A DNA stretch of 64,000 nucleotides from Terrisporobacter petrolearius (GTDB lineage Bacteria; Bacillota; Clostridia; Peptostreptococcales; Peptostreptococcaceae), in NCBI RefSeq assembly GCF_020748185.1, contig NZ_JAHZMO010000001.1, positions 186,001 through 250,000 of the forward strand, written 5' to 3'. A model generated the notes under the pieces. That model was not told the origin of the DNA. It ran no database searches and was given only the letters and a program-made list of their open reading frames with translations. Shown in pieces: positions 1 to 64,000 of this stretch (position 1 is its first letter; every line of letters starts with the position of its first letter). Both the position numbers and the translations under genes were made by a program.

Positions 1-1
1 T

Positions 2-1831
2 CAGCAGGGGTTGCTTCCAGAATCGAGTATAGATGAGCTACACGATAAAGTTTTAAACTTATTGAAAGATAATGAAAAAGACAGTGATGAAAGTACATTA
101 GATATGGACTTTAATTTAGTTGAAGAAGATATAAATCATCAAACTAAAGAGGATAATGATGAAAGTGAACTAATAGGCAGTGAAAAAAAATATTGCATAA
201 AAGTGTTATTTGAAAATGGGTGTGGAATGGAAGGTATAAGGGCACTTGGTGTAACAACATCAATAGAAGACTTATGTACTATAAATGAAACTATACCTGC
301 AGATTTAATGGGAGATTGTGATGAAGAAATAATTAAAGATGGATTTACAATGTATGTAAAAACTGAAAATGATAAATCTGCCTTAGAAAAATGTCTTCAA
401 GAAACAATGTTTTTAAAGACTTTACAAATTACTGAAGTTTCTAAATCTGCAAATAAAGTAGAAGAAATTGAAGAAGTTGATGAAGTTAATTTAAAGCCTG
501 ATGAAGAAGTAGAAATTGCTACTGATACTAAAGAGAAAGAAGTAGAAATTGTAGAAAAAAGTACTGAAATAAATAAAATTAATGAAGATTTAAAGAGCAA
601 TAAAGATAATACTAAAGAAGTTGAAAGTAATAAAAAAGATAAAGTAAGTCATACAAAAAAAGAAAATAAAAATAGCTATTTAACAGTTAATATAGACAAG
701 ATAGATAGTCTTATGAATTTAGTAGGAGAAATAGTAACAACTGAATCTATGGTTGAAAAACAATCTCAATTAGAAAATTTTGATCCAGATAATTTTGAAA
801 AACAAGCAAGAAGACTACATCAGTTAACTAATGAATTACAAGATGTTGTCATGTCTATTCGTATGGTACCTATATCATCAACTTTTACTAAAATGCAAAG
901 AGTAGTAAGAGATATGAGTAAGAAAACTGGTAAAAAGGTTGATTTGGTTTTAATAGGAGAACAAACAGAAGTAGACAAAAATATATTAGAAAATATATCA
1001 GATCCTTTAATGCATATGGTAAGAAATAGTATGGATCACGGTATTGAAACTCCAGAGGAAAGAAAAAACACAACAAAACCAGAAAAAGCAACTGTAACAT
1101 TAGAAGCAAAAAATACTGGTGGAGATATTCTAATAATAATAAAAGATGATGGAAGAGGATTAAATAAAGAAACAATTGTTAATAAAGCAATTGAAAAAGG
1201 AGTAACTAGCAAGAGTATTAATGAAATTAGTGATAAAGAAGCATACAATTTCATATTAGCACCAGGATTTTCTACAAAAGAAGCTGTAACTGAGTATTCA
1301 GGTAGAGGGGTAGGTATGGATGTTGTCTATACAAATATTCGTAAGTTAAGAGGTTCTATTAGTATAGATAGTGAGTATGGAAAAGGAACTACATTTACAA
1401 TACGTATTCCGCTGACATTAGCCATAGTAGATGGTATGAAAATTAAAAATGATGATGAAACATATATTATTCCTTCACTTAACATAAAAGAAGTATTTAG
1501 GTATGGAGCTTATGATATTGTTGAAAACCCAAATGGAGAAGAACATAGTATCATAAGGGGAAATTGTTATAAAATTTGTAGATTATCAAAAATTTTAGGG
1601 TTAAGTGATATAAAAAAAGAAGATGGAATTATGATTTTAGTAGAATCTGAGATGGGTAATATCTGCTTAATTGTAGATAGTATTTTAGGACAGCAACAAG
1701 TTGTAATCAAACCAATACCTACAATACTAACTCAATTTACAGGAGTACAATCCTATTTGGCAGGATGTTCTATTTTAGAAGATGGCTCTATTAGTCTTAT
1801 ACTAGATGTTAATGCTATGATACATAGATAG
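2..1831 (+). CDS. cheA: Chemotaxis histidine kinase CheA (5' end outside window)
   Basis: CheA autophosphorylates in receptor arrays and passes phosphate to CheY and CheB. The reading frame is open to the left edge, so the P1 phosphotransfer domain with its histidine is mostly missing from view; the first in-frame TTG at 11 is not a true start. Counting from that TTG, a CheY-binding P2 domain lies near 60-145, an acidic and lysine-rich linker near 150-220, P3 dimerisation near 222-290 (IDSLMNLVGEIV), the P4 ATPase near 300-470 (N box NSMDHGIETP, DDGRGLN, GRGVGMDVV) and the CheW-like P5 domain near 475-606. It is the first visible gene of a seven-gene che operon. The assignment is secure. Confidence 0.97.
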   Translation, partial: QQGLLPESSIDELHDKVLNLLKDNEKDSDESTLDMDFNLVEEDINHQTKEDNDESELIGSEKKYCIKVLFENGCGMEGIRALGVTTSIEDLCTINETIPADLMGDCDEEIIKDGFTMYVKTENDKSALEKCLQETMFLKTLQITEVSKSANKVEEIEEVDEVNLKPDEEVEIATDTKEKEVEIVEKSTEINKINEDLKSNKDNTKEVESNKKDKVSHTKKENKNSYLTVNIDKIDSLMNLVGEIVTTESMVEKQSQLENFDPDNFEKQARRLHQLTNELQDVVMSIRMVPISSTFTKMQRVVRDMSKKTGKKVDLVLIGEQTEVDKNILENISDPLMHMVRNSMDHGIETPEERKNTTKPEKATVTLEAKNTGGDILIIIKDDGRGLNKETIVNKAIEKGVTSKSINEISDKEAYNFILAPGFSTKEAVTEYSGRGVGMDVVYTNIRKLRGSISIDSEYGKGTTFTIRIPLTLAIVDGMKIKNDDETYIIPSLNIKEVFRYGAYDIVENPNGEEHSIIRGNCYKICRLSKILGLSDIKKEDGIMILVESEMGNICLIVDSILGQQQVVIKPIPTILTQFTGVQSYLAGCSILEDGSISLILDVNAMIHR

Positions 1832-1861
1832 GATATACTAATACAAAAGGAGAAAGAGGAA

Positions 1862-2917
1862 ATGGATAAAAAAATAAAAGTATTAGTAATTGATGATTCG
1901 ATTATATTTAGACGTGTTATATCTAAGTATCTTCAAGAAGATCCAGAGCTAGAAGTAGTAGAAACAGCTAAGGATTCTTATGATGCAAGGGATAAAGTAT
2001 TACAATATAGACCAGATGTATTAACATTAGATATAGAGATGCCAGGTATTAATGGAATTGAATTTTTAAAGATTTTAATGAGTCAATGCCCAATACCTAC
2101 AATTGTTATAAGTGGCGCTAATGATAAATGTTTTGAGGCTTTATCGGCTGGTGCAGTAGGCTTTGTAGATAAGCCAACATCAAGTACTATGAACGAATTT
2201 GCAATAGATTTAGCTACTAAAATAAAGGAAGCATCAGTAGCTAAATTAGATATAAAAAGTAATATTACAAAGGTTATTAAACCAGTAGAGCAAAAAATAA
2301 ACTCTGAAAAAACAACTAGGGTAACAAACAATAGTAATCAAATAATTGCCATAGGAGCATCTATGGGAGGGGTAGAGGCAATAGGAAAAGTATTAAAAGA
2401 GCTGCCTCTAGGTCTACCTGGAATTGTTATTACACAACATATGCCTCCAGTCTTTACAAAAAGATATGCAGAACGTTTGAACAGAGAGTGCATAATTAAT
2501 GTAAAAGAGGCAGAAAATGGAGAAATTATATTGCCTGGGAATGCATATATTGCTCCTGGTGGTTTGCAAATGGGTATTATAAAGAAAAATAATGAGTTTT
2601 TAATTCAAGTTAAGGAAGGCGATAAAGTTAGCGGTCATTGTCCATCAGTGGATTATTTATTTGAATCTGTGGCAAATGAGGCTAAAGAAAAAGCCGTAGC
2701 AGCAATTTTAACAGGAATGGGATCTGATGGAGCAAGGGGATTATTAGAAATAAAAAAAGCTGGTGGATATACTATTGGTCAAAATAAACAATCATGCACT
2801 GTTTACGGTATGCCAATGGTAGCAAAGAATATGGGTGCGGTTATAAAGGAAACATCTTTAGATATGATTCCAAACGCAATACTAAATCAACTCAAAAGAA
2901 ATGAAATGAGAAAATAA
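1862..2917 (+). CDS. cheB: Chemotaxis response regulator protein-glutamate methylesterase CheB
   Basis: CheB removes methyl groups from receptor glutamates and can deamidate glutamines, giving adaptation opposite to CheR. The 351-residue protein has a receiver domain (about 1-120, phospho-acceptor near Asp57 in LTLDIEMPG) and a C-terminal methylesterase domain (about 158-345). The catalytic triad region is visible as GASMGGVEAI (Ser near 167), QHMP (His near 194) and GMGSDGARG (Asp near 289). It starts 30 bases after cheA behind AAAAGGAGAAAGAGG, consistent with cotranscription and with phosphorylation by CheA. Length is normal for the family. Confidence 0.97.
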   Translation: MDKKIKVLVIDDSIIFRRVISKYLQEDPELEVVETAKDSYDARDKVLQYRPDVLTLDIEMPGINGIEFLKILMSQCPIPTIVISGANDKCFEALSAGAVGFVDKPTSSTMNEFAIDLATKIKEASVAKLDIKSNITKVIKPVEQKINSEKTTRVTNNSNQIIAIGASMGGVEAIGKVLKELPLGLPGIVITQHMPPVFTKRYAERLNRECIINVKEAENGEIILPGNAYIAPGGLQMGIIKKNNEFLIQVKEGDKVSGHCPSVDYLFESVANEAKEKAVAAILTGMGSDGARGLLEIKKAGGYTIGQNKQSCTVYGMPMVAKNMGAVIKETSLDMIPNAILNQLKRNEMRK

Positions 2918-2946
2918 TCTAGAGATTAGATAGAAAGAGGGTATAT

Positions 2947-3561
2947 ATGACAATTACTTGTGATAAATTAAATATATTTCGTGAAATTAGTAATATAGGA
3001 TCTGGTAATGCATCAACATCATTAGCAACAATGTTAAATGAACTAGTAGATATTGGAATACCAAATAGTGATATGATTGAACTTGATGATATTACAAAGA
3101 GTTACGACTCTCCAGAAGAATTGGTAGTAGGAACAGTTTTACAACTTTCAGGAGATATGGAAGGTTTCATCATGGTTATCATGAAAATAGATTCTGCTTT
3201 TAATTTACTTTCAAAATTATCAGGAAAAGAAATTAAATATAATAAAGATGATTACGAAGAAATGTGTAAAGAATTAAGCGCCATGGGAGAAATATGTAAT
3301 ATATTATGTGGAACATACTTAACAGCCATATCAGATATGACAAATTTAACTATAACTCCATCTATACCTCATTTTAGTATAGATATGGTAAGAGCAGTAA
3401 TGAATTTACCAATTTCATTATATGGGTTAGATTTTAGTTCAATACTTTGTATTGAAACAGACTTCTTTACTCAAGACAATGATATAGAAGGAAAGTATTA
3501 TTTTATTCCTAATGTATCATCATGTACGAAGTTGTTGTCATCTTTAGGCTTTGCTGTGTAG
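2947..3561 (+). CDS. cheC: CheY-P phosphatase CheC
   Basis: CheC-type proteins dephosphorylate CheY-P and bind CheD, linking signal level to receptor adaptation. The 204-residue protein shows two E-x2-N phosphatase signatures, EISNIGSGNA near residue 13 and EICNILCGTY near residue 118, which is the duplicated arrangement of CheC rather than the single-site CheX. The neighbouring cheD gene supports CheC, because the two proteins form a complex in Bacillus and Thermotoga. It lies 29 bases after cheB behind GAAAGAGGG. CheX is the only reasonable alternative name. Confidence 0.92.
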   Translation: MTITCDKLNIFREISNIGSGNASTSLATMLNELVDIGIPNSDMIELDDITKSYDSPEELVVGTVLQLSGDMEGFIMVIMKIDSAFNLLSKLSGKEIKYNKDDYEEMCKELSAMGEICNILCGTYLTAISDMTNLTITPSIPHFSIDMVRAVMNLPISLYGLDFSSILCIETDFFTQDNDIEGKYYFIPNVSSCTKLLSSLGFAV

Positions 3562-3570
3562 GATTATATA

Positions 3571-4050
3571 ATGGAAATGGTAGGTATAGCAGAGTATAAG
3601 ATTGTAAAAGAACCACAAAAAATTATGACTATAGGACTAGGATCATGTTGTGGTGTAGTCCTTTATGATGAGATAAATAAAATTGCAGGATTAGTGCATA
3701 TTTTACTTTCTAACTCTCAAAACGAAAAAATGCTAGTAAATAAATCGAAGTATGCTGATACAGGGATAGTCGCATTATATGAAGATATGAAAAAACTAGG
3801 AGCAAATTCTAGATTTATAAGGGCAAAGCTAGCTGGTGGTGCACATATGTTTAACTTTAATAATTCATCAAGTAGTGTATTTACTATTGGTGAAAAGAAT
3901 GTAAAATCATGCAAAGAGACTTTAGCCAAACTAAATATTCCAATTATATCAGAAGATACATTGGGTACTTGTGGAAGAACAATTGTATTTGACACAAGAA
4001 CAAATAAATTGCATGTAAAAAGTGTGGGTAAAGGTGAAAAGTTAATTTAA
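3571..4050 (+). CDS. cheD: Chemoreceptor glutamine deamidase CheD
   Basis: CheD deamidates specific glutamines of chemoreceptors and is held by CheC. The 159-residue protein has the expected nucleophile region GLGSCCGVVLYD (residues about 22-33), the histidine in AGLVHILL (about 44-51) and the family segment KLAGGAHMF near 86. It begins 9 bases after cheC with only a weak upstream purine stretch, so translation is probably coupled to cheC. Length is typical. Confidence 0.95.
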   Translation: MEMVGIAEYKIVKEPQKIMTIGLGSCCGVVLYDEINKIAGLVHILLSNSQNEKMLVNKSKYADTGIVALYEDMKKLGANSRFIRAKLAGGAHMFNFNNSSSSVFTIGEKNVKSCKETLAKLNIPIISEDTLGTCGRTIVFDTRTNKLHVKSVGKGEKLI

Positions 4051-4071
4051 TTAATAAGGGGGACAGTATCT

Positions 4072-4554
4072 ATGTATGCAAATGATGTAGAATCAGAAAA
4101 TAGAATAGATGATTTGTATATGGTTTTCGTCGTGAATAATCAAAAGTACGCACTATCATCCAAATACATTATAGAAATTATAGAAATGTTACCAATAACA
4201 AAGGTACCATTCCTTCCAAAATACATGAAAGGTATTATAAATTTAAGAAGCACGATTATTCCGGTCATGGATGCTAGAATGAGATTTGATATAGAACCTA
4301 TAAGTTATGATGAAAGAACTTGTATTATTATAATTGAAAATAATAATAACAAAATAGGTTTAATAGTAGATACGGTAAATGAAGTAATTCATATTTCGCC
4401 AGAAAAAAATATGAATATGGACTCTAATCAAGATGAAGGAAAGAGTAACTTTATAAAATCTGTTAGTGAAATAAATAATGATGTACAATTAATACTAGAT
4501 TGTGATTCATTAATGAAGATAGTCGAGGAAAATAATTATGCAGTTGAAAGATAG
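4072..4554 (+). CDS. cheW: Chemotaxis coupling protein CheW
   Basis: CheW couples chemoreceptors to CheA in the cytoplasmic signalling array. The 160-residue protein is one CheW/P5-like SH3 fold, with the core segments FVVNNQKYALSSKYIIEII and LPKYMKGIINLRSTIIPVMD. A GGGGGAC site precedes the ATG. Its last codons overlap the start of cheR by 17 bases, so the two are translationally coupled. Nothing suggests a fused receiver domain, so CheV is excluded. Confidence 0.95.
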   Translation: MYANDVESENRIDDLYMVFVVNNQKYALSSKYIIEIIEMLPITKVPFLPKYMKGIINLRSTIIPVMDARMRFDIEPISYDERTCIIIIENNNNKIGLIVDTVNEVIHISPEKNMNMDSNQDEGKSNFIKSVSEINNDVQLILDCDSLMKIVEENNYAVER

Positions 4555-5350
4555 AGATTTTGCAAGGCTGAGAGATTTCATGTATAATAATTATGGAATT
4601 AATCTTGAAAATAAAAGGACACTAATAGAAACAAGACTACTAATGATGGTTAAACGATTAGGATTTTCTGATTACAACAGTTATATAGATAATTTGATGC
4701 AAGATAAAACAGGTGAACAGGTATCCATATTGGTAGAAAAATTAACTACGAATTATACATATTTTATGCGTGAAGAAATGCATTTTGATTTTTTAAAAGA
4801 AAATGTATTAATTCCAAGTTTAAAAAGACCACCACTTGGAGGGTTAAAAGTTTGGTCAGCAGCCTCATCAACAGGTGAAGAAGCTTATTGTATTGCCATG
4901 CTAGCGTCAAGTGTTTTAGGCATTAACTCAAGTCAAAGAATAGCTATAACAGCATCTGATATATCAAATAAAGTACTAAAACAAGCTAAAGATGGAATTT
5001 ACTCTAATGATAAAATAGAAAAATTGCCATCAGCATGGGTACAAAATTATTTTAAAAAAATAGATGAAAAAAACTATGAGGTAAATCCAAATATAAAAAA
5101 GTTAGTAGAATTTAAATATTTTAATTTGAATAATAACTTAGGTTGGAGTAAGTCAAAATACGACGTTATTTTCTGTAGGAATGTAATGATTTATTTTGAT
5201 AATATTACAAATCAAAAATTAATTAATAGATTATATGACTCTCTAAAACCAGGCGGATACTTGATAATTGGAATGTCCGAAAGCTTATCTAATTTAAAGA
5301 CTGATTTAAAAAGAGTAAAACCATCAGTATATAAAAAAAATAAAGTATAG
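4538..5350 (+). CDS. cheR: Chemotaxis protein methyltransferase CheR
   Basis: CheR transfers methyl groups from S-adenosylmethionine to receptor glutamates. The 270-residue protein has the helical N-terminal domain (about 1-80) and the Rossmann methyltransferase domain, with SAM-binding VWSAASSTGEEAY near 97-109 and DVIFCRNVMIYF near 208-219. The start overlaps cheW; CGAGGA lies just upstream inside cheW. It is the partner of cheB in the same operon. No TPR or receptor-tethering extension is visible. Confidence 0.96.
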   Translation: MQLKDRDFARLRDFMYNNYGINLENKRTLIETRLLMMVKRLGFSDYNSYIDNLMQDKTGEQVSILVEKLTTNYTYFMREEMHFDFLKENVLIPSLKRPPLGGLKVWSAASSTGEEAYCIAMLASSVLGINSSQRIAITASDISNKVLKQAKDGIYSNDKIEKLPSAWVQNYFKKIDEKNYEVNPNIKKLVEFKYFNLNNNLGWSKSKYDVIFCRNVMIYFDNITNQKLINRLYDSLKPGGYLIIGMSESLSNLKTDLKRVKPSVYKKNKV

Positions 5351-5426
5351 TTTTTGAATCCTAAAAGAATTAAAATATAAGTATGAGTAAGTTAATAAAA
5401 TGTATTTGAAACAATGGAGGAAAGTT

Positions 5427-5780
5427 ATGAAAAGAGTATTAATAGTTGATGATGCAGCCTTTATGCGTATGACAATAAAAAATATGCTTTCAAATTATGA
5501 GTATGAAATAGTAGGAGAAGCAGAAAATGGTTTAGAAGCTGTTGAAAAATACAAAGAATTAAGCCCAGACATAGTTACAATGGATATAACTATGCCTGAA
5601 CTTGATGGAATACAAGCTTTGAGAATGATAAAGAAATTAAACCCAGGAGCATCAGTTGTTATGGTATCAGCTTTAGGACAAGAAGCAAAAATGAAAGAGG
5701 CCATTATATATGGAGCTAAAGGATTTATAGTAAAACCTTTTAAAGAAGAAATACTTTTAGGTGCACTATCAAAGTTATAA
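5427..5780 (+). CDS. cheY: Chemotaxis response regulator CheY
   Basis: This single receiver domain of 117 residues carries the signal to the flagellar switch. All key residues are present: acidic pair Asp8-Asp9, phospho-acceptor Asp53 (TMDITMP), Ser81 and Lys103 (FIVKPF). The start at 5427 is chosen because GGAGGA lies 6 bases before it; an upstream in-frame ATG at 5400 has no ribosome-binding site. It ends the che operon, 76 bases after cheR, and is followed by a terminator hairpin. Confidence 0.96.
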   Translation: MKRVLIVDDAAFMRMTIKNMLSNYEYEIVGEAENGLEAVEKYKELSPDIVTMDITMPELDGIQALRMIKKLNPGASVVMVSALGQEAKMKEAIIYGAKGFIVKPFKEEILLGALSKL

Positions 5781-5807
5781 AAAATTATATAAAATAATGT
5801 AAAATAC

Positions 5808-5854
5808 ATACTATAGGTTGATTTATGAAAATAAGTTGATCTATAGTATTTTTA
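5808..5854 (+). terminator. Terminator of the che operon
   Basis: ATACTATAG at 5808-5816 pairs perfectly with CTATAGTAT at 5841-5849 and is followed by a T run. The 24-base loop contains two GTTGAT copies. Confidence 0.7.
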
Positions 5855-6001
5855 AAATTCAAATAAAAAAATTTTGATGAAATTTTTACAAGTATATAAA
5901 TACTAATTATAGATAAATAAAGAAAGAATAATATAAAGTATTGTATTATTCTACATATTGAGATTTCAACATTTAGCTAGATTTGCAAAACCGTCGTTTT
6001 T

Positions 6002-6030
6002 TTGACAGATTGTGAGAAATAAAGTATAAT
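6002..6030 (+). promoter_or_regulatory. Housekeeping-sigma promoter for the ligase/racemase operon
   Basis: TTGACA at 6002-6007 and TATAAT at 6025-6030 are both consensus, with a 17-base spacer. The ligase gene starts 36 bases downstream. No operator-like repeat overlaps it, so expression may be constitutive. Confidence 0.85.
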
Positions 6031-6066
6031 AACCAATGTATTTAAAAAGAATAAGAGGTGGATAAA

Positions 6067-7281
6067 GTGGAGAAGTTTAAAATTCAACCTGTATTGGTTG
6101 GTGGAGATATAAACTGCTATTCTGTAGCTAGAGCTTATCACGAAGCTTATGGAGTAAAGTCCATAGCTTTTGGGAAAATGTTACTTGGAGCAACAAAAGA
6201 CAGTAATATAATAGATTTTAGAGTAGATCCTAATATGGGTAATAAAGAAGAGTTTATAAAAGTTTTACTAAAAACTGCAGATGAACTTGCTGAGCCAAAT
6301 AAAAAACTTATAATTCATGGATGTACTGATGAGTATGCAGAATTAATAATAGATTATAGAGATGTATTATCAGAAAAGTACATAGTACCTTATATAGGTG
6401 CGAAACTTAAAGATAAGCTAATAGAAAAAGAATTATTTTATAATATGTGTGAAGAATATGGGTTAGATTATCCAAAAACATATATATACAATAAGGGTGA
6501 TGAAATAGGTGACTTTGGATTTAATTATCCAGTTATATTAAAAGCCTCTGATAGTATATCATTCTTCCAAAATGCTTTTGAAGGAATGAACAAAGCTTAT
6601 CTTATACAAGATGAAGAAGAATTTAAAAGAGAAATAGCAAAAATATATTCTCATGGTTATGAAAAATCTATGATAGTTCAAGACTTCATACCTGGAGATG
6701 ACTCCCACATGAGAGTTTTAACTTGTTACTCAGATAAAAATGGAAAAGTTAAAATGCAATGTTTAGGACATGTTTTATTAGAAGAACATACTCCAAAAGG
6801 AATTGGAAATCATGCAGCTATAATAACTGAGTATGATGAAGAAGTTATGACTAAATTTAAAAACTTCTTAGAAAGTATAAATTACACAGGATATTCAAAC
6901 TTTGATATAAAATACGATGCTAGGGACAATAAATACAAAGTATTTGAAATAAATTTAAGACAAGGCAGAAGTAATTATTATGTAACATCTTCAGGAAATA
7001 ACATAGCTAAGTTTGTTGTAGAAGACAGAGTTAATAACAAAGAGCTAGACTTAAAAATACAAAAAGAACCTTTCTTCTGGAGATGCATACCAAAAGAAGT
7101 AGTATATAAATATGTAAAGAGTCAAGAATTAGTAAATAAATGCAAAGAATTAGATGCTGTAGGAAAATCAGCTACATCATTTGGATACGAAGCTGACCTA
7201 AAAGGAAACTTCAAAAGGAGATGGTACATCTTCTTATACTATGTAAATCAATTTAGAAAATTCAAAAAATACTGCAAGTAG
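6067..7281 (+). CDS. ATP-grasp carboxylate-amine ligase, D-aspartate ligase type
   Basis: The protein (404 residues) resembles ATP-grasp ligases that activate a carboxylate as acyl phosphate and join it to an amine; the closest group I recall is the D-aspartate ligase that adds the cross-bridge residue in Enterococcus faecium. Visible features are the N-terminal segment PVLVGGDINCYSVARAYHE, the ATP-grasp core from about 115 to 330 (YPVILKASDSISF, a metal-binding-type stretch FEINLRQGRSN) and a basic C-terminus. GTG at 6067 is preferred because GAGGTGG lies 5 bases before it; a GTG at 6058 overlaps that site. It is followed at 13 bases by an Asp/Glu racemase and then by a MurE-like ligase, which favours a cell-wall role. 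The substrate is inferred only. Confidence 0.75.
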   Translation: MEKFKIQPVLVGGDINCYSVARAYHEAYGVKSIAFGKMLLGATKDSNIIDFRVDPNMGNKEEFIKVLLKTADELAEPNKKLIIHGCTDEYAELIIDYRDVLSEKYIVPYIGAKLKDKLIEKELFYNMCEEYGLDYPKTYIYNKGDEIGDFGFNYPVILKASDSISFFQNAFEGMNKAYLIQDEEEFKREIAKIYSHGYEKSMIVQDFIPGDDSHMRVLTCYSDKNGKVKMQCLGHVLLEEHTPKGIGNHAAIITEYDEEVMTKFKNFLESINYTGYSNFDIKYDARDNKYKVFEINLRQGRSNYYVTSSGNNIAKFVVEDRVNNKELDLKIQKEPFFWRCIPKEVVYKYVKSQELVNKCKELDAVGKSATSFGYEADLKGNFKRRWYIFLYYVNQFRKFKKYCK

Positions 7282-7293
7282 ATTGGTGATAAT

Positions 7294-7995
7294 ATGAATA
7301 ATATAACTGTAGGTGTTTTAGGTGGCTTAGGACCTATGGCCTCTGTGTATTTCTATGAAATGGTAGTGAATATGACAGAAGCGAAGACTGACCAAGAACA
7401 TGTTGATATGATAATAACAAATAGAGCAACTACGCCAGATAGAACAGCTTTTATCGTAGGAAACTCTGATGAAGATCCATCAAAGATATTAATAGATGAT
7501 GCAAAAAAATTAGAAAAATATGGTGTAGACTTTATTGTGATAACATGTAATACGGCACATTATTTCTATGAAAAAATAGTTAATGCAGTTAATATACCTT
7601 TAGTAAATATTGTAGAGGAAACGATTAAACATGCCAAAGAGACTAATCATAAAAAACTAGGCATTCTTGCCACTACTGGAAACATTAAAACTTGTTTATA
7701 TCAAAATATGTGTGAAAAGTATGATATGGAATATTTAGTATTAGATGAAAATAAGCAGTCTAGGGTAATGGAAATAATTTACGATAATATAAAAAGTGGA
7801 AAACCAGCTGATATGCATAAGTTCAATTCTATTGTAGACTATTTAAAGGAAAATAATTGTGATGGAGTTATTCTTGGATGCACAGAGCTATCTATATTAA
7901 AAAATGATAATAAATTAAACGGAGATTTTTATATAGATTCCCTGGAAGTCCTTGCTAGAGAAACTATATTAAGAAGCGGAAGAAAACTAAAATAG
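7294..7995 (+). CDS. Aspartate/glutamate racemase family protein
   Basis: The 233-residue protein is a cofactor-independent Asp/Glu racemase-fold enzyme. The two catalytic cysteines are visible, Cys85 in ITCNTAHYF and Cys196 in ILGCTELS, with the N-terminal GGLGPMAS loop. GGLGPMAS and both CNT/GCTE contexts fit aspartate racemase better than MurI glutamate racemase. It sits 13 bases after the ATP-grasp gene, so it probably supplies D-aspartate (or D-glutamate) to that ligase; this is inference. Its stop codon lies within the stem of a terminator-like hairpin. Confidence 0.85.
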
Positions 7996-8019
7996 AGTAG
8001 TGAACCTACTCTATTTTTT
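7992..8019 (+). terminator. Intrinsic terminator or attenuator between racemase and MurE-like gene
   Basis: ATAGAGTAG (7992-8000) pairs perfectly with CTACTCTAT (8006-8014) around a 5-base loop and is followed by six T residues. It begins at the racemase stop codon and ends 22 bases before the next start codon, so readthrough is needed for that gene unless it has its own promoter. Confidence 0.7.
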
Positions 8020-8041
8020 AAAATCAGAAAGGAAGTATATT

Positions 8042-9556
8042 ATGAAATTATTTAAATTAATGGAAGATGTAAGTTTTACATCCAACTTACCTTTAGAAAA
8101 AATTGATGAGATTGAAATAAAAGATATATCATATAACTCTAGGAGTTGTAAAGAAGAATTTATGTTTGTTGCTCTTGTTGGAGAAACTGTAGATGGTCAT
8201 AGATTTGTAAAAAATGCTTATGACAATGGAGCTAGAGTATTTTTACTACAAAAGGGAATGGAATCTAGTAAATATGCTATGGAACTTCCAAATGATACAG
8301 TAAAATTATTTGTGGAAGATACAAGAATAAGTTTATCAAGAATATCACATAACTTTTTTGGACAACCATCTAACTCACTAAAAGTAATTGGTGTTACAGG
8401 AACTAAGGGAAAAACGACTATAACTAATTATATTGCAACTGTTTTAAATGAATCAGGAGTTAATACTGGTGTAATAGGAACAAATGGAACTTTTTTCAAT
8501 GGAACTTATGAAGCTACAGCAAATACAACGCCAGAAAGCTATGAGTTACATAGAATATTTAGAAAAATGCTTGATAATGGTGTAACTTGTGTATCTATGG
8601 AAGTTTCATCTGGAGGAATAATGCAAAACAGAGTGGAAGATGTAGATTTTGATGTTGCCATATTCTCTAATTTATCTCCAGATCACATAGGACCAAAGGA
8701 ACATCCAACATTTGATCATTATTTACAATGTAAAGCAAGATTATTTAAGATGGCTAAACATGGTATTATTAATATAGATGATGATTATGCAAATGATATA
8801 ATAAATGCAGCAACTTGTGAAGTGGAGACTTTTGGAATAGAAAATGATGCGAATTTAACTGCTAACAATATAAGATATTCAAAAGAAATAGACTCGCTAG
8901 GAGTGAGTTTTGACTGTAATACAAAAGAAGAAACATTCCCATGTTTTATATGTTCTCCAGGAACTTTTAGTATTTACAACGCATTGGCAGTTATAGTAGT
9001 TTGTAAATATCTAGATGTGAAAAGAGAGATTATGGTAGATGCCTTAAAAAATGCTAAGGTAAGTGGAAGAGTGGAAGTTTTACCAATACTTCCTTATGCT
9101 ACAGTAATAGTTGACTATGCTCACAATGGTGTTAGTTTAGAAAATATATTACAAACACTTAAAAACTATGATCATGATAGATTAATATGCTTATTTGGTT
9201 CAGTAGGTGGAAGAACTGCAATAAGAAGAAAAGAATTAGGTGACGTTGCTGCTCGTGAGTGTGATTTAGCAATACTTACAGCAGATAATCCGGATTTTGA
9301 AGATCCGATGAATGTTATAAATGATATAGCACAGTCTTTTGAAGGTTCTTCTTGTGAAGTAGTAAAAATAGCAGATAGAGAAGATGCTATAAAATATACT
9401 ATTAGAAATGCTAAAGAAGGAGATATGATAGTATTTGCAGGGAAAGGTCATGAAAAATACCAATTGATAAATGGAGAAAAATTACCTTTTGATGAAATAG
9501 CTATTGCAAAAGATGAAGCAAAAAAAGTAATAGAAGAAAAAGAATTATTAGCTTAA
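8042..9556 (+). CDS. MurE-like UDP-MurNAc-tripeptide ligase family protein
   Basis: This 504-residue Mur ligase has the N-terminal UDP-binding domain, the ATP P-loop VTGTKGKTT (about 118-126), the central domain (SNLSPDHIGPKEHPTF, carbamylated-lysine region FDHYLQCKARLF) and the C-terminal domain (VDYAHNG, FGSVGGRTAIRRKELG, FAGKGHE). MurE adds the third stem-peptide residue. The specificity motif that is DNPR in meso-diaminopimelate enzymes reads DNPD at 415-418, so a different amino acid is plausible. The start at 8042 has AAGGAAG upstream; an earlier ATG at 8000 lies inside the hairpin. It may be a second, specialised MurE acting with the ligase and racemase before it, or the cell's main MurE. 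Confidence 0.8.
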   Translation: MKLFKLMEDVSFTSNLPLEKIDEIEIKDISYNSRSCKEEFMFVALVGETVDGHRFVKNAYDNGARVFLLQKGMESSKYAMELPNDTVKLFVEDTRISLSRISHNFFGQPSNSLKVIGVTGTKGKTTITNYIATVLNESGVNTGVIGTNGTFFNGTYEATANTTPESYELHRIFRKMLDNGVTCVSMEVSSGGIMQNRVEDVDFDVAIFSNLSPDHIGPKEHPTFDHYLQCKARLFKMAKHGIINIDDDYANDIINAATCEVETFGIENDANLTANNIRYSKEIDSLGVSFDCNTKEETFPCFICSPGTFSIYNALAVIVVCKYLDVKREIMVDALKNAKVSGRVEVLPILPYATVIVDYAHNGVSLENILQTLKNYDHDRLICLFGSVGGRTAIRRKELGDVAARECDLAILTADNPDFEDPMNVINDIAQSFEGSSCEVVKIADREDAIKYTIRNAKEGDMIVFAGKGHEKYQLINGEKLPFDEIAIAKDEAKKVIEEKELLA

Positions 9557-9584
9557 TGAATAATTTATAATATGAAAATATTAG

Positions 9585-9616
9585 AGGCATTACATTTATT
9601 ATGTAATGCCTTCTTT
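9585..9616 (+). terminator. Terminator after the MurE-like gene
   Basis: AGGCATTACAT pairs perfectly with ATGTAATGCCT around a 5-base loop, followed by a short, interrupted T tract. The rest of the sequence to 9760 is AT-rich with no recognisable feature. Confidence 0.65.
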
Positions 9617-9760
9617 AAATGGGAATATATTGAAAATTATCAAATTTGTGAATGATTTTTATTAATTATTATTTATATAATAAAATAGGCACAAATATAC
9701 TATAGTGAAATTGATTTTTGAAAATTCTTATGATATCATTAAATTAATTAGAAAACAAAG

Positions 9761-10162
9761 TTAGTCATGGCATCTTGATTTATTCAATCCTTGACCAGTT
9801 ACATCAATTATTTTATTTATTGCAGTGTCAGATAAAAATACAATTTCTGATGGTTCGCCTTTCAAATTTTCACCCATCAACTTTAAACCATTAGAGTTTT
9901 CTATGTAAGAAATATCTAGATTTCTCCTGAAAATTCTATTAGTAGTCTTATCTTTAACTTCTACAGTAATTTCATCACAACTAATAAAATCTAAAGGAGC
10001 ATTATTTGGAGCTAAATTTTTGTTGAAGTGTTCTATAAGATAACTTATAGTATAATCCCTCAAAATAATTAATTCCTCATTAGTCTTAGCATTAGATGTA
10101 GAGATAAACCTATCAAATATTTCTTTAAAAACTTCTTCATTTAAAACATTATCTTTAATCAT
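9761..10162 (-). CDS. Hypothetical protein, 133 residues, divergent from the oxidoreductase
   Basis: I do not recognise this protein. The start at 10162 is chosen because GGAGG lies 6 bases before it on the reverse strand; an ATG 21 bases further upstream has no such site. The sequence is soluble and mixed alpha/beta, with no signal peptide, membrane span or metal motif beyond two scattered cysteines. It is transcribed away from the molybdenum hydroxylase gene with about 105 bases between the starts, so it could share or regulate that promoter region, but nothing in the protein looks like a DNA-binding domain. Confidence 0.7.
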   Translation of the reverse strand: MIKDNVLNEEVFKEIFDRFISTSNAKTNEELIILRDYTISYLIEHFNKNLAPNNAPLDFISCDEITVEVKDKTTNRIFRRNLDISYIENSNGLKLMGENLKGEPSEIVFLSDTAINKIIDVTGQGLNKSRCHD

Positions 10163-10267
10163 AGTAACCTCCAAAATAAGCATTAATTTTGCTAATTAAT
10201 AAATTTACATAAATTATAGTCCAAGTTTATTAATTTAGAAATAAAAATTTAAAAGGGGGAAATAAAT

Positions 10268-13012
10268 TTGCTACTAAAAAAGGTCCTTTATATTAATGGG
10301 GTAAAAAGAACACTACTTGTTAATCCAGAAAGCAGTTTAGCTAATGTACTACGTGAACAACTATTACTTACAGGGTGTAAGATAGGTTGTGGTCAAGGTC
10401 ACTGTGGTACATGTACTATTATTTTAAATAATAAGGCTGTTCGTTCTTGTATAGTTAAAATGAAAAAAATTGAGGATGAATCAGTTATACAAACAATTGA
10501 AGGATTATCAGAAGGTGAAGAGTTACATCCACTACAAGTTGCATGGATGGGACACGGATGTGCACAATGTGGTTTCTGTAGCCCTGGATTTATTATGTCA
10601 GCGAAGGTTTTATTAGAAGAAAACCCTTCTCCAACAAGAGAAGAAGTAAGAGAATGGTTCCAAAAACATAAAAATTTATGTCGTTGTACAGGATATAAAC
10701 CTTTAGTAGATGCTGTCATTGATGCAGCTGCAGTACTAAGAGGTGAAAAGAAAGTAGAAGATTTAGTTTTCGAACCTGTAGGAAATGAAATATTAGGAAC
10801 TAAGTATATTAGACCTTCTGCAAAAGCTAAAGTAACTGGTACTTGGGATTTCGGTGCGGATATGAACTTACAAATGCCAGATGGAACTTTAAGATTAGCT
10901 TTAGTTCAAGCTGAGGTTTCTCATGCAAATATTAAGGGAATAGACACTTCTGAAGCAGAAAAAATGCCAGGTGTTTATAAAGTAATAACTGCTAAAGATG
11001 TTAAAGGTAACAATAAGATAAACGGATTAGTATTCTTCCCAAGTGCTAATAAGGGAGATGGATGGGATAGACCAATTCTTTGTGATGAAAAAGTATTCCA
11101 ATATGGTGACGCTATTGCATTAGTAGCTGCTGATACTGAAGAGCAAGCTAAAGCTGCTGCTAAAAAAGTAAAAATAGATTTAGAAGTGCTTCCAGCATAT
11201 ATGAGTGCACCAGAAGCTATGGCTGAAGATGCTATAGAAATACATCCTGGAATTCCTAACGTTTATTTTAAAACTGATTGTAAAAAGGGTGAAGAAACAG
11301 CTCCATTAATGGAAAAACTTCCCAATGTAGTTGAAGTTGAATCTTATTGTAGCCGTCAACCGCATTTACCTCTTGAACCAGACTGTGGTCAAGCGTACCA
11401 AGATGAAGATGGTAACTTAATTATAAACTCTAAGAGTATAGGAATCCACTTACATCATGCAATGATTTGTACAGGTATAGGTATTGATCCAGAAAAATGC
11501 TTCTTAGTACAAAATCCAACTGGAGGAACTTTCGGATATAAATTCTCTCCAACTATGGAATCTATGTTAGGTGTTGCTTGTTTAGCTACTGGAAGACCAG
11601 TAACATTAAACTATACTCAATATCAAAATATAACTTACACTGGAAAGAGGTCTCCTGCATTCATGAAAATAAAACTTGGTGCAGATGAAAATGGTAAAAT
11701 ACTTGCTCTTGAAGGTGAAAACTATATAGATCATGGCCCATATTCAGAATTCGGTGACTTATTAACTATGCGTCTTACTCAATTCGTAGGTGCTGGTTAT
11801 GGAATACCAAATATAAGAAACACTTCTTATACTGTATGTACTAACCATGCTTGGGGTAGTGCATTTAGAGGATATGGTGCTCCACAAAGTTTTATGGGAA
11901 CTGATACTGCTATAGATGTATTAGCAGACCAAATGGGAATGGATCCATTTGAATTAAGATATATAAATGCATATAGAGAAGGAGATACTACTCCAACTGG
12001 TCAAACTCCAGAAGTATACTCTATAGTACCTATGATGGATAAATTAAGACCATTATATGAAGAAGCTAAAGTAAGAGTTAAAGAAAATTCTACTGATAAA
12101 GTTAAACGTGGTGTAGGTATATCTATAGGTGTTTATGGATGTGGACTTGATGGTGCGGATTCATCTGAAGCTTATGCTGAAATAACTCCAAAAGGTGTAA
12201 CTATTTACAACTCTTGGGAAGATCATGGTCAAGGTGCAGATATAGGAACATTAACTATGGCTCATGCAACTTTAAAAGAAGCTGGATATAAACCAGAAGA
12301 TATTAAATTAGTAATGTGTGATATGCGTCAAACTCCAAACAGTGGTCCTGCTGGTGGAAGTAGATCTAATGTTGTTACAGGCAATGCTACTAGAATAGCA
12401 GCTGAAAACTTGTTAAAAGCACTAGATAAAGGCGATGGAACTTATCGTTCTTACGATGAGATGGTAGCTGAAGGTTTACCAACTAAATATGTAGGTAAAT
12501 GGGTTGCGTCTATGTGTTCTGATTGTCAAATAGAAAATGGTCAAGGAGCACCATTTAGTAACTATATGTACGTTGTTAATATGCCAGAAGTTGCTGTTGA
12601 TATGGAAACAGGCAAAACAAAAGTTGAAAAATTCACTTGTATAGTTGACTGTGGTAAGATAATTAACAAACTTGTTGTTGATGGTCAAGTTTATGGAGCA
12701 TTAGCACAAGGTATAGGTCTTGCATTAACTGAAGACTTTGAAGATTTAGAAAAGCATACTACGTTAGTTAAATGTGGTATACCACAAATAAAAGATATAC
12801 CAGATGATTTAGAAATACATTATGAAGAAGCTGAAAGACCAGATGGACCTTATGGGGCTTCTGGAGTAGGTGAAGGTCCATTAGCTGCACCTCACCCTGC
12901 TATACTAAATGCTATATTTAATGCTACTGGAGCTAGAGTAACTAAAGTACCTGCAACTCCAGAAGTAGTTAAAGCTGCACTAGATGAATTAGCAAGTGGA
13001 GCAAATGCTTAA
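10268..13012 (+). CDS. mop: Single-subunit molybdenum aldehyde oxidoreductase (MOP type)
   Basis: The 914-residue xanthine-oxidase-family enzyme joins two [2Fe-2S] domains to the molybdopterin domains and lacks the FAD domain, like Desulfovibrio gigas aldehyde oxidoreductase (907 residues). The plant-type cluster ligands are Cys41, 46, 49 and 61; the second cluster uses Cys100, 103, 137 and 139; the active-site glutamate in GVGEGPLAAPHP is residue 869. From memory the second-cluster and Glu869 numbers are identical to those of MOP. The cofactor loops QNPTGGTFG and AFRGYGAPQS are present. It begins with TTG behind AAAAGGGGG. A hydroxylase acting on another aldehyde, purine or heterocycle is possible, since the accessory operon downstream is unusually large. 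Electrons must leave to a separate acceptor, perhaps the next gene product. Confidence 0.9.
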   Translation: MLLKKVLYINGVKRTLLVNPESSLANVLREQLLLTGCKIGCGQGHCGTCTIILNNKAVRSCIVKMKKIEDESVIQTIEGLSEGEELHPLQVAWMGHGCAQCGFCSPGFIMSAKVLLEENPSPTREEVREWFQKHKNLCRCTGYKPLVDAVIDAAAVLRGEKKVEDLVFEPVGNEILGTKYIRPSAKAKVTGTWDFGADMNLQMPDGTLRLALVQAEVSHANIKGIDTSEAEKMPGVYKVITAKDVKGNNKINGLVFFPSANKGDGWDRPILCDEKVFQYGDAIALVAADTEEQAKAAAKKVKIDLEVLPAYMSAPEAMAEDAIEIHPGIPNVYFKTDCKKGEETAPLMEKLPNVVEVESYCSRQPHLPLEPDCGQAYQDEDGNLIINSKSIGIHLHHAMICTGIGIDPEKCFLVQNPTGGTFGYKFSPTMESMLGVACLATGRPVTLNYTQYQNITYTGKRSPAFMKIKLGADENGKILALEGENYIDHGPYSEFGDLLTMRLTQFVGAGYGIPNIRNTSYTVCTNHAWGSAFRGYGAPQSFMGTDTAIDVLADQMGMDPFELRYINAYREGDTTPTGQTPEVYSIVPMMDKLRPLYEEAKVRVKENSTDKVKRGVGISIGVYGCGLDGADSSEAYAEITPKGVTIYNSWEDHGQGADIGTLTMAHATLKEAGYKPEDIKLVMCDMRQTPNSGPAGGSRSNVVTGNATRIAAENLLKALDKGDGTYRSYDEMVAEGLPTKYVGKWVASMCSDCQIENGQGAPFSNYMYVVNMPEVAVDMETGKTKVEKFTCIVDCGKIINKLVVDGQVYGALAQGIGLALTEDFEDLEKHTTLVKCGIPQIKDIPDDLEIHYEEAERPDGPYGASGVGEGPLAAPHPAILNAIFNATGARVTKVPATPEVVKAALDELASGANA

Positions 13013-13051
13013 ATAAGAAGTAAATATAAAAGAGTAATTTTATGATTGTTG

Positions 13052-13117
13052 CTCTTGTTTAGTCAAATAAAAGGGCTTAACCTTAAGTATATTCTACAAG
13101 AGTTTAAGCCTTTTTTT
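13052..13117 (+). terminator. Terminator-like structure with possible pseudoknot between mop and the accessory operon
   Basis: AAAGGGCTTAA near 13071 can pair with TTTAAGCCTTT (13103-13113, one bulged G), followed by a T run to 13117. A competing pairing, CTCTTGT at 13052-13058 with ACAAGAG at 13096-13102, encloses the left arm of the terminator. The two could form a pseudoknot or act as alternative folds. Confidence 0.6.
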
Positions 13118-13189
13118 CATATAAGGAATCTCAAGGAAGCAAATTTTTTAATACAAATAATAGATATATTTTTTTAAGGAGAATAGACT

Positions 13190-15415
13190 ATGGATAATCT
13201 TAGTCAAGATAAATTAAAAGAGTTAGAAAGCAAATGTATTCAAGAAGAAGATCCTTGGTGTAATGCCATGTGCCCAATTCATATAGATGTAAGACAGCTA
13301 TGTAAACTAGTTGCCCAAGGTAATTTTACTGAAGGTAGAAAAATTTATGAAAAAAAAGTTGTTTTTCCAAACATAATAAGCAGAGTTTGTGAAGCAAAAT
13401 GCAAAAGTCAATGTAAAAGAAAAGAATTAGGAAATTCCATAAATATCAGACAGCTTGAATTAGCTTGCATGAATTATGGGAAAGAAGTAAAGGCCAGGGT
13501 TTTATTAAAACCTAAAAAGAAAGAGAAAGTAATAATATTTGGTACTAGTTTAAGTGGATTAAGCTGTGCAGTAGAATTAAAAAATAAGGGTTATTTTGTT
13601 GATTTACATGAAAGTGAAGAAATTTTAGGAAAAAATATATATGAAAATTATAAAGATGTATTAGAAGAAATTCTTATAAAAAATGATTTACAAAAAGTTG
13701 AAGATTCAGGAACGAAGATTTATATTAATTCCTATTTTGAAAAAGAAAAATTAAATGAATATAAAGAAGAATATGATGCATTAGTATTTGATGGAAACAT
13801 TTATAAAGAATACTTATCTTACAATATGATAACTTTACAGCATGAAAATGATAAAGTTTTTTACAGTCCAATGAATGTTTCAGCTGTGGAGTGTATAAGT
13901 TTAGGTAAAAGGCTTTCAACATCTATAGATAGATATTTACAACATAGTAGCATGACTCAAGGAAGAGAAAAAGAAGGAGTTTTTCAAACAAAATTATATA
14001 CAAATTTAGAAGATGTAGATATTGAATGTGAAACAATTCCTAGTAACAAAAAGTTTTATACAGAGGAGGAAGCTATAAAAGAAGGACAAAGATGTATTGA
14101 CTGTAACTGCCTTGAATGTGTAAAAGGCTGTGAATTTTTAAAACACTATAATTCTTATCCTAAAAAAATGGCAAGAGAAGTTTATAATAACTTATCCATT
14201 GCTTTAGGTAACAGAACTTCAAATAAAATGATAAATTCATGTAGCCTTTGTGGCCAATGTAAAGCTATTTGTCCAGGAGGATTAGATTTAGGAGAAGTTT
14301 GTGAATATGCAAGAAATCAAATGGTAAAAACAAATAAAATGCCTCCATCAGCTTTCGAATTTGCCATGGAAGATATGGAATTTAGCAATAGCGAAGAGTT
14401 TTTTACGGTTATAGAGAAAGATAATCTAAATTATGTGTTTTTTCCTGGGTGCCAATTATGTGCATCTGAACCTGATCTAGTAAAAGTAATTTATAATGAT
14501 TTGAACGATAAATTAAAAAATGAAGTTGGATTAATTCTAGGTTGCTGTGGAGTAATAGGAAAATGGTCTGGAGAGGAAGACAGGTTTTATGAAGAAATAA
14601 AATTAATAAAAAATACATTGGAGAAAGTTAATAATACTATTCTTATTACAGCTTGTCCTACATGTTATAAAATTTTCAGTTCGCATCTAGAAAGTGTAAA
14701 AGTTAAAATGATTTATGATTATATTGATGATAAACAACTAAAATTTATTGGAAATAATAATGATATATATATAGATGATCCATGCACTGTTCGATATGAT
14801 GACAAATTACAAAGTCAAGTAAGAGAAATAGCAAAAAAACTTGGATTTAATCTAATAGAGTTGGATTATAGCAGAGAAATAACTACTTGTTGTGGATATG
14901 GTGGACTTACTTGTTTTTCTAACAAGGAATTAAAGGAAAATATAGTTTTATCAAGAATTAAAGAAAATAAACTAAATTATTTAACTTATTGTATAAATTG
15001 TAGAGATAGTTTTTTAAGCCAAAATAAAGAAGCAAAACATATTTTACAATTTATATATAATTTTGATGGTAAAAACAAAAAACCTAATATTTCTGAAAGA
15101 AGATACAACAGAGTCCAATTAAAATTAGATTTAACACAGGAAAAAGATAAGACCAATAATTACAAAATCAATTTAATTATGAGTGATGATTTGAAAGAAA
15201 AACTAGAGGATAGAATGATTTTATATAAAGATATTGAAGACACAATAAAAAATGCTCAAGAAACTAATGAAAAATTCATAAACAAATCAAACAATCATAA
15301 TTTGGCTTATTATAGAATAAAAAACGTTACATTTTGGGTTGAGTACACTATTGAAGGAGGAAAATATTTAGTTTATAACGCATATAGTCATAGAATGAAG
15401 ATAGAGGTGAATTAA
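13190..15415 (+). CDS. Fe-S/CCG-domain redox protein with reduced nucleotide-binding module (DVU_1558-like)
   Basis: The 741-residue protein is multidomain. Residues 1-105 resemble the cysteine-rich N-terminus of glutamate-synthase small subunits. A Rossmann-like strand follows (IFGTSLSGLSCAVEL, about 115-129). After an unusually short interval comes the usual closing segment ISLGKRLSTSIDRYL. Two [4Fe-4S] motifs follow (CIDCNCLECVKGC near 302; CSLCGQCKAICPGG near 351), then two CCG domains of HdrB/GlpC type (FPGCQLC with GCCGVIGKW, then DPCTVRYDD with TCCGYGG near 566) and an unassigned C-terminal 100 residues. It heads the accessory operon after mop. By inference it takes or delivers electrons for the oxidoreductase or its maturation. 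The nucleotide-binding part looks too short for full FAD and NAD sites. Confidence 0.8.
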   Translation: MDNLSQDKLKELESKCIQEEDPWCNAMCPIHIDVRQLCKLVAQGNFTEGRKIYEKKVVFPNIISRVCEAKCKSQCKRKELGNSINIRQLELACMNYGKEVKARVLLKPKKKEKVIIFGTSLSGLSCAVELKNKGYFVDLHESEEILGKNIYENYKDVLEEILIKNDLQKVEDSGTKIYINSYFEKEKLNEYKEEYDALVFDGNIYKEYLSYNMITLQHENDKVFYSPMNVSAVECISLGKRLSTSIDRYLQHSSMTQGREKEGVFQTKLYTNLEDVDIECETIPSNKKFYTEEEAIKEGQRCIDCNCLECVKGCEFLKHYNSYPKKMAREVYNNLSIALGNRTSNKMINSCSLCGQCKAICPGGLDLGEVCEYARNQMVKTNKMPPSAFEFAMEDMEFSNSEEFFTVIEKDNLNYVFFPGCQLCASEPDLVKVIYNDLNDKLKNEVGLILGCCGVIGKWSGEEDRFYEEIKLIKNTLEKVNNTILITACPTCYKIFSSHLESVKVKMIYDYIDDKQLKFIGNNNDIYIDDPCTVRYDDKLQSQVREIAKKLGFNLIELDYSREITTCCGYGGLTCFSNKELKENIVLSRIKENKLNYLTYCINCRDSFLSQNKEAKHILQFIYNFDGKNKKPNISERRYNRVQLKLDLTQEKDKTNNYKINLIMSDDLKEKLEDRMILYKDIEDTIKNAQETNEKFINKSNNHNLAYYRIKNVTFWVEYTIEGGKYLVYNAYSHRMKIEVN

Positions 15416-15637
15416 ATGAAAGAAAGTTATGATAATTTTTATGATTACTCAAGTGAGTCCATGATTTGTGCCAAATGTAATGTGCCCCTTGAAAGGGGAA
15501 AAGTAACTCTAGAATATTTAGGCAGTAGTTTTCCTGTTGAGCTACCTAAATGCCCTAAATGCAATAATGTATTTATAGACGAAAGTCTAGTATATTCAAA
15601 AATGCTAAGAGTTGAAAAGGCTTTAGAAGATAAATGA
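15416..15637 (+). CDS. CxxC mini-protein, DVU_1557-type redox protein
   Basis: The 73-residue protein has two CxxC pairs, CAKC near residue 19 and CPKC near residue 44, that could form a rubredoxin-like or zinc-ribbon knuckle. It starts immediately after the stop codon of the preceding gene (AGAGGTGAATTAA is the ribosome-binding region), so the two are coupled. Position and size match the small protein named for DVU_1557 in Desulfovibrio. It may carry electrons, a metal or a sulfur/selenium species to the large neighbour, but the sequence alone does not decide this. Confidence 0.75.
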   Translation: MKESYDNFYDYSSESMICAKCNVPLERGKVTLEYLGSSFPVELPKCPKCNNVFIDESLVYSKMLRVEKALEDK

Positions 15638-16266
15638 TAAATAAAAGAGATATATTTAGCCTAGGCGGCCTAAATCTTGTAAATGAAATGATAGAAATGT
15701 ACAAGACAAACGAGGACGTTAAAATATTAGATGTAGGTTGCGGAAGTGGGTATTCTGTAAACTATTTATCTGAGAAGGGATTTGATGCAACAGGAATCGA
15801 TTTCTCTGAAGAAATGATTAATTTAGGTAAGGAAAGATATAAAGACATTAATATAAAAGTAATGGATGCAAATAATCTTGATTTCACAGAAGGTTATTTT
15901 GATTTAATTTTATTTGAATGTAGTTTATCAGTTATGAAAAATCCTGAACAAATATTAGAAAGTTGTAAAAAGCTTTTGAAAAAAAATGGAATAATTTTGC
16001 TAAGTGACTTTTTCTTTAAACAAACAAACCTATATGATGACACATATACTCTTAATTATTGGAATAAATTGTTTGCAGATTTAAATTTTCAAACTATCAT
16101 ATTCCAAGACAAATCCAAAGAATGGAAAAATTATCTTGGAATGGTTCTTTGGGAATATGGAGAGTTGTCAGGATTACTTAGAGGGAATCAAAATAATAAA
16201 ATAAATAATGATATATTAAAAAAAGAAACGGGGTATTTTTTAGTAATACTTAAAAAAAGGGATTGA
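15634..16266 (+). CDS. Class I SAM-dependent methyltransferase (DVU_1556-type)
   Basis: The 210-residue protein has methyltransferase motif I (ILDVGCGSGYSV, about 32-43), the acidic post-I segment (GFDATGIDFS), MDANNLDF and a C-terminal substrate half. It resembles the UbiE/BioC group. It overlaps the preceding gene by 4 bases (ATGA arrangement), a strong sign of coupled translation. Methylation of a cofactor precursor, a small molecule or a protein of this operon is possible; the substrate is unknown. Confidence 0.85.
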   Translation: MINKRDIFSLGGLNLVNEMIEMYKTNEDVKILDVGCGSGYSVNYLSEKGFDATGIDFSEEMINLGKERYKDINIKVMDANNLDFTEGYFDLILFECSLSVMKNPEQILESCKKLLKKNGIILLSDFFFKQTNLYDDTYTLNYWNKLFADLNFQTIIFQDKSKEWKNYLGMVLWEYGELSGLLRGNQNNKINNDILKKETGYFLVILKKRD

Positions 16267-16270
16267 TATT

Positions 16271-16699
16271 ATGGATGAATTATATATGGAAATGCTGGAA
16301 TTATCATCTAAGGGGTATTATTGCAGTCAGATCCTAATGAAGATTATTTTAGACTTAGAAGGAAAAGAAAATCCTGATTTAATTAGGGCCATGGGAGGAT
16401 TAATAGGAGGTCTAGGTTTTAATCAAAAAATATGTGGAGCTTTTACAGGAGGAGTTTGCATATTAGGTTACTTTGCTTCAAAGGGTGAAGATGAAGAAAT
16501 AGAAGATGAAAATCTAAGCATTATGACAAATGAATTAATAGAGTGGTTTGAAAATGAGGGTAGTGACAACAAGGGAATAAACTGTGGGGAAATATTAGAT
16601 GGGAATTTTGATAATAAGTCAAAAATTTGCCCTAACTTAGTATTAAATACATTTGAAAAAGTAGTTGAAATACTTAATAAATATGGTTATGAGTTGTAA
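16271..16699 (+). CDS. C-GCAxxG-C-C family protein (DVU_1555-type)
   Basis: The 142-residue protein belongs to the C_GCAxxG_C_C family, thought to bind a redox cofactor through its conserved cysteines. The motif cysteines are seen in YYCSQIL (near 19), CGAFTGGVC (about 57-65), NCGEIL (near 105) and ICPNLV (near 117). Here the family motif GCAxxG reads ICGAFTGG. It starts 4 bases after the methyltransferase stop. Family members often sit beside redox enzymes and molybdenum or selenium genes. Function is unknown. Confidence 0.8.
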   Translation: MDELYMEMLELSSKGYYCSQILMKIILDLEGKENPDLIRAMGGLIGGLGFNQKICGAFTGGVCILGYFASKGEDEEIEDENLSIMTNELIEWFENEGSDNKGINCGEILDGNFDNKSKICPNLVLNTFEKVVEILNKYGYEL

Positions 16700-16717
16700 T
16701 TAATAAAGGGAGAAGAG

Positions 16718-17758
16718 TTGATGAACATATATGAAGAAGGCTTAAGCCTTTTAAGAGATAAGAAGAATTTTGTTTTAGCTAGTATAGTGAGTAGTACTGG
16801 TTCCACACCTAGGTCAAAAGGGACTCAAATGATAATAAGAGAAGATGGTTCCATATTCTCCACAGTAGGAGGGGGAAAAATGGAAGCATCTTGTATTGAA
16901 AAAGGTGTGAATTCAATTAAAAATAAGGAATCTTTTATTTACGAGTTTAATTTAGATAATAAAGATGCTAACAAATCAGAAATGGTTTGTGGAGGAAATG
17001 GAGAAATTCTTATAAATTATATGGACTGTAACGACAATAATAACTTATTAATTATGGAAAAAGCAGCTGAAGCTATAAAAAATCACAAAAAAGGATGGAT
17101 AGTTACAGTCTTAAGAAAAAATAAAAAAGAAATGCTATTTGTTGATGATAAAAATAATCTTATTGGACAATACTCAGGAAGCGAATTAATGAAAAATAAA
17201 TTAGAAAATGGCATAGAAAGATTAAGTATTCACTCTGATGCTATTGATGATGAAAAAATTGTTGTACAAAAGGTTCATACCATAGGAAAAGCTTATATAT
17301 TTGGAGCTGGTCATGTATCTAAAGAAACAGCAGCAATTTTAGATATAATAGAGTTTGAAACTATAGTTTTAGACGATAGAGATGAATTTGCAAATAAAGA
17401 AAGATTTCCAAACTCTGAGACTATTGTATTAGATAATTTAGAAGAAATAAGTGATTTAGGAATAGATGATGATAGTTATATTTTAATAATTACACGAGGA
17501 CACTTATATGACTATAACGTGCTCAATTGGGCATTAAGAACCGATGCATATTATATAGGAATGATAGGAAGTAAATCTAAGATTAATATGACTTATGAAA
17601 AACTTAAGAAGGATGGTTTTACAGAGGAAGATTTTAAAAGAGTTCATGCTCCAATAGGAATAAAGCTAGATGCAAAAACCCCAGGAGAAATAGCAGTAAG
17701 CATAGCAGGTGAGCTTATAAATGAAAGGGGAGCAAAAGAAAGAAGATTGGAAAAATGA
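16718..17758 (+). CDS. xdhC: XdhC-family molybdenum hydroxylase maturation factor
   Basis: XdhC proteins bind the molybdenum cofactor, protect its sulfurated form and insert it into xanthine-oxidase-family enzymes. The 346-residue protein has the N-terminal XdhC/CoxI domain (VSSTGSTPRSKGTQM near 24, VGGGKMEASC near 50) and the C-terminal Rossmann domain (AYIFGAGHVSKETAAIL near 192, GMIGSKSKI near 284). The start has AAGGGAGAAGAG before it at 16718, with a second in-frame ATG at 16721. It directly links the operon to activation of the mop product. The following gene overlaps it by 4 bases. Confidence 0.92.
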   Translation: MMNIYEEGLSLLRDKKNFVLASIVSSTGSTPRSKGTQMIIREDGSIFSTVGGGKMEASCIEKGVNSIKNKESFIYEFNLDNKDANKSEMVCGGNGEILINYMDCNDNNNLLIMEKAAEAIKNHKKGWIVTVLRKNKKEMLFVDDKNNLIGQYSGSELMKNKLENGIERLSIHSDAIDDEKIVVQKVHTIGKAYIFGAGHVSKETAAILDIIEFETIVLDDRDEFANKERFPNSETIVLDNLEEISDLGIDDDSYILIITRGHLYDYNVLNWALRTDAYYIGMIGSKSKINMTYEKLKKDGFTEEDFKRVHAPIGIKLDAKTPGEIAVSIAGELINERGAKERRLEK

Positions 17759-18900
17759 ATATAAGTGGATTAATTGTTGCTGCAGGTTTATCTTCAAGAA
17801 TGAAAGATTTTAAACCTTTAATGAAAGTAGAAAATAAGCCACTTATTATAAATACAATTAATAGCTTAAAACAAAGCGGCATAGAAGATATAAATATTGT
17901 TGTAGGTTATAAGGGAGAAGATATAGAAAATTGTGTGAAAAATCAAAATGTAAATATAATTTACAACAATAAATATGAAAGTACCTTTATGTATGATTCA
18001 TTTAAACTTGGACTAAATAAAATGAAAAATAGTTGCGATGCTATTATATTTTTACCTGGAGATGTAGGTTTTGTATCGAAATATACAATAGACTTATTGA
18101 TTCAAGAAATAAGTAAAAAAGAAAGTAAAATTGTTTATCCCGTATATAGAAATATCATAGGACATCCACCTATAATAAGTTGGAAATGTTTTGATTATTT
18201 GTTAAGCTACAATGGAAAAAATGGATTAAAAGGTGGACTAGACTATTTTGAAAGAGAATCTAAAGAAGTAGATACTCCAGATAAATTTATATTATGTGAT
18301 ATGGATTATAAAGAAGATTTTTATAAGGTGAAAAAGGATTTTGAAAATAGGCAATATTTATCTTATGAAGATTGTATTTATCTATTATCTTATTTCAATG
18401 TACCAAAGCCTATAGTTAAACATAGTATAAAGGTGAAACAAATATGTGAAGATTTAAGTCGCTTAATCAACAAGGAAAAAGAAATTATCAATATCAATTT
18501 AATTAATTCAGCCGCTATTTTACATGATATAAAAAGAGAAGAAAAAAATCATGAAAAGGTAGGGGCTGAGTTATTACATAATTTAGGATATGAAGAAATT
18601 GCCAGTATTGTAAAGAGCCATATGAGACTTGAAGAAGAAATGGAAAATTTAATAAATGAAAATACTATTTTGTATTATAGTGATAAATTAGTAGTAGAAG
18701 ATGAATTTTCAGATTCAGAAAAAAGATTCAAAATGAAATTAAATAAATATAAAAATGATAAAGAAATTAAAAAAAATATAATTAGAAAATATCAAATAAC
18801 CCTTAAGATAAAATCCAATATTATTTCAATAATTGGTAAAAATGAGTATGAAAAATTGGAGAATAAATGGAGGGGGAACAAGAATGATTTATTTAAATAA
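17755..18900 (+). CDS. MocA-like nucleotidyltransferase fused to an HD domain (DVU_1551-type)
   Basis: The 381-residue protein has two parts. Residues 1-190 form a MobA/MocA nucleotidyltransferase with LIVAAGLSSRMKDFKPLM near 5-22 and the acidic metal site LPGDVGFV near 101. MocA makes molybdopterin cytosine dinucleotide, the cofactor form of MOP. Residues about 215-340 form an HD phosphohydrolase-like domain (His near 223, HDIKREEKNHE near 257, SHMRLEEE). It overlaps xdhC by 4 bases. The fusion suggests that nucleotide addition and a phosphohydrolase step are combined. Whether the nucleotide is CTP cannot be read from the sequence. Confidence 0.87.
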   Translation: MNISGLIVAAGLSSRMKDFKPLMKVENKPLIINTINSLKQSGIEDINIVVGYKGEDIENCVKNQNVNIIYNNKYESTFMYDSFKLGLNKMKNSCDAIIFLPGDVGFVSKYTIDLLIQEISKKESKIVYPVYRNIIGHPPIISWKCFDYLLSYNGKNGLKGGLDYFERESKEVDTPDKFILCDMDYKEDFYKVKKDFENRQYLSYEDCIYLLSYFNVPKPIVKHSIKVKQICEDLSRLINKEKEIININLINSAAILHDIKREEKNHEKVGAELLHNLGYEEIASIVKSHMRLEEEMENLINENTILYYSDKLVVEDEFSDSEKRFKMKLNKYKNDKEIKKNIIRKYQITLKIKSNIISIIGKNEYEKLENKWRGNKNDLFK

Positions 18901-20002
18901 TGGAGCTACATCTTGGCCTAAGCCCAAGTGCGTTTTTGATGCTATGCAAAAGGCATTAAATGAATTGCCGTGTAGCGCCCACAGAAGTGGATTTGATGAA
19001 GAAGACAATTGTAACTGTAGGCAGCTATTAGCAAGATTACTTCAAGTGGACAATCCTAATGATATTGTCTATGGTAGTAATGCTACATTTGGACTTAATT
19101 TAGCCATACAAGGATTTGAGTTTAATGAAGGAGATAAAGTTTTAACTACAGCAGCAGAGCATAATTCAGTACTAAGACCACTGTATTATCTTCAAAAGAA
19201 AAAAGTTATTGAATATGAAATAATTGATGTAAATGAAGAAGGAAGAATAGATTTCCACTTGTGGGAAAAAACAATTAAAGAAATACATCCTAGAATGGTT
19301 ATATTTACACATGCATCCAATGTAACTGGAGCAATTAACGATGCAGAAAAATTAGCTGTTATTGCGAAAAAATATAATTGTGTAGTACTTCTAGATGCTT
19401 CTCAAAGTTTAGGTTTAGTAGATGTATTGCCACAAAAGTGGGATATAGATATGGTAGCGTTTACAGGCCATAAATACTTGCTTGGTCCTCAAGGAACAGG
19501 TGGCCTTTATGTATCACCTAAAATCAAATTAAATCCTGTTTTACAAGGTGGAACGGGAATATATAGCGATGAAAATACAATGCCAGAAGAAATGCCTTTG
19601 AAATTAGAAGCGGGAACACCAAATGATATTTCATTTAAAGGCTTAGAAGAGGCTTTAAGATGGAGTTTTAAAAATCCTTTAAATAAAGATAGTATAGATT
19701 ATTTAGTTAATAAAATAAAAACAGAATTGAAAAAAATTAATGTTAATGTAATAGACGTAAGTGGAGAAATAACTCCAGTAATATCATTTACTATGGAAGA
19801 TTACAGCGTAAACGAAGTAGGAGAAATACTTCAAATGAGCTTTGACATTATATGTAGAAGTGGACTTCATTGTGCACCTTTGATTCACAAATGTTTAAAT
19901 ACATCACCAAGTGGAACTGTTAGAATTAGTTTATCCAGATTTACTACAGAAGAAGAGGTAGATTATTTTATTAGTTCTATAAAGGATATAATAGATGGAT
20001 AA
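18884..20002 (+). CDS. Class V aminotransferase / cysteine desulfurase-like protein (EF2568 type)
   Basis: The 372-residue PLP enzyme resembles SufS-type cysteine desulfurases and selenocysteine lyases. The start is placed at 18884 because GGAGGGGGAA lies 7 bases upstream and the protein then begins MIYLNNGATSWPKP as in its relatives; it overlaps the previous gene by 17 bases. Lys197 in TGHKYLLG is the likely PLP lysine, and Cys330 in SGLHCAP is the position of the persulfide-forming cysteine. The EF2568 subfamily is known from selenium-linked molybdenum hydroxylase clusters. It probably supplies sulfur, or selenium, for the terminal ligand of the Mo site. Confidence 0.87.
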   Translation: MIYLNNGATSWPKPKCVFDAMQKALNELPCSAHRSGFDEEDNCNCRQLLARLLQVDNPNDIVYGSNATFGLNLAIQGFEFNEGDKVLTTAAEHNSVLRPLYYLQKKKVIEYEIIDVNEEGRIDFHLWEKTIKEIHPRMVIFTHASNVTGAINDAEKLAVIAKKYNCVVLLDASQSLGLVDVLPQKWDIDMVAFTGHKYLLGPQGTGGLYVSPKIKLNPVLQGGTGIYSDENTMPEEMPLKLEAGTPNDISFKGLEEALRWSFKNPLNKDSIDYLVNKIKTELKKINVNVIDVSGEITPVISFTMEDYSVNEVGEILQMSFDIICRSGLHCAPLIHKCLNTSPSGTVRISLSRFTTEEEVDYFISSIKDIIDG

Positions 20003-20279
20003 GTTTAAAGTAAAAAAAGTTGATAATTGCTTTAAAAATAGTCAAACGTATGAGTATAAATTAAATGTGGAAATAAACACAGAATTTCTTGAAAAGTTCC
20101 AAGGCTTAGGTAAACTAGAGATAAAAAATTTTAGACGACCAATTTTTATGATTGATTGTGAAAATGAAAATAAAATTAAAGGAGTTATTAATTCTAAGAT
20201 CATAAGAGTGAGTTTTCCAGATTATGTATATGAAGAAAGAAAAGAAGCTTTTGAAAAATTTTTAAATGAACTTTTATAG
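19995..20279 (+). CDS. Unrecognised 94-residue protein of the Mo-hydroxylase accessory operon
   Basis: I do not recognise this small protein. It is hydrophilic, basic at the start (MDKFKVKKVDNCFKN) and appears to alternate strands and helices, with cysteines at about 12 and 55 only. No membrane segment or CxxC motif is present. It overlaps the aminotransferase by 8 bases and precedes the radical SAM gene by 27, so it is translated as part of the operon. A carrier or adaptor for the desulfurase is one possibility, inferred only from position. Confidence 0.75.
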   Translation: MDKFKVKKVDNCFKNSQTYEYKLNVEINTEFLEKFQGLGKLEIKNFRRPIFMIDCENENKIKGVINSKIIRVSFPDYVYEERKEAFEKFLNELL

Positions 20280-20306
20280 TCATAACATATTGCTAGGGGG
20301 TAAACT

Positions 20307-21632
20307 ATGGGAAGAATATTAGGTCAAGTGGAGAGTTTATGTCCTTATTGTTTTAAAAAAATAGTAGGACAAAAAGTAGAATATGAAGATCAAGTATATT
20401 TGGAAAAATCTTGTGAAGAACATGGATTTTTTAAAACACTAATCTGGGAAGGAAAGGATTACGAAACTTGGAGCGATGTGGAAAAATTTAAAAAGCCTAA
20501 TGTAGTAAGTAGTGAAGTAAATAAGGGGTGTCCCTATGATTGTGGCATCTGTAGTGAACATAGACAAGAAACTTGTTGTGTATTACTGGAAATAACAGAT
20601 AGATGTAATTTAAAATGTCCCATTTGCTTTGCTTCATCCAATGAAAATATAAAGGAAGATGTAAGTATAAAAAGAATTAGTGAATACTATGATTATTTAA
20701 TGGCGTGTGGAGGTCCTTATAATATTCAGCTATCAGGAGGAGAACCAACTCTTAGAGATGATTTAGATGAGATAATTAAAATTGGAAGAGAAAAAGGTTT
20801 TACCTTTTTTCAATTAAATACGAATGGTATTAGAATTGGAGAAGATGAAAATTATATAAAAGCTTTGGTCCGTGCAGGATTAAATACAGTATTTTTACAA
20901 TTTGATGGTCTTAGTGATGAAGTATATTATAAACTTAGAGGTAAAAAATTACTTAGAATAAAACTAAAGGCCATAGAAAATTGTAAAAAAGCAGGAGTAG
21001 GAGTAGTTCTTGTTCCTACCATAATGCAAGATGTAAATGTTAATCAAATAGGGAAAATCATTAATTTTGCCATAGATAATATGCCTGCCATAAGGGGAGT
21101 ACATTTTCAACCAGTAAGCTTCTTTGGAAGGTATGAAAATAGAGATGAAAGCTATAGAATAACAATTCCAAAAATGTTAAGAGAAATAAAAAAACAAATG
21201 AAAGGTAAGATGAAAATAGAAAACTTTATGGGTGGTGGAGCAGAAAATTCATACTGTTCCTTTCATGGAAATTTCATAGTAAATGAGGATAAAAGTTTAA
21301 AGCCTTTAGGTAGTAAAAGTAATTGTTGTTGCAAACCAACTTCTTCAAAACAATCTAGAGAGTTTGTGGCAAAACAATGGTCAGCTGTAAAAAATTCCTC
21401 AAATAAAAAAGATGCTAAAAATAATTTTACAAAGTCTTTAGATGATTTTCTAGATAGATTTGATAATTATACTTTGGCCATATCTGCCATGCTATTTCAA
21501 GATGTATGGAATGTGGATTTAGATAGGCTAAAACAATGTTATATACATGTAGTAAGTGAAGATATGAAACTTATACCTTTTTGTGCATACAACTTAACAA
21601 ATATAGATAATAAAAGTTTGTATAGGAGATAA
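20307..21632 (+). CDS. Radical SAM protein (DVU_1554-type, TrsS-like)
   Basis: The 441-residue protein has the radical SAM signature CNLKCPIC at about residues 100-107 with the GGE-like stretch LSGGEPTLR near 146. An N-terminal CPYC pair and a CPYDCGICSEH segment near 76 may bind a further metal. A rare run of three cysteines (SNCCCKP, near 345) and YCSFHGN lie in the C-terminal half. I recall relatives annotated as radical SAM (seleno)proteins; here no in-frame TGA is needed, so it would be the cysteine form. It is preceded by AGGGGG. It probably performs a difficult carbon or chalcogen transfer in the pathway; the substrate is unknown. Confidence 0.85.
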   Translation: MGRILGQVESLCPYCFKKIVGQKVEYEDQVYLEKSCEEHGFFKTLIWEGKDYETWSDVEKFKKPNVVSSEVNKGCPYDCGICSEHRQETCCVLLEITDRCNLKCPICFASSNENIKEDVSIKRISEYYDYLMACGGPYNIQLSGGEPTLRDDLDEIIKIGREKGFTFFQLNTNGIRIGEDENYIKALVRAGLNTVFLQFDGLSDEVYYKLRGKKLLRIKLKAIENCKKAGVGVVLVPTIMQDVNVNQIGKIINFAIDNMPAIRGVHFQPVSFFGRYENRDESYRITIPKMLREIKKQMKGKMKIENFMGGGAENSYCSFHGNFIVNEDKSLKPLGSKSNCCCKPTSSKQSREFVAKQWSAVKNSSNKKDAKNNFTKSLDDFLDRFDNYTLAISAMLFQDVWNVDLDRLKQCYIHVVSEDMKLIPFCAYNLTNIDNKSLYRR

Positions 21633-21635
21633 TGT

Positions 21636-22955
21636 ATGAGATTAGATAATTGGATATGTGAAAAAATTAAAATAAAGAACAAATTAAGTAGAGAAGAACT
21701 AGAAAAATACCAATTAAATGCATTAAATAATTTAATTAAATATGTAAAAGAAAACTCACCTTTTTATAAAGAATTATATAAAAATTTAGATGAAATAAAT
21801 TCTTTAGATGAGTTATACAAAATACCAATTATTAATAAAGATGATATTATTGAAAATGGAAATAAAATGGTTTGTGTTAATCAAAGTGAGATAAGTCGAA
21901 TAGTTTCACTAGATACATCTGGAACAGTGGGTAAATGTAAAAGAATTTATTTCACTGAAGAAGATCAAAAACTTACAATTGATTTTTTTATGCAAGGACT
22001 TAGTTTTCTTGTTAAAAATGATGATGTAATGATGATTATGCTTCCTTTTGAAAGAGAAAATAGTGTGGGGGATCTAATAAAACAATCTTTAGAAATTATG
22101 AAGGTTAAACCTGTTATGAATGGGACTTTATCTTCTTTTAAGAAAACTACAGATATTATAATAAGTAATAAAGTAAACTCTATTGTAGGTATGCCAACTG
22201 AAATTTTAGCTTTAGGAAGATATATAAAAAAAGAAAATTTACCTATAAAAATTAAGAGTATTTTATTAAGTGCGGATATGGTAAATAAAACATTGATTGA
22301 AAAAATAAAGAATATATATAATTGTGAAGTCTTTAATCATTTTGGAATGACAGAAACTGGCCTTGGATGTGCAGTCGACTGTAATTATCATGAGGGAATG
22401 CATATTAGAGAAAATGATTTGATAGTAGAAATTGTAAATCCTGTCACAAAAGAAAAAGTAAAAGACGGAGTAAGCGGGGAAATATTAATTACTACTTTAA
22501 CGAGAAAAGCAATGCCACTTATAAGGTATGCAACTGGAGATATATCTTCTTTCGCAGTAGGGAGCTGTAACTGTTCTAGTGTTTTAAAAAGGCTAGAACA
22601 ATTAAGATATAGAATGGATGATAGGGCGCATATAGGTAGAAATTTGTATATAAATATTAATTCCATAGATAGTAAGTTATTTAATTTGAATAACCTTATA
22701 AATTATAAAGTAGGTGTGGAAAATATTCATAATTATTATGAACTAAAATTACAACTTGTTTTATTTCAAGAGGAAAAAATAATTTTATCTAATGACAATG
22801 AAAAATTGAAAATAAAGATTAAAAATTTGTTGTTAAAAAATCCAAGGATTAAGAAGTCCTATGAAATGGGAATCTTAAAAATGCATATAAATCTAATGTA
22901 CACAGATGAATATATTAATTTATATAGAGGAAAGAGAAAAATTAACTCTATTTAA
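21636..22955 (+). CDS. AMP-forming acyl-CoA ligase-like enzyme (DVU_1553-type)
   Basis: The 439-residue protein resembles phenylacetate-CoA ligase-type adenylating enzymes. The ATP loop reads TSGTVGKCKRIYF near 92, the aromatic motif HFGMTETG near 233 and the YATGD motif near 298. Family members activate a carboxylate as acyl-AMP, usually followed by thioester formation. It starts 3 bases after the radical SAM gene. Its presence means the pathway probably handles an organic acid, which a simple cofactor-sulfuration route would not need. The acid and its acceptor are unknown. Confidence 0.85.
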   Translation: MRLDNWICEKIKIKNKLSREELEKYQLNALNNLIKYVKENSPFYKELYKNLDEINSLDELYKIPIINKDDIIENGNKMVCVNQSEISRIVSLDTSGTVGKCKRIYFTEEDQKLTIDFFMQGLSFLVKNDDVMMIMLPFERENSVGDLIKQSLEIMKVKPVMNGTLSSFKKTTDIIISNKVNSIVGMPTEILALGRYIKKENLPIKIKSILLSADMVNKTLIEKIKNIYNCEVFNHFGMTETGLGCAVDCNYHEGMHIRENDLIVEIVNPVTKEKVKDGVSGEILITTLTRKAMPLIRYATGDISSFAVGSCNCSSVLKRLEQLRYRMDDRAHIGRNLYININSIDSKLFNLNNLINYKVGVENIHNYYELKLQLVLFQEEKIILSNDNEKLKIKIKNLLLKNPRIKKSYEMGILKMHINLMYTDEYINLYRGKRKINSI

Positions 22956-22967
22956 AAAGGATGAATT

Positions 22968-23546
22968 ATGAACATTTATTTAGTAAGGCATGGAGAGCTA
23001 TACTGGGAAGATAATATAAAAAAATGTATAGGAATTACAGATATTAATTTAAATGAAAAAGGTATTGAAAGAGCTGAATTAGTAGGTTTATATTTAAAGG
23101 ATAAAAATATTAGCAAAATATATACGAGTAGTTTAAACAGATGTAAAAAATCTGCAGAGATTATATCGTCTATTCTAAATGTACCTTATCATGTAGATAA
23201 TCAACTAGTAGAAATAAATATGGGTATATGGGAAAATAAATCCTTTGATTACATTAAAGTGAAATATCAAAAACAGTATGAAAATAGAGGGAAAAACCTA
23301 TCAACTTTTAGAATTAAAGATGGGGAAACATTTGAAGAATGTTATGAAAGATCAAATAGTGTATTTAGGAAATTATGTGAAGAAAATTATAATAATAGTA
23401 TTGCTATATTATGCCACAGTGGTGTTATAAAATCTATAATCTGTTCTATTGAAAAGATACCTTTAGATGAAATATTAAGTATTAAATTAGAATATGGACA
23501 TATTATACATATTAATTACAATAAAAAACAGTATAAAATAGTATAA
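22968..23546 (+). CDS. Histidine phosphatase family protein (DVU_1552-type, CobC-like)
   Basis: The 192-residue protein has the phosphoglycerate-mutase/phosphatase signature YLVRHGE with catalytic His8, an arginine in SSLNRCKKSAEII near 61, and the second histidine in AILCHSG near 149. It resembles alpha-ribazole phosphatase CobC. It starts 12 bases after the ligase behind AAAAGGATG and is the last gene of the operon, followed by a strong terminator. It probably removes a phosphate from a pathway intermediate. Confidence 0.85.
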   Translation: MNIYLVRHGELYWEDNIKKCIGITDINLNEKGIERAELVGLYLKDKNISKIYTSSLNRCKKSAEIISSILNVPYHVDNQLVEINMGIWENKSFDYIKVKYQKQYENRGKNLSTFRIKDGETFEECYERSNSVFRKLCEENYNNSIAILCHSGVIKSIICSIEKIPLDEILSIKLEYGHIIHINYNKKQYKIV

Positions 23547-23550
23547 AAAG

Positions 23551-23591
23551 CCATGAAATATAGATAAAAAATCTATATTTCATGGTTTTTT
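23551..23591 (+). terminator. Terminator of the accessory operon
   Basis: A perfect 15-bp stem (CCATGAAATATAGAT at 23551-23565 with its complement at 23571-23585) has a 5-base loop and a run of six T residues. Confidence 0.85.
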
Positions 23592-23685
23592 ACTTTTAAT
23601 AATGAAAAATGCAAAGTTTTACATAGACTTTATAATAAAGATAAAGCACACTTTTATTATTTACATAATGAATTTGAAAATAATA

Positions 23686-23718
23686 AAAAATCCTAGCCAA
23701 ACAATAGCTAGGATTTTT
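23686..23718 (+). terminator. Second terminator-like hairpin upstream of the orphan kinase
   Basis: AAAAATCCTAGC pairs with GCTAGGATTTTT around a 9-base loop. The A and T flanks make it usable in both directions. No gene is visible between this hairpin and the previous terminator. Confidence 0.65.
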
Positions 23719-23828
23719 AAATTCTCATAAACGCTATATTTATTAATAAAAATTTGTTACTATATATTTGTGTAATATTATCAAAAATGGCAATATAAAA
23801 GAGAGATATATATAGGGGGATTAAATTT

Positions 23829-25811
23829 ATGATTAACAATATCATAAGTGATAGGAGCTTAATAGAAAAAGAAAAGAAACTATTTGAAAAGATAATATTT
23901 TTCGTATTATTAGTTTGTTGTATTTATGTTTTCAATATATTTTCTAAAATGGGGGAAGAAAAATCTTATTTAGAATCTACTTTATTTTTTATAAGAAGTT
24001 TTAGTTCTATACTATCCGTATTGGCTTTTGGGAGTTGTTTAATTTCTTATAATAGATTAAAAAAAGATAGTATTTTTGTTATATCTTTAATGTATCTAGG
24101 ATTATCTATAGGAATAGTATCTGGGCAAATAGATTTTCTTAGCTTTTATTATGAAGAGTATAACTTGTTTAGTTATATTACTGTATCTACTTCTATTCTT
24201 AGGATTATTTTGCTATTAATAGCTATAATTCCTAAAAGTAAAATTAAAACATTAATTGTTAATAATAAAAAAATATCAATTATATTTGTAGTGTTGTATA
24301 CGATACTATTTAATTTAGTAGAAAAAAATCTTAGCTTTCTTCACTATCTTTATAGTACAGATTTTTTTATAATATATAATTATTTTCTAACATTAGTATA
24401 CCTTATTTGTGCAATAAGACTACTTGCTATAGGTATTAAGGACAAAGAATATATATTTGTAGTATTAGCTTCTAGTATTTTTATGCTAGCTATCAAGGCA
24501 ATTTATGCAGTATATGCAGTAGATACAACATCATTTTATGCGAAGTTAACATCGGTGTCTATTACGTACATAATATTTTTAATTATTATTGCTGGGTCTT
24601 TTATTGAATTATATTTGTACATAAATAGAACAAAAATACTTAATGAAAATTTAAGTCTTTTTTACAATTTAACTGATAACCATAAACATAGTTTTATGTT
24701 TATTTGCAGAGAAGATGGAGAAATAATATATGGGAATAAAAAGTTTAAAGACTATTACAAAATTAATTCACCTGAAGATGTAAAAAGAGTTAAGTTGTCA
24801 TTTGCAATATTAGCTAATAAATTAGAGAATAAGGATGAAATTATAAAAAGCTTAAACACTAAAGGGGTATGGAGAGGAATAATTAAAAATCCAGATGAAA
24901 GTAGATCAGTAGATTGTTCATTACAAGTTATTGAAACATTAGATGCAAAAAAAGAGTTTGCCATAACTTATATGGATGTATCAAAATTAATACGTAAAGA
25001 ATTAGAGTTAGAAAAATTAAAGGTATACAACAAAGAGAAGACCGAATTTATGTCTAATATATCTCATGAGCTTAGAACTCCAATAAATATTTTTTATTCA
25101 ACAATTCAACTTCTTGATATTTCACTAGCAAAATCAGATAAAGATTTTAAGCAAATGTATAGAAGATATAGAAAAACATTACATGTAAATTGCAAGAGGA
25201 TGTTAAGGTTAATTAATAATGTGGTTGATATTTCTAAAATAGAAACAGGAATATTAAAAGGAAAATTTGATTATTATAACATAATTGCCATAGTTGAGGA
25301 TGTAACTTTATCTGTTGTAAATTATGCTCAATTAAAATCTATTAATATACAATTTGACACTAATGAAGAAGAATTTATAGCAAAATGTGATCCATCTATG
25401 ATAGAGAGGGCCTTGTTAAATTTACTTTCAAATGCTATAAAATTCACTCCTGAAAATAAAAATATTTATGTTAATATATATGTCAATGATGACTTTGCAG
25501 AAATTAATATAAAAGATGAAGGTATTGGAATATCAAAGAGTGATAAGACTGCCATATTTGAAAGGTTCGTTCAGGCAGACAAATCATTGACTAGAGAGAA
25601 TGAAGGTAGTGGTATAGGATTAAGCATAGTAAAATCTATAATTGATATTCATGATGGCTATATTAGTGTTGAAAGTAAAGTTGGTGAAGGTAGTACTTTC
25701 AAAATAATACTTCCTAATAGATGCGATGAGTGTATTGATTATAAAATTTACGATATAAGTAACTACAATACAGAATTAGAATTATCTGATATATATGAAA
25801 TATTAGTATAA
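23829..25811 (+). CDS. Membrane sensor histidine kinase with PAS domain
   Basis: The 660-residue protein has about eight hydrophobic spans in residues 20-265 (a MASE3-like integral membrane sensor is my best guess), a PAS-like region about 280-385, a dimerisation/phosphoacceptor domain with MSNISHELRTP (His near 413) and a HATPase domain with NLLSNAIKFTPE, DEGIGIS and GSGIGLSIVK. GGGGGATTAAATTT precedes the ATG. No response regulator gene lies beside it and no receiver domain is fused, so the partner is elsewhere. The final 25 residues after the ATPase domain are acidic and unassigned. Confidence 0.9.
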   Translation: MINNIISDRSLIEKEKKLFEKIIFFVLLVCCIYVFNIFSKMGEEKSYLESTLFFIRSFSSILSVLAFGSCLISYNRLKKDSIFVISLMYLGLSIGIVSGQIDFLSFYYEEYNLFSYITVSTSILRIILLLIAIIPKSKIKTLIVNNKKISIIFVVLYTILFNLVEKNLSFLHYLYSTDFFIIYNYFLTLVYLICAIRLLAIGIKDKEYIFVVLASSIFMLAIKAIYAVYAVDTTSFYAKLTSVSITYIIFLIIIAGSFIELYLYINRTKILNENLSLFYNLTDNHKHSFMFICREDGEIIYGNKKFKDYYKINSPEDVKRVKLSFAILANKLENKDEIIKSLNTKGVWRGIIKNPDESRSVDCSLQVIETLDAKKEFAITYMDVSKLIRKELELEKLKVYNKEKTEFMSNISHELRTPINIFYSTIQLLDISLAKSDKDFKQMYRRYRKTLHVNCKRMLRLINNVVDISKIETGILKGKFDYYNIIAIVEDVTLSVVNYAQLKSINIQFDTNEEEFIAKCDPSMIERALLNLLSNAIKFTPENKNIYVNIYVNDDFAEINIKDEGIGISKSDKTAIFERFVQADKSLTRENEGSGIGLSIVKSIIDIHDGYISVESKVGEGSTFKIILPNRCDECIDYKIYDISNYNTELELSDIYEILV

Positions 25812-25835
25812 AAATCCCCTTTTTGGGGATTTTTA
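25811..25835 (+). terminator. Terminator after the orphan kinase
   Basis: AAAATCCCC pairs with GGGGATTTT around TTTTT and is followed by T residues. It begins directly at the stop codon. Confidence 0.85.
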
Positions 25836-25916
25836 TTGCCATAAACTTAAGAGTTATGATAATATTTAACGAATTTAAGTAAGAATACTATTAATATTAT
25901 TTCAGGAGTGTATCAA

Positions 25917-26187
25917 TATAATAAGTGGAATATTTTAAAAAATCCAAAATACACAATAGGCCAAATAAAAGAAATTAATTCACAAGTAATTTATTCAAAT
26001 GACTAAACTTATTTAAATGCAAGAATACTATTTGGATGTGTAGATATTGGGCAGAGCCATTAGCTAAGAGATGTGTTGTAATTATGAATATGATATGGAA
26101 ATTGTTCATACTGATTTAAAAATGGGAATTATGTATAAAATTTTCTACCAATTATTATTACCCGGAAAGATTAAAGTTCTTATTTAA
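25917..26187 (+). pseudogene. Possible decayed gene remnant
   Basis: Within the 566-base gene-free stretch before the iron operon, two adjacent frames read like protein between stop codons: YNKWNILKNPKYTIGQIKEI and YLNARILFGCVDIGQS in one frame, then EYDMEIVHTDLKMGIMYKIF in the next. At least two stops and one frameshift separate them. I cannot name the parent family. AT-rich chance reading is a real alternative. Confidence 0.3.
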
Positions 26188-26227
26188 TAAAAGAGAAGAT
26201 AAAAAGCGTTTAACTATATGAGAAAAC

Positions 26228-26264
26228 TATAACTATATTTTTGATTTACAAAAATATAGTTATA
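26228..26264 (+). repeat. Perfect 15-bp inverted repeat upstream of the iron promoter
   Basis: The arms at 26228-26242 and 26250-26264 are exact complements with a 7-base loop. The right arm is followed by ATTTTC, a poor T tract. It lies 6 bases before the -35 box, so it could end upstream transcription or serve as a protein site. Confidence 0.6.
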
Positions 26265-26270
26265 ATTTTC

Positions 26271-26299
26271 TTGACCGAAAAAAAAATGGATGATATAAT
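26271..26299 (+). promoter_or_regulatory. Promoter of the siderophore uptake operon
   Basis: TTGACC at 26271-26276 and TATAAT at 26294-26299 are separated by 17 bases. The Fur-like box covers the region just after the -10 element. Confidence 0.85.
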
Positions 26300-26312
26300 T
26301 AAAATACAAAAA

Positions 26313-26327
26313 TGATAATGATTATTA
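26313..26327 (+). promoter_or_regulatory. Fur box
   Basis: TGATAATGATTATTA matches the 7-1-7 Fur consensus (TGATAAT-N-ATTATCA) at 14 of 15 positions. A second partial match, TAATGATAATTA, lies at 26339-26350. The site begins 14 bases after the -10 box, where bound Fur would block initiation when iron is plentiful. Confidence 0.85.
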
Positions 26328-26377
26328 TTTATAATAATTAATGATAATTAATACTATAACAACAAGGAGATATTGAC

Positions 26378-27313
26378 GTGAAAAAAATAAAAGTATTAGC
26401 AGTGCTAGCATTAGTACTTACAACATTCGGATTAATAGGTTGTTCTTCAAATGAAGCAAAAAAGGAAGAGCAAGATACAAGGGTAGTTGAGACAGTAAAG
26501 GGAGAAGTAAAAATACCAGCTAAACCCAAAAAAATAGTAGATATATCAGGAAGTAGTGAAGAACTATCATTATTAGGACAAAATGTAGTAGGTACAGCAA
26601 ACGTAGATTCTTATGATACAGAAAATGTACCTTCATATATGAAAGATTTATTAGGTGATGCAAAAGTAGTGGGACATTCAATGATGGAAACAGCTGATAT
26701 AGAAGCAATACTTGCTTTAGAGCCAGATTTAATTATAATGGCACCAAGACAAGAAGAAATATATGATCAATTAAAAGAAATAGCACCTACAGTTATGCTA
26801 GAAGATAAATCAAATGATTGGGAAGCAAAATTAAAAGATGTGGCTAATTTATTTGGACAAGAAGACAAAGTAAAGTCTTGGCTAGATGCTTATTATAAAA
26901 AAGCTGAAAAATTAGGAAAAGAGATAAAATCAGCTAATGGTGAAGATACTACTTATTTAACAGTTTTAGCAAGTTCAGGTTCATTTATGGTATTTAGTGA
27001 AGGTGGAATAGGAACAGTGTTAAAAGAAGATATGAAATTACCTCAACCAACTAATATACCTAAGCAAGATAGTATAACTCTACCAACTGTTACAATGGAA
27101 GGATTATCAGAAATAGATGCAGATCACATAATAGTAATAGCAACTCAGTCAGATAAATCAGACCTAAAAGATAGTTCAGTTTGGTCAGAAATAAGAGCTG
27201 TAAAAGAAGGGAATGTAACTATATTAGATGCAAGTCCATATTTCTCTCAAGCTTACAATCCAATAGGAAGAGAATTAATCTTAGAGTCTGTTAAAGACGC
27301 TGTTATAAAATAA
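26378..27313 (+). CDS. Iron-siderophore ABC transporter substrate-binding lipoprotein
   Basis: The 311-residue protein is a class III periplasmic-binding-type lipoprotein of the FhuD/FatB/YclQ kind, which captures ferric siderophores outside the membrane. The signal peptide ends in the lipobox LIGC with Cys22 as the lipidated residue. The binding fold is visible as KIVDISGSSEELSLLG, DIEAILALEPDLIIM and a C-terminal GRELILESVKDAV. The start follows AAGGAGATATTGAC. It is the first gene after a Fur box and is followed by two permeases and an ATPase. The exact siderophore cannot be told. Confidence 0.92.
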   Translation: MKKIKVLAVLALVLTTFGLIGCSSNEAKKEEQDTRVVETVKGEVKIPAKPKKIVDISGSSEELSLLGQNVVGTANVDSYDTENVPSYMKDLLGDAKVVGHSMMETADIEAILALEPDLIIMAPRQEEIYDQLKEIAPTVMLEDKSNDWEAKLKDVANLFGQEDKVKSWLDAYYKKAEKLGKEIKSANGEDTTYLTVLASSGSFMVFSEGGIGTVLKEDMKLPQPTNIPKQDSITLPTVTMEGLSEIDADHIIVIATQSDKSDLKDSSVWSEIRAVKEGNVTILDASPYFSQAYNPIGRELILESVKDAVIK

Positions 27314-27324
27314 TAAATCAAGTT

Positions 27325-27365
27325 GGTGGGGAGAAGATCTGATTTCCTCACCTTCTTTAATTTTA
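27325..27365 (+). terminator. Leaky hairpin between binding protein and permease
   Basis: GGTGGGGA pairs with TCCTCACC (one G-T wobble), followed by CTTCTTTAATTTT. Such a hairpin may reduce downstream transcription so that more binding protein than permease is made. Confidence 0.45.
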
Positions 27366-27439
27366 TTCAATAATTATGACAAATTAAATGTATATCACTG
27401 GATGAAAAAGCTAAGAAAACCTTATAAGGAGGAGAGTAA

Positions 27440-28450
27440 GTGGGTAAGAATAAGAAGAAAAAAATAGCATTAATAATGATGACACTTGGAATTATAGTAC
27501 TTATTGGTGGGATGGTAGTGTCAATATCACTGGGTGCAAAAAATATAGATATAGGAACAATAATAAGCAGTATTTTTTTTGACAAAAATGATATAAATAC
27601 AAAAATAATTAGAGATGTAAGAATGCCAAGGGCTATAGCAGCCGCGTTAGTTGGTGGTTTTTTAGCTGTGTCTGGAGCTATTATGCAAGGTATTACAAGA
27701 AATCCTATAGCTGAACCATCTGTTATGGGAATTACTCAAGGAGCTACTTTTATGATAGCTGTAGCTTTAGTTTTACAAAGAATTTATCCTAACTTAGTTC
27801 TAAATAGTTTTATTAAAATGATATTTGCATTTTTAGGAGCTAGTATAAGTGGATTATTAGTTTATTTTATAAGTTCTAGAAGTATTAGAAAAGTTGACCC
27901 TGTAAAACTGGCGTTAGCGGGTACTGCAATGGGAACTTTGTTAATTTCACTGGCTATGGGAATTTCTATGTACTTTAACTTATCACAGGAATTAAGCTTT
28001 TGGATAGCTGGCGGACTTACATCAGCTAAGTGGCAAGGCGTAAAATTACTTTTAATAGTAGGGGGAATTGGATTTATTTCAGCTATGATAATGGCACCTA
28101 AGGTTACAATTTTAAGTTTAGGCGAAGAAGTTGCCATAGGATTAGGGCAAAAGACTAACTTAGTAAGATTTATATCTTTAATAATTGTAATAGGACTTAC
28201 AGGAGCATCAGTTTCAGTAGCTGGAAATATAGTATTTGTAGGACTTATAGTACCTCAAATAATAAGAGGAATTATAGGAGCAGATTACAAATATATAATT
28301 CCATTTTCAATGTTGTTTGGATCAATTTTATTAGTATATAGTGATATATTAGCAAGAATGATTAACCCTCCATATGAAACACCAATTGGTTCTTTAACAG
28401 CACTTCTTGGAGTTCCAATATTTATTTACCTTGTTAGAAAGGAGAGTTAA
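27440..28450 (+). CDS. FecCD-family iron-siderophore permease, first subunit
   Basis: The 336-residue integral membrane protein belongs to the BtuC/FecCD permease family. It shows about nine to ten hydrophobic spans, the family segments RMPRAIAAALVGGFLAVSGA and NPIAEPSVMGITQGA, and a cytoplasmic coupling region near GEEVAIGLGQKTN. It starts with GTG behind AAGGAGGAG. It pairs with the following permease to form the channel of the ABC importer. Confidence 0.93.
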   Translation: MGKNKKKKIALIMMTLGIIVLIGGMVVSISLGAKNIDIGTIISSIFFDKNDINTKIIRDVRMPRAIAAALVGGFLAVSGAIMQGITRNPIAEPSVMGITQGATFMIAVALVLQRIYPNLVLNSFIKMIFAFLGASISGLLVYFISSRSIRKVDPVKLALAGTAMGTLLISLAMGISMYFNLSQELSFWIAGGLTSAKWQGVKLLLIVGGIGFISAMIMAPKVTILSLGEEVAIGLGQKTNLVRFISLIIVIGLTGASVSVAGNIVFVGLIVPQIIRGIIGADYKYIIPFSMLFGSILLVYSDILARMINPPYETPIGSLTALLGVPIFIYLVRKES

Positions 28451-28456
28451 TAGTTT

Positions 28457-29464
28457 ATGAAAAAGAACAAGAAATATTTATTAATCACAGGAATACTGTT
28501 AGTTTTAATAGGAATTACATTTTTAGTTAGCTTAAATATGGGATCTTTATCAATAGAACCATTTGAGGTAGTAAAAACTTTTTTAGGGCAAGGATCTAAG
28601 GCCCATGAGATTGCTATTTTTAAATTGAGGTTGCCTAGAATTGTAATTGCCATATTAGTAGGAATTGCTTTAGCTACTGCAGGTACAATTTTACAAGGTA
28701 TTACTAAAAATGATTTAGCAGATTCAGGAATACTTGGTATAAATTCAGGGTCAGCCTTATTTGTTGTAGTGTATATTTATTTTATGAATGGAAACGTATA
28801 TGAGGGTGTAAGCAACTTAACAATATTCACTATGCCAATAATAGCTTTAAGTGGAGCACTATTTGCTGCTTTTTTAATTTATATATTAGCATGGAATAAG
28901 GGAATAAGCTCTTCAAGATTATTATTAATAGGTATAGGAGTAAACATAGCATTCACATCATTACTTACAATTTTCCAACTTAAATTTACTACACAAGAAT
29001 TTAATAGGGTAATGGCTTGGACTTCGGGAAGTATTTGGGGTTCTAACTGGAAATATGTAATGGCAATTTTACCGTTTATATTAATAATAATGACACTTAC
29101 ACTTTATAAAGCTAGATATTTAGATGCACTAAATCTAGGAGATGAAGTTGCTAAGGGGTTAGGAATAGAAGTGGAAAAAGAAAGAAGAAAATTAATAATT
29201 TATGCTGTTGTATTATCAGGTGTGTCCACATCTGTAGCAGGAAGTATAGGATTTTTAGGACTTGTTGCTCCACATATAGCAAGGAAGTTGGTAGGTCCAA
29301 AGCATAGTAAGTTAATTCCAATCTCCGCACTTATAGGTACGTTGATTTTATTAGTTGGAGATACCATATCAAGAAATATAATAGCACCTATGGAAATTCC
29401 GGTGGGAATAGTTGTAGCAATAATAGGTGTACCATACTTTATTTATTTAATGTTAGCAGAGTAG
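28457..29464 (+). CDS. FecCD-family iron-siderophore permease, second subunit
   Basis: This 335-residue FecCD permease has the typical RLPRIVIAILVGIALATAGT segment, DSGILGINSGSALF, the ATPase-contact region GDEVAKGLGIE and the terminal IGVPYFIYLM. It starts 7 bases after the first permease, with GGAGAG inside that gene's end. Together they make a heterodimeric channel. The sequence differs clearly from the first permease, so this is an old paralogous pair rather than a recent duplication. Confidence 0.93.
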   Translation: MKKNKKYLLITGILLVLIGITFLVSLNMGSLSIEPFEVVKTFLGQGSKAHEIAIFKLRLPRIVIAILVGIALATAGTILQGITKNDLADSGILGINSGSALFVVVYIYFMNGNVYEGVSNLTIFTMPIIALSGALFAAFLIYILAWNKGISSSRLLLIGIGVNIAFTSLLTIFQLKFTTQEFNRVMAWTSGSIWGSNWKYVMAILPFILIIMTLTLYKARYLDALNLGDEVAKGLGIEVEKERRKLIIYAVVLSGVSTSVAGSIGFLGLVAPHIARKLVGPKHSKLIPISALIGTLILLVGDTISRNIIAPMEIPVGIVVAIIGVPYFIYLMLAE

Positions 29465-29479
29465 AAAGAGGGAAAAATT

Positions 29480-30265
29480 ATGACAGCTATAAGAACTAAT
29501 AATTTAAATATATCTTACGGAAACTTAGATATTGTTAAAGACTTGAATTTAGAAATCCCTAGTGGAAAAATAACAACTATAATAGGTGCCAATGGTTGTG
29601 GTAAATCCACAATTTTAAAAACTATCGCAAGAATATTAACACCTAAAAGTGGTGATATATTTATAAATGAAAAAAATATAAAAGAACAATCTTCAAAGGA
29701 TTTAGCCAAAATAATGGCAGTGCTGCCTCAAAGTCCACAAGCACCAAAAGGGCTTACAGTGGAAGAGTTAATAGCATATGGAAGATTTCCACATCAAAAA
29801 GGGTTTGGAAGATTAAAAGAAGATGATGAAGATATAGTAACTTGGGCTCTAGAAGTTACAGGAATAAAGGAATTTAGAGATAGACCCATTGAAGCCTTAT
29901 CTGGAGGTCAAAGACAAAGAGCTTGGATTGCAATGGCACTAGCTCAACAAACAGATATACTAGTGTTAGATGAGCCAACTACTTATTTAGATTTAGCTCA
30001 TCAGCTAGAGGTATTAAATTTATTACAAGAACTAAATGAAAAACATAATACAACAATTGTTATGGTTATACATGAATTAAATAATGCAGCAAGGTTTGCT
30101 CATCATATGATAGGAATCAAAAAAGGAGAAATAGCTTGTGAGGGAAGTGCTCATGAAGTAATGACAAAGGAAAATCTTAAAGAGCTATTTAATATTGATG
30201 CAGAAATTGTGGAAGATCCTAGATCTAAAAAACCTGTTTGTATAACTTATGATATGGTAGGATAG
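29480..30265 (+). CDS. Iron-siderophore ABC transporter ATPase
   Basis: The 261-residue FepC/FhuC-type ATPase has Walker A GANGCGKST (about 36-44), Q-loop LPQSPQAP, signature LSGGQRQR near 139, Walker B ILVLDEPTTYLD and the H-loop VIHELN. These residues are all intact. It starts 16 bases after the second permease behind GAAAGAGGG. It powers import by the two FecCD subunits. Confidence 0.95.
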   Translation: MTAIRTNNLNISYGNLDIVKDLNLEIPSGKITTIIGANGCGKSTILKTIARILTPKSGDIFINEKNIKEQSSKDLAKIMAVLPQSPQAPKGLTVEELIAYGRFPHQKGFGRLKEDDEDIVTWALEVTGIKEFRDRPIEALSGGQRQRAWIAMALAQQTDILVLDEPTTYLDLAHQLEVLNLLQELNEKHNTTIVMVIHELNNAARFAHHMIGIKKGEIACEGSAHEVMTKENLKELFNIDAEIVEDPRSKKPVCITYDMVG

Positions 30266-30273
30266 GAGAAATA

Positions 30274-31635
30274 ATGGAAAATCAAAGAGCATTAAGACAT
30301 GAAAATATAAGTAAATTACTAATTAAGTATTCAGTGCCTGCCATCCTTGCTATGATGGTTACTTCATTATATAACACAGTTGATAGAGTATATATAGGCT
30401 CTATGGAAAATGTAGGTGCTTTAGCCATATCGGGACTAGGAATTACTATGCCGCTATTTACCATACTTGGAGCTTTTTGTGTAGCTATAGCTGTAGGAGG
30501 AAGCACCAATATATCAATAAAACTTGGAGAAGGAAATAAAGAAGAAGCAGAAAAAATAATGGGAAGTACAGTGGCTTTAGAATTTGTTGTAGGAATTATT
30601 ATGGTGTTGGTAGGAATACTTTTCTTAGATAAGATTCTTTATGCTTTTGGAGCAAGTGATGATACTATAAAATATGCGAGAGATTATATGAGCGTAATTT
30701 TTGCAGGAGCTTGGTTTAACTTACCTGGGTTTGCGCTAAATAGTTGTATAAGAGGTGAGGGAAATCCCAAATTATCTGCTCGAATGATGATAACATCATG
30801 TGTTCTTAACTTAATACTAGACCCTATATTTATATTTGGGTTAGGTATGGGAATAAAAGGAGCGGCAATAAGTACAGTGGTTTGCCAGCTATTTATATTT
30901 ATTTGGTCAATTTATTACTTTACTCTTGGTAAATCAAACTTAAAATTAAGACTAAAGAATATAAAATTAGATAAAAAATTAGTAAAAATAATATTAGTTA
31001 TAGCGCTAACACCATTTCTTATGGAGTTAGCTGCTGGGTCTATACACTTAGTTACAAATAAAGTATTAAAAATATATGGAGGAGATTTATCTATAGGAGC
31101 TATGACAGCAGTTACATCAATTTCACTAATGTTTTTAATGCCTATATTTGGACTAAGCCAAGGTATGCAAACTATAATTGCTTATAATTATGGGGCAAAA
31201 CAATTAGGTAGAGCTAAAAAAACTCTTTTATTTGGAATTTTATATGGTACAATAATTTCAACTATAGGATTTATTTTAATTAAATTATTCCCAGAAGTTT
31301 TTATTGGAATATTTACAAAAGATGAAAGTTTAATGAATATGGCAATTGAAGGTATAAATATACATTTAACTACGTTACCTATAGTTGGAATATCAGTTCT
31401 TGGTTCTGTTTATTTTCAATCAATAGGTAAAGCTAAAAAGTCTATGTTTTTAAGTTTACTTAGACAGGTGATTATATTAATACCAGTTATAATAATACTT
31501 CCAAAGATGTATGGATTAAAAGGAGTATGGGCATCTCAGCCAATATCAGATTTATTAGCTATGTTTATAATTGTATTATCATTATACAAAGAATTTAGAA
31601 GAGAGAAAATAAATTTATCTGAAATATGTAAATAG
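30274..31635 (+). CDS. MATE family efflux transporter at the end of the iron operon
   Basis: The 453-residue protein has about twelve membrane spans in two related halves and the MATE segments YNTVDRVYIGSMENVGALA and MPIFGLSQGMQTIIAYNYGA. MATE proteins export cationic drugs or metabolites using sodium or proton gradients. It begins 9 bases after the ATPase gene behind GATAGGAGAAATA and precedes a strong terminator, so it should be iron-regulated with the importer. By inference it could export a siderophore or the emptied carrier. Confidence 0.92.
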   Translation: MENQRALRHENISKLLIKYSVPAILAMMVTSLYNTVDRVYIGSMENVGALAISGLGITMPLFTILGAFCVAIAVGGSTNISIKLGEGNKEEAEKIMGSTVALEFVVGIIMVLVGILFLDKILYAFGASDDTIKYARDYMSVIFAGAWFNLPGFALNSCIRGEGNPKLSARMMITSCVLNLILDPIFIFGLGMGIKGAAISTVVCQLFIFIWSIYYFTLGKSNLKLRLKNIKLDKKLVKIILVIALTPFLMELAAGSIHLVTNKVLKIYGGDLSIGAMTAVTSISLMFLMPIFGLSQGMQTIIAYNYGAKQLGRAKKTLLFGILYGTIISTIGFILIKLFPEVFIGIFTKDESLMNMAIEGINIHLTTLPIVGISVLGSVYFQSIGKAKKSMFLSLLRQVIILIPVIIILPKMYGLKGVWASQPISDLLAMFIIVLSLYKEFRREKINLSEICK

Positions 31636-31676
31636 AAAAAGGCAAAGTTAATTATTTTAACTTTGCCTTTTTCTAT
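31632..31676 (+). terminator. Bidirectional-type terminator after the iron operon
   Basis: Arms of 20 bases at 31632-31651 and 31657-31676 are exact complements with a 5-base loop. The A and T ends give a T tract on both strands. Confidence 0.9.
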
Positions 31677-31839
31677 TTACATATAATAAATTAAAACTTA
31701 ATTGTTAAAGTTATTAAATTATGCATACAAATTAATTGTTAAAAGAATATTTATACAAAAAAATACAAGAAAGTATAAGATATATTATTTTTTATTAGAA
31801 AAAAACAGCGAAAATTATATCAATAAAAAGAATTATGTA

Positions 31840-31854
31840 AATTTTCTGATTAAT
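31840..31854 (+). promoter_or_regulatory. CodY-like box
   Basis: AATTTTCTGATTAAT matches the CodY consensus AATTTTCWGAAAATT at 12 of 15 positions and lies 28 bases before the -35 box. CodY represses peptide importers in many Firmicutes. In AT-rich DNA such a match can arise by chance. Confidence 0.4.
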
Positions 31855-31881
31855 TTATCCGAAAATGTATATTACCAAATA

Positions 31882-31910
31882 TTGACTTTGATTTAGGCCT
31901 AAATTAATAT
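31882..31910 (+). promoter_or_regulatory. Promoter of the opp operon with palindromic spacer
   Basis: TTGACT at 31882-31887 and TAATAT at 31905-31910 are 17 bases apart. The last 14 spacer bases (31891-31904, ATTTAGGCCTAAAT) form a perfect palindrome, a typical position for a repressor site. Confidence 0.65.
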
Positions 31911-32011
31911 TTAAGTAAATAAAAAACATCGATAATATGAAAAAATAAACAAATGTAAAAAAATTACTATTAATGTATAAATTAAAATTTAGATAAGAAG
32001 GGGGAAAAAAG

Positions 32012-32938
32012 ATGGACACAGCAAAGTTTGTTTTTAAGCGTATTTTAATGGCTATTTTTACTATTTTTGTTGCAGCTACTATTACATTCTTTTTAATGAA
32101 ATTAGTACCTGGAAGTCCATTTGCTTCTGAAAAAGCAAATGAAATAGCCCAACAAGCATTAAATGAGAAGTATGGTTTGGATAAACCTGTATATGAGCAA
32201 TACAAGATATATCTTCAACAATTATTACATGGAGATTTGGGGGTAAGTTATAAACTTCAAAGAAATGTACCAGTCATGACAATAATCAAGCAATCATTTC
32301 CTATATCAGCAAAAATTGGTGCGATGGCAATTATTTTCGCAATATTATTTGGAATTCCGTTAGGATGCTTATCCGCGTTGAAAAGAGAAAAATGGCAGGA
32401 TAGTGTAATTCGTGTAATATCAACTTTAGGTATTGCGGTACCATCTTTCGTAATTGCAACAGCGTCAATGTTGCTGTTTGCAATTCAATTAAAAATATTA
32501 CCTACATATGGATTAAGTGGTCCGTCTAGTTATATATTACCTGTATTCACCTTGGGATTTTACCCTATGTGTTATATAACAAGATTAATGCGTTCAAGTA
32601 TGTTAGATGCTTTGGGTCAAGATTATATTAGGACAGCGAGAGCAAAGGGAATGTCTGAATTTGTAGTTACATTTAAACATGCTCTTAAAAACTCATTAAT
32701 ACCAGTTATAACTTATTTAGGTCCTTTAGTTGCATTTACTCTTGTAGGAGGATTTGTTGTAGAAAAAGTATTCAACATTCCAGGACTTGGTAGATACTTC
32801 ATTAAAGCAATAGATGCAAGGGACTATAACATTATAATGGGTACAACTGTATTTTTGGCTACATTTGTAATATTAATGAACTTACTTTGTGACGTTTTAT
32901 ACAAATTAGTAGACCCTAGAATTAAGTTAGATGATTAG
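32012..32938 (+). CDS. oppB: Oligopeptide ABC transporter permease OppB
   Basis: The 308-residue permease has six predicted spans and the OppB/DppB features: an N-terminal KRILMAIFTIFVAATITFF span, PGSPF, the extracytoplasmic YGLDKPVYEQY segment and the EAA-type coupling loop RTARAKGMSEFVVTFKHALK. It follows a GGGGGAAAAAAG site. It imports peptides together with OppC, the two ATPases and OppA, all encoded directly downstream. Confidence 0.95.
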   Translation: MDTAKFVFKRILMAIFTIFVAATITFFLMKLVPGSPFASEKANEIAQQALNEKYGLDKPVYEQYKIYLQQLLHGDLGVSYKLQRNVPVMTIIKQSFPISAKIGAMAIIFAILFGIPLGCLSALKREKWQDSVIRVISTLGIAVPSFVIATASMLLFAIQLKILPTYGLSGPSSYILPVFTLGFYPMCYITRLMRSSMLDALGQDYIRTARAKGMSEFVVTFKHALKNSLIPVITYLGPLVAFTLVGGFVVEKVFNIPGLGRYFIKAIDARDYNIIMGTTVFLATFVILMNLLCDVLYKLVDPRIKLDD

Positions 32939-32957
32939 GTAAGGGGGGATAAATATT

Positions 32958-33968
32958 ATGATTCTAGAAAAAAGTAATAAATTTAGCACAAATCTAAAAT
33001 TATCTCCAGAGGATTTTATGCCAGTTTCTAAACAAGAACAAGAAAACCTAATTACTATGGGAGAAAATACTAGTTACTGGAAAGATGCATGGAGAAGATT
33101 AAAAAGTAATAAAATAGCAATGATTTCTTTAATAGTAATATTATTATTTATTGCATTTGCGTTTATAGGGCCTTATTTAAGCCCTTATACATACGATCAG
33201 CAAATAAGAGGAGATGAAAATTTAAGACCTTGCGCTGAACATTTGTTTGGGACAGATAAGCTTGGAAGAGATTTATTAGTAAGAACTATGGTAGGAGCTA
33301 GAATATCACTATTAATTGGAATAGGTTCAGCCCTTATAGTATTAGTTATAGGTTCTATATATGGCTCTATTTCTGGTCTTGTTGGTGGAAAAGTAGATAT
33401 GGTAATGATGAGAATTGTTGAGATAATCTACTCATTACCAGATATGCTAGTTATTATCTTGCTAAGAATAGTGTTACAAGATCCTTTAACAAAAGCCTTT
33501 GACTCGGGTCATTCTGTTGGTGTGTTGCAAACGCTAGGACCAGGTATTTTAGCCATGTTTATAGTTTATGGTTTGCTTTATTGGGTTGGTATGGCAAGAA
33601 TAGTTCGTGGTCAAGTTTTGCAACTTAAGGAAATGGAATATGTTAGTGCAGCAAGAGCCCTTGGTGCCAACAATAAAAGATTAATATTTAAACATCTGCT
33701 TCCAAACTGTGTAGGTCAATTAGTTGTAACTACAATGTTACAAATACCTTCTGCAATATTTACAGAGGCTTTCTTAAGTTTCTTAGGGATAGGTGTAAGT
33801 AAGCCACTTGCATCACTAGGTTCATTAGCTTCAGATGCACTTGATGGAATAGCATCTTATCCATATAGATTAATGTTTCCAGCTGTAGCTATAAGTATTA
33901 TAATCCTTGCATTTAACTTATTTGGTGATGGTCTAAGAGATGCCCTTGACCCAAGATTAAAGAAATAG
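32958..33968 (+). CDS. oppC: Oligopeptide ABC transporter permease OppC
   Basis: The 336-residue permease carries the OppC N-terminal extension (WKDAWRRLKSNKIAMISL), the HLFGTDKLGRDLLVRTMVGA motif of the family and the EAA loop YVSAARALGANNKRLIFKHL. It begins 19 bases after oppB behind AAGGGGGGAT. About six spans are visible. Nothing is missing. Confidence 0.95.
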   Translation: MILEKSNKFSTNLKLSPEDFMPVSKQEQENLITMGENTSYWKDAWRRLKSNKIAMISLIVILLFIAFAFIGPYLSPYTYDQQIRGDENLRPCAEHLFGTDKLGRDLLVRTMVGARISLLIGIGSALIVLVIGSIYGSISGLVGGKVDMVMMRIVEIIYSLPDMLVIILLRIVLQDPLTKAFDSGHSVGVLQTLGPGILAMFIVYGLLYWVGMARIVRGQVLQLKEMEYVSAARALGANNKRLIFKHLLPNCVGQLVVTTMLQIPSAIFTEAFLSFLGIGVSKPLASLGSLASDALDGIASYPYRLMFPAVAISIIILAFNLFGDGLRDALDPRLKK

Positions 33969-33980
33969 GGGGACGATTAT

Positions 33981-34991
33981 ATGGAAAATACAATTACAAA
34001 ACAAGATGTATTATTGAAAGTTAATGATTTGGGAGTATCTTTTTTTACTCATGCGGGAGAAGTAAAAGCAGTTCGTAAAATATCTTACGATTTAAAATAT
34101 GGTGAAGCTATGGGAATAGTAGGAGAGTCTGGAAGTGGAAAATCAGTGGCATCCTATGCACTTATGGGAATTATTCCAGACCCAGGAAAGATTATTGGTG
34201 GAAATATTGATTTTCAAAACAAAGAAGTAACAACTTTACCAGAATCTGAAATGTTGAGGTTGAGAGGCAAAGAAGTGGGAATGATATTTCAAGACCCTAT
34301 GACATCTTTAAATCCAATATTTACAGTAGGCAGTCAAATAGATGAAAGTTTAAAAAAACATACGGATTTAGACAAAGAAGGAAGAAGAAAGAGAATAATT
34401 GAATTGTTTGAACTTGTCGGTATAAATCAACCAGAAAAAAGATTAAAACAATATCCATATGAATTTTCTGGCGGAATGAGACAACGTGCCATGATAGCTA
34501 TGGCTCTTGCTTGTAATCCAAAGCTTCTAATAGCAGATGAGCCTACAACTGCGCTAGATGTTACAATTCAAGCACAAATAATAGAATTATTAAAAGAATT
34601 AAAAGAAAAAATCAATATGTCCATTATATTTATCACTCATGATTTGGGAGTTATATCAGAAATATGTGACAAAGTTGCTGTAATGTATGCAGGTAATATT
34701 ATTGAAAGAGGATGTATAGATGATATTTTTTATAATCCAAAACATCCATACACTCATGGTTTATTAAAATCTATACCTAAAATAAATAATGACACTCATG
34801 AAAGATTGATACCTATAGAAGGTAATCCTGTAGATTTAATTCATCCACCCAAAGGATGTTCTTTTGCCCCAAGATGTGAGCATTGTATGAAAATATGCAT
34901 GGAAAATGTGCCTCCTGTCTACAAAGTTGACGAAAATCATGAAGTTAGCTGTTGGTTATTGGTTAAAGAAGAAATGGAAAAGGAGGAGTAA
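33981..34991 (+). CDS. oppD: Oligopeptide ABC transporter ATPase OppD
   Basis: The 336-residue ATPase has Walker A GESGSGKS, signature FSGGMRQRAMIA, Walker B LLIADEPTTALD and the C-terminal Opp/Dpp extension with a cysteine set CSFAPRCEHCMKIC that binds an Fe-S cluster in related transporters. It starts 12 bases after oppC behind AGGGGGACG. It pairs with OppF to drive peptide import. Confidence 0.96.
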   Translation: MENTITKQDVLLKVNDLGVSFFTHAGEVKAVRKISYDLKYGEAMGIVGESGSGKSVASYALMGIIPDPGKIIGGNIDFQNKEVTTLPESEMLRLRGKEVGMIFQDPMTSLNPIFTVGSQIDESLKKHTDLDKEGRRKRIIELFELVGINQPEKRLKQYPYEFSGGMRQRAMIAMALACNPKLLIADEPTTALDVTIQAQIIELLKELKEKINMSIIFITHDLGVISEICDKVAVMYAGNIIERGCIDDIFYNPKHPYTHGLLKSIPKINNDTHERLIPIEGNPVDLIHPPKGCSFAPRCEHCMKICMENVPPVYKVDENHEVSCWLLVKEEMEKEE

Positions 34992-34994
34992 ATC

Positions 34995-35972
34995 ATGGAA
35001 AATGCAAATTTAAACTTAGTTGAAGTGAAAGGGTTAAAAAAATACTTTCCAGTAAAAGAAGGATTTCTTAAATCAAATTTTATAAAAGCTGTAGATGATG
35101 TAACTCTTCATATAAAAAAGGGTGAAACCTTAGGGTTAGTAGGAGAAAGTGGATGTGGCAAAACTACTTTAGGTAGAGCTATACTTAGGCTTCACGAACC
35201 AACAGAGGGAAAAATTATTTATGACGGTAAAGACATTACTAATGTGAATATGCATTCTTACAGACGAAGAATGCAAATAATTTTTCAAGATCCATATGCT
35301 TCTCTAGACCCAAGAATGACAGTTGGAGATATAATTGGAGAACCATTAGACATTCATAAATTATATAACAATAAACAAGAAAGACAAGATAAAATTTATG
35401 AACTGCTAAAAACAGTTGGATTAAATAAAGAGCATGCAAATAGATTTCCACATGAGTTTTCTGGTGGGCAAAGACAAAGAATAGGTATAGCTAGAGCCTT
35501 GGCTGTGGAACCAGAATTTATAGTTTGTGATGAACCCATATCAGCACTAGATGTGTCAATACAAGCACAAATAGTAAATATGCTTGAAGATTTACAAAGG
35601 GAAAGAGGATTTACTTATTTATTTATAGCCCATGATTTATCTGTAGTAAAACATATAAGCAATAGAATTGGAGTTATGTATTTAGGACATTTGGTAGAAC
35701 TTACATCTAGCAGTGAATTATACAATAAACCTATGCATCCTTACACAAAAACATTATTATCAGCTATTCCAATAGCAGACCCTAAATCTAGTAGAGAAAG
35801 AAAACGTATAGTACTACAAGGTGATATACCAAGTCCTCTAAATCCACCAAGTGGATGTACTTTTAGAACAAGATGTCCATATGTAACTGAAGAGTGTAAA
35901 AATTCAGCACCATTATTGAAAGAATACGAAAAAGGACATTTTGTAGCATGTCATAATATAGAAAAAATATAA
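34995..35972 (+). CDS. oppF: Oligopeptide ABC transporter ATPase OppF
   Basis: The 325-residue ATPase has Walker A GESGCGKTTLG, signature FSGGQRQRIGIA, Walker B FIVCDEPISALD and the C-terminal cysteine cluster CTFRTRCPYVTEEC. It starts 3 bases after oppD with AAGGAGGAG at the oppD end. All catalytic residues are present. Confidence 0.96.
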   Translation: MENANLNLVEVKGLKKYFPVKEGFLKSNFIKAVDDVTLHIKKGETLGLVGESGCGKTTLGRAILRLHEPTEGKIIYDGKDITNVNMHSYRRRMQIIFQDPYASLDPRMTVGDIIGEPLDIHKLYNNKQERQDKIYELLKTVGLNKEHANRFPHEFSGGQRQRIGIARALAVEPEFIVCDEPISALDVSIQAQIVNMLEDLQRERGFTYLFIAHDLSVVKHISNRIGVMYLGHLVELTSSSELYNKPMHPYTKTLLSAIPIADPKSSRERKRIVLQGDIPSPLNPPSGCTFRTRCPYVTEECKNSAPLLKEYEKGHFVACHNIEKI

Positions 35973-36024
35973 GATATATATTACAGAGGGTATATATATA
36001 AATTATTAAAAAAGGGGGAGCAGT

Positions 36025-37647
36025 ATGAAATTTAAGAAAAAAATAGCAGTCTTATTAGCATCAGCTTTAGCAATGTCTACAGCTTTGGCTGGATGTAGTA
36101 ACTCGGGTAGTGGAGGATCGTCAAAAGGAGTGGAACTTAATGTTAACGTAGGTCCAGAACCAACAACAATAGACCCAGCAAAAAACAGTGCAGTTGATGG
36201 CGCTACGCTAATAAATCATGCTTTTGAAGGGTTAATGAAACTAGATGAGGACAATAAAATAGTAGAAGCTCAAGCAGCAAAATATGAAGTTAACAAAGAC
36301 GAAACTGTTTATACTTTTACACTTCGTGAAGGTATAAAATGGTCTGATGGAAAACCAGTAAAAGCAGAGGATTTTGTATATGCATGGCAAAGATTAGTAG
36401 ACCCAAAAACTGGTGCAGATTATAACTACATGATAAGTATGGTTAAAAATGCTAATGAAATAATGGCTGGAAAGAAAAAGCCAAAAGAATTAGGAATAAA
36501 AGCATTAGACGAAAAGACTGTAGAAGTAACATTAACAAATCCTACACCATATTTCTTAGAAGTATGTGCGTTTCCAGCTACATTCCCAGTGAGAAAAGAT
36601 ATAGTAGAAGCTAATACAGATACTTGGTCAACAGATCCAAAAACTTATATAGGAAATGGACCTTATGTATTAAAATCATGGGAACATCAATCTAAGATGA
36701 CATATGTAAAAAATGAAAATTACTATGATTTGAAAAAATTAGGACCAGATACAATTAATTTTGTACTCATGGAAGATAAAAATACTATGTTATCAGCATA
36801 CAAAAATAATGAAATATTATTTGCTGATGACTTACCAAGTGAAGAAATAGAAGCAATGAAAGATAAGGGTTTAGTAATAGAAAAACAATTAGGAACTTAC
36901 TTCTTATCTATAAATGTTAAAAAAGAAGGATTGGATAATGTAAAAGTAAGAGAAGCTTTATCTTTAGCATTAGATAGAGATTATATAGTTGAAAAAGTAG
37001 CTAAAGGTGGTCAAATACCTGCAGATTCATTTGTGGCTACTGGATTAACTGATGCAGATGGAAAAACTGAGTTCCATGAAAATGCTAAAAAATGGTATGA
37101 TGCAAAAGATTATAAAGGTAATGTTGAAAAAGCAAAAAAACTTCTTAAAGAGGCTGGATATGAAAATGGTAAAGGTCTTCCAAGTATAGAGCTTATGTGT
37201 AATCCAGGACATGAGCCAATAATGGAAGCAGTTCAAAATATGTGGAAAGAAAATCTTGGAATAAATGTTACTATATCATCTCAAGACTGGAACGTATTCT
37301 TGGAAACAAGAAAAGAAGGAGACTTCCAAGTTGCTCGTGATGGTTGGTTAGGTGACTACAATGATCCTGTATCTTTTATAGATATGTGGGTAACTGATGG
37401 CGGAAATAATAACGCTCAATGGTCTAATAAAGAATATGACAAATTAGTATCTGAAATAAAATCTACAACTGATGCAAAAGAAAGATATGCAAAAATGCAT
37501 GAAGCAGAAGATATATTGGCAAAAGATATGCCAATAGTACCAATATACTTCTATACTGATTTATACTTAATATCAGATAAATTAGAAGGTATGTATACTT
37601 CACCACTTGGATACAAATACTTTATGTATTGTACAGTAACTGAATAG
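36025..37647 (+). CDS. oppA: Oligopeptide-binding lipoprotein OppA
   Basis: The 540-residue protein has a signal peptide ending in the lipobox LAGC with Cys24 as the lipid anchor, a glycine/serine linker and a family 5 solute-binding domain (GPEPTTIDPAKNSAVDGA, LREGIKWSDGKPVKAEDFVY, GNGPYVLKSWEHQ). It captures peptides for the transporter encoded just upstream. It lies 52 bases after oppF behind AAAAGGGGGAG; this larger gap, unlike the tight spacing of oppBCDF, may allow separate control of its abundance. A terminator follows. Confidence 0.95.
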   Translation: MKFKKKIAVLLASALAMSTALAGCSNSGSGGSSKGVELNVNVGPEPTTIDPAKNSAVDGATLINHAFEGLMKLDEDNKIVEAQAAKYEVNKDETVYTFTLREGIKWSDGKPVKAEDFVYAWQRLVDPKTGADYNYMISMVKNANEIMAGKKKPKELGIKALDEKTVEVTLTNPTPYFLEVCAFPATFPVRKDIVEANTDTWSTDPKTYIGNGPYVLKSWEHQSKMTYVKNENYYDLKKLGPDTINFVLMEDKNTMLSAYKNNEILFADDLPSEEIEAMKDKGLVIEKQLGTYFLSINVKKEGLDNVKVREALSLALDRDYIVEKVAKGGQIPADSFVATGLTDADGKTEFHENAKKWYDAKDYKGNVEKAKKLLKEAGYENGKGLPSIELMCNPGHEPIMEAVQNMWKENLGINVTISSQDWNVFLETRKEGDFQVARDGWLGDYNDPVSFIDMWVTDGGNNNAQWSNKEYDKLVSEIKSTTDAKERYAKMHEAEDILAKDMPIVPIYFYTDLYLISDKLEGMYTSPLGYKYFMYCTVTE

Positions 37648-37672
37648 TAATTTAATAAATAGTAAAAAATAT

Positions 37673-37710
37673 CACTCACTATGCCAAATAAGGCTTAGTG
37701 AGTGTTTTTT
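37673..37710 (+). terminator. Terminator of the opp operon
   Basis: CACTCACTATGCC pairs with GGCTTAGTGAGTG (one mismatch) around AAATAA, followed by six T residues. The convergent small gene ends right beside it. Confidence 0.85.
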
Positions 37711-37711
37711 A

Positions 37712-37939
37712 TTATAGAATACTAAATGTATATCTAATTTTTCGTGGTAAATCTAATATGTATTCTACAGATCCATCTGAAAAAGTGTTTTTTTCATAAT
37801 TTGGCATACTTCCACCAATCCATTCAGCAATAGTATTTTCGATATTATCAGTTTCAATTTCTTTGAAAAATTTATCATCAAAAATATATACGCCAGCACA
37901 AGGGTTATAGATTTCTCTGGATACTTCATATTCCTTCAT
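37712..37939 (-). CDS. Hypothetical protein, 75 residues
   Basis: I do not recognise this protein. The ATG at 37939 is preceded on the reverse strand by AAAGGAGG at a normal distance, which makes it a real gene rather than chance; a start 27 bases further up lacks such a site. The protein is acidic in the middle, with EWIGGSMPNYEKN and a basic end. There is no signal peptide or metal motif. It runs convergent to opp. Confidence 0.7.
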   Translation of the reverse strand: MKEYEVSREIYNPCAGVYIFDDKFFKEIETDNIENTIAEWIGGSMPNYEKNTFSDGSVEYILDLPRKIRYTFSIL

Positions 37940-38113
37940 AAGCTTGCCTCCTTTATTGAAATACAAATTTTTACAATTTAATCTATTCGATAAAATATAT
38001 AAGTTTCCTTTAATAATTAGAAATTATAATATTATATTGAAAACATATTATTTATTAATTAAAACTCTATGATATAATGAGTACCATTAAAATATAAATT
38101 TGTGGAGGATTAT

Positions 38114-39037
38114 ATGAACTTTGTAGCTATAGACTTTGAGACATCAAATGAAAAAAGAGCATCTGCATGTTCTTTAGGTATTACTGTTGTAAAAAATAAT
38201 AAAATAATAGAGGAAAAATATTGGTTAATTAAGCCAAAACCACTTAGATTTGAACCAAGAAATATAATTATACACGGAATTAGAGAAGAAGATGTAATTG
38301 ATGAAAAAGAATTTGATGAATTATGGCCAGAGATAAAAACATATTTAGAAGATAATTTGGTAATAGCACATAATGCATCCTTTGATTTTTCAGTACTTAG
38401 AAATACACTAGATATTTATAATTTAGAATATCCAAATTTAGATTATGCATGTACTTTAGTAGCTTCAAAATTATTTTATAGTTATTTAAATAATCATAAG
38501 CTGAATACGGTAAATAGACATTTAGGTTATAAGTTTAATCATCATCATGCTAGTGCGGATGCTACTGCTGCTGCCAATATTTTGATAAATATTTCTAAAG
38601 AATTGAATTTAAACAATATAGATGATGTAGCTAATATTGTAGGATTCAAGTTAGGCAGTATAGGTGATAATACTTATGCACCATGCAAGAAAATAAGAAA
38701 AGGTGTTGTTTCAAATAGATGTGAAGATAATGAGTATGACAATAATATATTTTCATCAAAAACTGATTACTTTAAAAATAAAATAGTAGTATTCACAGGA
38801 GAACTAAACTTTATGAGTAGAGCTGAAGTAACAAAAGTTATAAATGATTTAGGTGGCATAACAAGGAACTCTGTTACTAAAAAAACTAATATTTTAATTA
38901 CTAATGTTAGAAATATTGAAGATTTAAGCCAAAACCAAATGAGTAATAAGTTAAGAACAGCAGTTAATTATATAAATCAAGGACAAGATTTAATAATAAT
39001 AAATGAAGCAAAATTAGAAAAAATATTAAATATATAA
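38114..39037 (+). CDS. DEDDh 3'-5' exonuclease with C-terminal BRCT domain
   Basis: The protein (307 residues) has an exonuclease domain like the DNA polymerase III epsilon subunit: Exo I DFETSN near 6, Exo II HNASFDFSVLR near 92 and the Exo III histidine region HHHASADATAA near 155. Residues about 225-305 form a BRCT domain of the ligase/RFC type (NKIVVFTGELNFMSRAEV). The start at 38114 has GGAGG 5 bases before it; a GTG at 38102 overlaps that site. It is a stand-alone nuclease for DNA repair or turnover by family analogy. Confidence 0.9.
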   Translation: MNFVAIDFETSNEKRASACSLGITVVKNNKIIEEKYWLIKPKPLRFEPRNIIIHGIREEDVIDEKEFDELWPEIKTYLEDNLVIAHNASFDFSVLRNTLDIYNLEYPNLDYACTLVASKLFYSYLNNHKLNTVNRHLGYKFNHHHASADATAAANILINISKELNLNNIDDVANIVGFKLGSIGDNTYAPCKKIRKGVVSNRCEDNEYDNNIFSSKTDYFKNKIVVFTGELNFMSRAEVTKVINDLGGITRNSVTKKTNILITNVRNIEDLSQNQMSNKLRTAVNYINQGQDLIIINEAKLEKILNI

Positions 39038-39049
39038 AAATATATTTCT

Positions 39050-39078
39050 TTGACTTTATTACTTTCCGGGAGTATGAT
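39050..39078 (+). promoter_or_regulatory. Promoter of the SulP transporter gene
   Basis: TTGACT at 39050-39055 and TATGAT at 39073-39078 are 17 bases apart. The start codon lies 38 bases further on. Confidence 0.7.
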
Positions 39079-39116
39079 ACAAAAGGACGAAGTTTTAAAG
39101 GAGGTAATATAATAGA

Positions 39117-40382
39117 ATGTCGCCAAAGTTAATCACAATGTTTAGAAATAATGAAATAAGTGGTGAACTAATGAAAAATGATATAATAGCTGGTTTTATA
39201 GTAGCAATAATAGCACTTCCGCTATCTATAGCTTTAGCTATATCATCAGGAGTATCACCAGAGAAAGGCCTTATTACAGCTATATTTGCTGGATTTATGA
39301 TATCTTTTTTAGGTGGTAGTAAGGTGCAAATAGGGGGACCTACAGGTGCATTTGTAGTAATTGTTTATGGGATTGTAAAAATCCATGGAATTGATGGTCT
39401 TATTATTGCAACCATAATGTCTGGAATAATACTAGTTATTATGGGTATGCTGAAAATGGGAAACCTTATAAAATATGTTCCACAAACGGTCACGGTTGGA
39501 TTTACTAGTGGAATTGCAGTTACTTTGCTAATTACACAAATTAAAGATTTATTAGGGTTAAATATAAAAGATGTTCCAGCTGAAGCATTACATAAAATTG
39601 TAGCCTATATGGAAAATTTAAATAGTTTTCATGTAATTACTTTTTTAATAGGTTTAGCATGTATTTTGATAATGGTATATTGGCCCAAAGTAAATAAAAG
39701 TGTGCCAGCATCAATAATAGCCTTAGTATTTGCAACGCTAGTTGTAAAAATATTTAGTTTAAATGTTGATACAATTGGAAGTTTATATTCCAACATATCC
39801 TCAACTATACCAATGCCAAGCATTCCAAAAATTAATATGAATAAAATAATTCAATTAATTCAGCCAGCCATAACCATAGCAGTTTTGGCATCCATAGAAT
39901 CACTCTTATCTTGTGTTGTTTCAGATAAAATGATCGATGATAATCACGACTCAAATAGTGAACTTGTAGCACAAGGTTTTGGAAATATTGCTTCGGCTAT
40001 ATTTGGAGGAATACCTGCAACAGGTGCAATAGCAAGAACAGCTGCAAATGTAAAAAACGGAGGAAGAAGTCCTATATCTGGAATAATCCATGCCATTACA
40101 CTTCTTTTAATAATGATATTATTAATGCCATTAGCAAAAATGATTCCTATGACAGTTTTATCTGCAATACTAATAATAGTTTCTTATAATATGGGTGAGT
40201 GGAAAGAAATGAAAGAAATGATGAATCTACCAAAAATAGATATACTCGTTCTTTTATCCACATTTATTTTAACGATAGTATTTGATTTGGTTATTGCCAT
40301 AATAGTTGGTATGAGTATACATTTAATCTCTGTTTTATTTATGGATAAAAGTGATGATAAAGTTACTAAAGAAGTTGCTTAA
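39117..40382 (+). CDS. SulP family anion transporter without STAS domain
   Basis: The 421-residue protein has the SulP/SLC26 core with 10-14 hydrophobic segments and the family segments GFIVAIIALPLSIALAISSG, GGPTGAFVVIVYGIV and GGIPATGAIARTAANVKNGG. SulP members carry sulfate, bicarbonate or other anions. It ends just after the last span (LFMDKSDDK), so the cytoplasmic C-terminal STAS domain of most relatives is absent. The start follows AAAGGAGG. Without a substrate-specific neighbour, the anion cannot be told. Confidence 0.9.
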   Translation: MSPKLITMFRNNEISGELMKNDIIAGFIVAIIALPLSIALAISSGVSPEKGLITAIFAGFMISFLGGSKVQIGGPTGAFVVIVYGIVKIHGIDGLIIATIMSGIILVIMGMLKMGNLIKYVPQTVTVGFTSGIAVTLLITQIKDLLGLNIKDVPAEALHKIVAYMENLNSFHVITFLIGLACILIMVYWPKVNKSVPASIIALVFATLVVKIFSLNVDTIGSLYSNISSTIPMPSIPKINMNKIIQLIQPAITIAVLASIESLLSCVVSDKMIDDNHDSNSELVAQGFGNIASAIFGGIPATGAIARTAANVKNGGRSPISGIIHAITLLLIMILLMPLAKMIPMTVLSAILIIVSYNMGEWKEMKEMMNLPKIDILVLLSTFILTIVFDLVIAIIVGMSIHLISVLFMDKSDDKVTKEVA

Positions 40383-40408
40383 TACACAAATATTTTTTGA
40401 AACATGTA

Positions 40409-40439
40409 TTGACTCTATACTTAGTATAGACTTTATAAT
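40409..40439 (+). promoter_or_regulatory. MerR-type promoter of the MATE gene
   Basis: TTGACT (40409-40414) and TATAAT (40434-40439) are separated by 19 bases, too long for normal use. The spacer begins with CTATAC-TTA-GTATAG, a dyad with 7-bp arms when one flanking base pair is counted. This is the hallmark of promoters that MerR activators untwist. A MerR gene lies downstream of the MATE gene. Confidence 0.85.
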
Positions 40440-40469
40440 ATACCTTAGTATTTTAATAGGAGGTATATT

Positions 40470-41816
40470 ATGGTTACAGAATTTTTAAGTTATGCAATAC
40501 CATCTGCTTTGGCAAACTTTATTTCATCTTTATACACAGTCGTAGACGGAATATTTGTAGGTCAAGGTGTTGGAGATACGGCTTTAGCTGCCGTAAATAT
40601 AGTACTTCCTTTTACTGTTGTATTATTTGGAATAGCAAGTATGCTAGCAGTAGGTGGAGGAGCATTAGTATCAAAAAATGTTGGTGCTAATAATATAGAT
40701 AAAGCATTAAATATATTTAGACAAGTAATGAAATTATTATTAATAATATGTATAGTTACAACTATAACTTGTGTGGCATTTCCAGAACAAATAGTTAGGA
40801 TGCTTGGAGCAACAGATAATTTGGAGCCTATGGCAACAGAATACTTAAGATATTATGCAATTTTCTGCACGCCAAACTTAGTAGGTATAGTATTAAATTC
40901 ATTTGTTAGAAATGATAATAGACCAAAACTTGCCATGGTTTCAACTATAGCAGGTGCCATTACAAATGTAATTCTTGATTATGTATTTATATTCCCACTT
41001 GCCATGGGTATAAAAGGAGCTGCAATAGCTACTGGACTTGGCCAAATAGTGACAGTGTCAATGTTATTACCACATTTCTTAAGAAAAAGAGGCGTATTAA
41101 GCTTTGGGAATGCATCATTAAACAAAGATACTTTAAAAGAAGTATTAAACGTTGGATTTCCATCATTCTTTGGACAATTAAGTTTCTCAATAATAGTATT
41201 CTTACACAATATAGCATTCTCAAATTACATGGGAGAAATAGGAATATCAACATATAGTATAATAAACTATATAACAACAAATATATATATGGTATTATTA
41301 GGATTAACATTCGGAGCACAGCCGCTTATAAGTTATAATTTTGGTAGAAAAGATAAACATAAAATGTTGAAATTCTATAAAATTAATGTAATATCATCTT
41401 TAGTAGTAAGTATAAGTGCAGCTGCAATTTGTTATATATTTGGAACTAGTGTAGTTGGTATATTTACAACAGATCCTAAAATAGCTGAACTTGCTTATAA
41501 TGGTATAAAAATAGCATGTCTTGCTTATATAGTAGGTAGTGTAAATCTAGATACATTAGTTTATTACCAAGCAGTTGAAATACCTTTATTCTCGAATTTA
41601 TTCTGCGTATTTAGAGCAATGGTATTTTTACCAATATGTTTATATGTATTACCTAAGATATTTGGGTTAAATGGAATTTGGGCAAGTGTCTTAATATCAG
41701 AATCACTAACATTTATAGTTATGTATATAATTGCTAATGTAAAAAAATATACAGATATTGTTTTAAATAAAGAAAAAAAAGCAGTGGAATCACTTGAAGA
41801 AGCTACTATAATATAG
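40470..41816 (+). CDS. MATE family multidrug efflux transporter
   Basis: The 448-residue protein shows about twelve spans in two halves, with YTVVDGIFVGQGVGDTALAA near 22 and a matching LTFGAQPLISYNFGR segment in the second half. It belongs to the MepA-like branch of MATE exporters. The start has TAGGAGG upstream and the transcript would begin at the MerR-type promoter only 30 bases earlier. Inducible export of a drug or toxic metabolite is likely. Confidence 0.93.
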   Translation: MVTEFLSYAIPSALANFISSLYTVVDGIFVGQGVGDTALAAVNIVLPFTVVLFGIASMLAVGGGALVSKNVGANNIDKALNIFRQVMKLLLIICIVTTITCVAFPEQIVRMLGATDNLEPMATEYLRYYAIFCTPNLVGIVLNSFVRNDNRPKLAMVSTIAGAITNVILDYVFIFPLAMGIKGAAIATGLGQIVTVSMLLPHFLRKRGVLSFGNASLNKDTLKEVLNVGFPSFFGQLSFSIIVFLHNIAFSNYMGEIGISTYSIINYITTNIYMVLLGLTFGAQPLISYNFGRKDKHKMLKFYKINVISSLVVSISAAAICYIFGTSVVGIFTTDPKIAELAYNGIKIACLAYIVGSVNLDTLVYYQAVEIPLFSNLFCVFRAMVFLPICLYVLPKIFGLNGIWASVLISESLTFIVMYIIANVKKYTDIVLNKEKKAVESLEEATII

Positions 41817-41823
41817 ATATAAT

Positions 41824-41856
41824 AAGGACATTAATATTTAAATTAATGTCCTTTTT
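41824..41856 (+). terminator. Terminator after the MATE gene
   Basis: AAGGACATTAAT pairs perfectly with ATTAATGTCCTT around six bases, followed by T residues. The MerR gene starts 27 bases later, so it needs readthrough or its own weak promoter. Confidence 0.8.
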
Positions 41857-41882
41857 ATATACATAATTTTGGAGGTGATAAA

Positions 41883-42704
41883 TTGGGAAAGTATTTGTCT
41901 ATTGGTCAAATGGGAAAATTAAATAACTTATCAGTACAAACTTTAAGGCATTATGAAAAGGTTGGATTGTTAAAACCTTCTTATATAAATGAAGATACAG
42001 GTTATAGGTATTATTCTATGAAAGATTTTAATACTATAGATTTAATAAAACAGTGCAAGGCCATGGGACTATCTTTAGAAGAAATAAAAGAGGTTGCAAA
42101 TAACTATACATCATTGGAATCCATAGTTGATATACTAGGAAACCAAAAAAAAATAGTAACAGAAAAAATGAAAGAATTAGAGAATATAAAAAATAAAGTG
42201 GAGTCATTAGAAGCTAAAATAAAAATATCTTTAAATATAGGTATAAATGATATTTTTATAAAATACAATGAGGAAAGAAAATTTATTCAGTATAATTTTA
42301 CAGATCGCTTTTCTGATGAGTTTGAAATTAACTTAAGGAAAATTCTTTTGGAAGTAGAACGAGATTATGAGAATGTTAATGCGGAAATAGCTTTCACCGT
42401 ATCGTATGAAGATGTGAAAAGAGAAGGACGAGCAGAGTGTAAAAATGTAATGATTAATTTGGGGCAAAATGTGTCTTATAAAGACGATAAAATAATTTCA
42501 ATGGAGAAAGGAAATTATTTAACTATGTATTTTGATGATACTTACAGAGATTCAGGTAAATATTATGACGTGATAATGAAATACATAGAAAATAATAATA
42601 TAAAAACTATTGGAGACTTTAATGAAATATATATAATGACTAGAGTAGGAAATGATGGGAAAGAAAAATCACTTGGACAAATAGAAATTTTAATAGAAGA
42701 TTAG
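41883..42704 (+). CDS. MerR family regulator with GyrI-like effector-binding domain (BmrR type)
   Basis: The 273-residue protein has an N-terminal winged-helix MerR domain (SIGQMGKLNNLSVQTLRHYE, then GYRYYSMKDF), a coiled-coil linker about 80-118 and a C-terminal effector domain about 125-273 resembling BmrR/GyrI small-molecule binding domains. It starts with TTG behind GGAGGTGATAAA. It lies just after the MATE gene, whose promoter has the 19-base MerR spacing, so it most likely activates that gene when it binds a drug. No metal-binding cysteine set is present. Confidence 0.9.
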   Translation: MGKYLSIGQMGKLNNLSVQTLRHYEKVGLLKPSYINEDTGYRYYSMKDFNTIDLIKQCKAMGLSLEEIKEVANNYTSLESIVDILGNQKKIVTEKMKELENIKNKVESLEAKIKISLNIGINDIFIKYNEERKFIQYNFTDRFSDEFEINLRKILLEVERDYENVNAEIAFTVSYEDVKREGRAECKNVMINLGQNVSYKDDKIISMEKGNYLTMYFDDTYRDSGKYYDVIMKYIENNNIKTIGDFNEIYIMTRVGNDGKEKSLGQIEILIED

Positions 42705-42711
42705 TTAAAAT

Positions 42712-42761
42712 AAAAATAAGCTATCAAAAAAATTCATGATAGCTTATTATAGCTTATTTTT
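42712..42761 (+). terminator. Terminator with two alternative stems after the MerR gene
   Basis: AATAAGCTATCA (42715-42726) pairs with TGATAGCTTATT (42737-42748). The outer AAAAATAAGCT can instead pair with a second AGCTTATTTTT copy at 42751-42761, which carries the T tract. Confidence 0.65.
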
Positions 42762-42877
42762 AAATTTCGCATTAATTAATTATGTAATTTGCTGGTAATG
42801 TATATAATCTTTATAAGCATATATTTATATAATACAACTTATAAATTAAGTGGGGATTTATGTAAGGAGGTATTTTA

Positions 42878-43528
42878 TTGAAAAATAGAAGAAAGTATTT
42901 ATTCATAGGAATAATATTTTTTGTTATTACAAGTTTATTTTTTATAGGTAGGGTTGAATGGAAAAGTATAAATAATAATAGCCCTAAGGTAGATATGAAT
43001 GTAAATACAAATTTTAATTTACCACAAAACCAAATAGAATATATACAGTCACTAGTAGGGTTGGAATCAAAAGATATGAAAATATTGGACAATCCATTGA
43101 GAATAGAGGGAAGTTTTTATATACCAGAAGATACAATATTAAGTTTTGTTAGTCACTATTTAAAAAATACAAACAATAAAGATATTGAAAATATAAAAAT
43201 TACGATTAATGAAAATGGATTAACTATAGGAGGTCAATATAAGCTTCTTGCTTACTTAAAAACTCCAATAGATATAGACATATTACCTACCTTAACTGAA
43301 GATAATGATTTGAAACTTAATTTAAAAGATATTAGGGTATTAAATTTAAGTTTAAACAACGATATTGTTGATGCTATAGCTGATAGCTGGTTTTCAAACT
43401 TAGATAATATTACTGTGGATAAGGGTGATATAATAATAGAAAAAACTTTTTTCAAAAACACCTACATAAAATCAATATCTGTTGAAAAAGATTTTTTAGT
43501 AGTAAATTTAAGCACAAGTCTAAAATAA
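42878..43528 (+). CDS. Hypothetical membrane-anchored protein, 216 residues
   Basis: I cannot name this protein. It has one N-terminal membrane helix (about 7-24, LFIGIIFFVITSLFFIG) after a basic start, with the remaining 190 residues predicted outside the cell. The outer part alternates beta-like stretches and resembles YpmS/DUF2140-type anchored proteins in layout only. It starts with TTG behind AAGGAGG. It stands alone between two terminators. Confidence 0.75.
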   Translation: MKNRRKYLFIGIIFFVITSLFFIGRVEWKSINNNSPKVDMNVNTNFNLPQNQIEYIQSLVGLESKDMKILDNPLRIEGSFYIPEDTILSFVSHYLKNTNNKDIENIKITINENGLTIGGQYKLLAYLKTPIDIDILPTLTEDNDLKLNLKDIRVLNLSLNNDIVDAIADSWFSNLDNITVDKGDIIIEKTFFKNTYIKSISVEKDFLVVNLSTSLK

Positions 43529-43532
43529 AATT

Positions 43533-43561
43533 GATAGATTAATTTCTATCTTTTTTTTTTT
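43533..43561 (+). terminator. Terminator before the CO dehydrogenase unit
   Basis: GATAGA pairs with TCTATC around six bases and is followed by eleven T residues. The stem is short but the T tract is very strong. Confidence 0.65.
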
Positions 43562-43717
43562 GAAAAATACAAAAATATGTTTAGGAAAAAGTTTCCAAGG
43601 TATGTATAGTAATAGGAAGAAAAAATTGTTAGTTAATAAACTATCACAATAACTAAGCTAATCAAAAATCATTTCTTAGAATGTAAAAATCAAAAATTAT
43701 TTTTAGGGGGAGTTAAA

Positions 43718-45619
43718 ATGGATTGTAATAGTTGTAAAATGTGTAAAAGTGCAGATGAAAGATTGGAAAGTTTTGTAGCAAGTAGGGAGTTTGATACAGC
43801 ATTTCATAGAACAGAAACTCAAAAACAAAAATGTGGATTTGGTTTACAAGGAGTTTGTTGTAGACTCTGTTCAAATGGACCGTGTAGAATAACACCTAAA
43901 TCACCAAAGGGTATCTGTGGAGCTGATGCAGATACAATAGTTGGTAGAAACTTTTTAAGAGCAGTTGCTTCAGGATCAGCATGTTATATTCATGTAGTAG
44001 AAAATACAGCTTTAAATCTAAAACATGTGGGAGAAACAAAGGGGATAATCAAAAGTGAAAAAGCATTAAATCATTTAGCTGAAAAATTGGGAATAGAAGC
44101 AAATGATAAATATGAAAAATGTATTAAAGTTGCCGATGCAGTTTTAAATGATTTATACAAACCTAGATTTACAAAAATGGAACTTGTTGAAAAAATAGGA
44201 TATGGACCAAGAGTTGAAAAATGGAAAGAGTTAGGTATTATGCCTGGTGGAGCTAAGTCAGAAGTATTTGACGGAGTAGTAAAATCATCAACTAATTTAA
44301 ATTCAGATCCAGTAGACATGTTAATGAGTTGTTTGAGTCTTGGAATTTCAACAGGTCTTTATGGATTAACACTTACAAACCTTATTAATGACATAATGCT
44401 AGGTGACCCAGTTATAAGAATGGCACCAGTTGGATTTAGGGTAATAGACGAAGATTATATAAATATAATGATTACAGGTCACCAACATTCAACATTTACA
44501 TCATTCCAAGAAAAATTAAAAGAGGCGGAAGTTGTTAAACTTGCAAAATCTGTGGGAGCAAAAGGATTTAGACTTGTAGGATGTACATGTGTAGGTCAAG
44601 ATTTACAACTTAGAGGGGAACACTATCAAGAAATATTTGCAGGTCATGCTGGAAACAACTTTACAAGTGAAGCTGTATTATCAACAGGGGCAATAGATAT
44701 GGTAGTTTCAGAATTTAACTGCACAATACCAGGGCTTGAACCTATAGCGGATAAATTAAAAGTTAAAATGATATGCCTCGATGATGTGGCTAAAAAGAAA
44801 AATGCAGAATATATTTACTTGGATAGAAATAAGTACGATGAAATAGATAGAAAATTGATAAATGAAGCATTAGAGTCTTATAAAAATAGAAGAAGCGAAG
44901 TTAAAATAGATATACCAAAAGATCATGGATTTGAGCAATCTTTAACTGGTGTTAGTGAAAAGAACTTAAAAGAATTTTTAGGTGATTCATGGAAACCATT
45001 AGTAGATTTAATAGCTAATGGAACGATTAAAGGTGTGGCAGCAATTGTTGGATGTTCAAATATGACTGCTGGTGGTCATGATATCAATACAGTTGAGTTA
45101 ACTAAAGAATTAATTAAGAGAGATATTATAGTATTGTCAGCAGGATGTTCAACAGGAGGACTTGAAAACGTAGGATTAATGTCACCAGGAGCAGAAGAAT
45201 TGGCAGGAGAAAATTTAAAAGCTGTATGCAAACAACTTAATATACCGCCAGTATTAAACTTTGGGCCATGTTTAGCAATAGGTAGACTTGAAATAGTTGC
45301 AACAGAGCTTGCTGCATACTTAGGAATAGATTTACCACAGTTACCACTTGTACTTTCAGCACCACAATGGTTAGAAGAACAAGCACTTGCAGATGGAGCA
45401 TTTGGCCTAGCATTAGGTCTTCCTCTACATTTAGCCCTTCCTCCATTTATAACAGGAAGTAAATTAGTGACAGAAGTTTTAACAGAGGGGTTAAAAGATA
45501 TAACAGGAGGTCACGTAATAGTTAATCCAGACCCTAAATCAACTGCAGATCAGTTAGAAGAAATAATAATAGATAGAAGAGTAAAACTTGGGTTAAAGGA
45601 TGTGGAATCTTATGCATAG
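43718..45619 (+). CDS. cooS: Ni-Fe carbon monoxide dehydrogenase catalytic subunit CooS
   Basis: The 633-residue protein is an anaerobic CO dehydrogenase that interconverts CO and CO2. The N-terminal cysteines for the D and B Fe-S clusters are visible (CNSCKMC near 3; CGFGLQGVCCRLCSNGPCRI near 35-55). The Ni-Fe C-cluster ligand regions VGCTCVGQD, GCSNMTAGGHD, SAGCSTGG and FGPCLAIGR are intact. It starts after AGGGGGAG. Length equals that of stand-alone CooS enzymes and no acetyl-CoA synthase gene is near. An Fe-S carrier and a flavoprotein follow directly. Confidence 0.96.
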   Translation: MDCNSCKMCKSADERLESFVASREFDTAFHRTETQKQKCGFGLQGVCCRLCSNGPCRITPKSPKGICGADADTIVGRNFLRAVASGSACYIHVVENTALNLKHVGETKGIIKSEKALNHLAEKLGIEANDKYEKCIKVADAVLNDLYKPRFTKMELVEKIGYGPRVEKWKELGIMPGGAKSEVFDGVVKSSTNLNSDPVDMLMSCLSLGISTGLYGLTLTNLINDIMLGDPVIRMAPVGFRVIDEDYINIMITGHQHSTFTSFQEKLKEAEVVKLAKSVGAKGFRLVGCTCVGQDLQLRGEHYQEIFAGHAGNNFTSEAVLSTGAIDMVVSEFNCTIPGLEPIADKLKVKMICLDDVAKKKNAEYIYLDRNKYDEIDRKLINEALESYKNRRSEVKIDIPKDHGFEQSLTGVSEKNLKEFLGDSWKPLVDLIANGTIKGVAAIVGCSNMTAGGHDINTVELTKELIKRDIIVLSAGCSTGGLENVGLMSPGAEELAGENLKAVCKQLNIPPVLNFGPCLAIGRLEIVATELAAYLGIDLPQLPLVLSAPQWLEEQALADGAFGLALGLPLHLALPPFITGSKLVTEVLTEGLKDITGGHVIVNPDPKSTADQLEEIIIDRRVKLGLKDVESYA

Positions 45620-46067
45620 AATTTTAATTGATAAAGACTTATGTAAAGGTTGTAAAAGTTGTGTTCTAGCTTGTATGTTAAGAAATAGTAATGCTGAAGA
45701 CATATACACATTAGATTTAGATAGTATAGATACTGAAAGTAAAAATCATATAGAAATGGACAGAAATAATCAACCAGTACCTATATTTTGTAGACATTGT
45801 GATGAGCCGGAGTGTGTAATGACTTGCATGAGTGGGGCTATGAGTAAAGACGAAGAGAGCGGAATAGTTTCATATGATGAGAATAAATGTGGGTCTTGTT
45901 ATATGTGTGTAATGTCATGTCCTTATGGTTTATTAAAAGTAGACGATAGAAGTAAACAAAAAATATTAAAATGTGATTTATGTAAAAATGAAGAAATTCC
46001 TAAGTGTGTAGCTATGTGTCCTACAGGAGCAATAAAGCTACAAAAGGAGGATGCTTATGCTAGATAA
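45612..46067 (+). CDS. cooF: CooF-like four-cluster ferredoxin
   Basis: The 151-residue protein carries four [4Fe-4S] motifs: CKGCKSCVLAC, CRHCDEPECVMTC, CGSCYMCVMSC with its distant cysteine, and CDLCKNEEIPKCVAMC. It belongs to the DmsB/CooF electron-carrier group and should accept electrons from CooS. The ATG at 45612 is preferred, with AAAGGA 11 bases upstream; an ATG at 45600 overlaps that site. It overlaps the cooS end by 8 bases, which indicates coupled translation. Confidence 0.92.
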   Translation: MHRILIDKDLCKGCKSCVLACMLRNSNAEDIYTLDLDSIDTESKNHIEMDRNNQPVPIFCRHCDEPECVMTCMSGAMSKDEESGIVSYDENKCGSCYMCVMSCPYGLLKVDDRSKQKILKCDLCKNEEIPKCVAMCPTGAIKLQKEDAYAR

Positions 46068-47355
46068 ATTATTTAATAAATTGTCATCTAATAAAGAAAA
46101 AAATTATATTGAAATAAAAAGTACTCCAAATAATTATGTAATTATAGGAGCAAGTGCAGCAGGAATAAATGCAGCAAAAACTTTAAGACAACTAGATCAA
46201 AAGTCAAGCATTACACTCATATCAAAAGATGAAAAAATATATTCTCGTTGTATGTTACATCATGTGATATCAGGACATAGAAGTGTGGAAAGTATTAATT
46301 TTGTAGATATGAATTTTATGGAAAAAAATAATATAAAGTGGATAAAAAATACTGAAGCAAAAAGTATTGACACTAAAAATAAAATAGTAAATTTAGAGCT
46401 TGAAAATATAAGTTATGATAAATTATTAATAGCAACGGGAGCAAAATCTTTTGTGCCACCAATAAAAAATGCAAAAGAAGGAAATAACATATATTCCCTT
46501 AGAGATTTTGAAGATGTAATTTATATAAAAGAAAAAATCAAGGATAGTAAAAAAGTTGCAATAATAGGTGCAGGTCTTATAGGTATAGATATATTGACAT
46601 CACTTTTAGATAAGGGAAATTTAGACGTATCTTTAATTTATCCAAATGAGTATATATTAGATTTACAACTTGATAAATATTCAGCTAAAGTATATGAAAG
46701 TAAATTTATAGACCTTGGTGCAAAATTATATTCTTCTTCACCAGTAAATCAAATTCTATTAGATGAAAATAAGAATGTTAAAGGTGTTGAATTGGGAGAT
46801 AATAGTATAGTTGAATGCGATTTATTAATAATTGCTACTGGTGTTAGACCTAATACAGAAATTGTTGCTAATACTAATATAGAAGACAACAGAGGAATAG
46901 TTATAAATGACAAATGTGAAACTACAGTAAAAGATGTATATGCGGCAGGAGATGTGGTTGGCAAAAATGCTATTTGGCCACTAGCTGTAAAGCAAGGAAT
47001 TGTAGCAGCTTACAATATGGCTGGAGTTGAAAAAATTATAGACGATGAATTTACCTTTAAAAATAGTATGAACTTTGTAGGGATACCAACAGTTTCTTTA
47101 GGAATAGTTATACCACCAAATGACACTTACGACGTAATTACTAGATGTGATAAGGATGGATATAAAAAGTTTGTTATAAAAGATAATGTAATAACAGGAT
47201 TTGTTGCCCAAGGAGACATTTCATATACTGGACCTATTACTTATCTAATAAAACATAAGGTTGAAATACCTAACTTAAGAGAGAGGGTATTTGATATTGG
47301 ATATGCAGACTTCTATTCTCTGAAGGAAAATGGAGAGTTTGAGTATAATATTTAA
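46057..47355 (+). CDS. FAD/NAD(P)-dependent oxidoreductase of the CODH unit
   Basis: The 432-residue protein has the NADH:rubredoxin/nitrite-reductase-type flavoprotein fold: FAD loop IIGASAAGINAAKTL, NAD(P) loop VAIIGAGLIGIDIL near 173, ATGVRPN and the FAD-contact VYAAGDVV near 293. The start at 46057 sits 6 bases after AAGGAGG; an ATG at 46051 is too close. It overlaps cooF by 11 bases. In several clostridia a CooS-CooF-flavoprotein trio is proposed to pass electrons from CO oxidation to NAD(P)+ (established idea; the acceptor here is inferred). Confidence 0.9.
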   Translation: MLDKLFNKLSSNKEKNYIEIKSTPNNYVIIGASAAGINAAKTLRQLDQKSSITLISKDEKIYSRCMLHHVISGHRSVESINFVDMNFMEKNNIKWIKNTEAKSIDTKNKIVNLELENISYDKLLIATGAKSFVPPIKNAKEGNNIYSLRDFEDVIYIKEKIKDSKKVAIIGAGLIGIDILTSLLDKGNLDVSLIYPNEYILDLQLDKYSAKVYESKFIDLGAKLYSSSPVNQILLDENKNVKGVELGDNSIVECDLLIIATGVRPNTEIVANTNIEDNRGIVINDKCETTVKDVYAAGDVVGKNAIWPLAVKQGIVAAYNMAGVEKIIDDEFTFKNSMNFVGIPTVSLGIVIPPNDTYDVITRCDKDGYKKFVIKDNVITGFVAQGDISYTGPITYLIKHKVEIPNLRERVFDIGYADFYSLKENGEFEYNI

Positions 47356-47407
47356 AAAATTTTATATAAACTTTAAATAAATTTCTTATTATCTTTTTAA
47401 GAATTGT

Positions 47408-47454
47408 AAAATGCCAGAAAGTCTTATTTTTTAGGTACTTCTGGCATTTTTACT
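47408..47454 (+). terminator. Terminator of the CODH unit
   Basis: AAAATGCCAGAA (47408-47419) pairs perfectly with TTCTGGCATTTT (47439-47450) across a 19-base loop and ends in T residues. Confidence 0.8.
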
Positions 47455-47567
47455 ATTGTTAAGTACTACACATATATTCAAGATAATTATTAAAAAAAGT
47501 TCATATAAGTTACAATAAATTGTTTAAGTTAATCATGTATTTTGGTATAATTTCTTTCCTTATCGTT

Positions 47568-47596
47568 TTGACAATACAATCATAAAGGGGTATAAT
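47568..47596 (+). promoter_or_regulatory. Consensus promoter of the membrane protein gene
   Basis: TTGACA at 47568-47573 and TATAAT at 47591-47596 are both perfect with a 17-base spacer. Translation starts 39 bases downstream. Confidence 0.85.
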
Positions 47597-47634
47597 TTTA
47601 GTTCAAAATAACGATTAAAAAAGAGGTGTATCCT

Positions 47635-48969
47635 GTGAAAAATCTATCTGTTGCATTAGGAGAGGCATTAGCTGAAGGAGCGGTAATAATACCAAATGTA
47701 ATTTTTGCGGGCTTAATTTATCAGCATAATGGTAATTATCAGTTCTTACTTCCATTTGTCTTGTTATATTCTTTTGAAAAAGCAGGTGTATTTGCTATAC
47801 AAGGATTTGGAACTGTTAAGAATCCTTATAAAATTTTGGAATGTTGTTTATTGACAGCCATTACTGGGATCATACTTTGTATATTTGGTACTTATTATCA
47901 TTATCTATGGGAAATAGGTGCGATTCTAGTAGGTATTGGCTTGTCTAACTATACTGCTTTATTTAGGACAATAAGAGATATATTAAAAAACGCAGGAAAT
48001 TGGAACTATGAAAATACATTGATGAAAGGTTACTTTATTTTGGCAGTTATCATGGGACTTTCAATATTTCTTCGCCATATATCAATAAATATAGTTTTCA
48101 TTGTATTTCTTGTCATTTTACTTAATATTCTTATTTTCATTCATAAACTTGGTAGTAATTCTGAAATGAAGTTTCAGCCACTTTTCGAAAAACAAAACTA
48201 TGCATGGCTGAACTTTTTACCTGCTTTAGGTATGCTGATATTTACTTTTTTTACAAGAACACTAAAGCAGACATCAGATATAAGATATATTCTATATGTA
48301 GGACTTGGTTTTTGCATACTTATATTAATAGGCGCATTTTTAAAAAAATTATCCTTTCATCTCCATTCAATACAAACTTTGTGGTTTGGTGCTGTAAGAA
48401 ATTTTTTAATTATATATAGCTTGATATATTTTATAGCTATTGATAAAAGTTATATGGTTGGCTTTTCTTATGCAATGATAGCCATAGGTATTATGTTATC
48501 TATTATAATAAAAAGAAAAATAAAATTACTCTCTTTAAAGATAAATCCTGAAATTATTTGTATATTGGCAAGTATGATAAGCCTTACGCTACTTTTTTCT
48601 TCATACACTTATCTGCTTGGTATCATGTTTTGCTGTGCTTTTGTTGCTACTGGTAACAGTTTGGTTTTGCAAAAATTTATAAAAGATAATACATTTCCAA
48701 TATTAGAAAGAAGAATTATTCGTTCAAAGTTTTACGGACTTGGCGCTATTATCCAACAAGCTATATTGCTGTCTATATTGATAGTAGTTTCTTGGATAAA
48801 AAATCAAAATGGAAGTATTGCTTTGCGTGCTTATGCCCTTTCAAATGGTACAATGGCATTACAAAGCACTTTTTTATATGTGAAAATAATTTGTATATTG
48901 TTTATTATTTTAAGTGGCATGTATTTAATGTACTATACTAGGAAAAAGTTAGGGGATTTCAAAAAATAA
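47635..48969 (+). CDS. Polytopic membrane protein, possibly MFS-like, unassigned
   Basis: The 444-residue protein is hydrophobic nearly throughout, with about twelve predicted spans and short basic loops, a size and layout like major facilitator transporters. I cannot identify a family motif. The GTG at 47635 has GAGGTG 6 bases before it; an earlier GTG at 47626 overlaps that site. Its codon use has more C-ending and CTT/TTC codons than neighbouring genes, and it stands alone behind its own consensus promoter, so recent acquisition is possible. Alternatives include a lipid or polysaccharide exporter. Confidence 0.7.
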   Translation: MKNLSVALGEALAEGAVIIPNVIFAGLIYQHNGNYQFLLPFVLLYSFEKAGVFAIQGFGTVKNPYKILECCLLTAITGIILCIFGTYYHYLWEIGAILVGIGLSNYTALFRTIRDILKNAGNWNYENTLMKGYFILAVIMGLSIFLRHISINIVFIVFLVILLNILIFIHKLGSNSEMKFQPLFEKQNYAWLNFLPALGMLIFTFFTRTLKQTSDIRYILYVGLGFCILILIGAFLKKLSFHLHSIQTLWFGAVRNFLIIYSLIYFIAIDKSYMVGFSYAMIAIGIMLSIIIKRKIKLLSLKINPEIICILASMISLTLLFSSYTYLLGIMFCCAFVATGNSLVLQKFIKDNTFPILERRIIRSKFYGLGAIIQQAILLSILIVVSWIKNQNGSIALRAYALSNGTMALQSTFLYVKIICILFIILSGMYLMYYTRKKLGDFKK

Positions 48970-49251
48970 ATATTATATAGTAAGAGTAATATGTATTTTT
49001 TAGTATGTATTGTTTGCTTATGGGATTTGTCCCCAAAAGAACTTGATTTACTTTTTAAAAATTAGGACCATATTACATATACTAGCCATGGACTAGAATC
49101 CTTCGAATATAATTAGAAGTGCATTATCACTCATCAAAGAGGGAGATATCAATGATAAAATAATATACAATATAAAATATAATTGATTAAAAAAAAGATA
49201 TAGTTTAAACTTAATTACTATAACAAGAAATTATTAAGGATGTTAAAGTAA

Positions 49252-51009
49252 ATGGGAAATATTTTCAAAATGAGAAAAAGTATTACGTTAAAATTATTTT
49301 TGCTTCTATTTATGCTTATATTATTAATATCATTTGCTATTTCCTTTTGGGAAGTGAAAAATACTAATAAAATAGTAGATAAAGAAATGAAAGTAATGAG
49401 GGAGCAAGTTTTAGATGAAGTAGCAAATAATATATCTATTTTGTTATCTAATGTTGAAATCATGGGAGATAATATTGTAGTTGATAGTAATTTAATGGAA
49501 ATATTGGCGACTTCATATAAAGATATTTCTTCCAATAAGAATCTGGAAAAAAATATGAATTCTTATGTGGAAGGATTATTAAATGATGTAGTGTGGGAGT
49601 ATGGAAGATACAATATGAAGCCAGAGCTATATATAGTAGGTAATAATGGATATACATACAGCACATACTCAAAAAATAAATATTATTTAAAAAATATAAA
49701 AGAGGAACCATGGTATGAAGAAATTGTAAAGGCAGATGGAGATACTGTTTTAATTAACACATATAAAGACGAAAATGGTATTGGCCCTTATAAAAATATT
49801 TTTAAAATGGGAAGGTTAATTAAGGATATTATAACTAATGAAACTCTGGGAATTTTAATAATGGATATAAGTGAAACTATGCTGTATGACAGATATTCAA
49901 AAATAATAGATTCAGGTTCTGATATTTATATAACAGATTCAAGCGGAAAAATTATATCGAGTAAAGATAAAAGAGACATTGGTAAAAACTATGAAATTAT
50001 ATCAAATAATAATGGGGATATTGAGGGGTATATGAAAAGTAACACCAAAATTATTTCTAAAATTGAAGAATATAATTGGAAAATAATACAAGATATCCCC
50101 AGTGATATTAGTATGAAAATATCAAACCAAATTGTATCCATAACAACTCTTATAATAATATTAGTAAGTTTTATAGCTTTGATAATAACATATAAACTTT
50201 CAAAGTGGATTACAAAGCCTATTATACAAACAAAAGATAAAATGCAAGAAGTAACTGATGGAAATTTGAAGTCACACATTATTGTTAATAGAGATGATGA
50301 AATAGGAGACTTGCAAGAATCATTTAATAGTATGGTAAATCAACTTAGTGCATCTATAGATAATATAAAAGAGTCCGAAAAACAAAAGCGTGTAGCAGAG
50401 CTAAGTTTTTTACAAGCTCAAATAAATCCGCATTTTTTATACAATACCTTAAGTGGAATTAGATTTTTAATATCTATGGAAAAAAATGAAGAAGCTGAAG
50501 AAATGTTGTATAGATTTACAAAGTTGCTTAGATCTATACTACCAAAAGCAAGTGAAATGATTACTCTAAGCGAAGAGATCGAAAATATAAAAAACTATGG
50601 TGAATTACAACAAATGAGATATCCAAATTCTTTTACAATCGAATATGATATTGATGAAAAAATATTAGATTTTAAAGTTCCTTCGTTTGTATTACAGCCC
50701 ATATTAGAAAATGCAATATTATATAGTATGGAAAAGGAAAATAATTTTGGAAATATAAAAATTACTGCTTTTGAGAAAGATGAATATATTAAAATAATAA
50801 TTGAAGACAACGGAATAGGCATGTCAAAAGATAAATTGACCAATGTATTAAATAAAGGAGCAAGTATAAATTCTATTGGTGTTACTAATGTACATGAAAG
50901 AATCCAATTAAATTACGGAGTAAGATATGGATTAAAAATAGAGAGTATAGAAGGTAAAGGCACAAAAGTTATATTTAGGTTACCAAATTTAAGGGAGGAT
51001 ATATGCTAA
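49252..51009 (+). CDS. Sensor histidine kinase, LytS/YesM type
   Basis: The 585-residue kinase has a first span about 12-32, an extracellular double-Cache-like domain about 35-290, a second span about 297-318, a HAMP linker about 318-372, the His_kinase domain with SFLQAQINPHFLYNTL (His near 393) and a HATPase with LENAILYS and DNGIGMS. YesM-type kinases sense sugars or other small molecules and pair with AraC-type regulators, which is exactly the next gene, overlapping by 7 bases. AAGGATG lies 9 bases before the ATG. Neighbours suggest that nucleosides are the signal. Confidence 0.93.
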   Translation: MGNIFKMRKSITLKLFLLLFMLILLISFAISFWEVKNTNKIVDKEMKVMREQVLDEVANNISILLSNVEIMGDNIVVDSNLMEILATSYKDISSNKNLEKNMNSYVEGLLNDVVWEYGRYNMKPELYIVGNNGYTYSTYSKNKYYLKNIKEEPWYEEIVKADGDTVLINTYKDENGIGPYKNIFKMGRLIKDIITNETLGILIMDISETMLYDRYSKIIDSGSDIYITDSSGKIISSKDKRDIGKNYEIISNNNGDIEGYMKSNTKIISKIEEYNWKIIQDIPSDISMKISNQIVSITTLIIILVSFIALIITYKLSKWITKPIIQTKDKMQEVTDGNLKSHIIVNRDDEIGDLQESFNSMVNQLSASIDNIKESEKQKRVAELSFLQAQINPHFLYNTLSGIRFLISMEKNEEAEEMLYRFTKLLRSILPKASEMITLSEEIENIKNYGELQQMRYPNSFTIEYDIDEKILDFKVPSFVLQPILENAILYSMEKENNFGNIKITAFEKDEYIKIIIEDNGIGMSKDKLTNVLNKGASINSIGVTNVHERIQLNYGVRYGLKIESIEGKGTKVIFRLPNLREDIC

Positions 51010-51755
51010 ATATTTTAGTAGTTGAAGATGAAGCACCAATAAGGGATTGGATAGTATATAATATTTCAAAAATTTCAGATGATTATAAAGTATTAGGCAG
51101 TGCCAATAATGGAAAAGAAGGATTTGAATTGGCCAAAAGCTTAAGTCCAGAAGTAATAATAAGTGATATAAAAATGCCATTGATGGATGGAATTGAGCTT
51201 ACAAAAAAAGTAAAAGAAATAATGCCAAATGTTTACGTAGTATTATTAAGTAATTATGCAGAATTTGATTATGCAAAGCAGGCTATAAGTTATGGTGTAT
51301 TTGAATATTTAATTAAATCAGATATAAGACCAGTAGAATTAAAAGAAGTATTTTCTAAAATTGAAGAGGATATGATTGCTAAAAAAGAACTAATTATTAA
51401 TAAGGAAAATGAAAGCGAAGAAGTGAATAAGGATGAAAATAAGTATTCCAAATCAATAACAATGGCACTTAAATATATTGACTCTAATTATAAAGAACCT
51501 ATTTGTCTAGCAGATATATCTAAAAATGTATTTTTATCACATGAGTATTTTTCAAGATTATTCAAAGAAGAAGTGGGAGAAAATTTTTCAACATACCTTA
51601 CAAACTATAGATTAAATAAAGCAGAGTATCTTTTGAAAAATAGCGATATGAAGGTGGGAGAAATAGCCTTGGAGGTTGGATATCAAAATCCAAGCTATTT
51701 TTCTAAGACATATAAAAAATACAAAGGCATATCTCCTGATGACGATAGGTATTAA
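51003..51755 (+). CDS. Response regulator with AraC-type DNA-binding domain (YesN type)
   Basis: The 250-residue protein has a receiver domain 1-120 (acidic pair near 8-9, phospho-acceptor Asp in IISDIKMPLMDG near 55, Lys in YLIKSD near 105) and a C-terminal AraC/XylS domain about 150-250 with two helix-turn-helix units (LADISKNVFLSHEYFSRLFK and VGEIALEVGYQNPSYFSKTY). It overlaps the kinase gene by 7 bases behind AGGGAGG, so the two form one two-component system. Likely targets are its own locus and the nucleoside operon downstream. Confidence 0.94.
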   Translation: MLNILVVEDEAPIRDWIVYNISKISDDYKVLGSANNGKEGFELAKSLSPEVIISDIKMPLMDGIELTKKVKEIMPNVYVVLLSNYAEFDYAKQAISYGVFEYLIKSDIRPVELKEVFSKIEEDMIAKKELIINKENESEEVNKDENKYSKSITMALKYIDSNYKEPICLADISKNVFLSHEYFSRLFKEEVGENFSTYLTNYRLNKAEYLLKNSDMKVGEIALEVGYQNPSYFSKTYKKYKGISPDDDRY

Positions 51756-51766
51756 GGTAAGTATAA

Positions 51767-52825
51767 ATGAATAAAACTAAGATTAAAACAATTCTAATAT
51801 TATTTATAGTAATGTTATTTATGATTTTTTTAGTAGATAGTAATAAAAAAAATTTACTTAATAATGAAGAAGAGAAAAAAATATTTAAGATAGGTATTAT
51901 ATTTAATCAAACAGGACTTGGGGACAAGTCTTTTAATGATTTATGTTACGAAGGTATGTTACAAGCTCAAGAAAAGTTAGGAATAGAATTTGATTATATA
52001 CATGTGAAAAATAATGAGGATTATGATGACGCATATTTAAATTATGCCAAAGATGATAAATATGATTTGATAATAGGATTAGGAGAAGAACAAGAAGATG
52101 CTATTAAAAAAATAGCAAAAGAATACCCAAAGCAAAGATTTACTATTATAGACTCTAAATTAAGTTTGCCTAATGTTAGCTCAATATACACGAAGTGGAA
52201 TGAGCAAACATTTTTAAATGGTGTCTTAGCAGGATTATGTACAACTGAGTCAAAGCTAGAAAATGATAGCGTAGGTGTAATTTTAGGAAAAAACTTAAGT
52301 TATTTGGAAGAAGGTGCTATTGGATTTGAAGCTGGAGTGAAATATATTAACCCAAATATAAATGTAATAAAGGCCACTGTAGGTGATTTTGATAATCCAG
52401 CAAAAGCAAAAGAAATTGGTCTTTTAATGTATAAAAAAGGTGTGAATTATATTCAGCAATTGGCAGGTCAATCAGGATTTGGAGTATTTGCTGCAGCGAA
52501 AGAAATGAATAAATATGTTTTTGGTGTGGATTCGAATCAAAACGTATACGAGCCAGATTACATAGTTTCAACAGCAACTAGGTATGCCGATATGATCATA
52601 TATAATGAGATTGAGTCTTTAGTAAATGATAAGTGGATGGCAGGTGTAAAAGAGTTAGGGCTAGAAGATGATGTTATAGGATATGAAAGAGAAGGTTCTA
52701 ATGTCAAAATTACTTCTAACATAATTAAAAAAGTAGAAGAAATAAAAAAACTAATTATTGATGGGAAAATTATAATACCATCTACCAAAGATGAACTAGA
52801 TGAATACTTAAATAATAAAAAATAA
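51767..52825 (+). CDS. BMP-family (PnrA/Med-like) substrate-binding protein, membrane-tethered
   Basis: The 352-residue protein belongs to the basic membrane protein family, whose members bind purine nucleosides outside the cell for ABC import. Motifs include KIGIIFNQTGLGDKSFNDLCYEG near 43 and AGQSGFGVFAAAKE near 230. The N-terminal hydrophobic segment (about 8-24) is not followed by a lipobox cysteine, so it should stay as a membrane anchor or be secreted. No ABC permease or ATPase is adjacent. It starts 11 bases after the response regulator, so it may serve as a receptor for the kinase. Confidence 0.85.
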   Translation: MNKTKIKTILILFIVMLFMIFLVDSNKKNLLNNEEEKKIFKIGIIFNQTGLGDKSFNDLCYEGMLQAQEKLGIEFDYIHVKNNEDYDDAYLNYAKDDKYDLIIGLGEEQEDAIKKIAKEYPKQRFTIIDSKLSLPNVSSIYTKWNEQTFLNGVLAGLCTTESKLENDSVGVILGKNLSYLEEGAIGFEAGVKYINPNINVIKATVGDFDNPAKAKEIGLLMYKKGVNYIQQLAGQSGFGVFAAAKEMNKYVFGVDSNQNVYEPDYIVSTATRYADMIIYNEIESLVNDKWMAGVKELGLEDDVIGYEREGSNVKITSNIIKKVEEIKKLIIDGKIIIPSTKDELDEYLNNKK

Positions 52826-52851
52826 CTCACATTTATGGTGGGTTATTTTTT
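52821..52851 (+). terminator. Terminator after the BMP gene
   Basis: AATAACTCAC pairs with GTGGGTTATT (one G-T wobble) and is followed by a T run. It separates the sensor operon from the catabolic operon. Confidence 0.75.
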
Positions 52852-52968
52852 ATTGTGTGTCAATATTTTTATAAAATGTCAAAAATATTGCATATTAGTA
52901 TTCATTTAGAGATGTATCTACCAAAATACATCAATATTGTTATAACAAACCTCAATATAATTTATGTA

Positions 52969-52984
52969 AAGAAAATGTTTTCCT
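52969..52984 (+). promoter_or_regulatory. CcpA catabolite-responsive element
   Basis: AAGAAAATGTTTTCCT matches the C. difficile CcpA consensus RRGAAAANGTTTTCWW (recalled) at 15 of 16 positions. It lies in the -35/spacer region, just before the -10 box, where binding would repress initiation. Confidence 0.7.
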
Positions 52985-52987
52985 TTG

Positions 52988-52993
52988 TATAAT
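52988..52993 (+). promoter_or_regulatory. -10 element of the nucleoside catabolic operon
   Basis: TATAAT is consensus, but the -35 region (TGTAAA at 52965-52970) is weak. A weak -35 fits a promoter that needs an activator such as the upstream response regulator. Confidence 0.55.
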
Positions 52994-53046
52994 AAAATTA
53001 TAGAAAATGTAGTGAGATAATTTTAACACATAAGGGGGAAAAACCA

Positions 53047-54348
53047 ATGAGAATGTACGATATTATATCTAAAAAAAGAGACAAAGAAGAATTAAGTAAA
53101 GAAGAAATAGAATTTTTTGTGGAAAAGTATACAAATGGTGAAATACCAGATTATCAAACATCTGCATTATTAATGGCTATATATATAAATGGATTTACAA
53201 AAGAAGAAACTGCAAATTTAACTATGGCAATGGTTAATTCAGGAGATGTAGTTGATTTAAGTATGATAGATGGAATAAAACTTGATAAGCATAGTACTGG
53301 TGGAGTTGGAGATAAAACATCTTTAATATTAGTACCTATGGTTGCAGCAGCAGGAGGAAAAGTTGCTAAATTATCAGGAAGAGGACTTGGACATACAGGA
53401 GGAACATTAGACAAATTGGAGTCAATACCAGGCTTTGATATATCTGTGGAAGAAGACAAATTTAAAGAAATGGTACAAAATGCAGGACTTGTTATTGCAG
53501 GACAAACACAAAACTTAGTACCAGCAGATAAAAAAATATATGCACTTAGAGATGTAACTGCAACTGTTGATAGTATACCTTTAATAGCGGCAAGTATAAT
53601 GAGTAAAAAAATAGCTTCAGGATCTGATGCCATATTACTAGATGTTAAATATGGTGAAGGTGCATTTATGAAAACAGCTGAAAATGCTGAAGAATTAGCA
53701 AAAGCTATGGTTAGTATAGGAAAAAGTTTAGGAAGAAATACTTCTGCTGCAATAACTTTAAATGGAGAGCCTTTAGGATATGCAATAGGTAATGCTCTTG
53801 AATTAAAAGAAGTTATAGAAATATTAAAAGGAAAAGGACCAGAAGATTTAAGGGAGTTAGTTCTTCAATTAGGATCAAGAATGTTAATGCTTGGGGAACT
53901 AGTTGAAACTATGGAAGAAGGAAGAAAAAAACTAGAAAAATGCTTAGAAGATGGAAGTGCGCTAGCTAAATTAAGAGAATTAGCAGTACTTCAAGGAGGA
54001 GATCCATCTGTAATAGATAATTCAGAGTTATTTACAATAGCACCCCTAACTCATGAAGTTAAAGCTACTAAAGAAGGATATGTATATGCATTAAATGCTG
54101 AGAAAGTAGGAATATCTTCATTATTAACAGGAGCTGGAAGACACACTAAAGAAGATGATTTAGATTATGGAGCAGGAATTATTTTAGAAAAGAAAATGGG
54201 AGATTATGTGAAGGTAGGAGATGTATTAGCAACTCTTTACTCATCAGATGAATCTAAGTTTGAAAAAGCAGAAGAAGAGTTATTAAGTGCTTATACTATA
54301 GCAGATAAAAAAGCTGAAAAAGCTCCAATAATTCATAAAATGATATAG
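53047..54348 (+). CDS. pdp: Pyrimidine-nucleoside/thymidine phosphorylase
   Basis: The 433-residue enzyme splits pyrimidine nucleosides with phosphate to base plus (deoxy)ribose 1-phosphate. The signature KHSTGGVGDKTSL near 81, the glycine-rich SGRGLGHTGGTLDKLE near 115 and the C-terminal EGYVYALNAEKVG domain are visible. The length equals the Bacillus Pdp form, which accepts uridine as well as thymidine. It starts after AAGGGGGAA and leads the operon pdp-deoC-deoB-nupC. Confidence 0.95.
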   Translation: MRMYDIISKKRDKEELSKEEIEFFVEKYTNGEIPDYQTSALLMAIYINGFTKEETANLTMAMVNSGDVVDLSMIDGIKLDKHSTGGVGDKTSLILVPMVAAAGGKVAKLSGRGLGHTGGTLDKLESIPGFDISVEEDKFKEMVQNAGLVIAGQTQNLVPADKKIYALRDVTATVDSIPLIAASIMSKKIASGSDAILLDVKYGEGAFMKTAENAEELAKAMVSIGKSLGRNTSAAITLNGEPLGYAIGNALELKEVIEILKGKGPEDLRELVLQLGSRMLMLGELVETMEEGRKKLEKCLEDGSALAKLRELAVLQGGDPSVIDNSELFTIAPLTHEVKATKEGYVYALNAEKVGISSLLTGAGRHTKEDDLDYGAGIILEKKMGDYVKVGDVLATLYSSDESKFEKAEEELLSAYTIADKKAEKAPIIHKMI

Positions 54349-54393
54349 AAATTAAAAGCTTTAAAATTAACAGTATTTAATAGGAGAGAGACA

Positions 54394-55059
54394 ATGGATA
54401 ATAAAACTATTTTAAAAACAGTAGATCACACTTTGTTAAAGCAAACATCAACTTGGGAAGATATAAAAATAATATGTGATGATGCTATGAAATACGAAGT
54501 AGCATCAGTATGTATACCACCTTCTTTCGTAAAAAAAGCAAAAGAATATGTGGGAGATAAAATGCAAGTTTGTACAGTAATAGGATTCCCAAATGGATAT
54601 AATACAACTGATGTAAAAGTATATGAAACAAAAGATGCTATATCTAAAGGAGCAGACGAAATAGATATGGTGATAAATCTAGGAATGGTAAAAGAAAATA
54701 GATTTGAAGAAATAGAAGATGAGATAAAAGCAATAAAAGAAGCATGTGGTGAAAAAATATTAAAAGTAATAATAGAAACTTGTCTTTTAACTGAAGAAGA
54801 AAAAATTGCTATGTGTAAATGTGTAACAAATGCAAAAGCTGATTATATAAAAACTTCAACTGGATTTAGCAGTGGAGGAGCTACAGCACAAGATTTAAAA
54901 CTATTCGCTGATAATGTTGGAAAAGATGTACTTATAAAAGCTGCAGGTGGAATATCTGATTTAGAAACTGCTTCTCAATTTATAGAAATTGGAGCTACAA
55001 GACTTGGGACAAGCAGAATAATAAAATTAATAAATAATGAAGAATGTTCAGGGTATTAA
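54394..55059 (+). CDS. deoC: Deoxyribose-phosphate aldolase DeoC
   Basis: The 221-residue TIM-barrel aldolase splits 2-deoxyribose 5-phosphate to glyceraldehyde 3-phosphate and acetaldehyde. The Schiff-base lysine lies in DYIKTSTGF near 150-158, with [10 protein letters not shown] near 88 and KAAGGISD near 180. GGAGAGAGAC precedes the ATG. It feeds deoxyribose from the phosphorylases into glycolysis. It is followed at 1 base by deoB. Confidence 0.97.
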
Positions 55060-55060
55060 T

Positions 55061-56260
55061 ATGAAAAAATTTAACAGAGTATTTTTAACAGTATTAGATT
55101 CTGTAGGCATAGGTGCTTTAAATGATGCAAAAGAGTATGGGGACGAAGGTGCCAATACTCTTTGCAACATAGCTAAAGCTACAGGAGGATTAAATCTTCC
55201 AAACATGCAAAAAATGGGTCTTGGAAATATTCAAAAAATTGATGGTGTAAAATCTGTAGAAAATCAAATAGCTTATAGTACAAAATGTGGCGAATTATCT
55301 AAAGGAAAAGATACAATAACAGGACATTGGGAAATGGCAGGAATACTTATAAAAGAACCATTTAAAGTATTTACAGATACAGGATTTCCAAAGGAGTTAA
55401 TAGATGAACTTGAAGAGAAAAGTGGTCATAAGTTTATAGGAAATATTTCAGCATCAGGAACAGAAATAATAAAAAATTTAGGTGAAGAACATATACAAAG
55501 CAAAGCATTAATTTTATATACTTCAGCAGATAGCGTATTACAAATTGCAGCAAATGAAGAAATTATACCTTTAGAAGAACTTTATAGAGTTTGTGAAATA
55601 GCTAGAAAAATTACTCTAAAAGAAGAATACAAGGTTGGTAGAATTATAGCTAGGCCTTTTGTAGGAACAAATAAAGAAAACTTCAAACGTACAGCAAATA
55701 GAAAAGATTATGCCTTGAGACCACCTAAAAACACAATATTAGATGTTCTTAAAGAAAAAGATTTAGATGTGGTTGGTATAGGAAAAATAGGAGATATATA
55801 CTCTTATCAAGGTATAACTAAAAGCATAAAAAGTAAAAGCAATGAAGATGGAATAAATGAACTTATAAATATAGCAAAAGAAAATTTATATGAAGGACTA
55901 GTATTTTTAAATCTAGTAGATTTTGATGCCTTATTTGGTCATAGAAGAGATCCTATAGGATACAAAAATGCTTTAGAGTCTTTTGATAATAAGCTTGGAG
56001 AATTAATAAAAGAAATGAATGATGATGATTTATTAATTATCACAGCAGACCATGGAAATGATCCAACATTTAAAGGAACTGATCATACTAGAGAATACGT
56101 TCCAGTTTTAATTTACAATAAAAATTTAGAAAACCCTATTAAATTAAATGAATTAAGCTCTATGGCAGATATAGGAATGACTATATTGAATAATTTTAAT
56201 GATGACAACAAAGAATATGATTTTGAAATAGGGAAATCATTCTTAGAATTAATAAAATAA
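55061..56260 (+). CDS. deoB: Phosphopentomutase DeoB
   Basis: The 399-residue enzyme converts (deoxy)ribose 1-phosphate to the 5-phosphate form. It has the alkaline-phosphatase-type metal motifs TVLDSVGIGALNDAKEYGD at the start, TITGHWEMAG near 88, and ITADHGNDPTFKGTDHTRE near 325. The start at 55061 is chosen because the protein then begins MKKFNRVFLTVLDS as in the family and an AGGG lies 8 bases upstream inside deoC; an ATG at 55037 has no such site. It is translationally coupled to deoC. Confidence 0.96.
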   Translation: MKKFNRVFLTVLDSVGIGALNDAKEYGDEGANTLCNIAKATGGLNLPNMQKMGLGNIQKIDGVKSVENQIAYSTKCGELSKGKDTITGHWEMAGILIKEPFKVFTDTGFPKELIDELEEKSGHKFIGNISASGTEIIKNLGEEHIQSKALILYTSADSVLQIAANEEIIPLEELYRVCEIARKITLKEEYKVGRIIARPFVGTNKENFKRTANRKDYALRPPKNTILDVLKEKDLDVVGIGKIGDIYSYQGITKSIKSKSNEDGINELINIAKENLYEGLVFLNLVDFDALFGHRRDPIGYKNALESFDNKLGELIKEMNDDDLLIITADHGNDPTFKGTDHTREYVPVLIYNKNLENPIKLNELSSMADIGMTILNNFNDDNKEYDFEIGKSFLELIK

Positions 56261-56276
56261 AAAATGGGAGAATAAG

Positions 56277-57563
56277 ATGACGATATTAATTAATATTTTA
56301 GGAATAATGGTAGTAATATTTGGGCTATATTTATTTTCGTCCAATAAGAAAAATATAGATAAAAAGATGATATTAAAAGCTCTTGTATTACAATTTATAT
56401 TAACTTTTTTATTAGTAAAGTTCCCCCTGGGTAGAATAGGTATTCAAAAAGTATCTGATGTTGTTACTAATGTATTAAGTTATGGTAGAGAAGGCTTAAA
56501 CTTTGTATTTGGATCATTATCTGATTCAAGTGCTCCTACAGGAATGATATTTGGAATATCAGTTCTTGGAAATATTATATTTATCTCTGCTTTAGTTGCA
56601 GCTCTATACTATTTAGGAATTATAGGTGCCGTTGTTAAAGTAATAGGTGGAGCAATAGGTAAAGTACTTGGAACTAGCAAGGTTGAAAGCTTCGTTGCTG
56701 TTGCGAATATGTTTCTTGGACAAACTGAATCACCAATTCTTGTATCAAAATATTTGCCTGAAATGAGCGAAAGTGAAATAATGCTTGTGTTAATATCTGG
56801 TATGGGAAGTATGTCAGCGACTGTTCTTATGGGATATGCAGGAATGGGTATACCAATGGAATACTTATTAATAGGTGGAGCCTTGGTTCCTCTAGGAAGT
56901 ATTATAGTTTCTAAAATACTTCTACCAGAAAATAAAAAAGAAGAATTAGCTAATATAAAGGAAGATATTACTAATATAGATGACACTCTTATAGAGGCTG
57001 AAATTGCAGAACCTATAGCAACAGGAATAGTTTCTGATGAAGTAACAATAGATAATAAAGGTGATAATGCCAATTTAATATCAGCCATAGCCCAAGGTGC
57101 TAACGATGGACTTAATATGGCTCTTGGTATAGGGGCATCCCTTATTGCAATTATATCTTTAGTTGCTCTTGTTAATGGAGCTTTAGGAGCAGTAGGCCTT
57201 TCTCTAGAAAAAATTCTATCTTATGTATTTTCTCCTCTTGGATTCTTAATGGGATTAGATAAGGCAGAAATTTTTACTGCATCTCAGTTACTTGGAAGTA
57301 AATTAGTATTAAATGAGTTCGTTGCATTTGGACAATTAGGACAAATAATAAATGGATTAGATTATAGAACTGGTCTTATGATGACAATATCTTTATGTGG
57401 ATTTGCCAACATATCTTCAATGGGTATATGTATATCAGGAATATCAGTATTTTGTCCAGAAAAAAGAAATCAACTTGCAAAACTTGCCTTTAGAGGAATG
57501 ATAGGTGGTTTCTTAGTAAGTTTATTAAGTGCTTTAATAGTAGGAGCAGTAGTTGCTATATAA
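56277..57563 (+). CDS. nupC: Concentrative nucleoside transporter NupC
   Basis: The 428-residue membrane protein belongs to the CNT family, which takes up nucleosides with protons or sodium. It shows about nine to ten spans plus re-entrant loops, with FVFGSLSDSS near 78, the substrate-loop FLGQTESPILVSKYLP near 146 and LNEFVAFGQL near 343. A hydrophilic insert at about 224-270 separates the halves. It starts 16 bases after deoB behind GGGAGAA. It supplies the substrates for Pdp and PunA. Confidence 0.94.
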   Translation: MTILINILGIMVVIFGLYLFSSNKKNIDKKMILKALVLQFILTFLLVKFPLGRIGIQKVSDVVTNVLSYGREGLNFVFGSLSDSSAPTGMIFGISVLGNIIFISALVAALYYLGIIGAVVKVIGGAIGKVLGTSKVESFVAVANMFLGQTESPILVSKYLPEMSESEIMLVLISGMGSMSATVLMGYAGMGIPMEYLLIGGALVPLGSIIVSKILLPENKKEELANIKEDITNIDDTLIEAEIAEPIATGIVSDEVTIDNKGDNANLISAIAQGANDGLNMALGIGASLIAIISLVALVNGALGAVGLSLEKILSYVFSPLGFLMGLDKAEIFTASQLLGSKLVLNEFVAFGQLGQIINGLDYRTGLMMTISLCGFANISSMGICISGISVFCPEKRNQLAKLAFRGMIGGFLVSLLSALIVGAVVAI

Positions 57564-57677
57564 ATTATATATAAAAACTTTATTTGGAAATAGATTGAAA
57601 GAAAAAAAGAAAATGGGTAAAATAGATTTATAATAAAAAATTATTATTAATTTAATAAAGATATATGAGGTGAAACA

Positions 57678-58499
57678 ATGAAAGATTTATATACTAAAAT
57701 ACAAGAATCAGTAGATTATATAAATTCAAAAACAGAAATAAAACCAAACATAGGATTAATATTAGGATCAGGTCTTGGAGTATTAGCTGATGAAATAGAA
57801 AATCCTATAAAAATAAAATACGATGAAATACCAAACTTCCCTGTGTCAACAGTAGAAGGTCATGCAGGACAATTAGTTATAGGTAATTTACAAGGAAAGA
57901 CTGTTGTAGCAATGCAAGGAAGATTCCACTACTATGAAGGATACTCAATGGAAATGATAACTTTCCCAGTAAGAGTAATGAAAGAATTAGGTGTGGAAAC
58001 TATATTTGTAACTAATGCAGCAGGTGGAGCTAATAAAGATTTTAAACCAGGAGACTTAATGATAATACAAGATCATATAAATTTATCTGGAAACAATCCT
58101 TTAATAGGGCCAAATGATAATAGAATAGGAACAAGATTCCCAGACATGTCATCTGCATATACAAAAGAATATGTTGAACTAGCTAAAAAATGTGCAGATA
58201 AGTTAAATATAAAAGTTCAAGAAGGTGTGTATGCATTCTTCTCAGGCCCAACTTATGAAACTCCAGCAGAGGTAAGAATGGCAAGAGTTTTAGGAGCGGA
58301 TGCAGTGGGAATGTCAACAGCTCCAGAAGTTATAGTTGCATCACACAGTAAACTTAAAGTTGTGGGAATTTCTTGCATAACAAATATGGCTGCAGGAATA
58401 CTTGATCAACCTTTAAATCATGAAGAAGTAATAGAAACTACTCAAAAAGCTCAAGGAGAATTCTTAGCATTAGTTAAAACTATAGTTAGTGAATTATAA
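57678..58499 (+). CDS. punA: Purine nucleoside phosphorylase
   Basis: The 273-residue enzyme phosphorolyses inosine and guanosine to base and ribose 1-phosphate. The trimeric PNP signature is visible: LGSGLGVLADEIE near 28, VEGHAGQLVIG near 60, GRFHYYEGYSM near 82, TNAAGGANKDFKPGD near 114 and SCITNMAAGI near 234. GAGGTGAAAC precedes the ATG. It lies 115 bases after nupC without a terminator, so it may be cotranscribed with the pdp operon, and it is followed by a terminator. Confidence 0.95.
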   Translation: MKDLYTKIQESVDYINSKTEIKPNIGLILGSGLGVLADEIENPIKIKYDEIPNFPVSTVEGHAGQLVIGNLQGKTVVAMQGRFHYYEGYSMEMITFPVRVMKELGVETIFVTNAAGGANKDFKPGDLMIIQDHINLSGNNPLIGPNDNRIGTRFPDMSSAYTKEYVELAKKCADKLNIKVQEGVYAFFSGPTYETPAEVRMARVLGADAVGMSTAPEVIVASHSKLKVVGISCITNMAAGILDQPLNHEEVIETTQKAQGEFLALVKTIVSEL

Positions 58500-58504
58500 T
58501 AGTT

Positions 58505-58539
58505 TAAAAATAGACATGCAAATTGCATGTCTATTTTTA
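58505..58539 (+). terminator. Terminator after punA
   Basis: TAGACATGC (58511-58519) pairs with GCATGTCTA (58525-58533) around five bases, with flanking A and T runs that extend the stem and give tails on both strands. Confidence 0.85.
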
Positions 58540-58623
58540 GTAATATATTTACGTGAAGTTATGATAAATTTATATGACTTATGATATTTTTTATTTTTGA
58601 ATTAAAATTAAGTTAGTGGTTAA

Positions 58624-58806
58624 TATAATATTAGTTGATCAAATATCAACAAAATCTCAAACTAACTAGGTAAAAGCTAGCATTGTCTAACCTTTTGATA
58701 GTATAAAAAAGTTTGAGAAACATAAGTCAAAAGTTTAGGCTATAACCTATGTCTTTTGCGAAAAGCTCTAGATTAGATAGTTTATATTTAAATCTAGAGC
58801 TTTTTT
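58624..58806 (+). ncRNA. Candidate structured leader or small RNA with terminator
   Basis: A TATAAT box at 58624-58629 is followed by a chain of pairings: GTTGAT (58634-58639) with ATCAAC (58645-58650); TCTCAAACT (58655-58663) with AGTTTGAGA (58710-58718) around an inner CTAG-GTAAAAG-CTAG hairpin; CAAAAG (58728-58733) with CTTTTG (58753-58758) around TAGG-CCTA; and a 14-bp terminator stem (58761-58774 with 58791-58804) ending in T residues. The yhaM start follows 33 bases later. I do not recognise a known riboswitch class in it. The -35 region is poor, so the start point is uncertain. Confidence 0.55.
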
Positions 58807-58838
58807 AATGACTAACTTTATAATTAAGGAGAAATATT

Positions 58839-59735
58839 ATGGCAGAAAAAAAATTATATCTTAAAGATTTAAAAGATGGAAGTGTGAAAATTTCTCTTAT
58901 GGTAAATAAGAAATTATATAAAGACGGAAATAAGATGCTTTATTTATTAAGCGATAAAAGTGGATATATAAATGCAAAAATTCCTGTAAAAGTAAAACTA
59001 GAACCAGGTGAAGTTATCGAAATTGAAGGTGTTAAAAATTATATATTAGATGTTTTCCAAGTTAAAATAATAGAAGAATATGATGTTGATGATTATCTTG
59101 CAACTGTAAGTAGAAATATAGATGAAATTATGGAAGATATTGAAGCAATAAGTAGAGAATGTATAATATCACCACAAGGCAAAATACTAGATGATTATTT
59201 TTTTAAAGATGAGAAATTTTTAGAAAAATTTAAACGAGGAATTGGTGGAGTTAGCATGCATCATAACTATATTGGAGGTTTAGCTGAGCATACTTTAGGT
59301 GTAATGTATTTGACAAAAATATTATGTGATATATATGATTGTAGAAGGAGAGAAATTGCAGTTTTAAGTGCTAAGCTTCATGATATAGGGAAAATATACG
59401 AAATGGATTATAGTGGTCCTTTTAAATATACTTTAGAAGGAGAATTAGAAGGTCATATTGTTATTGGAGTTCAAATGATTGATAGGGCAATTATAGAACT
59501 GAATATTCCTTTTGGTGAAGATTTTATAACTAGAATAAAGGGATGCATTACTCAACACCATGGTAGGTTGGAATACGGATCACCTAAAAAAGCTAATATG
59601 GAAGAATCAATAATATTAAATTTTGCTGATACAGTTGATGCTTCTTTAAACAAAATCAACCAAATTAAAGAAGAAACAAAAGAAGATACTTGGTCTGTTT
59701 ATGATAAAAAGATGGAAACTAAGCTTTACTTATAA
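58839..59735 (+). CDS. yhaM: 3'-5' exoribonuclease YhaM
   Basis: The 298-residue protein has an N-terminal OB fold about 1-90 that binds nucleic acid and an HD phosphohydrolase domain about 145-275 (GGLAEHTLGVMYL, KLHDIGKIYEM, QHHGRLEYGSP, NFADTVDASLN). YhaM degrades RNA and single-stranded DNA from the 3' end. AAGGAGAA precedes the ATG. It lies behind the candidate leader RNA and terminator, so its expression may be attenuated. Length is slightly below the Bacillus form but all HD residues are visible. Confidence 0.9.
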   Translation: MAEKKLYLKDLKDGSVKISLMVNKKLYKDGNKMLYLLSDKSGYINAKIPVKVKLEPGEVIEIEGVKNYILDVFQVKIIEEYDVDDYLATVSRNIDEIMEDIEAISRECIISPQGKILDDYFFKDEKFLEKFKRGIGGVSMHHNYIGGLAEHTLGVMYLTKILCDIYDCRRREIAVLSAKLHDIGKIYEMDYSGPFKYTLEGELEGHIVIGVQMIDRAIIELNIPFGEDFITRIKGCITQHHGRLEYGSPKKANMEESIILNFADTVDASLNKINQIKEETKEDTWSVYDKKMETKLYL

Positions 59736-59763
59736 TTACATTAATATAAAATAAGGGGATAAA

Positions 59764-60534
59764 ATGATGGATGGTAAAAATATAAGGGTAGGCATATCTT
59801 CATTAATATTTAATATAAATGAAGCTTTAGAAATATGTAATAAAAATAAAGAAATAAACCATATAGAGATAGGTATTGATAACCTTTATGATTGTGAAGA
59901 GCTTATAAAATATAAAAATGATATAAAAAAACTTAATTTAAGTGTGGGGATTCATTTACCCATGGAGCTTAATCCTTGTGAAGAGATTATGTATATTAAG
60001 GAAAAGTGGATAGAGTATATTGACATATTAAATGAAAAATTGAAGTTTTTAAATGTATCATATTTAAATATGCATTTAGGCTATGCTATGACAACTAGGT
60101 TAAGTAAAAACAAAGAAAAATATTTAAATAATATAGTAGATTTTTTTAATAAATTATTATTAGAAAAGAATCCTCTACATATTACAATAGAAAACACTTA
60201 TACAAAAGGAGGAGATTTTTCTAATTTGGGAAGTGATGTAGAAGATTTTAAGTATATATTTGAACATAATAAATCCATAAGTTTTTGCTTTGATAGTGGA
60301 CACAATTTAATTTGTAAAAGTAACTATAGTTTATTAAAAAATAAAACAAAAGTAATCCATCTTAATGATAATTATGGAACTGAAGATGAACATTTAGGGA
60401 TATTAAAAGGAAATTTAGGTGAAGACGAATTAAAAAATATTTTATCGTTAAACCCAGAATTTGTAGTACTTGAGATGGATTTTAATTGTATAGAAGAATC
60501 ATTAGATATTTTAAAACAACAAAATGTTTTTTAA
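59764..60534 (+). CDS. TIM-barrel sugar phosphate isomerase/epimerase-like protein
   Basis: The 256-residue protein belongs to the xylose-isomerase-like/AP endonuclease 2 superfamily. Metal-binding positions can be seen in HIEIGIDNL near 35, GIHLPMELNP near 63, NMHLGYAM near 101, ITIENTYT near 140, CFDSGHNL near 180 and VIHLNDNYGTEDEH near 198. AAGGGG lies upstream; a second ATG follows at 59767. The family isomerises or epimerises sugars but individual members are hard to predict. It follows yhaM by 28 bases, so cotranscription is likely. Confidence 0.8.
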   Translation: MMDGKNIRVGISSLIFNINEALEICNKNKEINHIEIGIDNLYDCEELIKYKNDIKKLNLSVGIHLPMELNPCEEIMYIKEKWIEYIDILNEKLKFLNVSYLNMHLGYAMTTRLSKNKEKYLNNIVDFFNKLLLEKNPLHITIENTYTKGGDFSNLGSDVEDFKYIFEHNKSISFCFDSGHNLICKSNYSLLKNKTKVIHLNDNYGTEDEHLGILKGNLGEDELKNILSLNPEFVVLEMDFNCIEESLDILKQQNVF

Positions 60535-60602
60535 TGGAAAAATAGCTTATATTATTGACAAAAACATAACGAATATGTACTCTTACTCCTAGGAGGGGGT
60601 TT

Positions 60603-61271
60603 ATGAACAACGATATTTATAGTACTTTTGAAAAAGTAATAGAAAATTTAAAGAAAGATAAAAATGTTAAGTCTATTATTCATGTAGGCTCTAGTAAAGA
60701 AAAAATTTATGAACAAAATCCTAAAGTAAATGATGTAGACTTATTTATTATTATAAAAAATCAAGAAAAAAATCAGATTAGAAAAATTGAAATGATTGAT
60801 AAAATAGAATTTGATTTTAATTATATTTCTATAAAAGGTTGTTATGACTTTATAGAAAGTAAAACATATTTTTTTCTAAATATAAAAGATGGAAAATTAT
60901 TATATGATGAAAATGATTTTGGAAAAGGAATTTTGTCATTATGTGAAGAAAAATATAATGAAGGGCCAAATAAATTATCAAAAGAAGAAAAAAGACTTCA
61001 TGCGAGTCGATTATTATCAGATATATCAAGACTAAAATATGAAGACGAATATGAAGAATTTGAATATGATTTTCTGATTTATATGTACTTAAATAAAATC
61101 ATAAAAATGTATTATCTTATTAATGATATTTGGTTACCAAAAGATAAAAAGTTACTAAAATCTTTAAAGGTTCAAGAGCCCATATTATATAAAATAATAT
61201 GTAATGTTTGTGGACCTGATAAATATAAAAAAATAATAAAAGTAACAGACTATATTTTAAAAAACTTATAA
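60603..61271 (+). CDS. Nucleotidyltransferase-fold protein, 222 residues
   Basis: The protein begins with a polymerase-beta-like nucleotidyltransferase core: helix, VGSSKEKIYEQNPKVNDVDL (about 24-43) giving the G-S and D-x-D pattern, and FDFNYISIKG, which places a third acidic residue. The C-terminal half is helical. Relatives transfer nucleotides to antibiotics, proteins or tRNA, or act as toxins; the target cannot be told. AGGAGGGGG directly precedes the ATG and overlaps a CTCCTAGGAG palindrome at 60586-60595. It may be cotranscribed with folE, 15 bases downstream. Confidence 0.75.
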   Translation: MNNDIYSTFEKVIENLKKDKNVKSIIHVGSSKEKIYEQNPKVNDVDLFIIIKNQEKNQIRKIEMIDKIEFDFNYISIKGCYDFIESKTYFFLNIKDGKLLYDENDFGKGILSLCEEKYNEGPNKLSKEEKRLHASRLLSDISRLKYEDEYEEFEYDFLIYMYLNKIIKMYYLINDIWLPKDKKLLKSLKVQEPILYKIICNVCGPDKYKKIIKVTDYILKNL

Positions 61272-61286
61272 TTTTGGAGGTAAGCA

Positions 61287-61868
61287 ATGGGGGAAAGAAG
61301 AACAGTTGATAAACCTGCTATAGAAAAGGCAGTTAGAGAAATATTAATAGCAATAGGAGAAGACCCAGATAGAGAAGGATTAATAGGGACGCCAGATAGA
61401 GTAGCAAGAATGTATGAAGAAATATTTAGCGGACTTCATGAAGATCCTAAAGAACATCTAAAAGTTTTATTTAAAAATGAAAACCATGAAGAAATGGTAG
61501 TAGTAAAAGATATACCTTTTTATTCAAGTTGTGAACATCATTTAGTTCCTTTTTTTGGAAAGGCTCATATTGTTTATATACCAAAAGATGGAAAACTTAC
61601 AGGACTTTCTAAATTAGCAAGAGTTATAGAAACTTTTGCAAGAAGACCTCAGCTACAAGAAAGAATCACAAAGGAAACTGCCAATATTATTATGGAAGAA
61701 TTAGAGCCATATGGAGTAATGGTTGTAGTTGAAGCTGAGCATATGTGTATGACAATGCGTGGTGTTAAAAAACCAGGAAGTAAAACAATAACATCAGCTG
61801 TTAGAGGAATCTTTGAGAAAGATGCTTTAGCAAGAAGCGAAGCTATGAGTTTAATTAAATTTGATTAA
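61287..61868 (+). CDS. folE: GTP cyclohydrolase I FolE
   Basis: The 193-residue enzyme converts GTP to dihydroneopterin triphosphate, the first step of folate synthesis. Zinc ligands and active-site residues are visible in [15 protein letters not shown] near 73-87 and [19 protein letters not shown] near 151. It starts behind GGAGG. It heads the folE-folP-folB-folK gene row, which together makes the pteridine part of folate. Confidence 0.97.
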
Positions 61869-61886
61869 TATATGAGGAGAAATCTG

Positions 61887-62678
61887 ATGTTTGAATATGG
61901 TAAAAAAACTTACATAATGGGAATTCTAAATGTTACTCCAGATAGTTTTTCAGATGGAGGAAACTATACAAGTGTGGAAATAGCAGTTAAACATGCTAAA
62001 GAAATGATTGAAGATGGAGCAGATATAATAGATGTTGGAGGGGAGTCTACTAGGCCAGGTCATAAATTTGTTTCAGCTGAGGAAGAAATAGAAAGAATAG
62101 TTCCTGTGATAAAAACACTTAAAAATAGTATTAATGTGCCCATATCTATAGACACATATAAATCACAAGTGGCTGAAGAAGCATTAAAGTTGGGAGCTGA
62201 TATGATTAATGACATTTGGGGATTAACTTATGATGAAAATATGGCTAATATTATAGGAAAATATGATGCTTCTGTTTGTATTATGCATAATCAAGAAGGA
62301 ACAGACTATGACAAAGATATAATGGAAAGTATAAAAGAATTTTTGAATTGTAGCATAGGCAAAGCTTTAAAAGCTGGAGTGAAAAAAGAAAAAATAGTTT
62401 TAGATCCAGGGATAGGATTTGGAAAGACTTTCGAACAAAATTTAGAAGTATTAAAAAGGTTAAATGAACTTAAAAGCCTAGGGTATCCAATTTTGCTTGG
62501 AACCTCAAGAAAATCTGTTTTAGGAAATATAGTTGGAGGAGAACCTAGAGAAAGAATTGAAGCTACTGTAGCAACAACAGTTTGTGGAATAAGAGATGGT
62601 GTTGAAATAGTTAGAGTTCATGATGTAAAAGAAAATCTACAAGCTGCAAAAATTGCAGATAGAATATATAGAGGTTAA
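61887..62678 (+). CDS. folP: Dihydropteroate synthase FolP
   Basis: The 263-residue TIM-barrel enzyme joins the pterin to 4-aminobenzoate and is the sulfonamide target. NVTPDSFSDGG near 14, DVGGESTRPG near 51 and the C-terminal loop LLGTSRKS are visible. The start at 61887 is chosen because GAGGAGA lies upstream; an ATG at 61872 overlaps that site. It follows folE by 18 bases. Confidence 0.96.
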   Translation: MFEYGKKTYIMGILNVTPDSFSDGGNYTSVEIAVKHAKEMIEDGADIIDVGGESTRPGHKFVSAEEEIERIVPVIKTLKNSINVPISIDTYKSQVAEEALKLGADMINDIWGLTYDENMANIIGKYDASVCIMHNQEGTDYDKDIMESIKEFLNCSIGKALKAGVKKEKIVLDPGIGFGKTFEQNLEVLKRLNELKSLGYPILLGTSRKSVLGNIVGGEPRERIEATVATTVCGIRDGVEIVRVHDVKENLQAAKIADRIYRG

Positions 62679-62680
62679 TT

Positions 62681-63046
62681 ATGGATAAAATAATTTTAAG
62701 TAATTTAGGTTTTTACGGTTATCATGGAGTTTTAGAGGCAGAAAAAGTATTGGGTCAAAAGTTTTTTATAGACGTTGAACTTTTTCTTAGTACAAAAGAA
62801 GCTGGCAAAAGTGATGATTTAACAAAATCTGTTAGTTATGCAGATATATATGAAATAATAAAAGATATAACAGAAAATAAAAGATTTGATTTAATAGAAG
62901 CTTTGGCAGAGGCCATTGCAGGAGAGGTTTTAGAAAGCTACACTATTATTAAATCTATTATGGTTAGAGTGAAAAAACCAGAAGCGCCTGTAAATGGTAT
63001 TTTTGATTATTTTGCTGTGGAAATTAGGAGAGATAAAGATGAATAG
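62681..63046 (+). CDS. folB: Dihydroneopterin aldolase FolB
   Basis: The 121-residue enzyme converts dihydroneopterin to 6-hydroxymethyl-dihydropterin. The family opening ILSNLGFYGYHGVLEAEK, the QKFFIDVEL strand and SVSYADIYEII are visible, with VKKPEAPVNG near the end. It starts 2 bases after folP with AGAGG in the folP end, so translation is coupled. Length is typical. Confidence 0.95.
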   Translation: MDKIILSNLGFYGYHGVLEAEKVLGQKFFIDVELFLSTKEAGKSDDLTKSVSYADIYEIIKDITENKRFDLIEALAEAIAGEVLESYTIIKSIMVRVKKPEAPVNGIFDYFAVEIRRDKDE

Positions 63047-63533
63047 AGCTTATTTAGGTCTAGGAACTAATATGGGACATAGAGAAGGATATTTAAGACA
63101 AGCCTGTAAAACTCTTCAGCAACATGGAAATATTAATATTTTAAAAATATCAAAAGTCTATGAAACAAAGGCATGGGGATATACAGAGCAAGAGGATTTT
63201 TTAAATATATGTATGGAGATAGAAACTTCATTATCTTCTATAGAACTATTAGAAGTTTGCCATGAAATAGAAGAGATGCTAAACAGAAAAAGAGTAATAA
63301 AATGGGGACCGAGAACTATTGATGTGGATATTTTGTTTTTTAACAATATAATAAGTAATGACGAAAAGTTGACTTTACCACACCCAAGAATTAAAGAGAG
63401 GGCTTTTGTATTAATTCCTCTTATGGATTTAAACAAAGGGTTGATTATTGATAATAAACCTATATCGTATTATATTTCTAAATTAAGTAAAGAAGAAATA
63501 GATGAAGTTAAAGAAGTTAGCGTAAATATTTAA
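63039..63533 (+). CDS. folK: 6-hydroxymethyl-dihydropterin pyrophosphokinase FolK
   Basis: The 164-residue kinase transfers pyrophosphate from ATP to the pterin for FolP. LGLGTNMGHREGYL at the start and KWGPRTIDVDILFF with LPHPRIKERAFVLIPL near 90-125 are the family signatures. The start at 63039 has TAGGAGAG 7 bases upstream and overlaps folB by 8 bases; the ATG at 62994 lies too far inside folB. It ends the folate gene row and is followed by a terminator. Confidence 0.96.
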   Translation: MNRAYLGLGTNMGHREGYLRQACKTLQQHGNINILKISKVYETKAWGYTEQEDFLNICMEIETSLSSIELLEVCHEIEEMLNRKRVIKWGPRTIDVDILFFNNIISNDEKLTLPHPRIKERAFVLIPLMDLNKGLIIDNKPISYYISKLSKEEIDEVKEVSVNI

Positions 63534-63548
63534 ATGTTTTTAATTAAT

Positions 63549-63597
63549 AAAAAGAAGGCTAATTTACATATTTAGTGTAAATTAGACCTTCTTTTTT
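63549..63597 (+). terminator. Terminator of the folate operon
   Basis: AAAAAGAAGGCTAATTTAC pairs with the complement at 63577-63596 (one bulged A), with a 9-base loop and a T run. Confidence 0.85.
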
Positions 63598-63598
63598 A

Positions 63599-63627
63599 TT
63601 GTCATCGATTTAAGTAAGTGCTATAAT
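63599..63627 (+). promoter_or_regulatory. Promoter of the last MATE gene
   Basis: TTGTCA (63599-63604) and TATAAT (63622-63627) are 17 bases apart. A perfect palindrome CCCCCTAGGGGG lies at 63636-63647, around the expected transcription start. Confidence 0.75.
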
Positions 63628-63664
63628 TTTTATAACCCCCTAGGGGGGATATGGGAGGGATATT

Positions 63665-64000
63665 ATGGATTATTTACTTAAAAATAAAAATAACATAATA
63701 ACTATTATTACCTTAGCCATTCCTGTAATTATAGAGAATATACTTCAAACTCTGCTTGGAACTGTAGATACTTATTTTGCTGGACAAATCAATGATAATG
63801 CTATTGCAGCTATAGGTGTGACTAACTTAATTATGAATGTATTTATTGTATTTTTTACAGCTATTAGCATAGGAACAAGTGCTGTTGTTGCAAGAAATTT
63901 TGGAAAAGGAGAAATGGATAAGGTTAAAGAAGCTACGGAACAATCAATTTTTTTAGGAATTATAATTAGTTTAGTTGTAGGAATAATTAATATATTATTT
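63665..64000 (+). CDS. MATE family efflux transporter (3' end outside window)
   Basis: The open frame starts at ATG 63665 behind GGGAGGGA and runs 112 codons to the window edge. The visible part has the MATE opening (IIENILQTLLGTVDTYFAG near 22 and INDNAIAAIGVTN near 41) and the segment ISIGTSAVVARNFGKGEMD, which places it in the NorM-like branch. About three spans are seen. It is the third MATE transporter of the window and has its own promoter. Confidence 0.9.
   Translation, partial: MDYLLKNKNNIITIITLAIPVIIENILQTLLGTVDTYFAGQINDNAIAAIGVTNLIMNVFIVFFTAISIGTSAVVARNFGKGEMDKVKEATEQSIFLGIIISLVVGIINILF

Follow-up and report, generated by a model that had tools for sequence, protein, structure and literature searches.

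The window analysed here, a stretch of 64,000 nucleotides from Terrisporobacter petrolearius, carries three adjoining genes for an ATP-grasp ligase, an amino-acid racemase and a MurE-type ligase. We put the probability at about two in three that this trio is a pathway for a vegetative wall with Lys (less likely Orn) and D-Asp, present beside a diaminopimelate (DAP) branch that is kept mainly for the spore cortex. According to this proposal, the racemase would convert L-Asp to D-Asp, while the MurE, which has a DNPD motif, would add L-Lys (less likely L-Orn) to UDP-MurNAc-L-Ala-D-Glu. The ATP-grasp enzyme would couple the beta-carboxyl group of D-Asp to the side-chain amine of Lys or Orn, and the product would be an L-Lys-D-Asp (A4alpha-like) cross-bridge. 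In a spore-former, the trio would serve the vegetative wall, and a DNPR-type MurE with DapF would supply the meso-DAP precursor, mainly for the cortex.

Organization and control of the gene set

Re-reading of starts and stops showed that the three genes are intact and that the preliminary description had placed them correctly at 6067-9556, all in one direction behind a consensus promoter (Table 1). They are flanked by a chemotaxis operon on one side and an unrelated reverse-strand gene on the other, in a host assembly of 4.05 Mb in 268 contigs. A ligase copy from the same genus, in T. mayombei, is 98% identical. The racemase gene starts 12 bp downstream of the ligase gene, a pairing kept in most loci, and the order ligase-racemase-MurE was found again in unrelated Clostridia and Bacilli at 40-50% identity. 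The grouping is therefore not due to chance; the three genes form a genuine set that is conserved and makes functional sense. Elsewhere in the window, positions 10268-15415 encode a molybdopterin-dependent aldehyde oxidoreductase (NF045668) and, after it, a pyridine nucleotide-disulfide oxidoreductase/dicluster-binding protein (NF045663).

Table 1. Features of the trio locus, in window coordinates.
Feature	Position	Strand	Basis or remarks
Sigma-A promoter, TTGACA-N17-TATAAT	6002..6030	+	12/12 match; upstream of trio
Predicted D-aspartate ligase (AslA/Aslfm type), ATP-grasp carboxylate-amine ligase, 404 aa	6067..7281	+	Homology, predicted fold; GTG start 6067, stop 7281, RBS AGAGGTGG at 6054-6061
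Predicted aspartate racemase (RacD type)	7294..7995	+	TIGR00035, PDB match, motifs; catalytic C85 and C196
Intrinsic-terminator-like hairpin, AAAATAGAGTAG-TGAAC-CTACTCTATTTTTT	7989..8019	+	Between racemase and MurE
MurE-type ligase, DNPD clade, predicted L-Lys (or L-Orn) adding, 504 aa	8042..9556	+	ATG 8042
Terminator-like hairpin, AGGCATTACAT-TTATT-ATGTAATGCCT, then TTCTTT	9585..9617	+	3' of MurE gene

The sigma-A promoter is conserved at 12/12 positions in 18 of the 19 trio-bearing spore-formers of the Peptostreptococcaceae and at 11/12 in the remaining one, with a diverging spacer, and is absent in Peptostreptococcus. No riboswitch or other Rfam element was detected near the trio at E values up to 1. 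A hairpin separates the racemase stop from the start of the MurE gene, which means that transcription may not run through all three genes without interruption. The scan flagged this hairpin on the minus strand, but the stem is also followed by a run of T on the plus strand. It is the same in six genera (g1, g5 and g18-g21), occurs as a variant in g17 and is absent in g6 and g14. Inspection of the intergenic sequences by eye revealed that in g5 and g18-g21 it is followed by a conserved extended -10 element, TGnTATACT, before the MurE gene. With these two elements between them, the ligase-racemase pair and the MurE are probably expressed at different levels, in growing cells in either case. The gap measures only 46 bases in Terrisporobacter, so that expression of its MurE would need read-through or a promoter inside the racemase gene. 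The upstream sigma-A promoter and the extended -10 element of five genera point to vegetative expression of the trio.

Upstream of the canonical, DNPR-type MurE genes, a search for sporulation sigma sites returned a few AT-rich look-alikes, which were rejected. Trio-bearing genomes showed no significant weakening of the sigma-A promoter score of the canonical MurE (p 0.11).

Predicted functions of the three enzymes

The ATP-grasp protein had no Pfam match, and its NCBIfam matches were weak and confined to carbamoyl-phosphate-synthase-like and D-Ala ligase models. A search of plasmid-record proteins was more informative: carboxylate-amine ligases from Latilactobacillus curvatus and Limosilactobacillus fermentum share 39% identity with the protein over 94-98% of the length, and a hypothetical protein of L. 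crispatus shares 43.5% over nearly the full length. The L. curvatus gene directly follows an amino-acid racemase gene, and that of L. crispatus follows an asparagine synthase gene (asnB); an AsnH-like, asparagine-synthase-like gene also adjoins the ligase in nine other loci. The AlphaFold model (pLDDT 91) has an ATP-grasp fold, and Foldseek placed ATP-grasp enzymes at the top of the PDB matches, the best being the L-amino-acid ligase 3vot (E 1e-15).

AslA is an ATP-grasp enzyme that adds D-Asp to Lys, is encoded with racD in one operon in L. lactis, and provides the D-Asp that is afterwards amidated by AsnH; the stem of most lactobacilli is of the Lys-D-Asp kind, and that of L. fermentum contains Orn (PMC4155827). 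The Lys-D-Asp reading is suggested by these ligase homologs, since they come from the lactobacillar group with described D-Asp bridges (PMC4155827). The earlier assignment of the window enzyme to the D-aspartate ligase type, specifically AslA/Aslfm, is thus well supported as a prediction by lactobacillar homologs at 39-43% identity over at least 94% of the length and by the predicted fold.

The racemase scored 225.6 bits with TIGR00035, and its best PDB match was the Pyrococcus aspartate racemase 1jfl (7e-49). Both catalytic cysteines of the Asp/Glu racemase proposed initially are in place, C85 in TCNTAH and C196 in GCTE, and the CNTAH and GCTE motifs occur in all 25 racemases of the family that were checked. 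The NCBIfam model for the cysteate racemase CuyB also accepts the protein (208.6, cut-off 190). This name is probably an over-reach of the model and wrong, because the racemase of Peptostreptococcus russellii scores the same and the ligase-adjoining racemase of L. curvatus reaches 185. Genomic context favours Asp as the substrate.

The MurE-type ligase scored 416 bits with TIGR01085 and retains the three Mur ligase domains. Its residues 415-418 read DNPD, as had been noticed at the outset; the DNPR motif that marks meso-DAP-adding enzymes is absent. An alignment showed DNPD in 30/30 trio-type MurEs, two of them from outside the Peptostreptococcaceae, against DNPR in 45/45 canonical MurEs. In a maximum-likelihood tree, the DNPD group is a separate clade (support 100/100) that branches on the Lys-type side, away from the canonical DAP MurEs, so the window MurE did not arise by recent copying of the organism's own DAP enzyme, with which it shares about 34% identity. 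However, the Lys-type side also includes a few MurEs with DNPR from other Firmicutes, and tree position alone does not fix specificity. The motif residue is likewise suggestive rather than proof, since the MurE of T. maritima adds Lys and yet has DDPR.

Matches to enzymes in the PDB separate the two MurEs of the host. The best sequence match of the window MurE is the L-lysine ligase of S. aureus, 4c12 (246.6 bits), followed by a DAP enzyme (212), and the best match of the P. russellii MurE is also 4c12. The DNPR MurE of the host is closer to the enzymes of T. maritima and the E. coli type than to the S. aureus Lys ligase. The trio MurE most likely adds L-Lys, less likely L-Orn, as far as can be predicted from sequence.

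NCBIfam names the trio MurE differently. Its DAP-ligase equivalog model NF001126 accepts the protein at 448.8, with a cut-off of 373, and the KGHE motif is also one that DAP enzymes have. If the enzyme were a second DAP ligase, D-Asp would go onto meso-DAP, and several other genomes do pair a D-Asp ligase with a DNPR MurE only. We nevertheless consider this highly improbable. The only MurE of P. russellii (L013:10963-12453) is likewise accepted by NF001126 (459.9), although that genome contains neither DapF nor Ddh, and Asp replaces the arginine of DNPR in every member of the clade. The DAP-ligase name of the DNPD MurEs of Terrisporobacter and Peptostreptococcus is therefore likely a systematic misannotation.

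Distribution of the two MurE types and of the DAP branch

The preliminary description had called for a test for a second murE elsewhere in the genome. The rest of the genome encodes an ordinary DNPR-type MurE (C55:193-1581) as well as DapF, which means that the trio adds a second pathway and is not the only one. The Lys/Orn and D-Asp reading of the preliminary description is well supported, as a prediction, by homology and comparative genomics; it points the right way but is incomplete, as it did not foresee the coexisting DAP branch. The trio is probably best read as one of two paired peptidoglycan recipes used by different cell types. In the trio-bearing Terrisporobacter genomes (L032, L147-L149), the canonical murE is preceded by a small gene that resembles a DtxR-family regulator, and in g2, g22 and g23 a murF-like gene comes after it.

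Among 71 Peptostreptococcaceae genomes, 28 carry the D-Asp ligase, representing 9 of 23 genera. All 19 carriers with SpoIVA, used as a marker of sporulation (8 genera), encode both MurEs and DapF, by which alone DAP synthesis was judged in these two-recipe genomes; the canonical MurE of one of them (G019) is split over two contigs and was counted as present. The other nine carriers belong to a single genus, Peptostreptococcus; the trio MurE is their sole MurE, and both DapF and SpoIVA are missing. Ddh is absent from eight of them and present in one. In the 43 genomes that lack the ligase, DapF was always present together with one or more MurE matches, and the MurE sequences that were read are canonical. 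The DAP branch persists even in the eight members of this group that have no SpoIVA, one of them an incomplete genome; DAP is thus not removed by the loss of sporulation alone. On the simplest reading of this pattern, the trio can suffice for the entire wall of vegetative cells, and DAP is retained where spores are made.

The Peptostreptococcus genomes also bear on whether the trio serves the bulk wall at all. With a standard DAP MurE and DapF in the genome, and with cyanophycin-type enzymes among the relatives of Mur ligases, the MurE-like enzyme and the D-Asp ligase might instead produce a modified precursor in minor amounts or a polymer of amino acids. This is improbable: the only MurE found in Peptostreptococcus is of the trio type and must build the bulk wall there, the MurE signatures outside the motif are intact along with all three domains, and the genes listed beside the trio include no transporter, NRPS or exporter.

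On the other hand, both MurEs could be active during growth, giving a mixed vegetative wall with DAP and Lys-D-Asp stems, perhaps in a condition-dependent ratio. The presence of both enzymes in 19 spore-formers agrees with such a wall, as does the fact that a sporulation promoter of the canonical MurE could not be shown. We regard it as unlikely, since it leaves unexplained why DAP was lost in trio-bearing non-spore-formers and retained both in spore-formers and in non-spore-formers lacking the trio. A literature search gave no usable wall analysis for Terrisporobacter, for the wall type of Peptostreptococcus or for the cortex of L. sphaericus.

The comparison was extended with an even draw of 398 genomes from the phylum, which yielded 11 further ligase carriers and, with the earlier loci, 37 genomes outside the family. 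Among the genomes in which the ligase is accompanied by a MurE of Lys or DNPD type, 12 of 13 with SpoIVA and two of six without it also have a DAP MurE, as classified by hand from motifs, with unclear MurE types left out and with metagenome-assembled genomes (MAGs) that may miss genes. Pooled with the family, the figures become 31/32 and 2/15 (Fisher p 1e-8), and counting by lineage gives 20/21 and 2/7 (p 0.0012). The exceptions are a spore-former MAG (G480) in which a DAP MurE was not seen and two MAGs that are negative for SpoIVA but retain a DAP MurE. Spore-formers without DapF (G155, G431, G479, G480 and G482) have Ddh instead. In one genome in which SpoIVA was undetected (G478, ligase locus L010), the DNPR MurE (L192) contains an in-frame TGA, possibly a sign of ongoing decay of the DAP branch or else a sequencing error.

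The MurE beside the ligase in these wider loci is often of the KGNETRQ kind, which we take to be the Lys kind of Lactobacillales; it scores high with the NCBIfam L-lysine MurE model, below the cut-off. This lends independent support to the pairing of Lys and D-Asp. Three loci (L007, L009 and L019) hold a Lys-type and a DNPR-type MurE close together within the D-Asp ligase locus, where both recipes may be genetically linked.

The D-Asp ligase by itself was considered as a marker of Lys walls and rejected, as about ten carriers, several of them with a racemase and an amidotransferase, have only a DNPR MurE. These genomes show that the ligase can serve another acceptor, perhaps DAP. Six such genomes (G487-G490, G492 and G493) have adjacent genes for the ligase, a racemase and an AsnH-like amidotransferase (L021-L024, L026 and L028); here D-Asp or D-Asn is possibly added to meso-DAP.

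A broader reading, which we hold tentatively and with doubt slightly outweighing belief, is that cell-type-specific wall chemistry is widespread in anaerobic spore-formers. Lineages that gain the Lys-D-Asp recipe would keep DAP until sporulation is lost, and DAP would be a fixed requirement of the cortex. If so, Terrisporobacter, Romboutsia and several other genera would be unrecognized examples, hidden by the DAP-ligase annotation of their second MurE. The prediction of a set of Peptostreptococcaceae spore-formers with two peptidoglycan recipes per genome bears on immune sensing, on endolysin and drug targeting and on chemotaxonomy; NOD1 is triggered by DAP and not by Lys. Why the spore cortex uses DAP is an old question that now becomes accessible to a gene-removal test in a culturable genus. 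Furthermore, the analysis flags annotation models that likely give wrong names to the trio MurE and racemase.

Relation to known wall pathways

A close parallel to the trio is the Lys-D-Asp pathway of lactic acid bacteria, which has a D-Asp ligase of the same family and an adjoining Asp racemase (PMC4155827). Relatives of the trio also share with it an AsnH-like amidotransferase gene beside the ligase. In contrast to that pathway, the trio MurE belongs to a separate DNPD clade and is not of the KGNETRQ kind, and a DAP branch coexists. The S. aureus L-lysine MurE (4c12) combines DNPA with KGRE, whereas the trio clade combines DNPD with KGHE. Canonical clostridial meso-DAP MurEs are members of the same Mur ligase family, and a UDP-MurNAc dipeptide substrate is expected for both, but unlike the trio MurE they carry DNPR and form their own clade (100/100).

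Work by Tipper and Linnett in the 1970s reportedly established that Lysinibacillus (Bacillus) sphaericus has a Lys-D-Asp vegetative wall and a meso-DAP spore cortex. From this precedent and from the co-retention of both MurEs, we infer the division of the two recipes between cell types. Like L. sphaericus, Terrisporobacter is a spore-former with two diamino-acid ligases and a predicted use of D-Asp, and a similar split would be expected. It differs in belonging to the Clostridia and in having a co-located trio with a DNPD MurE, and its split is predicted from genes.

Follow-up and report, generated by a model that had tools for sequence, protein, structure and literature searches.

In a 64-kb window of DNA from Terrisporobacter petrolearius, by which is meant the whole stretch analysed, the gene for a molybdopterin-dependent aldehyde oxidoreductase (AOR) is followed by eleven accessory genes, and members of this set recur with one clade of AOR. 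The link between the AOR and TrsS, a radical SAM enzyme of the Tes superfamily encoded in the row, is found across different genera of one phylum. Two further proteins, termed DIC and MINI, are fused to each other in some genomes, and MINI has an invariant C-terminal tail. There is about an even chance that the locus represents a self-contained aldehyde-oxidation unit of this AOR clade, with a partner formed by DIC and MINI and a TrsS module that serves AOR, DIC and MINI together. The families of the cassette have been catalogued before. That a radical SAM enzyme of the Tes type is linked to a molybdoenzyme clade suggests a modification or a small molecule, of which no description was found in the literature searched.

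The gene row and its families

The AOR (positions 10268-13012; all features given here are on the + strand) comprises 914 amino acids. It scores 1601 bits against NF045668 (cut-off 1100) over residues 4-905 and is 61% identical over 905 positions to the crystal structure 1dgj. Two [2Fe-2S] domains and the Mo domains are detected by Pfam, and an FAD domain is not. This is the one-chain, FAD-less architecture of the AORs from Desulfovibrio gigas and D. desulfuricans (1sij/1vlb and 1dgj).

Eleven same-strand open reading frames at 13190-23546 follow in the ORF list, in the order DIC, MINI, MT, CGA, XdhC, NTP_HD, desulfurase, a 94-aa frame, TrsS, LIG and HPHOS. From DIC onward, neighbours overlap or lie at most 27 bases apart by their coordinates. 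The row ends at a strong intrinsic terminator (23545-23591; 20-pair stem, T-rich tail, -26.1 kcal/mol, z = -9.8), and the packed arrangement described in the first-pass annotation is thus borne out. A gap of 177 bases separates AOR from DIC. It contains an imperfect U-tailed hairpin (13050-13130; -17.5 kcal/mol, z = -2.1) that is equalled in 8 of 200 shuffles and is missing from the consensus terminator scan; it is a possible attenuator or terminator. Because of this weaker hairpin before DIC, the AOR may be terminated in part on its own. A search of the window against Rfam at gathering scores gave no match.

Of the twelve proteins, nine score above the curated cut-offs of NCBIfam families that correspond to D. 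vulgaris DVU_1551-1559 (NF045645, NF045646, NF045663-NF045669), and five of the nine belong to families named for DVU_1551-1557. MT (15634-16266, 210 aa; NF045667, 163 bits, cut-off 155) is a SAM-dependent methyltransferase of the DVU_1556 family. CGA (16271-16699, 142 aa; NF045669, 169.5 bits, cut-off 103) is a C-GCAxxG-C-C protein of the DVU_1555 family, for which PDB searches gave no match below E 0.2. An XdhC-family AOR maturation factor (16718-17758, 346 aa; NF045664, 396 bits, cut-off 350) precedes NTP_HD (17755-18900, 381 aa; NF045665, 376 bits, cut-off 315), a DVU_1551-family fusion of a MocA-like NTP transferase and an HD domain (PF12804 and PF01966). NTP_HD was considered as an AOR-specific protein and rejected as such; one genome (G061) has it above the cut-off with neither TrsS nor a member of the AOR clade. 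LIG (21636-22955, 439 aa; NF045666, 426 bits, cut-off 300) is a PaaK-like AMP-forming ligase of the DVU_1553 family that matches 4r1l and, by alignment, keeps the adenylation motifs and a C-terminal KR.

Three genes are less closely assigned. The cysteine desulfurase-like PLP enzyme (18884-20002; PF00266), for which the ATG at 18884 is a likelier start than 18833, falls under the cut-offs of both TIGR01977, the EF2568 family (348 against 377 bits), and the selenocysteine lyase SclA, NF040779 (254 against 525). The 94-aa protein (19995-20279) has no Pfam or NCBIfam match, and its single-sequence model is of low confidence (mean pLDDT 51). HPHOS (22968-23546, 192 aa; PF00300) is a CobC-like histidine phosphatase, short of the cut-off for CobC, the alpha-ribazole phosphatase (TIGR03162; 151.1 against 162.9 bits).

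The first-pass annotation had placed the same set, in mirror order, in D. vulgaris. This is supported in part, by five family names, which carry DVU_1551, 1553, 1555, 1556 and 1557; the D. vulgaris locus is known here through these names and a paper's table, which lists DVU_1559 as an aldehyde oxidoreductase. TrsS and DIC would probably correspond to DVU_1554 and DVU_1558. The mirror order holds for AOR, MINI, MT and CGA but not for NTP_HD and LIG, which are swapped: in the window NTP_HD (DVU_1551) precedes LIG (DVU_1553) instead of following it. The window also adds the desulfurase-like and 94-aa genes.

Association with one AOR clade

The genomes sampled belong to a single phylum and are often in many contigs; a set of 398 includes a set of 169, so that the two are not independent. 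Profiling had been proposed as a check on the tie to a MOP-type enzyme. TrsS (at least 455 bits) and AOR (at least 950 bits) are found together in 25 of the 398 genomes, but three have AOR alone and one has TrsS alone (Fisher p = 3e-35, relatedness ignored). The AOR search in this set listed matches of E <= 1e-200, a limit that shorter fragments would escape, and the 950-bit threshold admits two partial AORs under the family cut-off (G073 and G076). Of the AOR-only genomes, G083 has an AOR truncated where its contig stops, G073 a partial AOR, and G207, which is 96% complete, has AOR, DIC and MINI. The TrsS module may therefore be dispensable in G207, or lie in an assembly gap. TrsS without AOR occurs in G356. 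These genomes are the exceptions to the link that come up under the refuting condition set in the first-pass annotation.

In the set of 169, TrsS and MINI are found in the same 13 genomes and NF045669 (CGA) is above its cut-off in eight; these genome-wide searches covered families other than XdhC and the methyltransferase. Some related Mo hydroxylase (E <= 1e-60) is present in 82 of the 169, and the AOR is above its cut-off in only 13. In the AOR tree, a branch with 100/100 support splits the AOR clade, which includes a crystallised Desulfovibrio enzyme, from eight AOR relatives. TrsS is present in all 17 genomes here of the first AOR clade; among the loci of the eight relatives it occurs at that of G283 only, where one contig carries both AOR types. 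A link with a MOP-type enzyme is thus strongly supported and can be narrowed: TrsS and MINI track one AOR clade and not Mo hydroxylases generally.

The suggestion that the gene set exceeds ordinary cofactor insertion is also supported. The second hydroxylase of the window genome adjoins YqeC, MocA, YqeB and an XdhC-like protein, and none of the extra families adjoins it. XdhC- and MocA-like proteins are common to the locus described here and to the selenium-dependent Mo hydroxylase set, which likewise lies beside a Mo hydroxylase.

In 24 loci from genomes other than that of the window, AOR and TrsS lie on one fragment. As counted with home-made profiles and author-set thresholds, these loci include MINI (24), DIC (23), CGA (23, by a loose profile that takes in generic C-GCAxxG relatives), MT (21), LIG (20), NTP_HD (15), HPHOS (14), XdhC (13) and the desulfurase (1); in one locus (L116) the MT, HPHOS and desulfurase counted belong to a neighbouring AOR relative. 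The recurrence of AOR, MINI and TrsS, with varying other genes, is more than chance. Contig ends cut the loci of G072, G076, G083, G073 and G207. In G076, TrsS, MINI, CGA and MT are present and the body of DIC is absent. LIG, MT, a CGA-like gene, HPHOS and a desulfurase adjoin a sister-group AOR in G096, away from TrsS, and MT and HPHOS adjoin one in G283; part of the TrsS module is thus not confined to the AOR clade.

DIC and MINI as candidate electron partner

The D. gigas AOR is without a flavin domain and hands electrons to flavodoxin in vitro, a partner that is called putative (PMC10223205, in the part of the paper available). That part mentions flavodoxin as the partner and no accessory gene, in contrast to the eleven-gene set of the window. 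DIC (13190-15415, 741 aa; NF045663, 855 bits, cut-off 530) consists of an N-terminal part resembling NfnA and GltD, a 4Fe-4S dicluster, a CCG domain found by Pfam, a second CCG domain read from the alignment, and a C-terminal domain, DICc. In the window DIC the FAD-type glycine motif is degenerate (GTSLSG) by alignment. Assignment of DICc to a known domain was rejected, Pfam matches being sub-threshold only.

MINI (15416-15637; NF045645, 99 bits, cut-off 60) is a 73-aa CxxC...CxxC protein of the DVU_1557 family that ends in LEDK. An E-[D/E]-K C-terminus is found in all 29 copies examined, fused ones included (copies above 55 bits, counted without repeats of one place and without the second MINI of G207). 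The invariance of the tail is independent of TrsS, as G207 keeps it without TrsS. DIC-MINI fusions are found in three genomes (G377, G293 and G207); an apparent fusion of MINI in G315 was judged to be an over-extended reading frame. The single-sequence model of MINI has a mean pLDDT of 64, and PDB searches gave no match below E 0.2.

DIC and MINI are the best candidates for the missing flavin partner of the AOR, since they accompany it in 23 of the 24 linked loci and are fused in three genomes; the pair is a genetically supported, directly testable candidate. Judging from the families, aldehydes would be oxidised by the AOR at its molybdenum-molybdopterin cytosine dinucleotide (MCD) centre. 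Electrons would exit via the two [2Fe-2S] clusters to DIC and MINI as a dedicated partner, which would stand in for the absent FAD domain and relay them further. The cofactor would be made and loaded by XdhC and the MocA-like NTP transferase, in this locus together with the desulfurase.

A more elaborate idea, which is very doubtful, is that MINI is a carrier protein whose invariant C-terminal lysine bears an organic prosthetic group of a new kind; TrsS and MT would make this group, and LIG would attach it as lipoate is attached to its carrier. If true, the group would be a redox arm, bound to protein, that links AOR and DIC.

The TrsS module and alternative readings

TrsS (20307-21632, 441 aa; NF045646, 652 bits, cut-off 490) aligns with the Tes structure 7tol in two stretches (295 bits) and has the same radical SAM core. 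The cysteine motifs are kept in these stretches, those of the N-terminal region and the C-terminal PFCxYN included, and are conserved between the window TrsS and 13 relatives. Of the extra genes that had been suggested to form one pathway, TrsS, MT, LIG and CGA may be grouped into a biosynthetic or maturation module, and an electron-transfer partner is the better reading of DIC and MINI. TrsS, MT and CGA, usually with LIG, would constitute a radical SAM module of the Tes type, which makes or installs a small organic group on which the AOR-DIC-MINI unit depends. The DIC/MINI partner is a likelier target than the pterin; both target and product are conjecture.

The module could instead act on the Mo cofactor itself, TrsS, MT and others modifying the pterin, dithiolene or nucleotide to give a variant MCD that is perhaps lost on purification. 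The N-terminal domain of TrsS (PF23545) is named after HMPTM, which stands for a reported hydroxymethylpterin methylase. In a separate TrsS-like clade, all four members, from four genomes, directly adjoin a DMSO-reductase-family protein of 726-727 aa, an assignment made by family matches below the cut-offs for two and by eye, from a near-identical start, for the other two. Inactive samples of the D. gigas AOR exist, with an activation unlike that of xanthine oxidase, but the enzyme displays plain MCD with well-defined pterin rings at 1.28 Å (PMC10223205, available part; compared here as a protein). The D. desulfuricans AOR, also compared as a protein, groups within the first clade with its 17 TrsS-bearing genomes. 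Radical SAM and MT pairs also occur on three plasmids whose stretches carry no annotated Mo enzyme. The modified cofactor of the first-pass annotation is disfavoured because of the plain MCD, and this reading is rather unlikely. The prosthetic group of a redox partner, also suggested there, may still be the product. Another reading makes the locus a metabolic pathway in which the TrsS module converts a compound to an aldehyde, the AOR oxidises it and LIG activates the acid. An AOR yields a carboxylic acid, and LIG, a PaaK-like ligase of acids whose motifs are intact, is present in 20 of the 24 loci and adjoins the sister AOR in G096. For XdhC, MocA and MINI, however, roles in maturation and electron transfer are a better fit than one in catabolism. 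Many simple aldehydes are substrates of Desulfovibrio AOR, and no LIG of the DVU_1553 family was found in G076; a pathway of this kind is unlikely.

It is highly improbable that TrsS makes tetraether or membrane-spanning lipids as a bacterial synthase and is a mere neighbour of the AOR. The match to 7tol with its retained motifs would favour this, and such lipids have been suggested as products of Tes homologues in bacteria (PMC8941075, available part). TrsS, however, scores 360 bits against the Tes family NF045702, short of the cut-off of 450, forms its own clade in the tree and differs from Tes in gene context. In the tree, those relatives whose neighbours are Lgt-like or fatty-acid genes belong to a different group. 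AOR is present in 25 of the 26 TrsS genomes, and similarity to Tes alone should thus not count as evidence for membrane-spanning lipids.

With the module preferred here as serving the AOR-DIC-MINI unit, its components are also found elsewhere. A scan of genome contigs with TrsS gave two distant relatives only, and a plasmid search gave relatives in 10 records (best ~30% identity), of which four regions were read. In the stretches read, Tes-like radical SAM genes are followed by DVU_1556-like MT genes, without an AOR, on three plasmids (two haloarchaeal, one of Mycolicibacterium) and in G300, and the pairing of radical SAM and MT therefore exists outside AOR use.

The selenium-containing product considered in the first-pass annotation is not borne out. 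The TrsS frame of the window has no in-frame stop, so no selenocysteine codon is seen. YqeB and YqeC have no match among the twelve proteins, and both are encoded beside the other hydroxylase of the window genome (G000:C177). The TrsS of G283 was considered as a selenoprotein and rejected; the flagged in-frame TGA lies at the C-terminal end, where it most probably serves as the stop codon.

Gene cassette downstream of the aldehyde oxidoreductase

The gene for a one-chain molybdopterin-dependent aldehyde oxidoreductase (AOR, 10268-13012, + strand) is followed on the same strand by eleven genes (13190-23546) that end at a strong terminator; ORFs and terminator in the window bear out the first-pass annotation here. 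Of the twelve proteins, nine score above curated NCBIfam cut-offs: AOR, an Fe-S dicluster/CCG protein (DIC), a 73-aa CxxC...CxxC protein (MINI), a methyltransferase (MT), a C-GCAxxG-C-C protein (CGA), XdhC, a MocA-like NTP transferase with an HD domain (NTP_HD), a radical SAM protein of the tetraether lipid synthase (Tes) superfamily (TrsS) and an AMP-forming ligase (LIG). A histidine phosphatase (HPHOS) and a desulfurase have clear Pfam domains and lie below every NCBIfam cut-off shown, and no Pfam or NCBIfam family was found for a 94-aa protein. Five families take their NCBIfam names from D. vulgaris loci, i.e., DVU_1551 (NTP_HD), 1553 (LIG), 1555 (CGA), 1556 (MT) and 1557 (MINI), and DVU_1559 is an aldehyde oxidoreductase in a table of PMC10920352. 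The D. vulgaris gene set named in the first-pass annotation holds to this extent.

Of the loci DVU1551 to DVU1560, a full-text literature search by name found mention of 1558 or 1559 only. TrsS was encountered as a table entry in a review (search terms TrsS, radical SAM and selenoprotein). A paper cited in that review (Haft and Tolstoy, 2025) may already describe this neighbourhood, and no priority is therefore claimed for it; the NCBIfam family set itself shows that it was noticed before. From this analysis come the DIC-MINI fusions, the invariant MINI tail, the clade profile and the pairing of TrsS-like with DMSO-reductase-family proteins, for which novelty is not claimed.

At 6058-9556 of the window, three genes stand in a row. 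The first encodes a Pfam-less protein whose NCBIfam matches, of ATP-grasp type, are weak; the others encode a racemase that passes the cut-off for cysteate racemase (CuyB) and a ligase of MurE type. This is possibly a peptide or amino-acid ligation cluster. A 140-aa open reading frame without a Pfam match (9761-10183, - strand) lies between the MurE-type gene and AOR.

Association of TrsS and MINI with one AOR family

Other genomes supply 24 loci in which a single fragment carries both AOR and TrsS. MINI is found in all 24, DIC in 23, CGA in 23, MT in 21, LIG in 20, NTP_HD in 15, HPHOS in 14, XdhC in 13 and the desulfurase in 1; several of the loci are truncated at contig ends, and the profile used for CGA is a loose one. 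The AOR strand is shared by 113 of the 114 DIC, MINI, MT, TrsS and LIG genes. As the one desulfurase (L116) belongs to an adjoining AOR relative, and no other was found in these loci, the desulfurase and 94-aa genes of the window represent local additions. In genome G315, AOR-DIC are on one contig and MINI-TrsS on another, so that MINI links to both sides.

Within 169 sampled genomes of one phylum, those with MINI and those with a TrsS score of at least 469 bits are the same 13. AOR relatives (E ≤ 1e-60) occur in 82 genomes, and the AOR family itself is above cut-off in only 13: the MINI/TrsS set minus G076, where AOR is partial at a contig end, plus G083, where a contig end truncates it. LIG scores of at least 275 bits come from 12 genomes, all within the MINI set (next match, 231 bits), and CGA is above cut-off in 8, none outside it, with G076 slightly below. 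DIC is above cut-off in 15, of which 12 are in the set and three (G150, G037, G047) pass only by summing of neighbouring pieces. NTP_HD is above cut-off in 7, six in the set; the seventh, G061, has neither an AOR of this family nor TrsS. Over the full 398 genomes, TrsS (455 bits or more) and AOR above cut-off (28 genomes once G073 and G076, where the gene is partial, are counted) each occur in 26 and both in 25 (Fisher p = 3e-35, a statistic that ignores relatedness). AOR is without TrsS in G083, G073 and G207, and TrsS without AOR in G356 (87% complete); MINI is present in G207 and was not found in the other three.

In a tree of AORs other than the partial ones of G083, G073 and G076, a 100/100 branch sets the family off from eight relatives, and the family forms two clades. 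The first comprises 17 genomes (at least 1459 bits), all 17 with TrsS, and is joined in the tree by 1dgj, the enzyme of D. desulfuricans (57-67% identity vs 43-48% to the second). Both G207 AORs fall in the second clade, as does the second AOR copy in each of G377 and G293. A second hydroxylase of the window's own genome (C177) is neighboured by YqeC, MocA, YqeB and an XdhC-like protein; no extra cassette families were found among its neighbours, and it is a within-cell control.

Specificity has limits. G096 has AOR, DIC, MINI and TrsS together on one contig; on another, LIG (above cut-off), MT, a short CGA-like open reading frame and HPHOS adjoin a sister-group AOR and its desulfurase. In G283, MT and HPHOS adjoin a sister-group AOR. 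TrsS and MINI thus closely track this AOR, whereas LIG and MT can move to its relative. The tie of the extra families to the molybdenum hydroxylase proposed in the first-pass annotation stands for TrsS, which shares 25 of 398 genomes with AOR, and for MINI, but not as a confinement of LIG and MT. A desulfurase adjoins three of eight sister-group AOR rows (L084, L086, L116), with a DsrC-like gene in between in L086 (Pfam) and L084 (by eye). In L086, LIG, MT, a CGA-like open reading frame and HPHOS follow.

DIC-MINI pair as candidate electron partner

DIC consists of a GltD/NfnA-like part, a dicluster and a CCG domain (Pfam), and a second CCG domain read off an alignment. MINI has two CxxC pairs whose four cysteines are invariant in 15 aligned sequences. 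DIC-MINI fusions occur in three genomes (G377, G293, G207), and in G076 the body of DIC is missing, yet its C-terminal domain is kept beside MINI. No FAD domain was found in AOR. Flavodoxin, termed a putative partner, acts with D. gigas AOR in vitro and by docking according to PMC10223205; DIC-MINI would be the better genetic candidate. The MINI C-terminus is E-D-K in 28 of 29 copies examined, fused copies included, and E-E-K in one; that of the window ends LEDK. An invariant tail of this kind points to a site of docking or of attachment, and its retention in G207, a genome in which TrsS was not found, favours docking.

TrsS relatives and the product of the module

The radical SAM core of Tes is retained in TrsS, as are the cysteine motifs within the stretches that align, but TrsS falls below the Tes cut-off and forms its own clade; the adenylation motifs of LIG are intact by alignment. 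Membrane lipids are an unlikely product, as AOR is present in 25 of 26 TrsS genomes. A retained pterin change is disfavoured, since D. gigas AOR at 1.28 Å has ordinary MCD and its active form does not need a sulfido ligand (PMC10223205); a labile change is still tenable. A selenium-containing product, as first suggested, found no support in this analysis.

A TrsS-like group of four (G042, G083, G124, G346), which the tree places in no firm order with respect to TrsS and Tes, directly adjoins a 726-727-aa DMSO-reductase-family protein, the family match being computed for two of the four. The pairs are at L074, L079, L082 and L125; a CofC-like gene (TIGR04282, below cut-off) is next in L079, with a similar gene in L074 and L125 by eye. 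No NCBIfam cut-off shown is reached by the radical SAM proteins of L074, L079 and L082 or the 727-aa proteins of L079 and L082. Tes-like genes on two haloarchaeal plasmids, one Mycolicibacterium plasmid and in G300 are directly adjoined by DVU_1556-like methyltransferases (L145 8436-9143; L147 7482-8189; L146 8536-9324; L122 8403-9188), all below the family cut-off wherever scored, and no AOR was found within the stretches read.

In G096, TrsS is followed by a DUF5714 protein (L075 15019-15753) with weak likeness to the C-GCAxxG family (E 0.009). A protein near TrsS of G356 (L117 5678-6256) aligns with a portion of the MbdU selenoprotein model and has a sequence motif in common with it. L124 (G186) displays two tandem Tes-like radical SAM genes within what appears by eye to be a fatty-acid-synthesis cluster.
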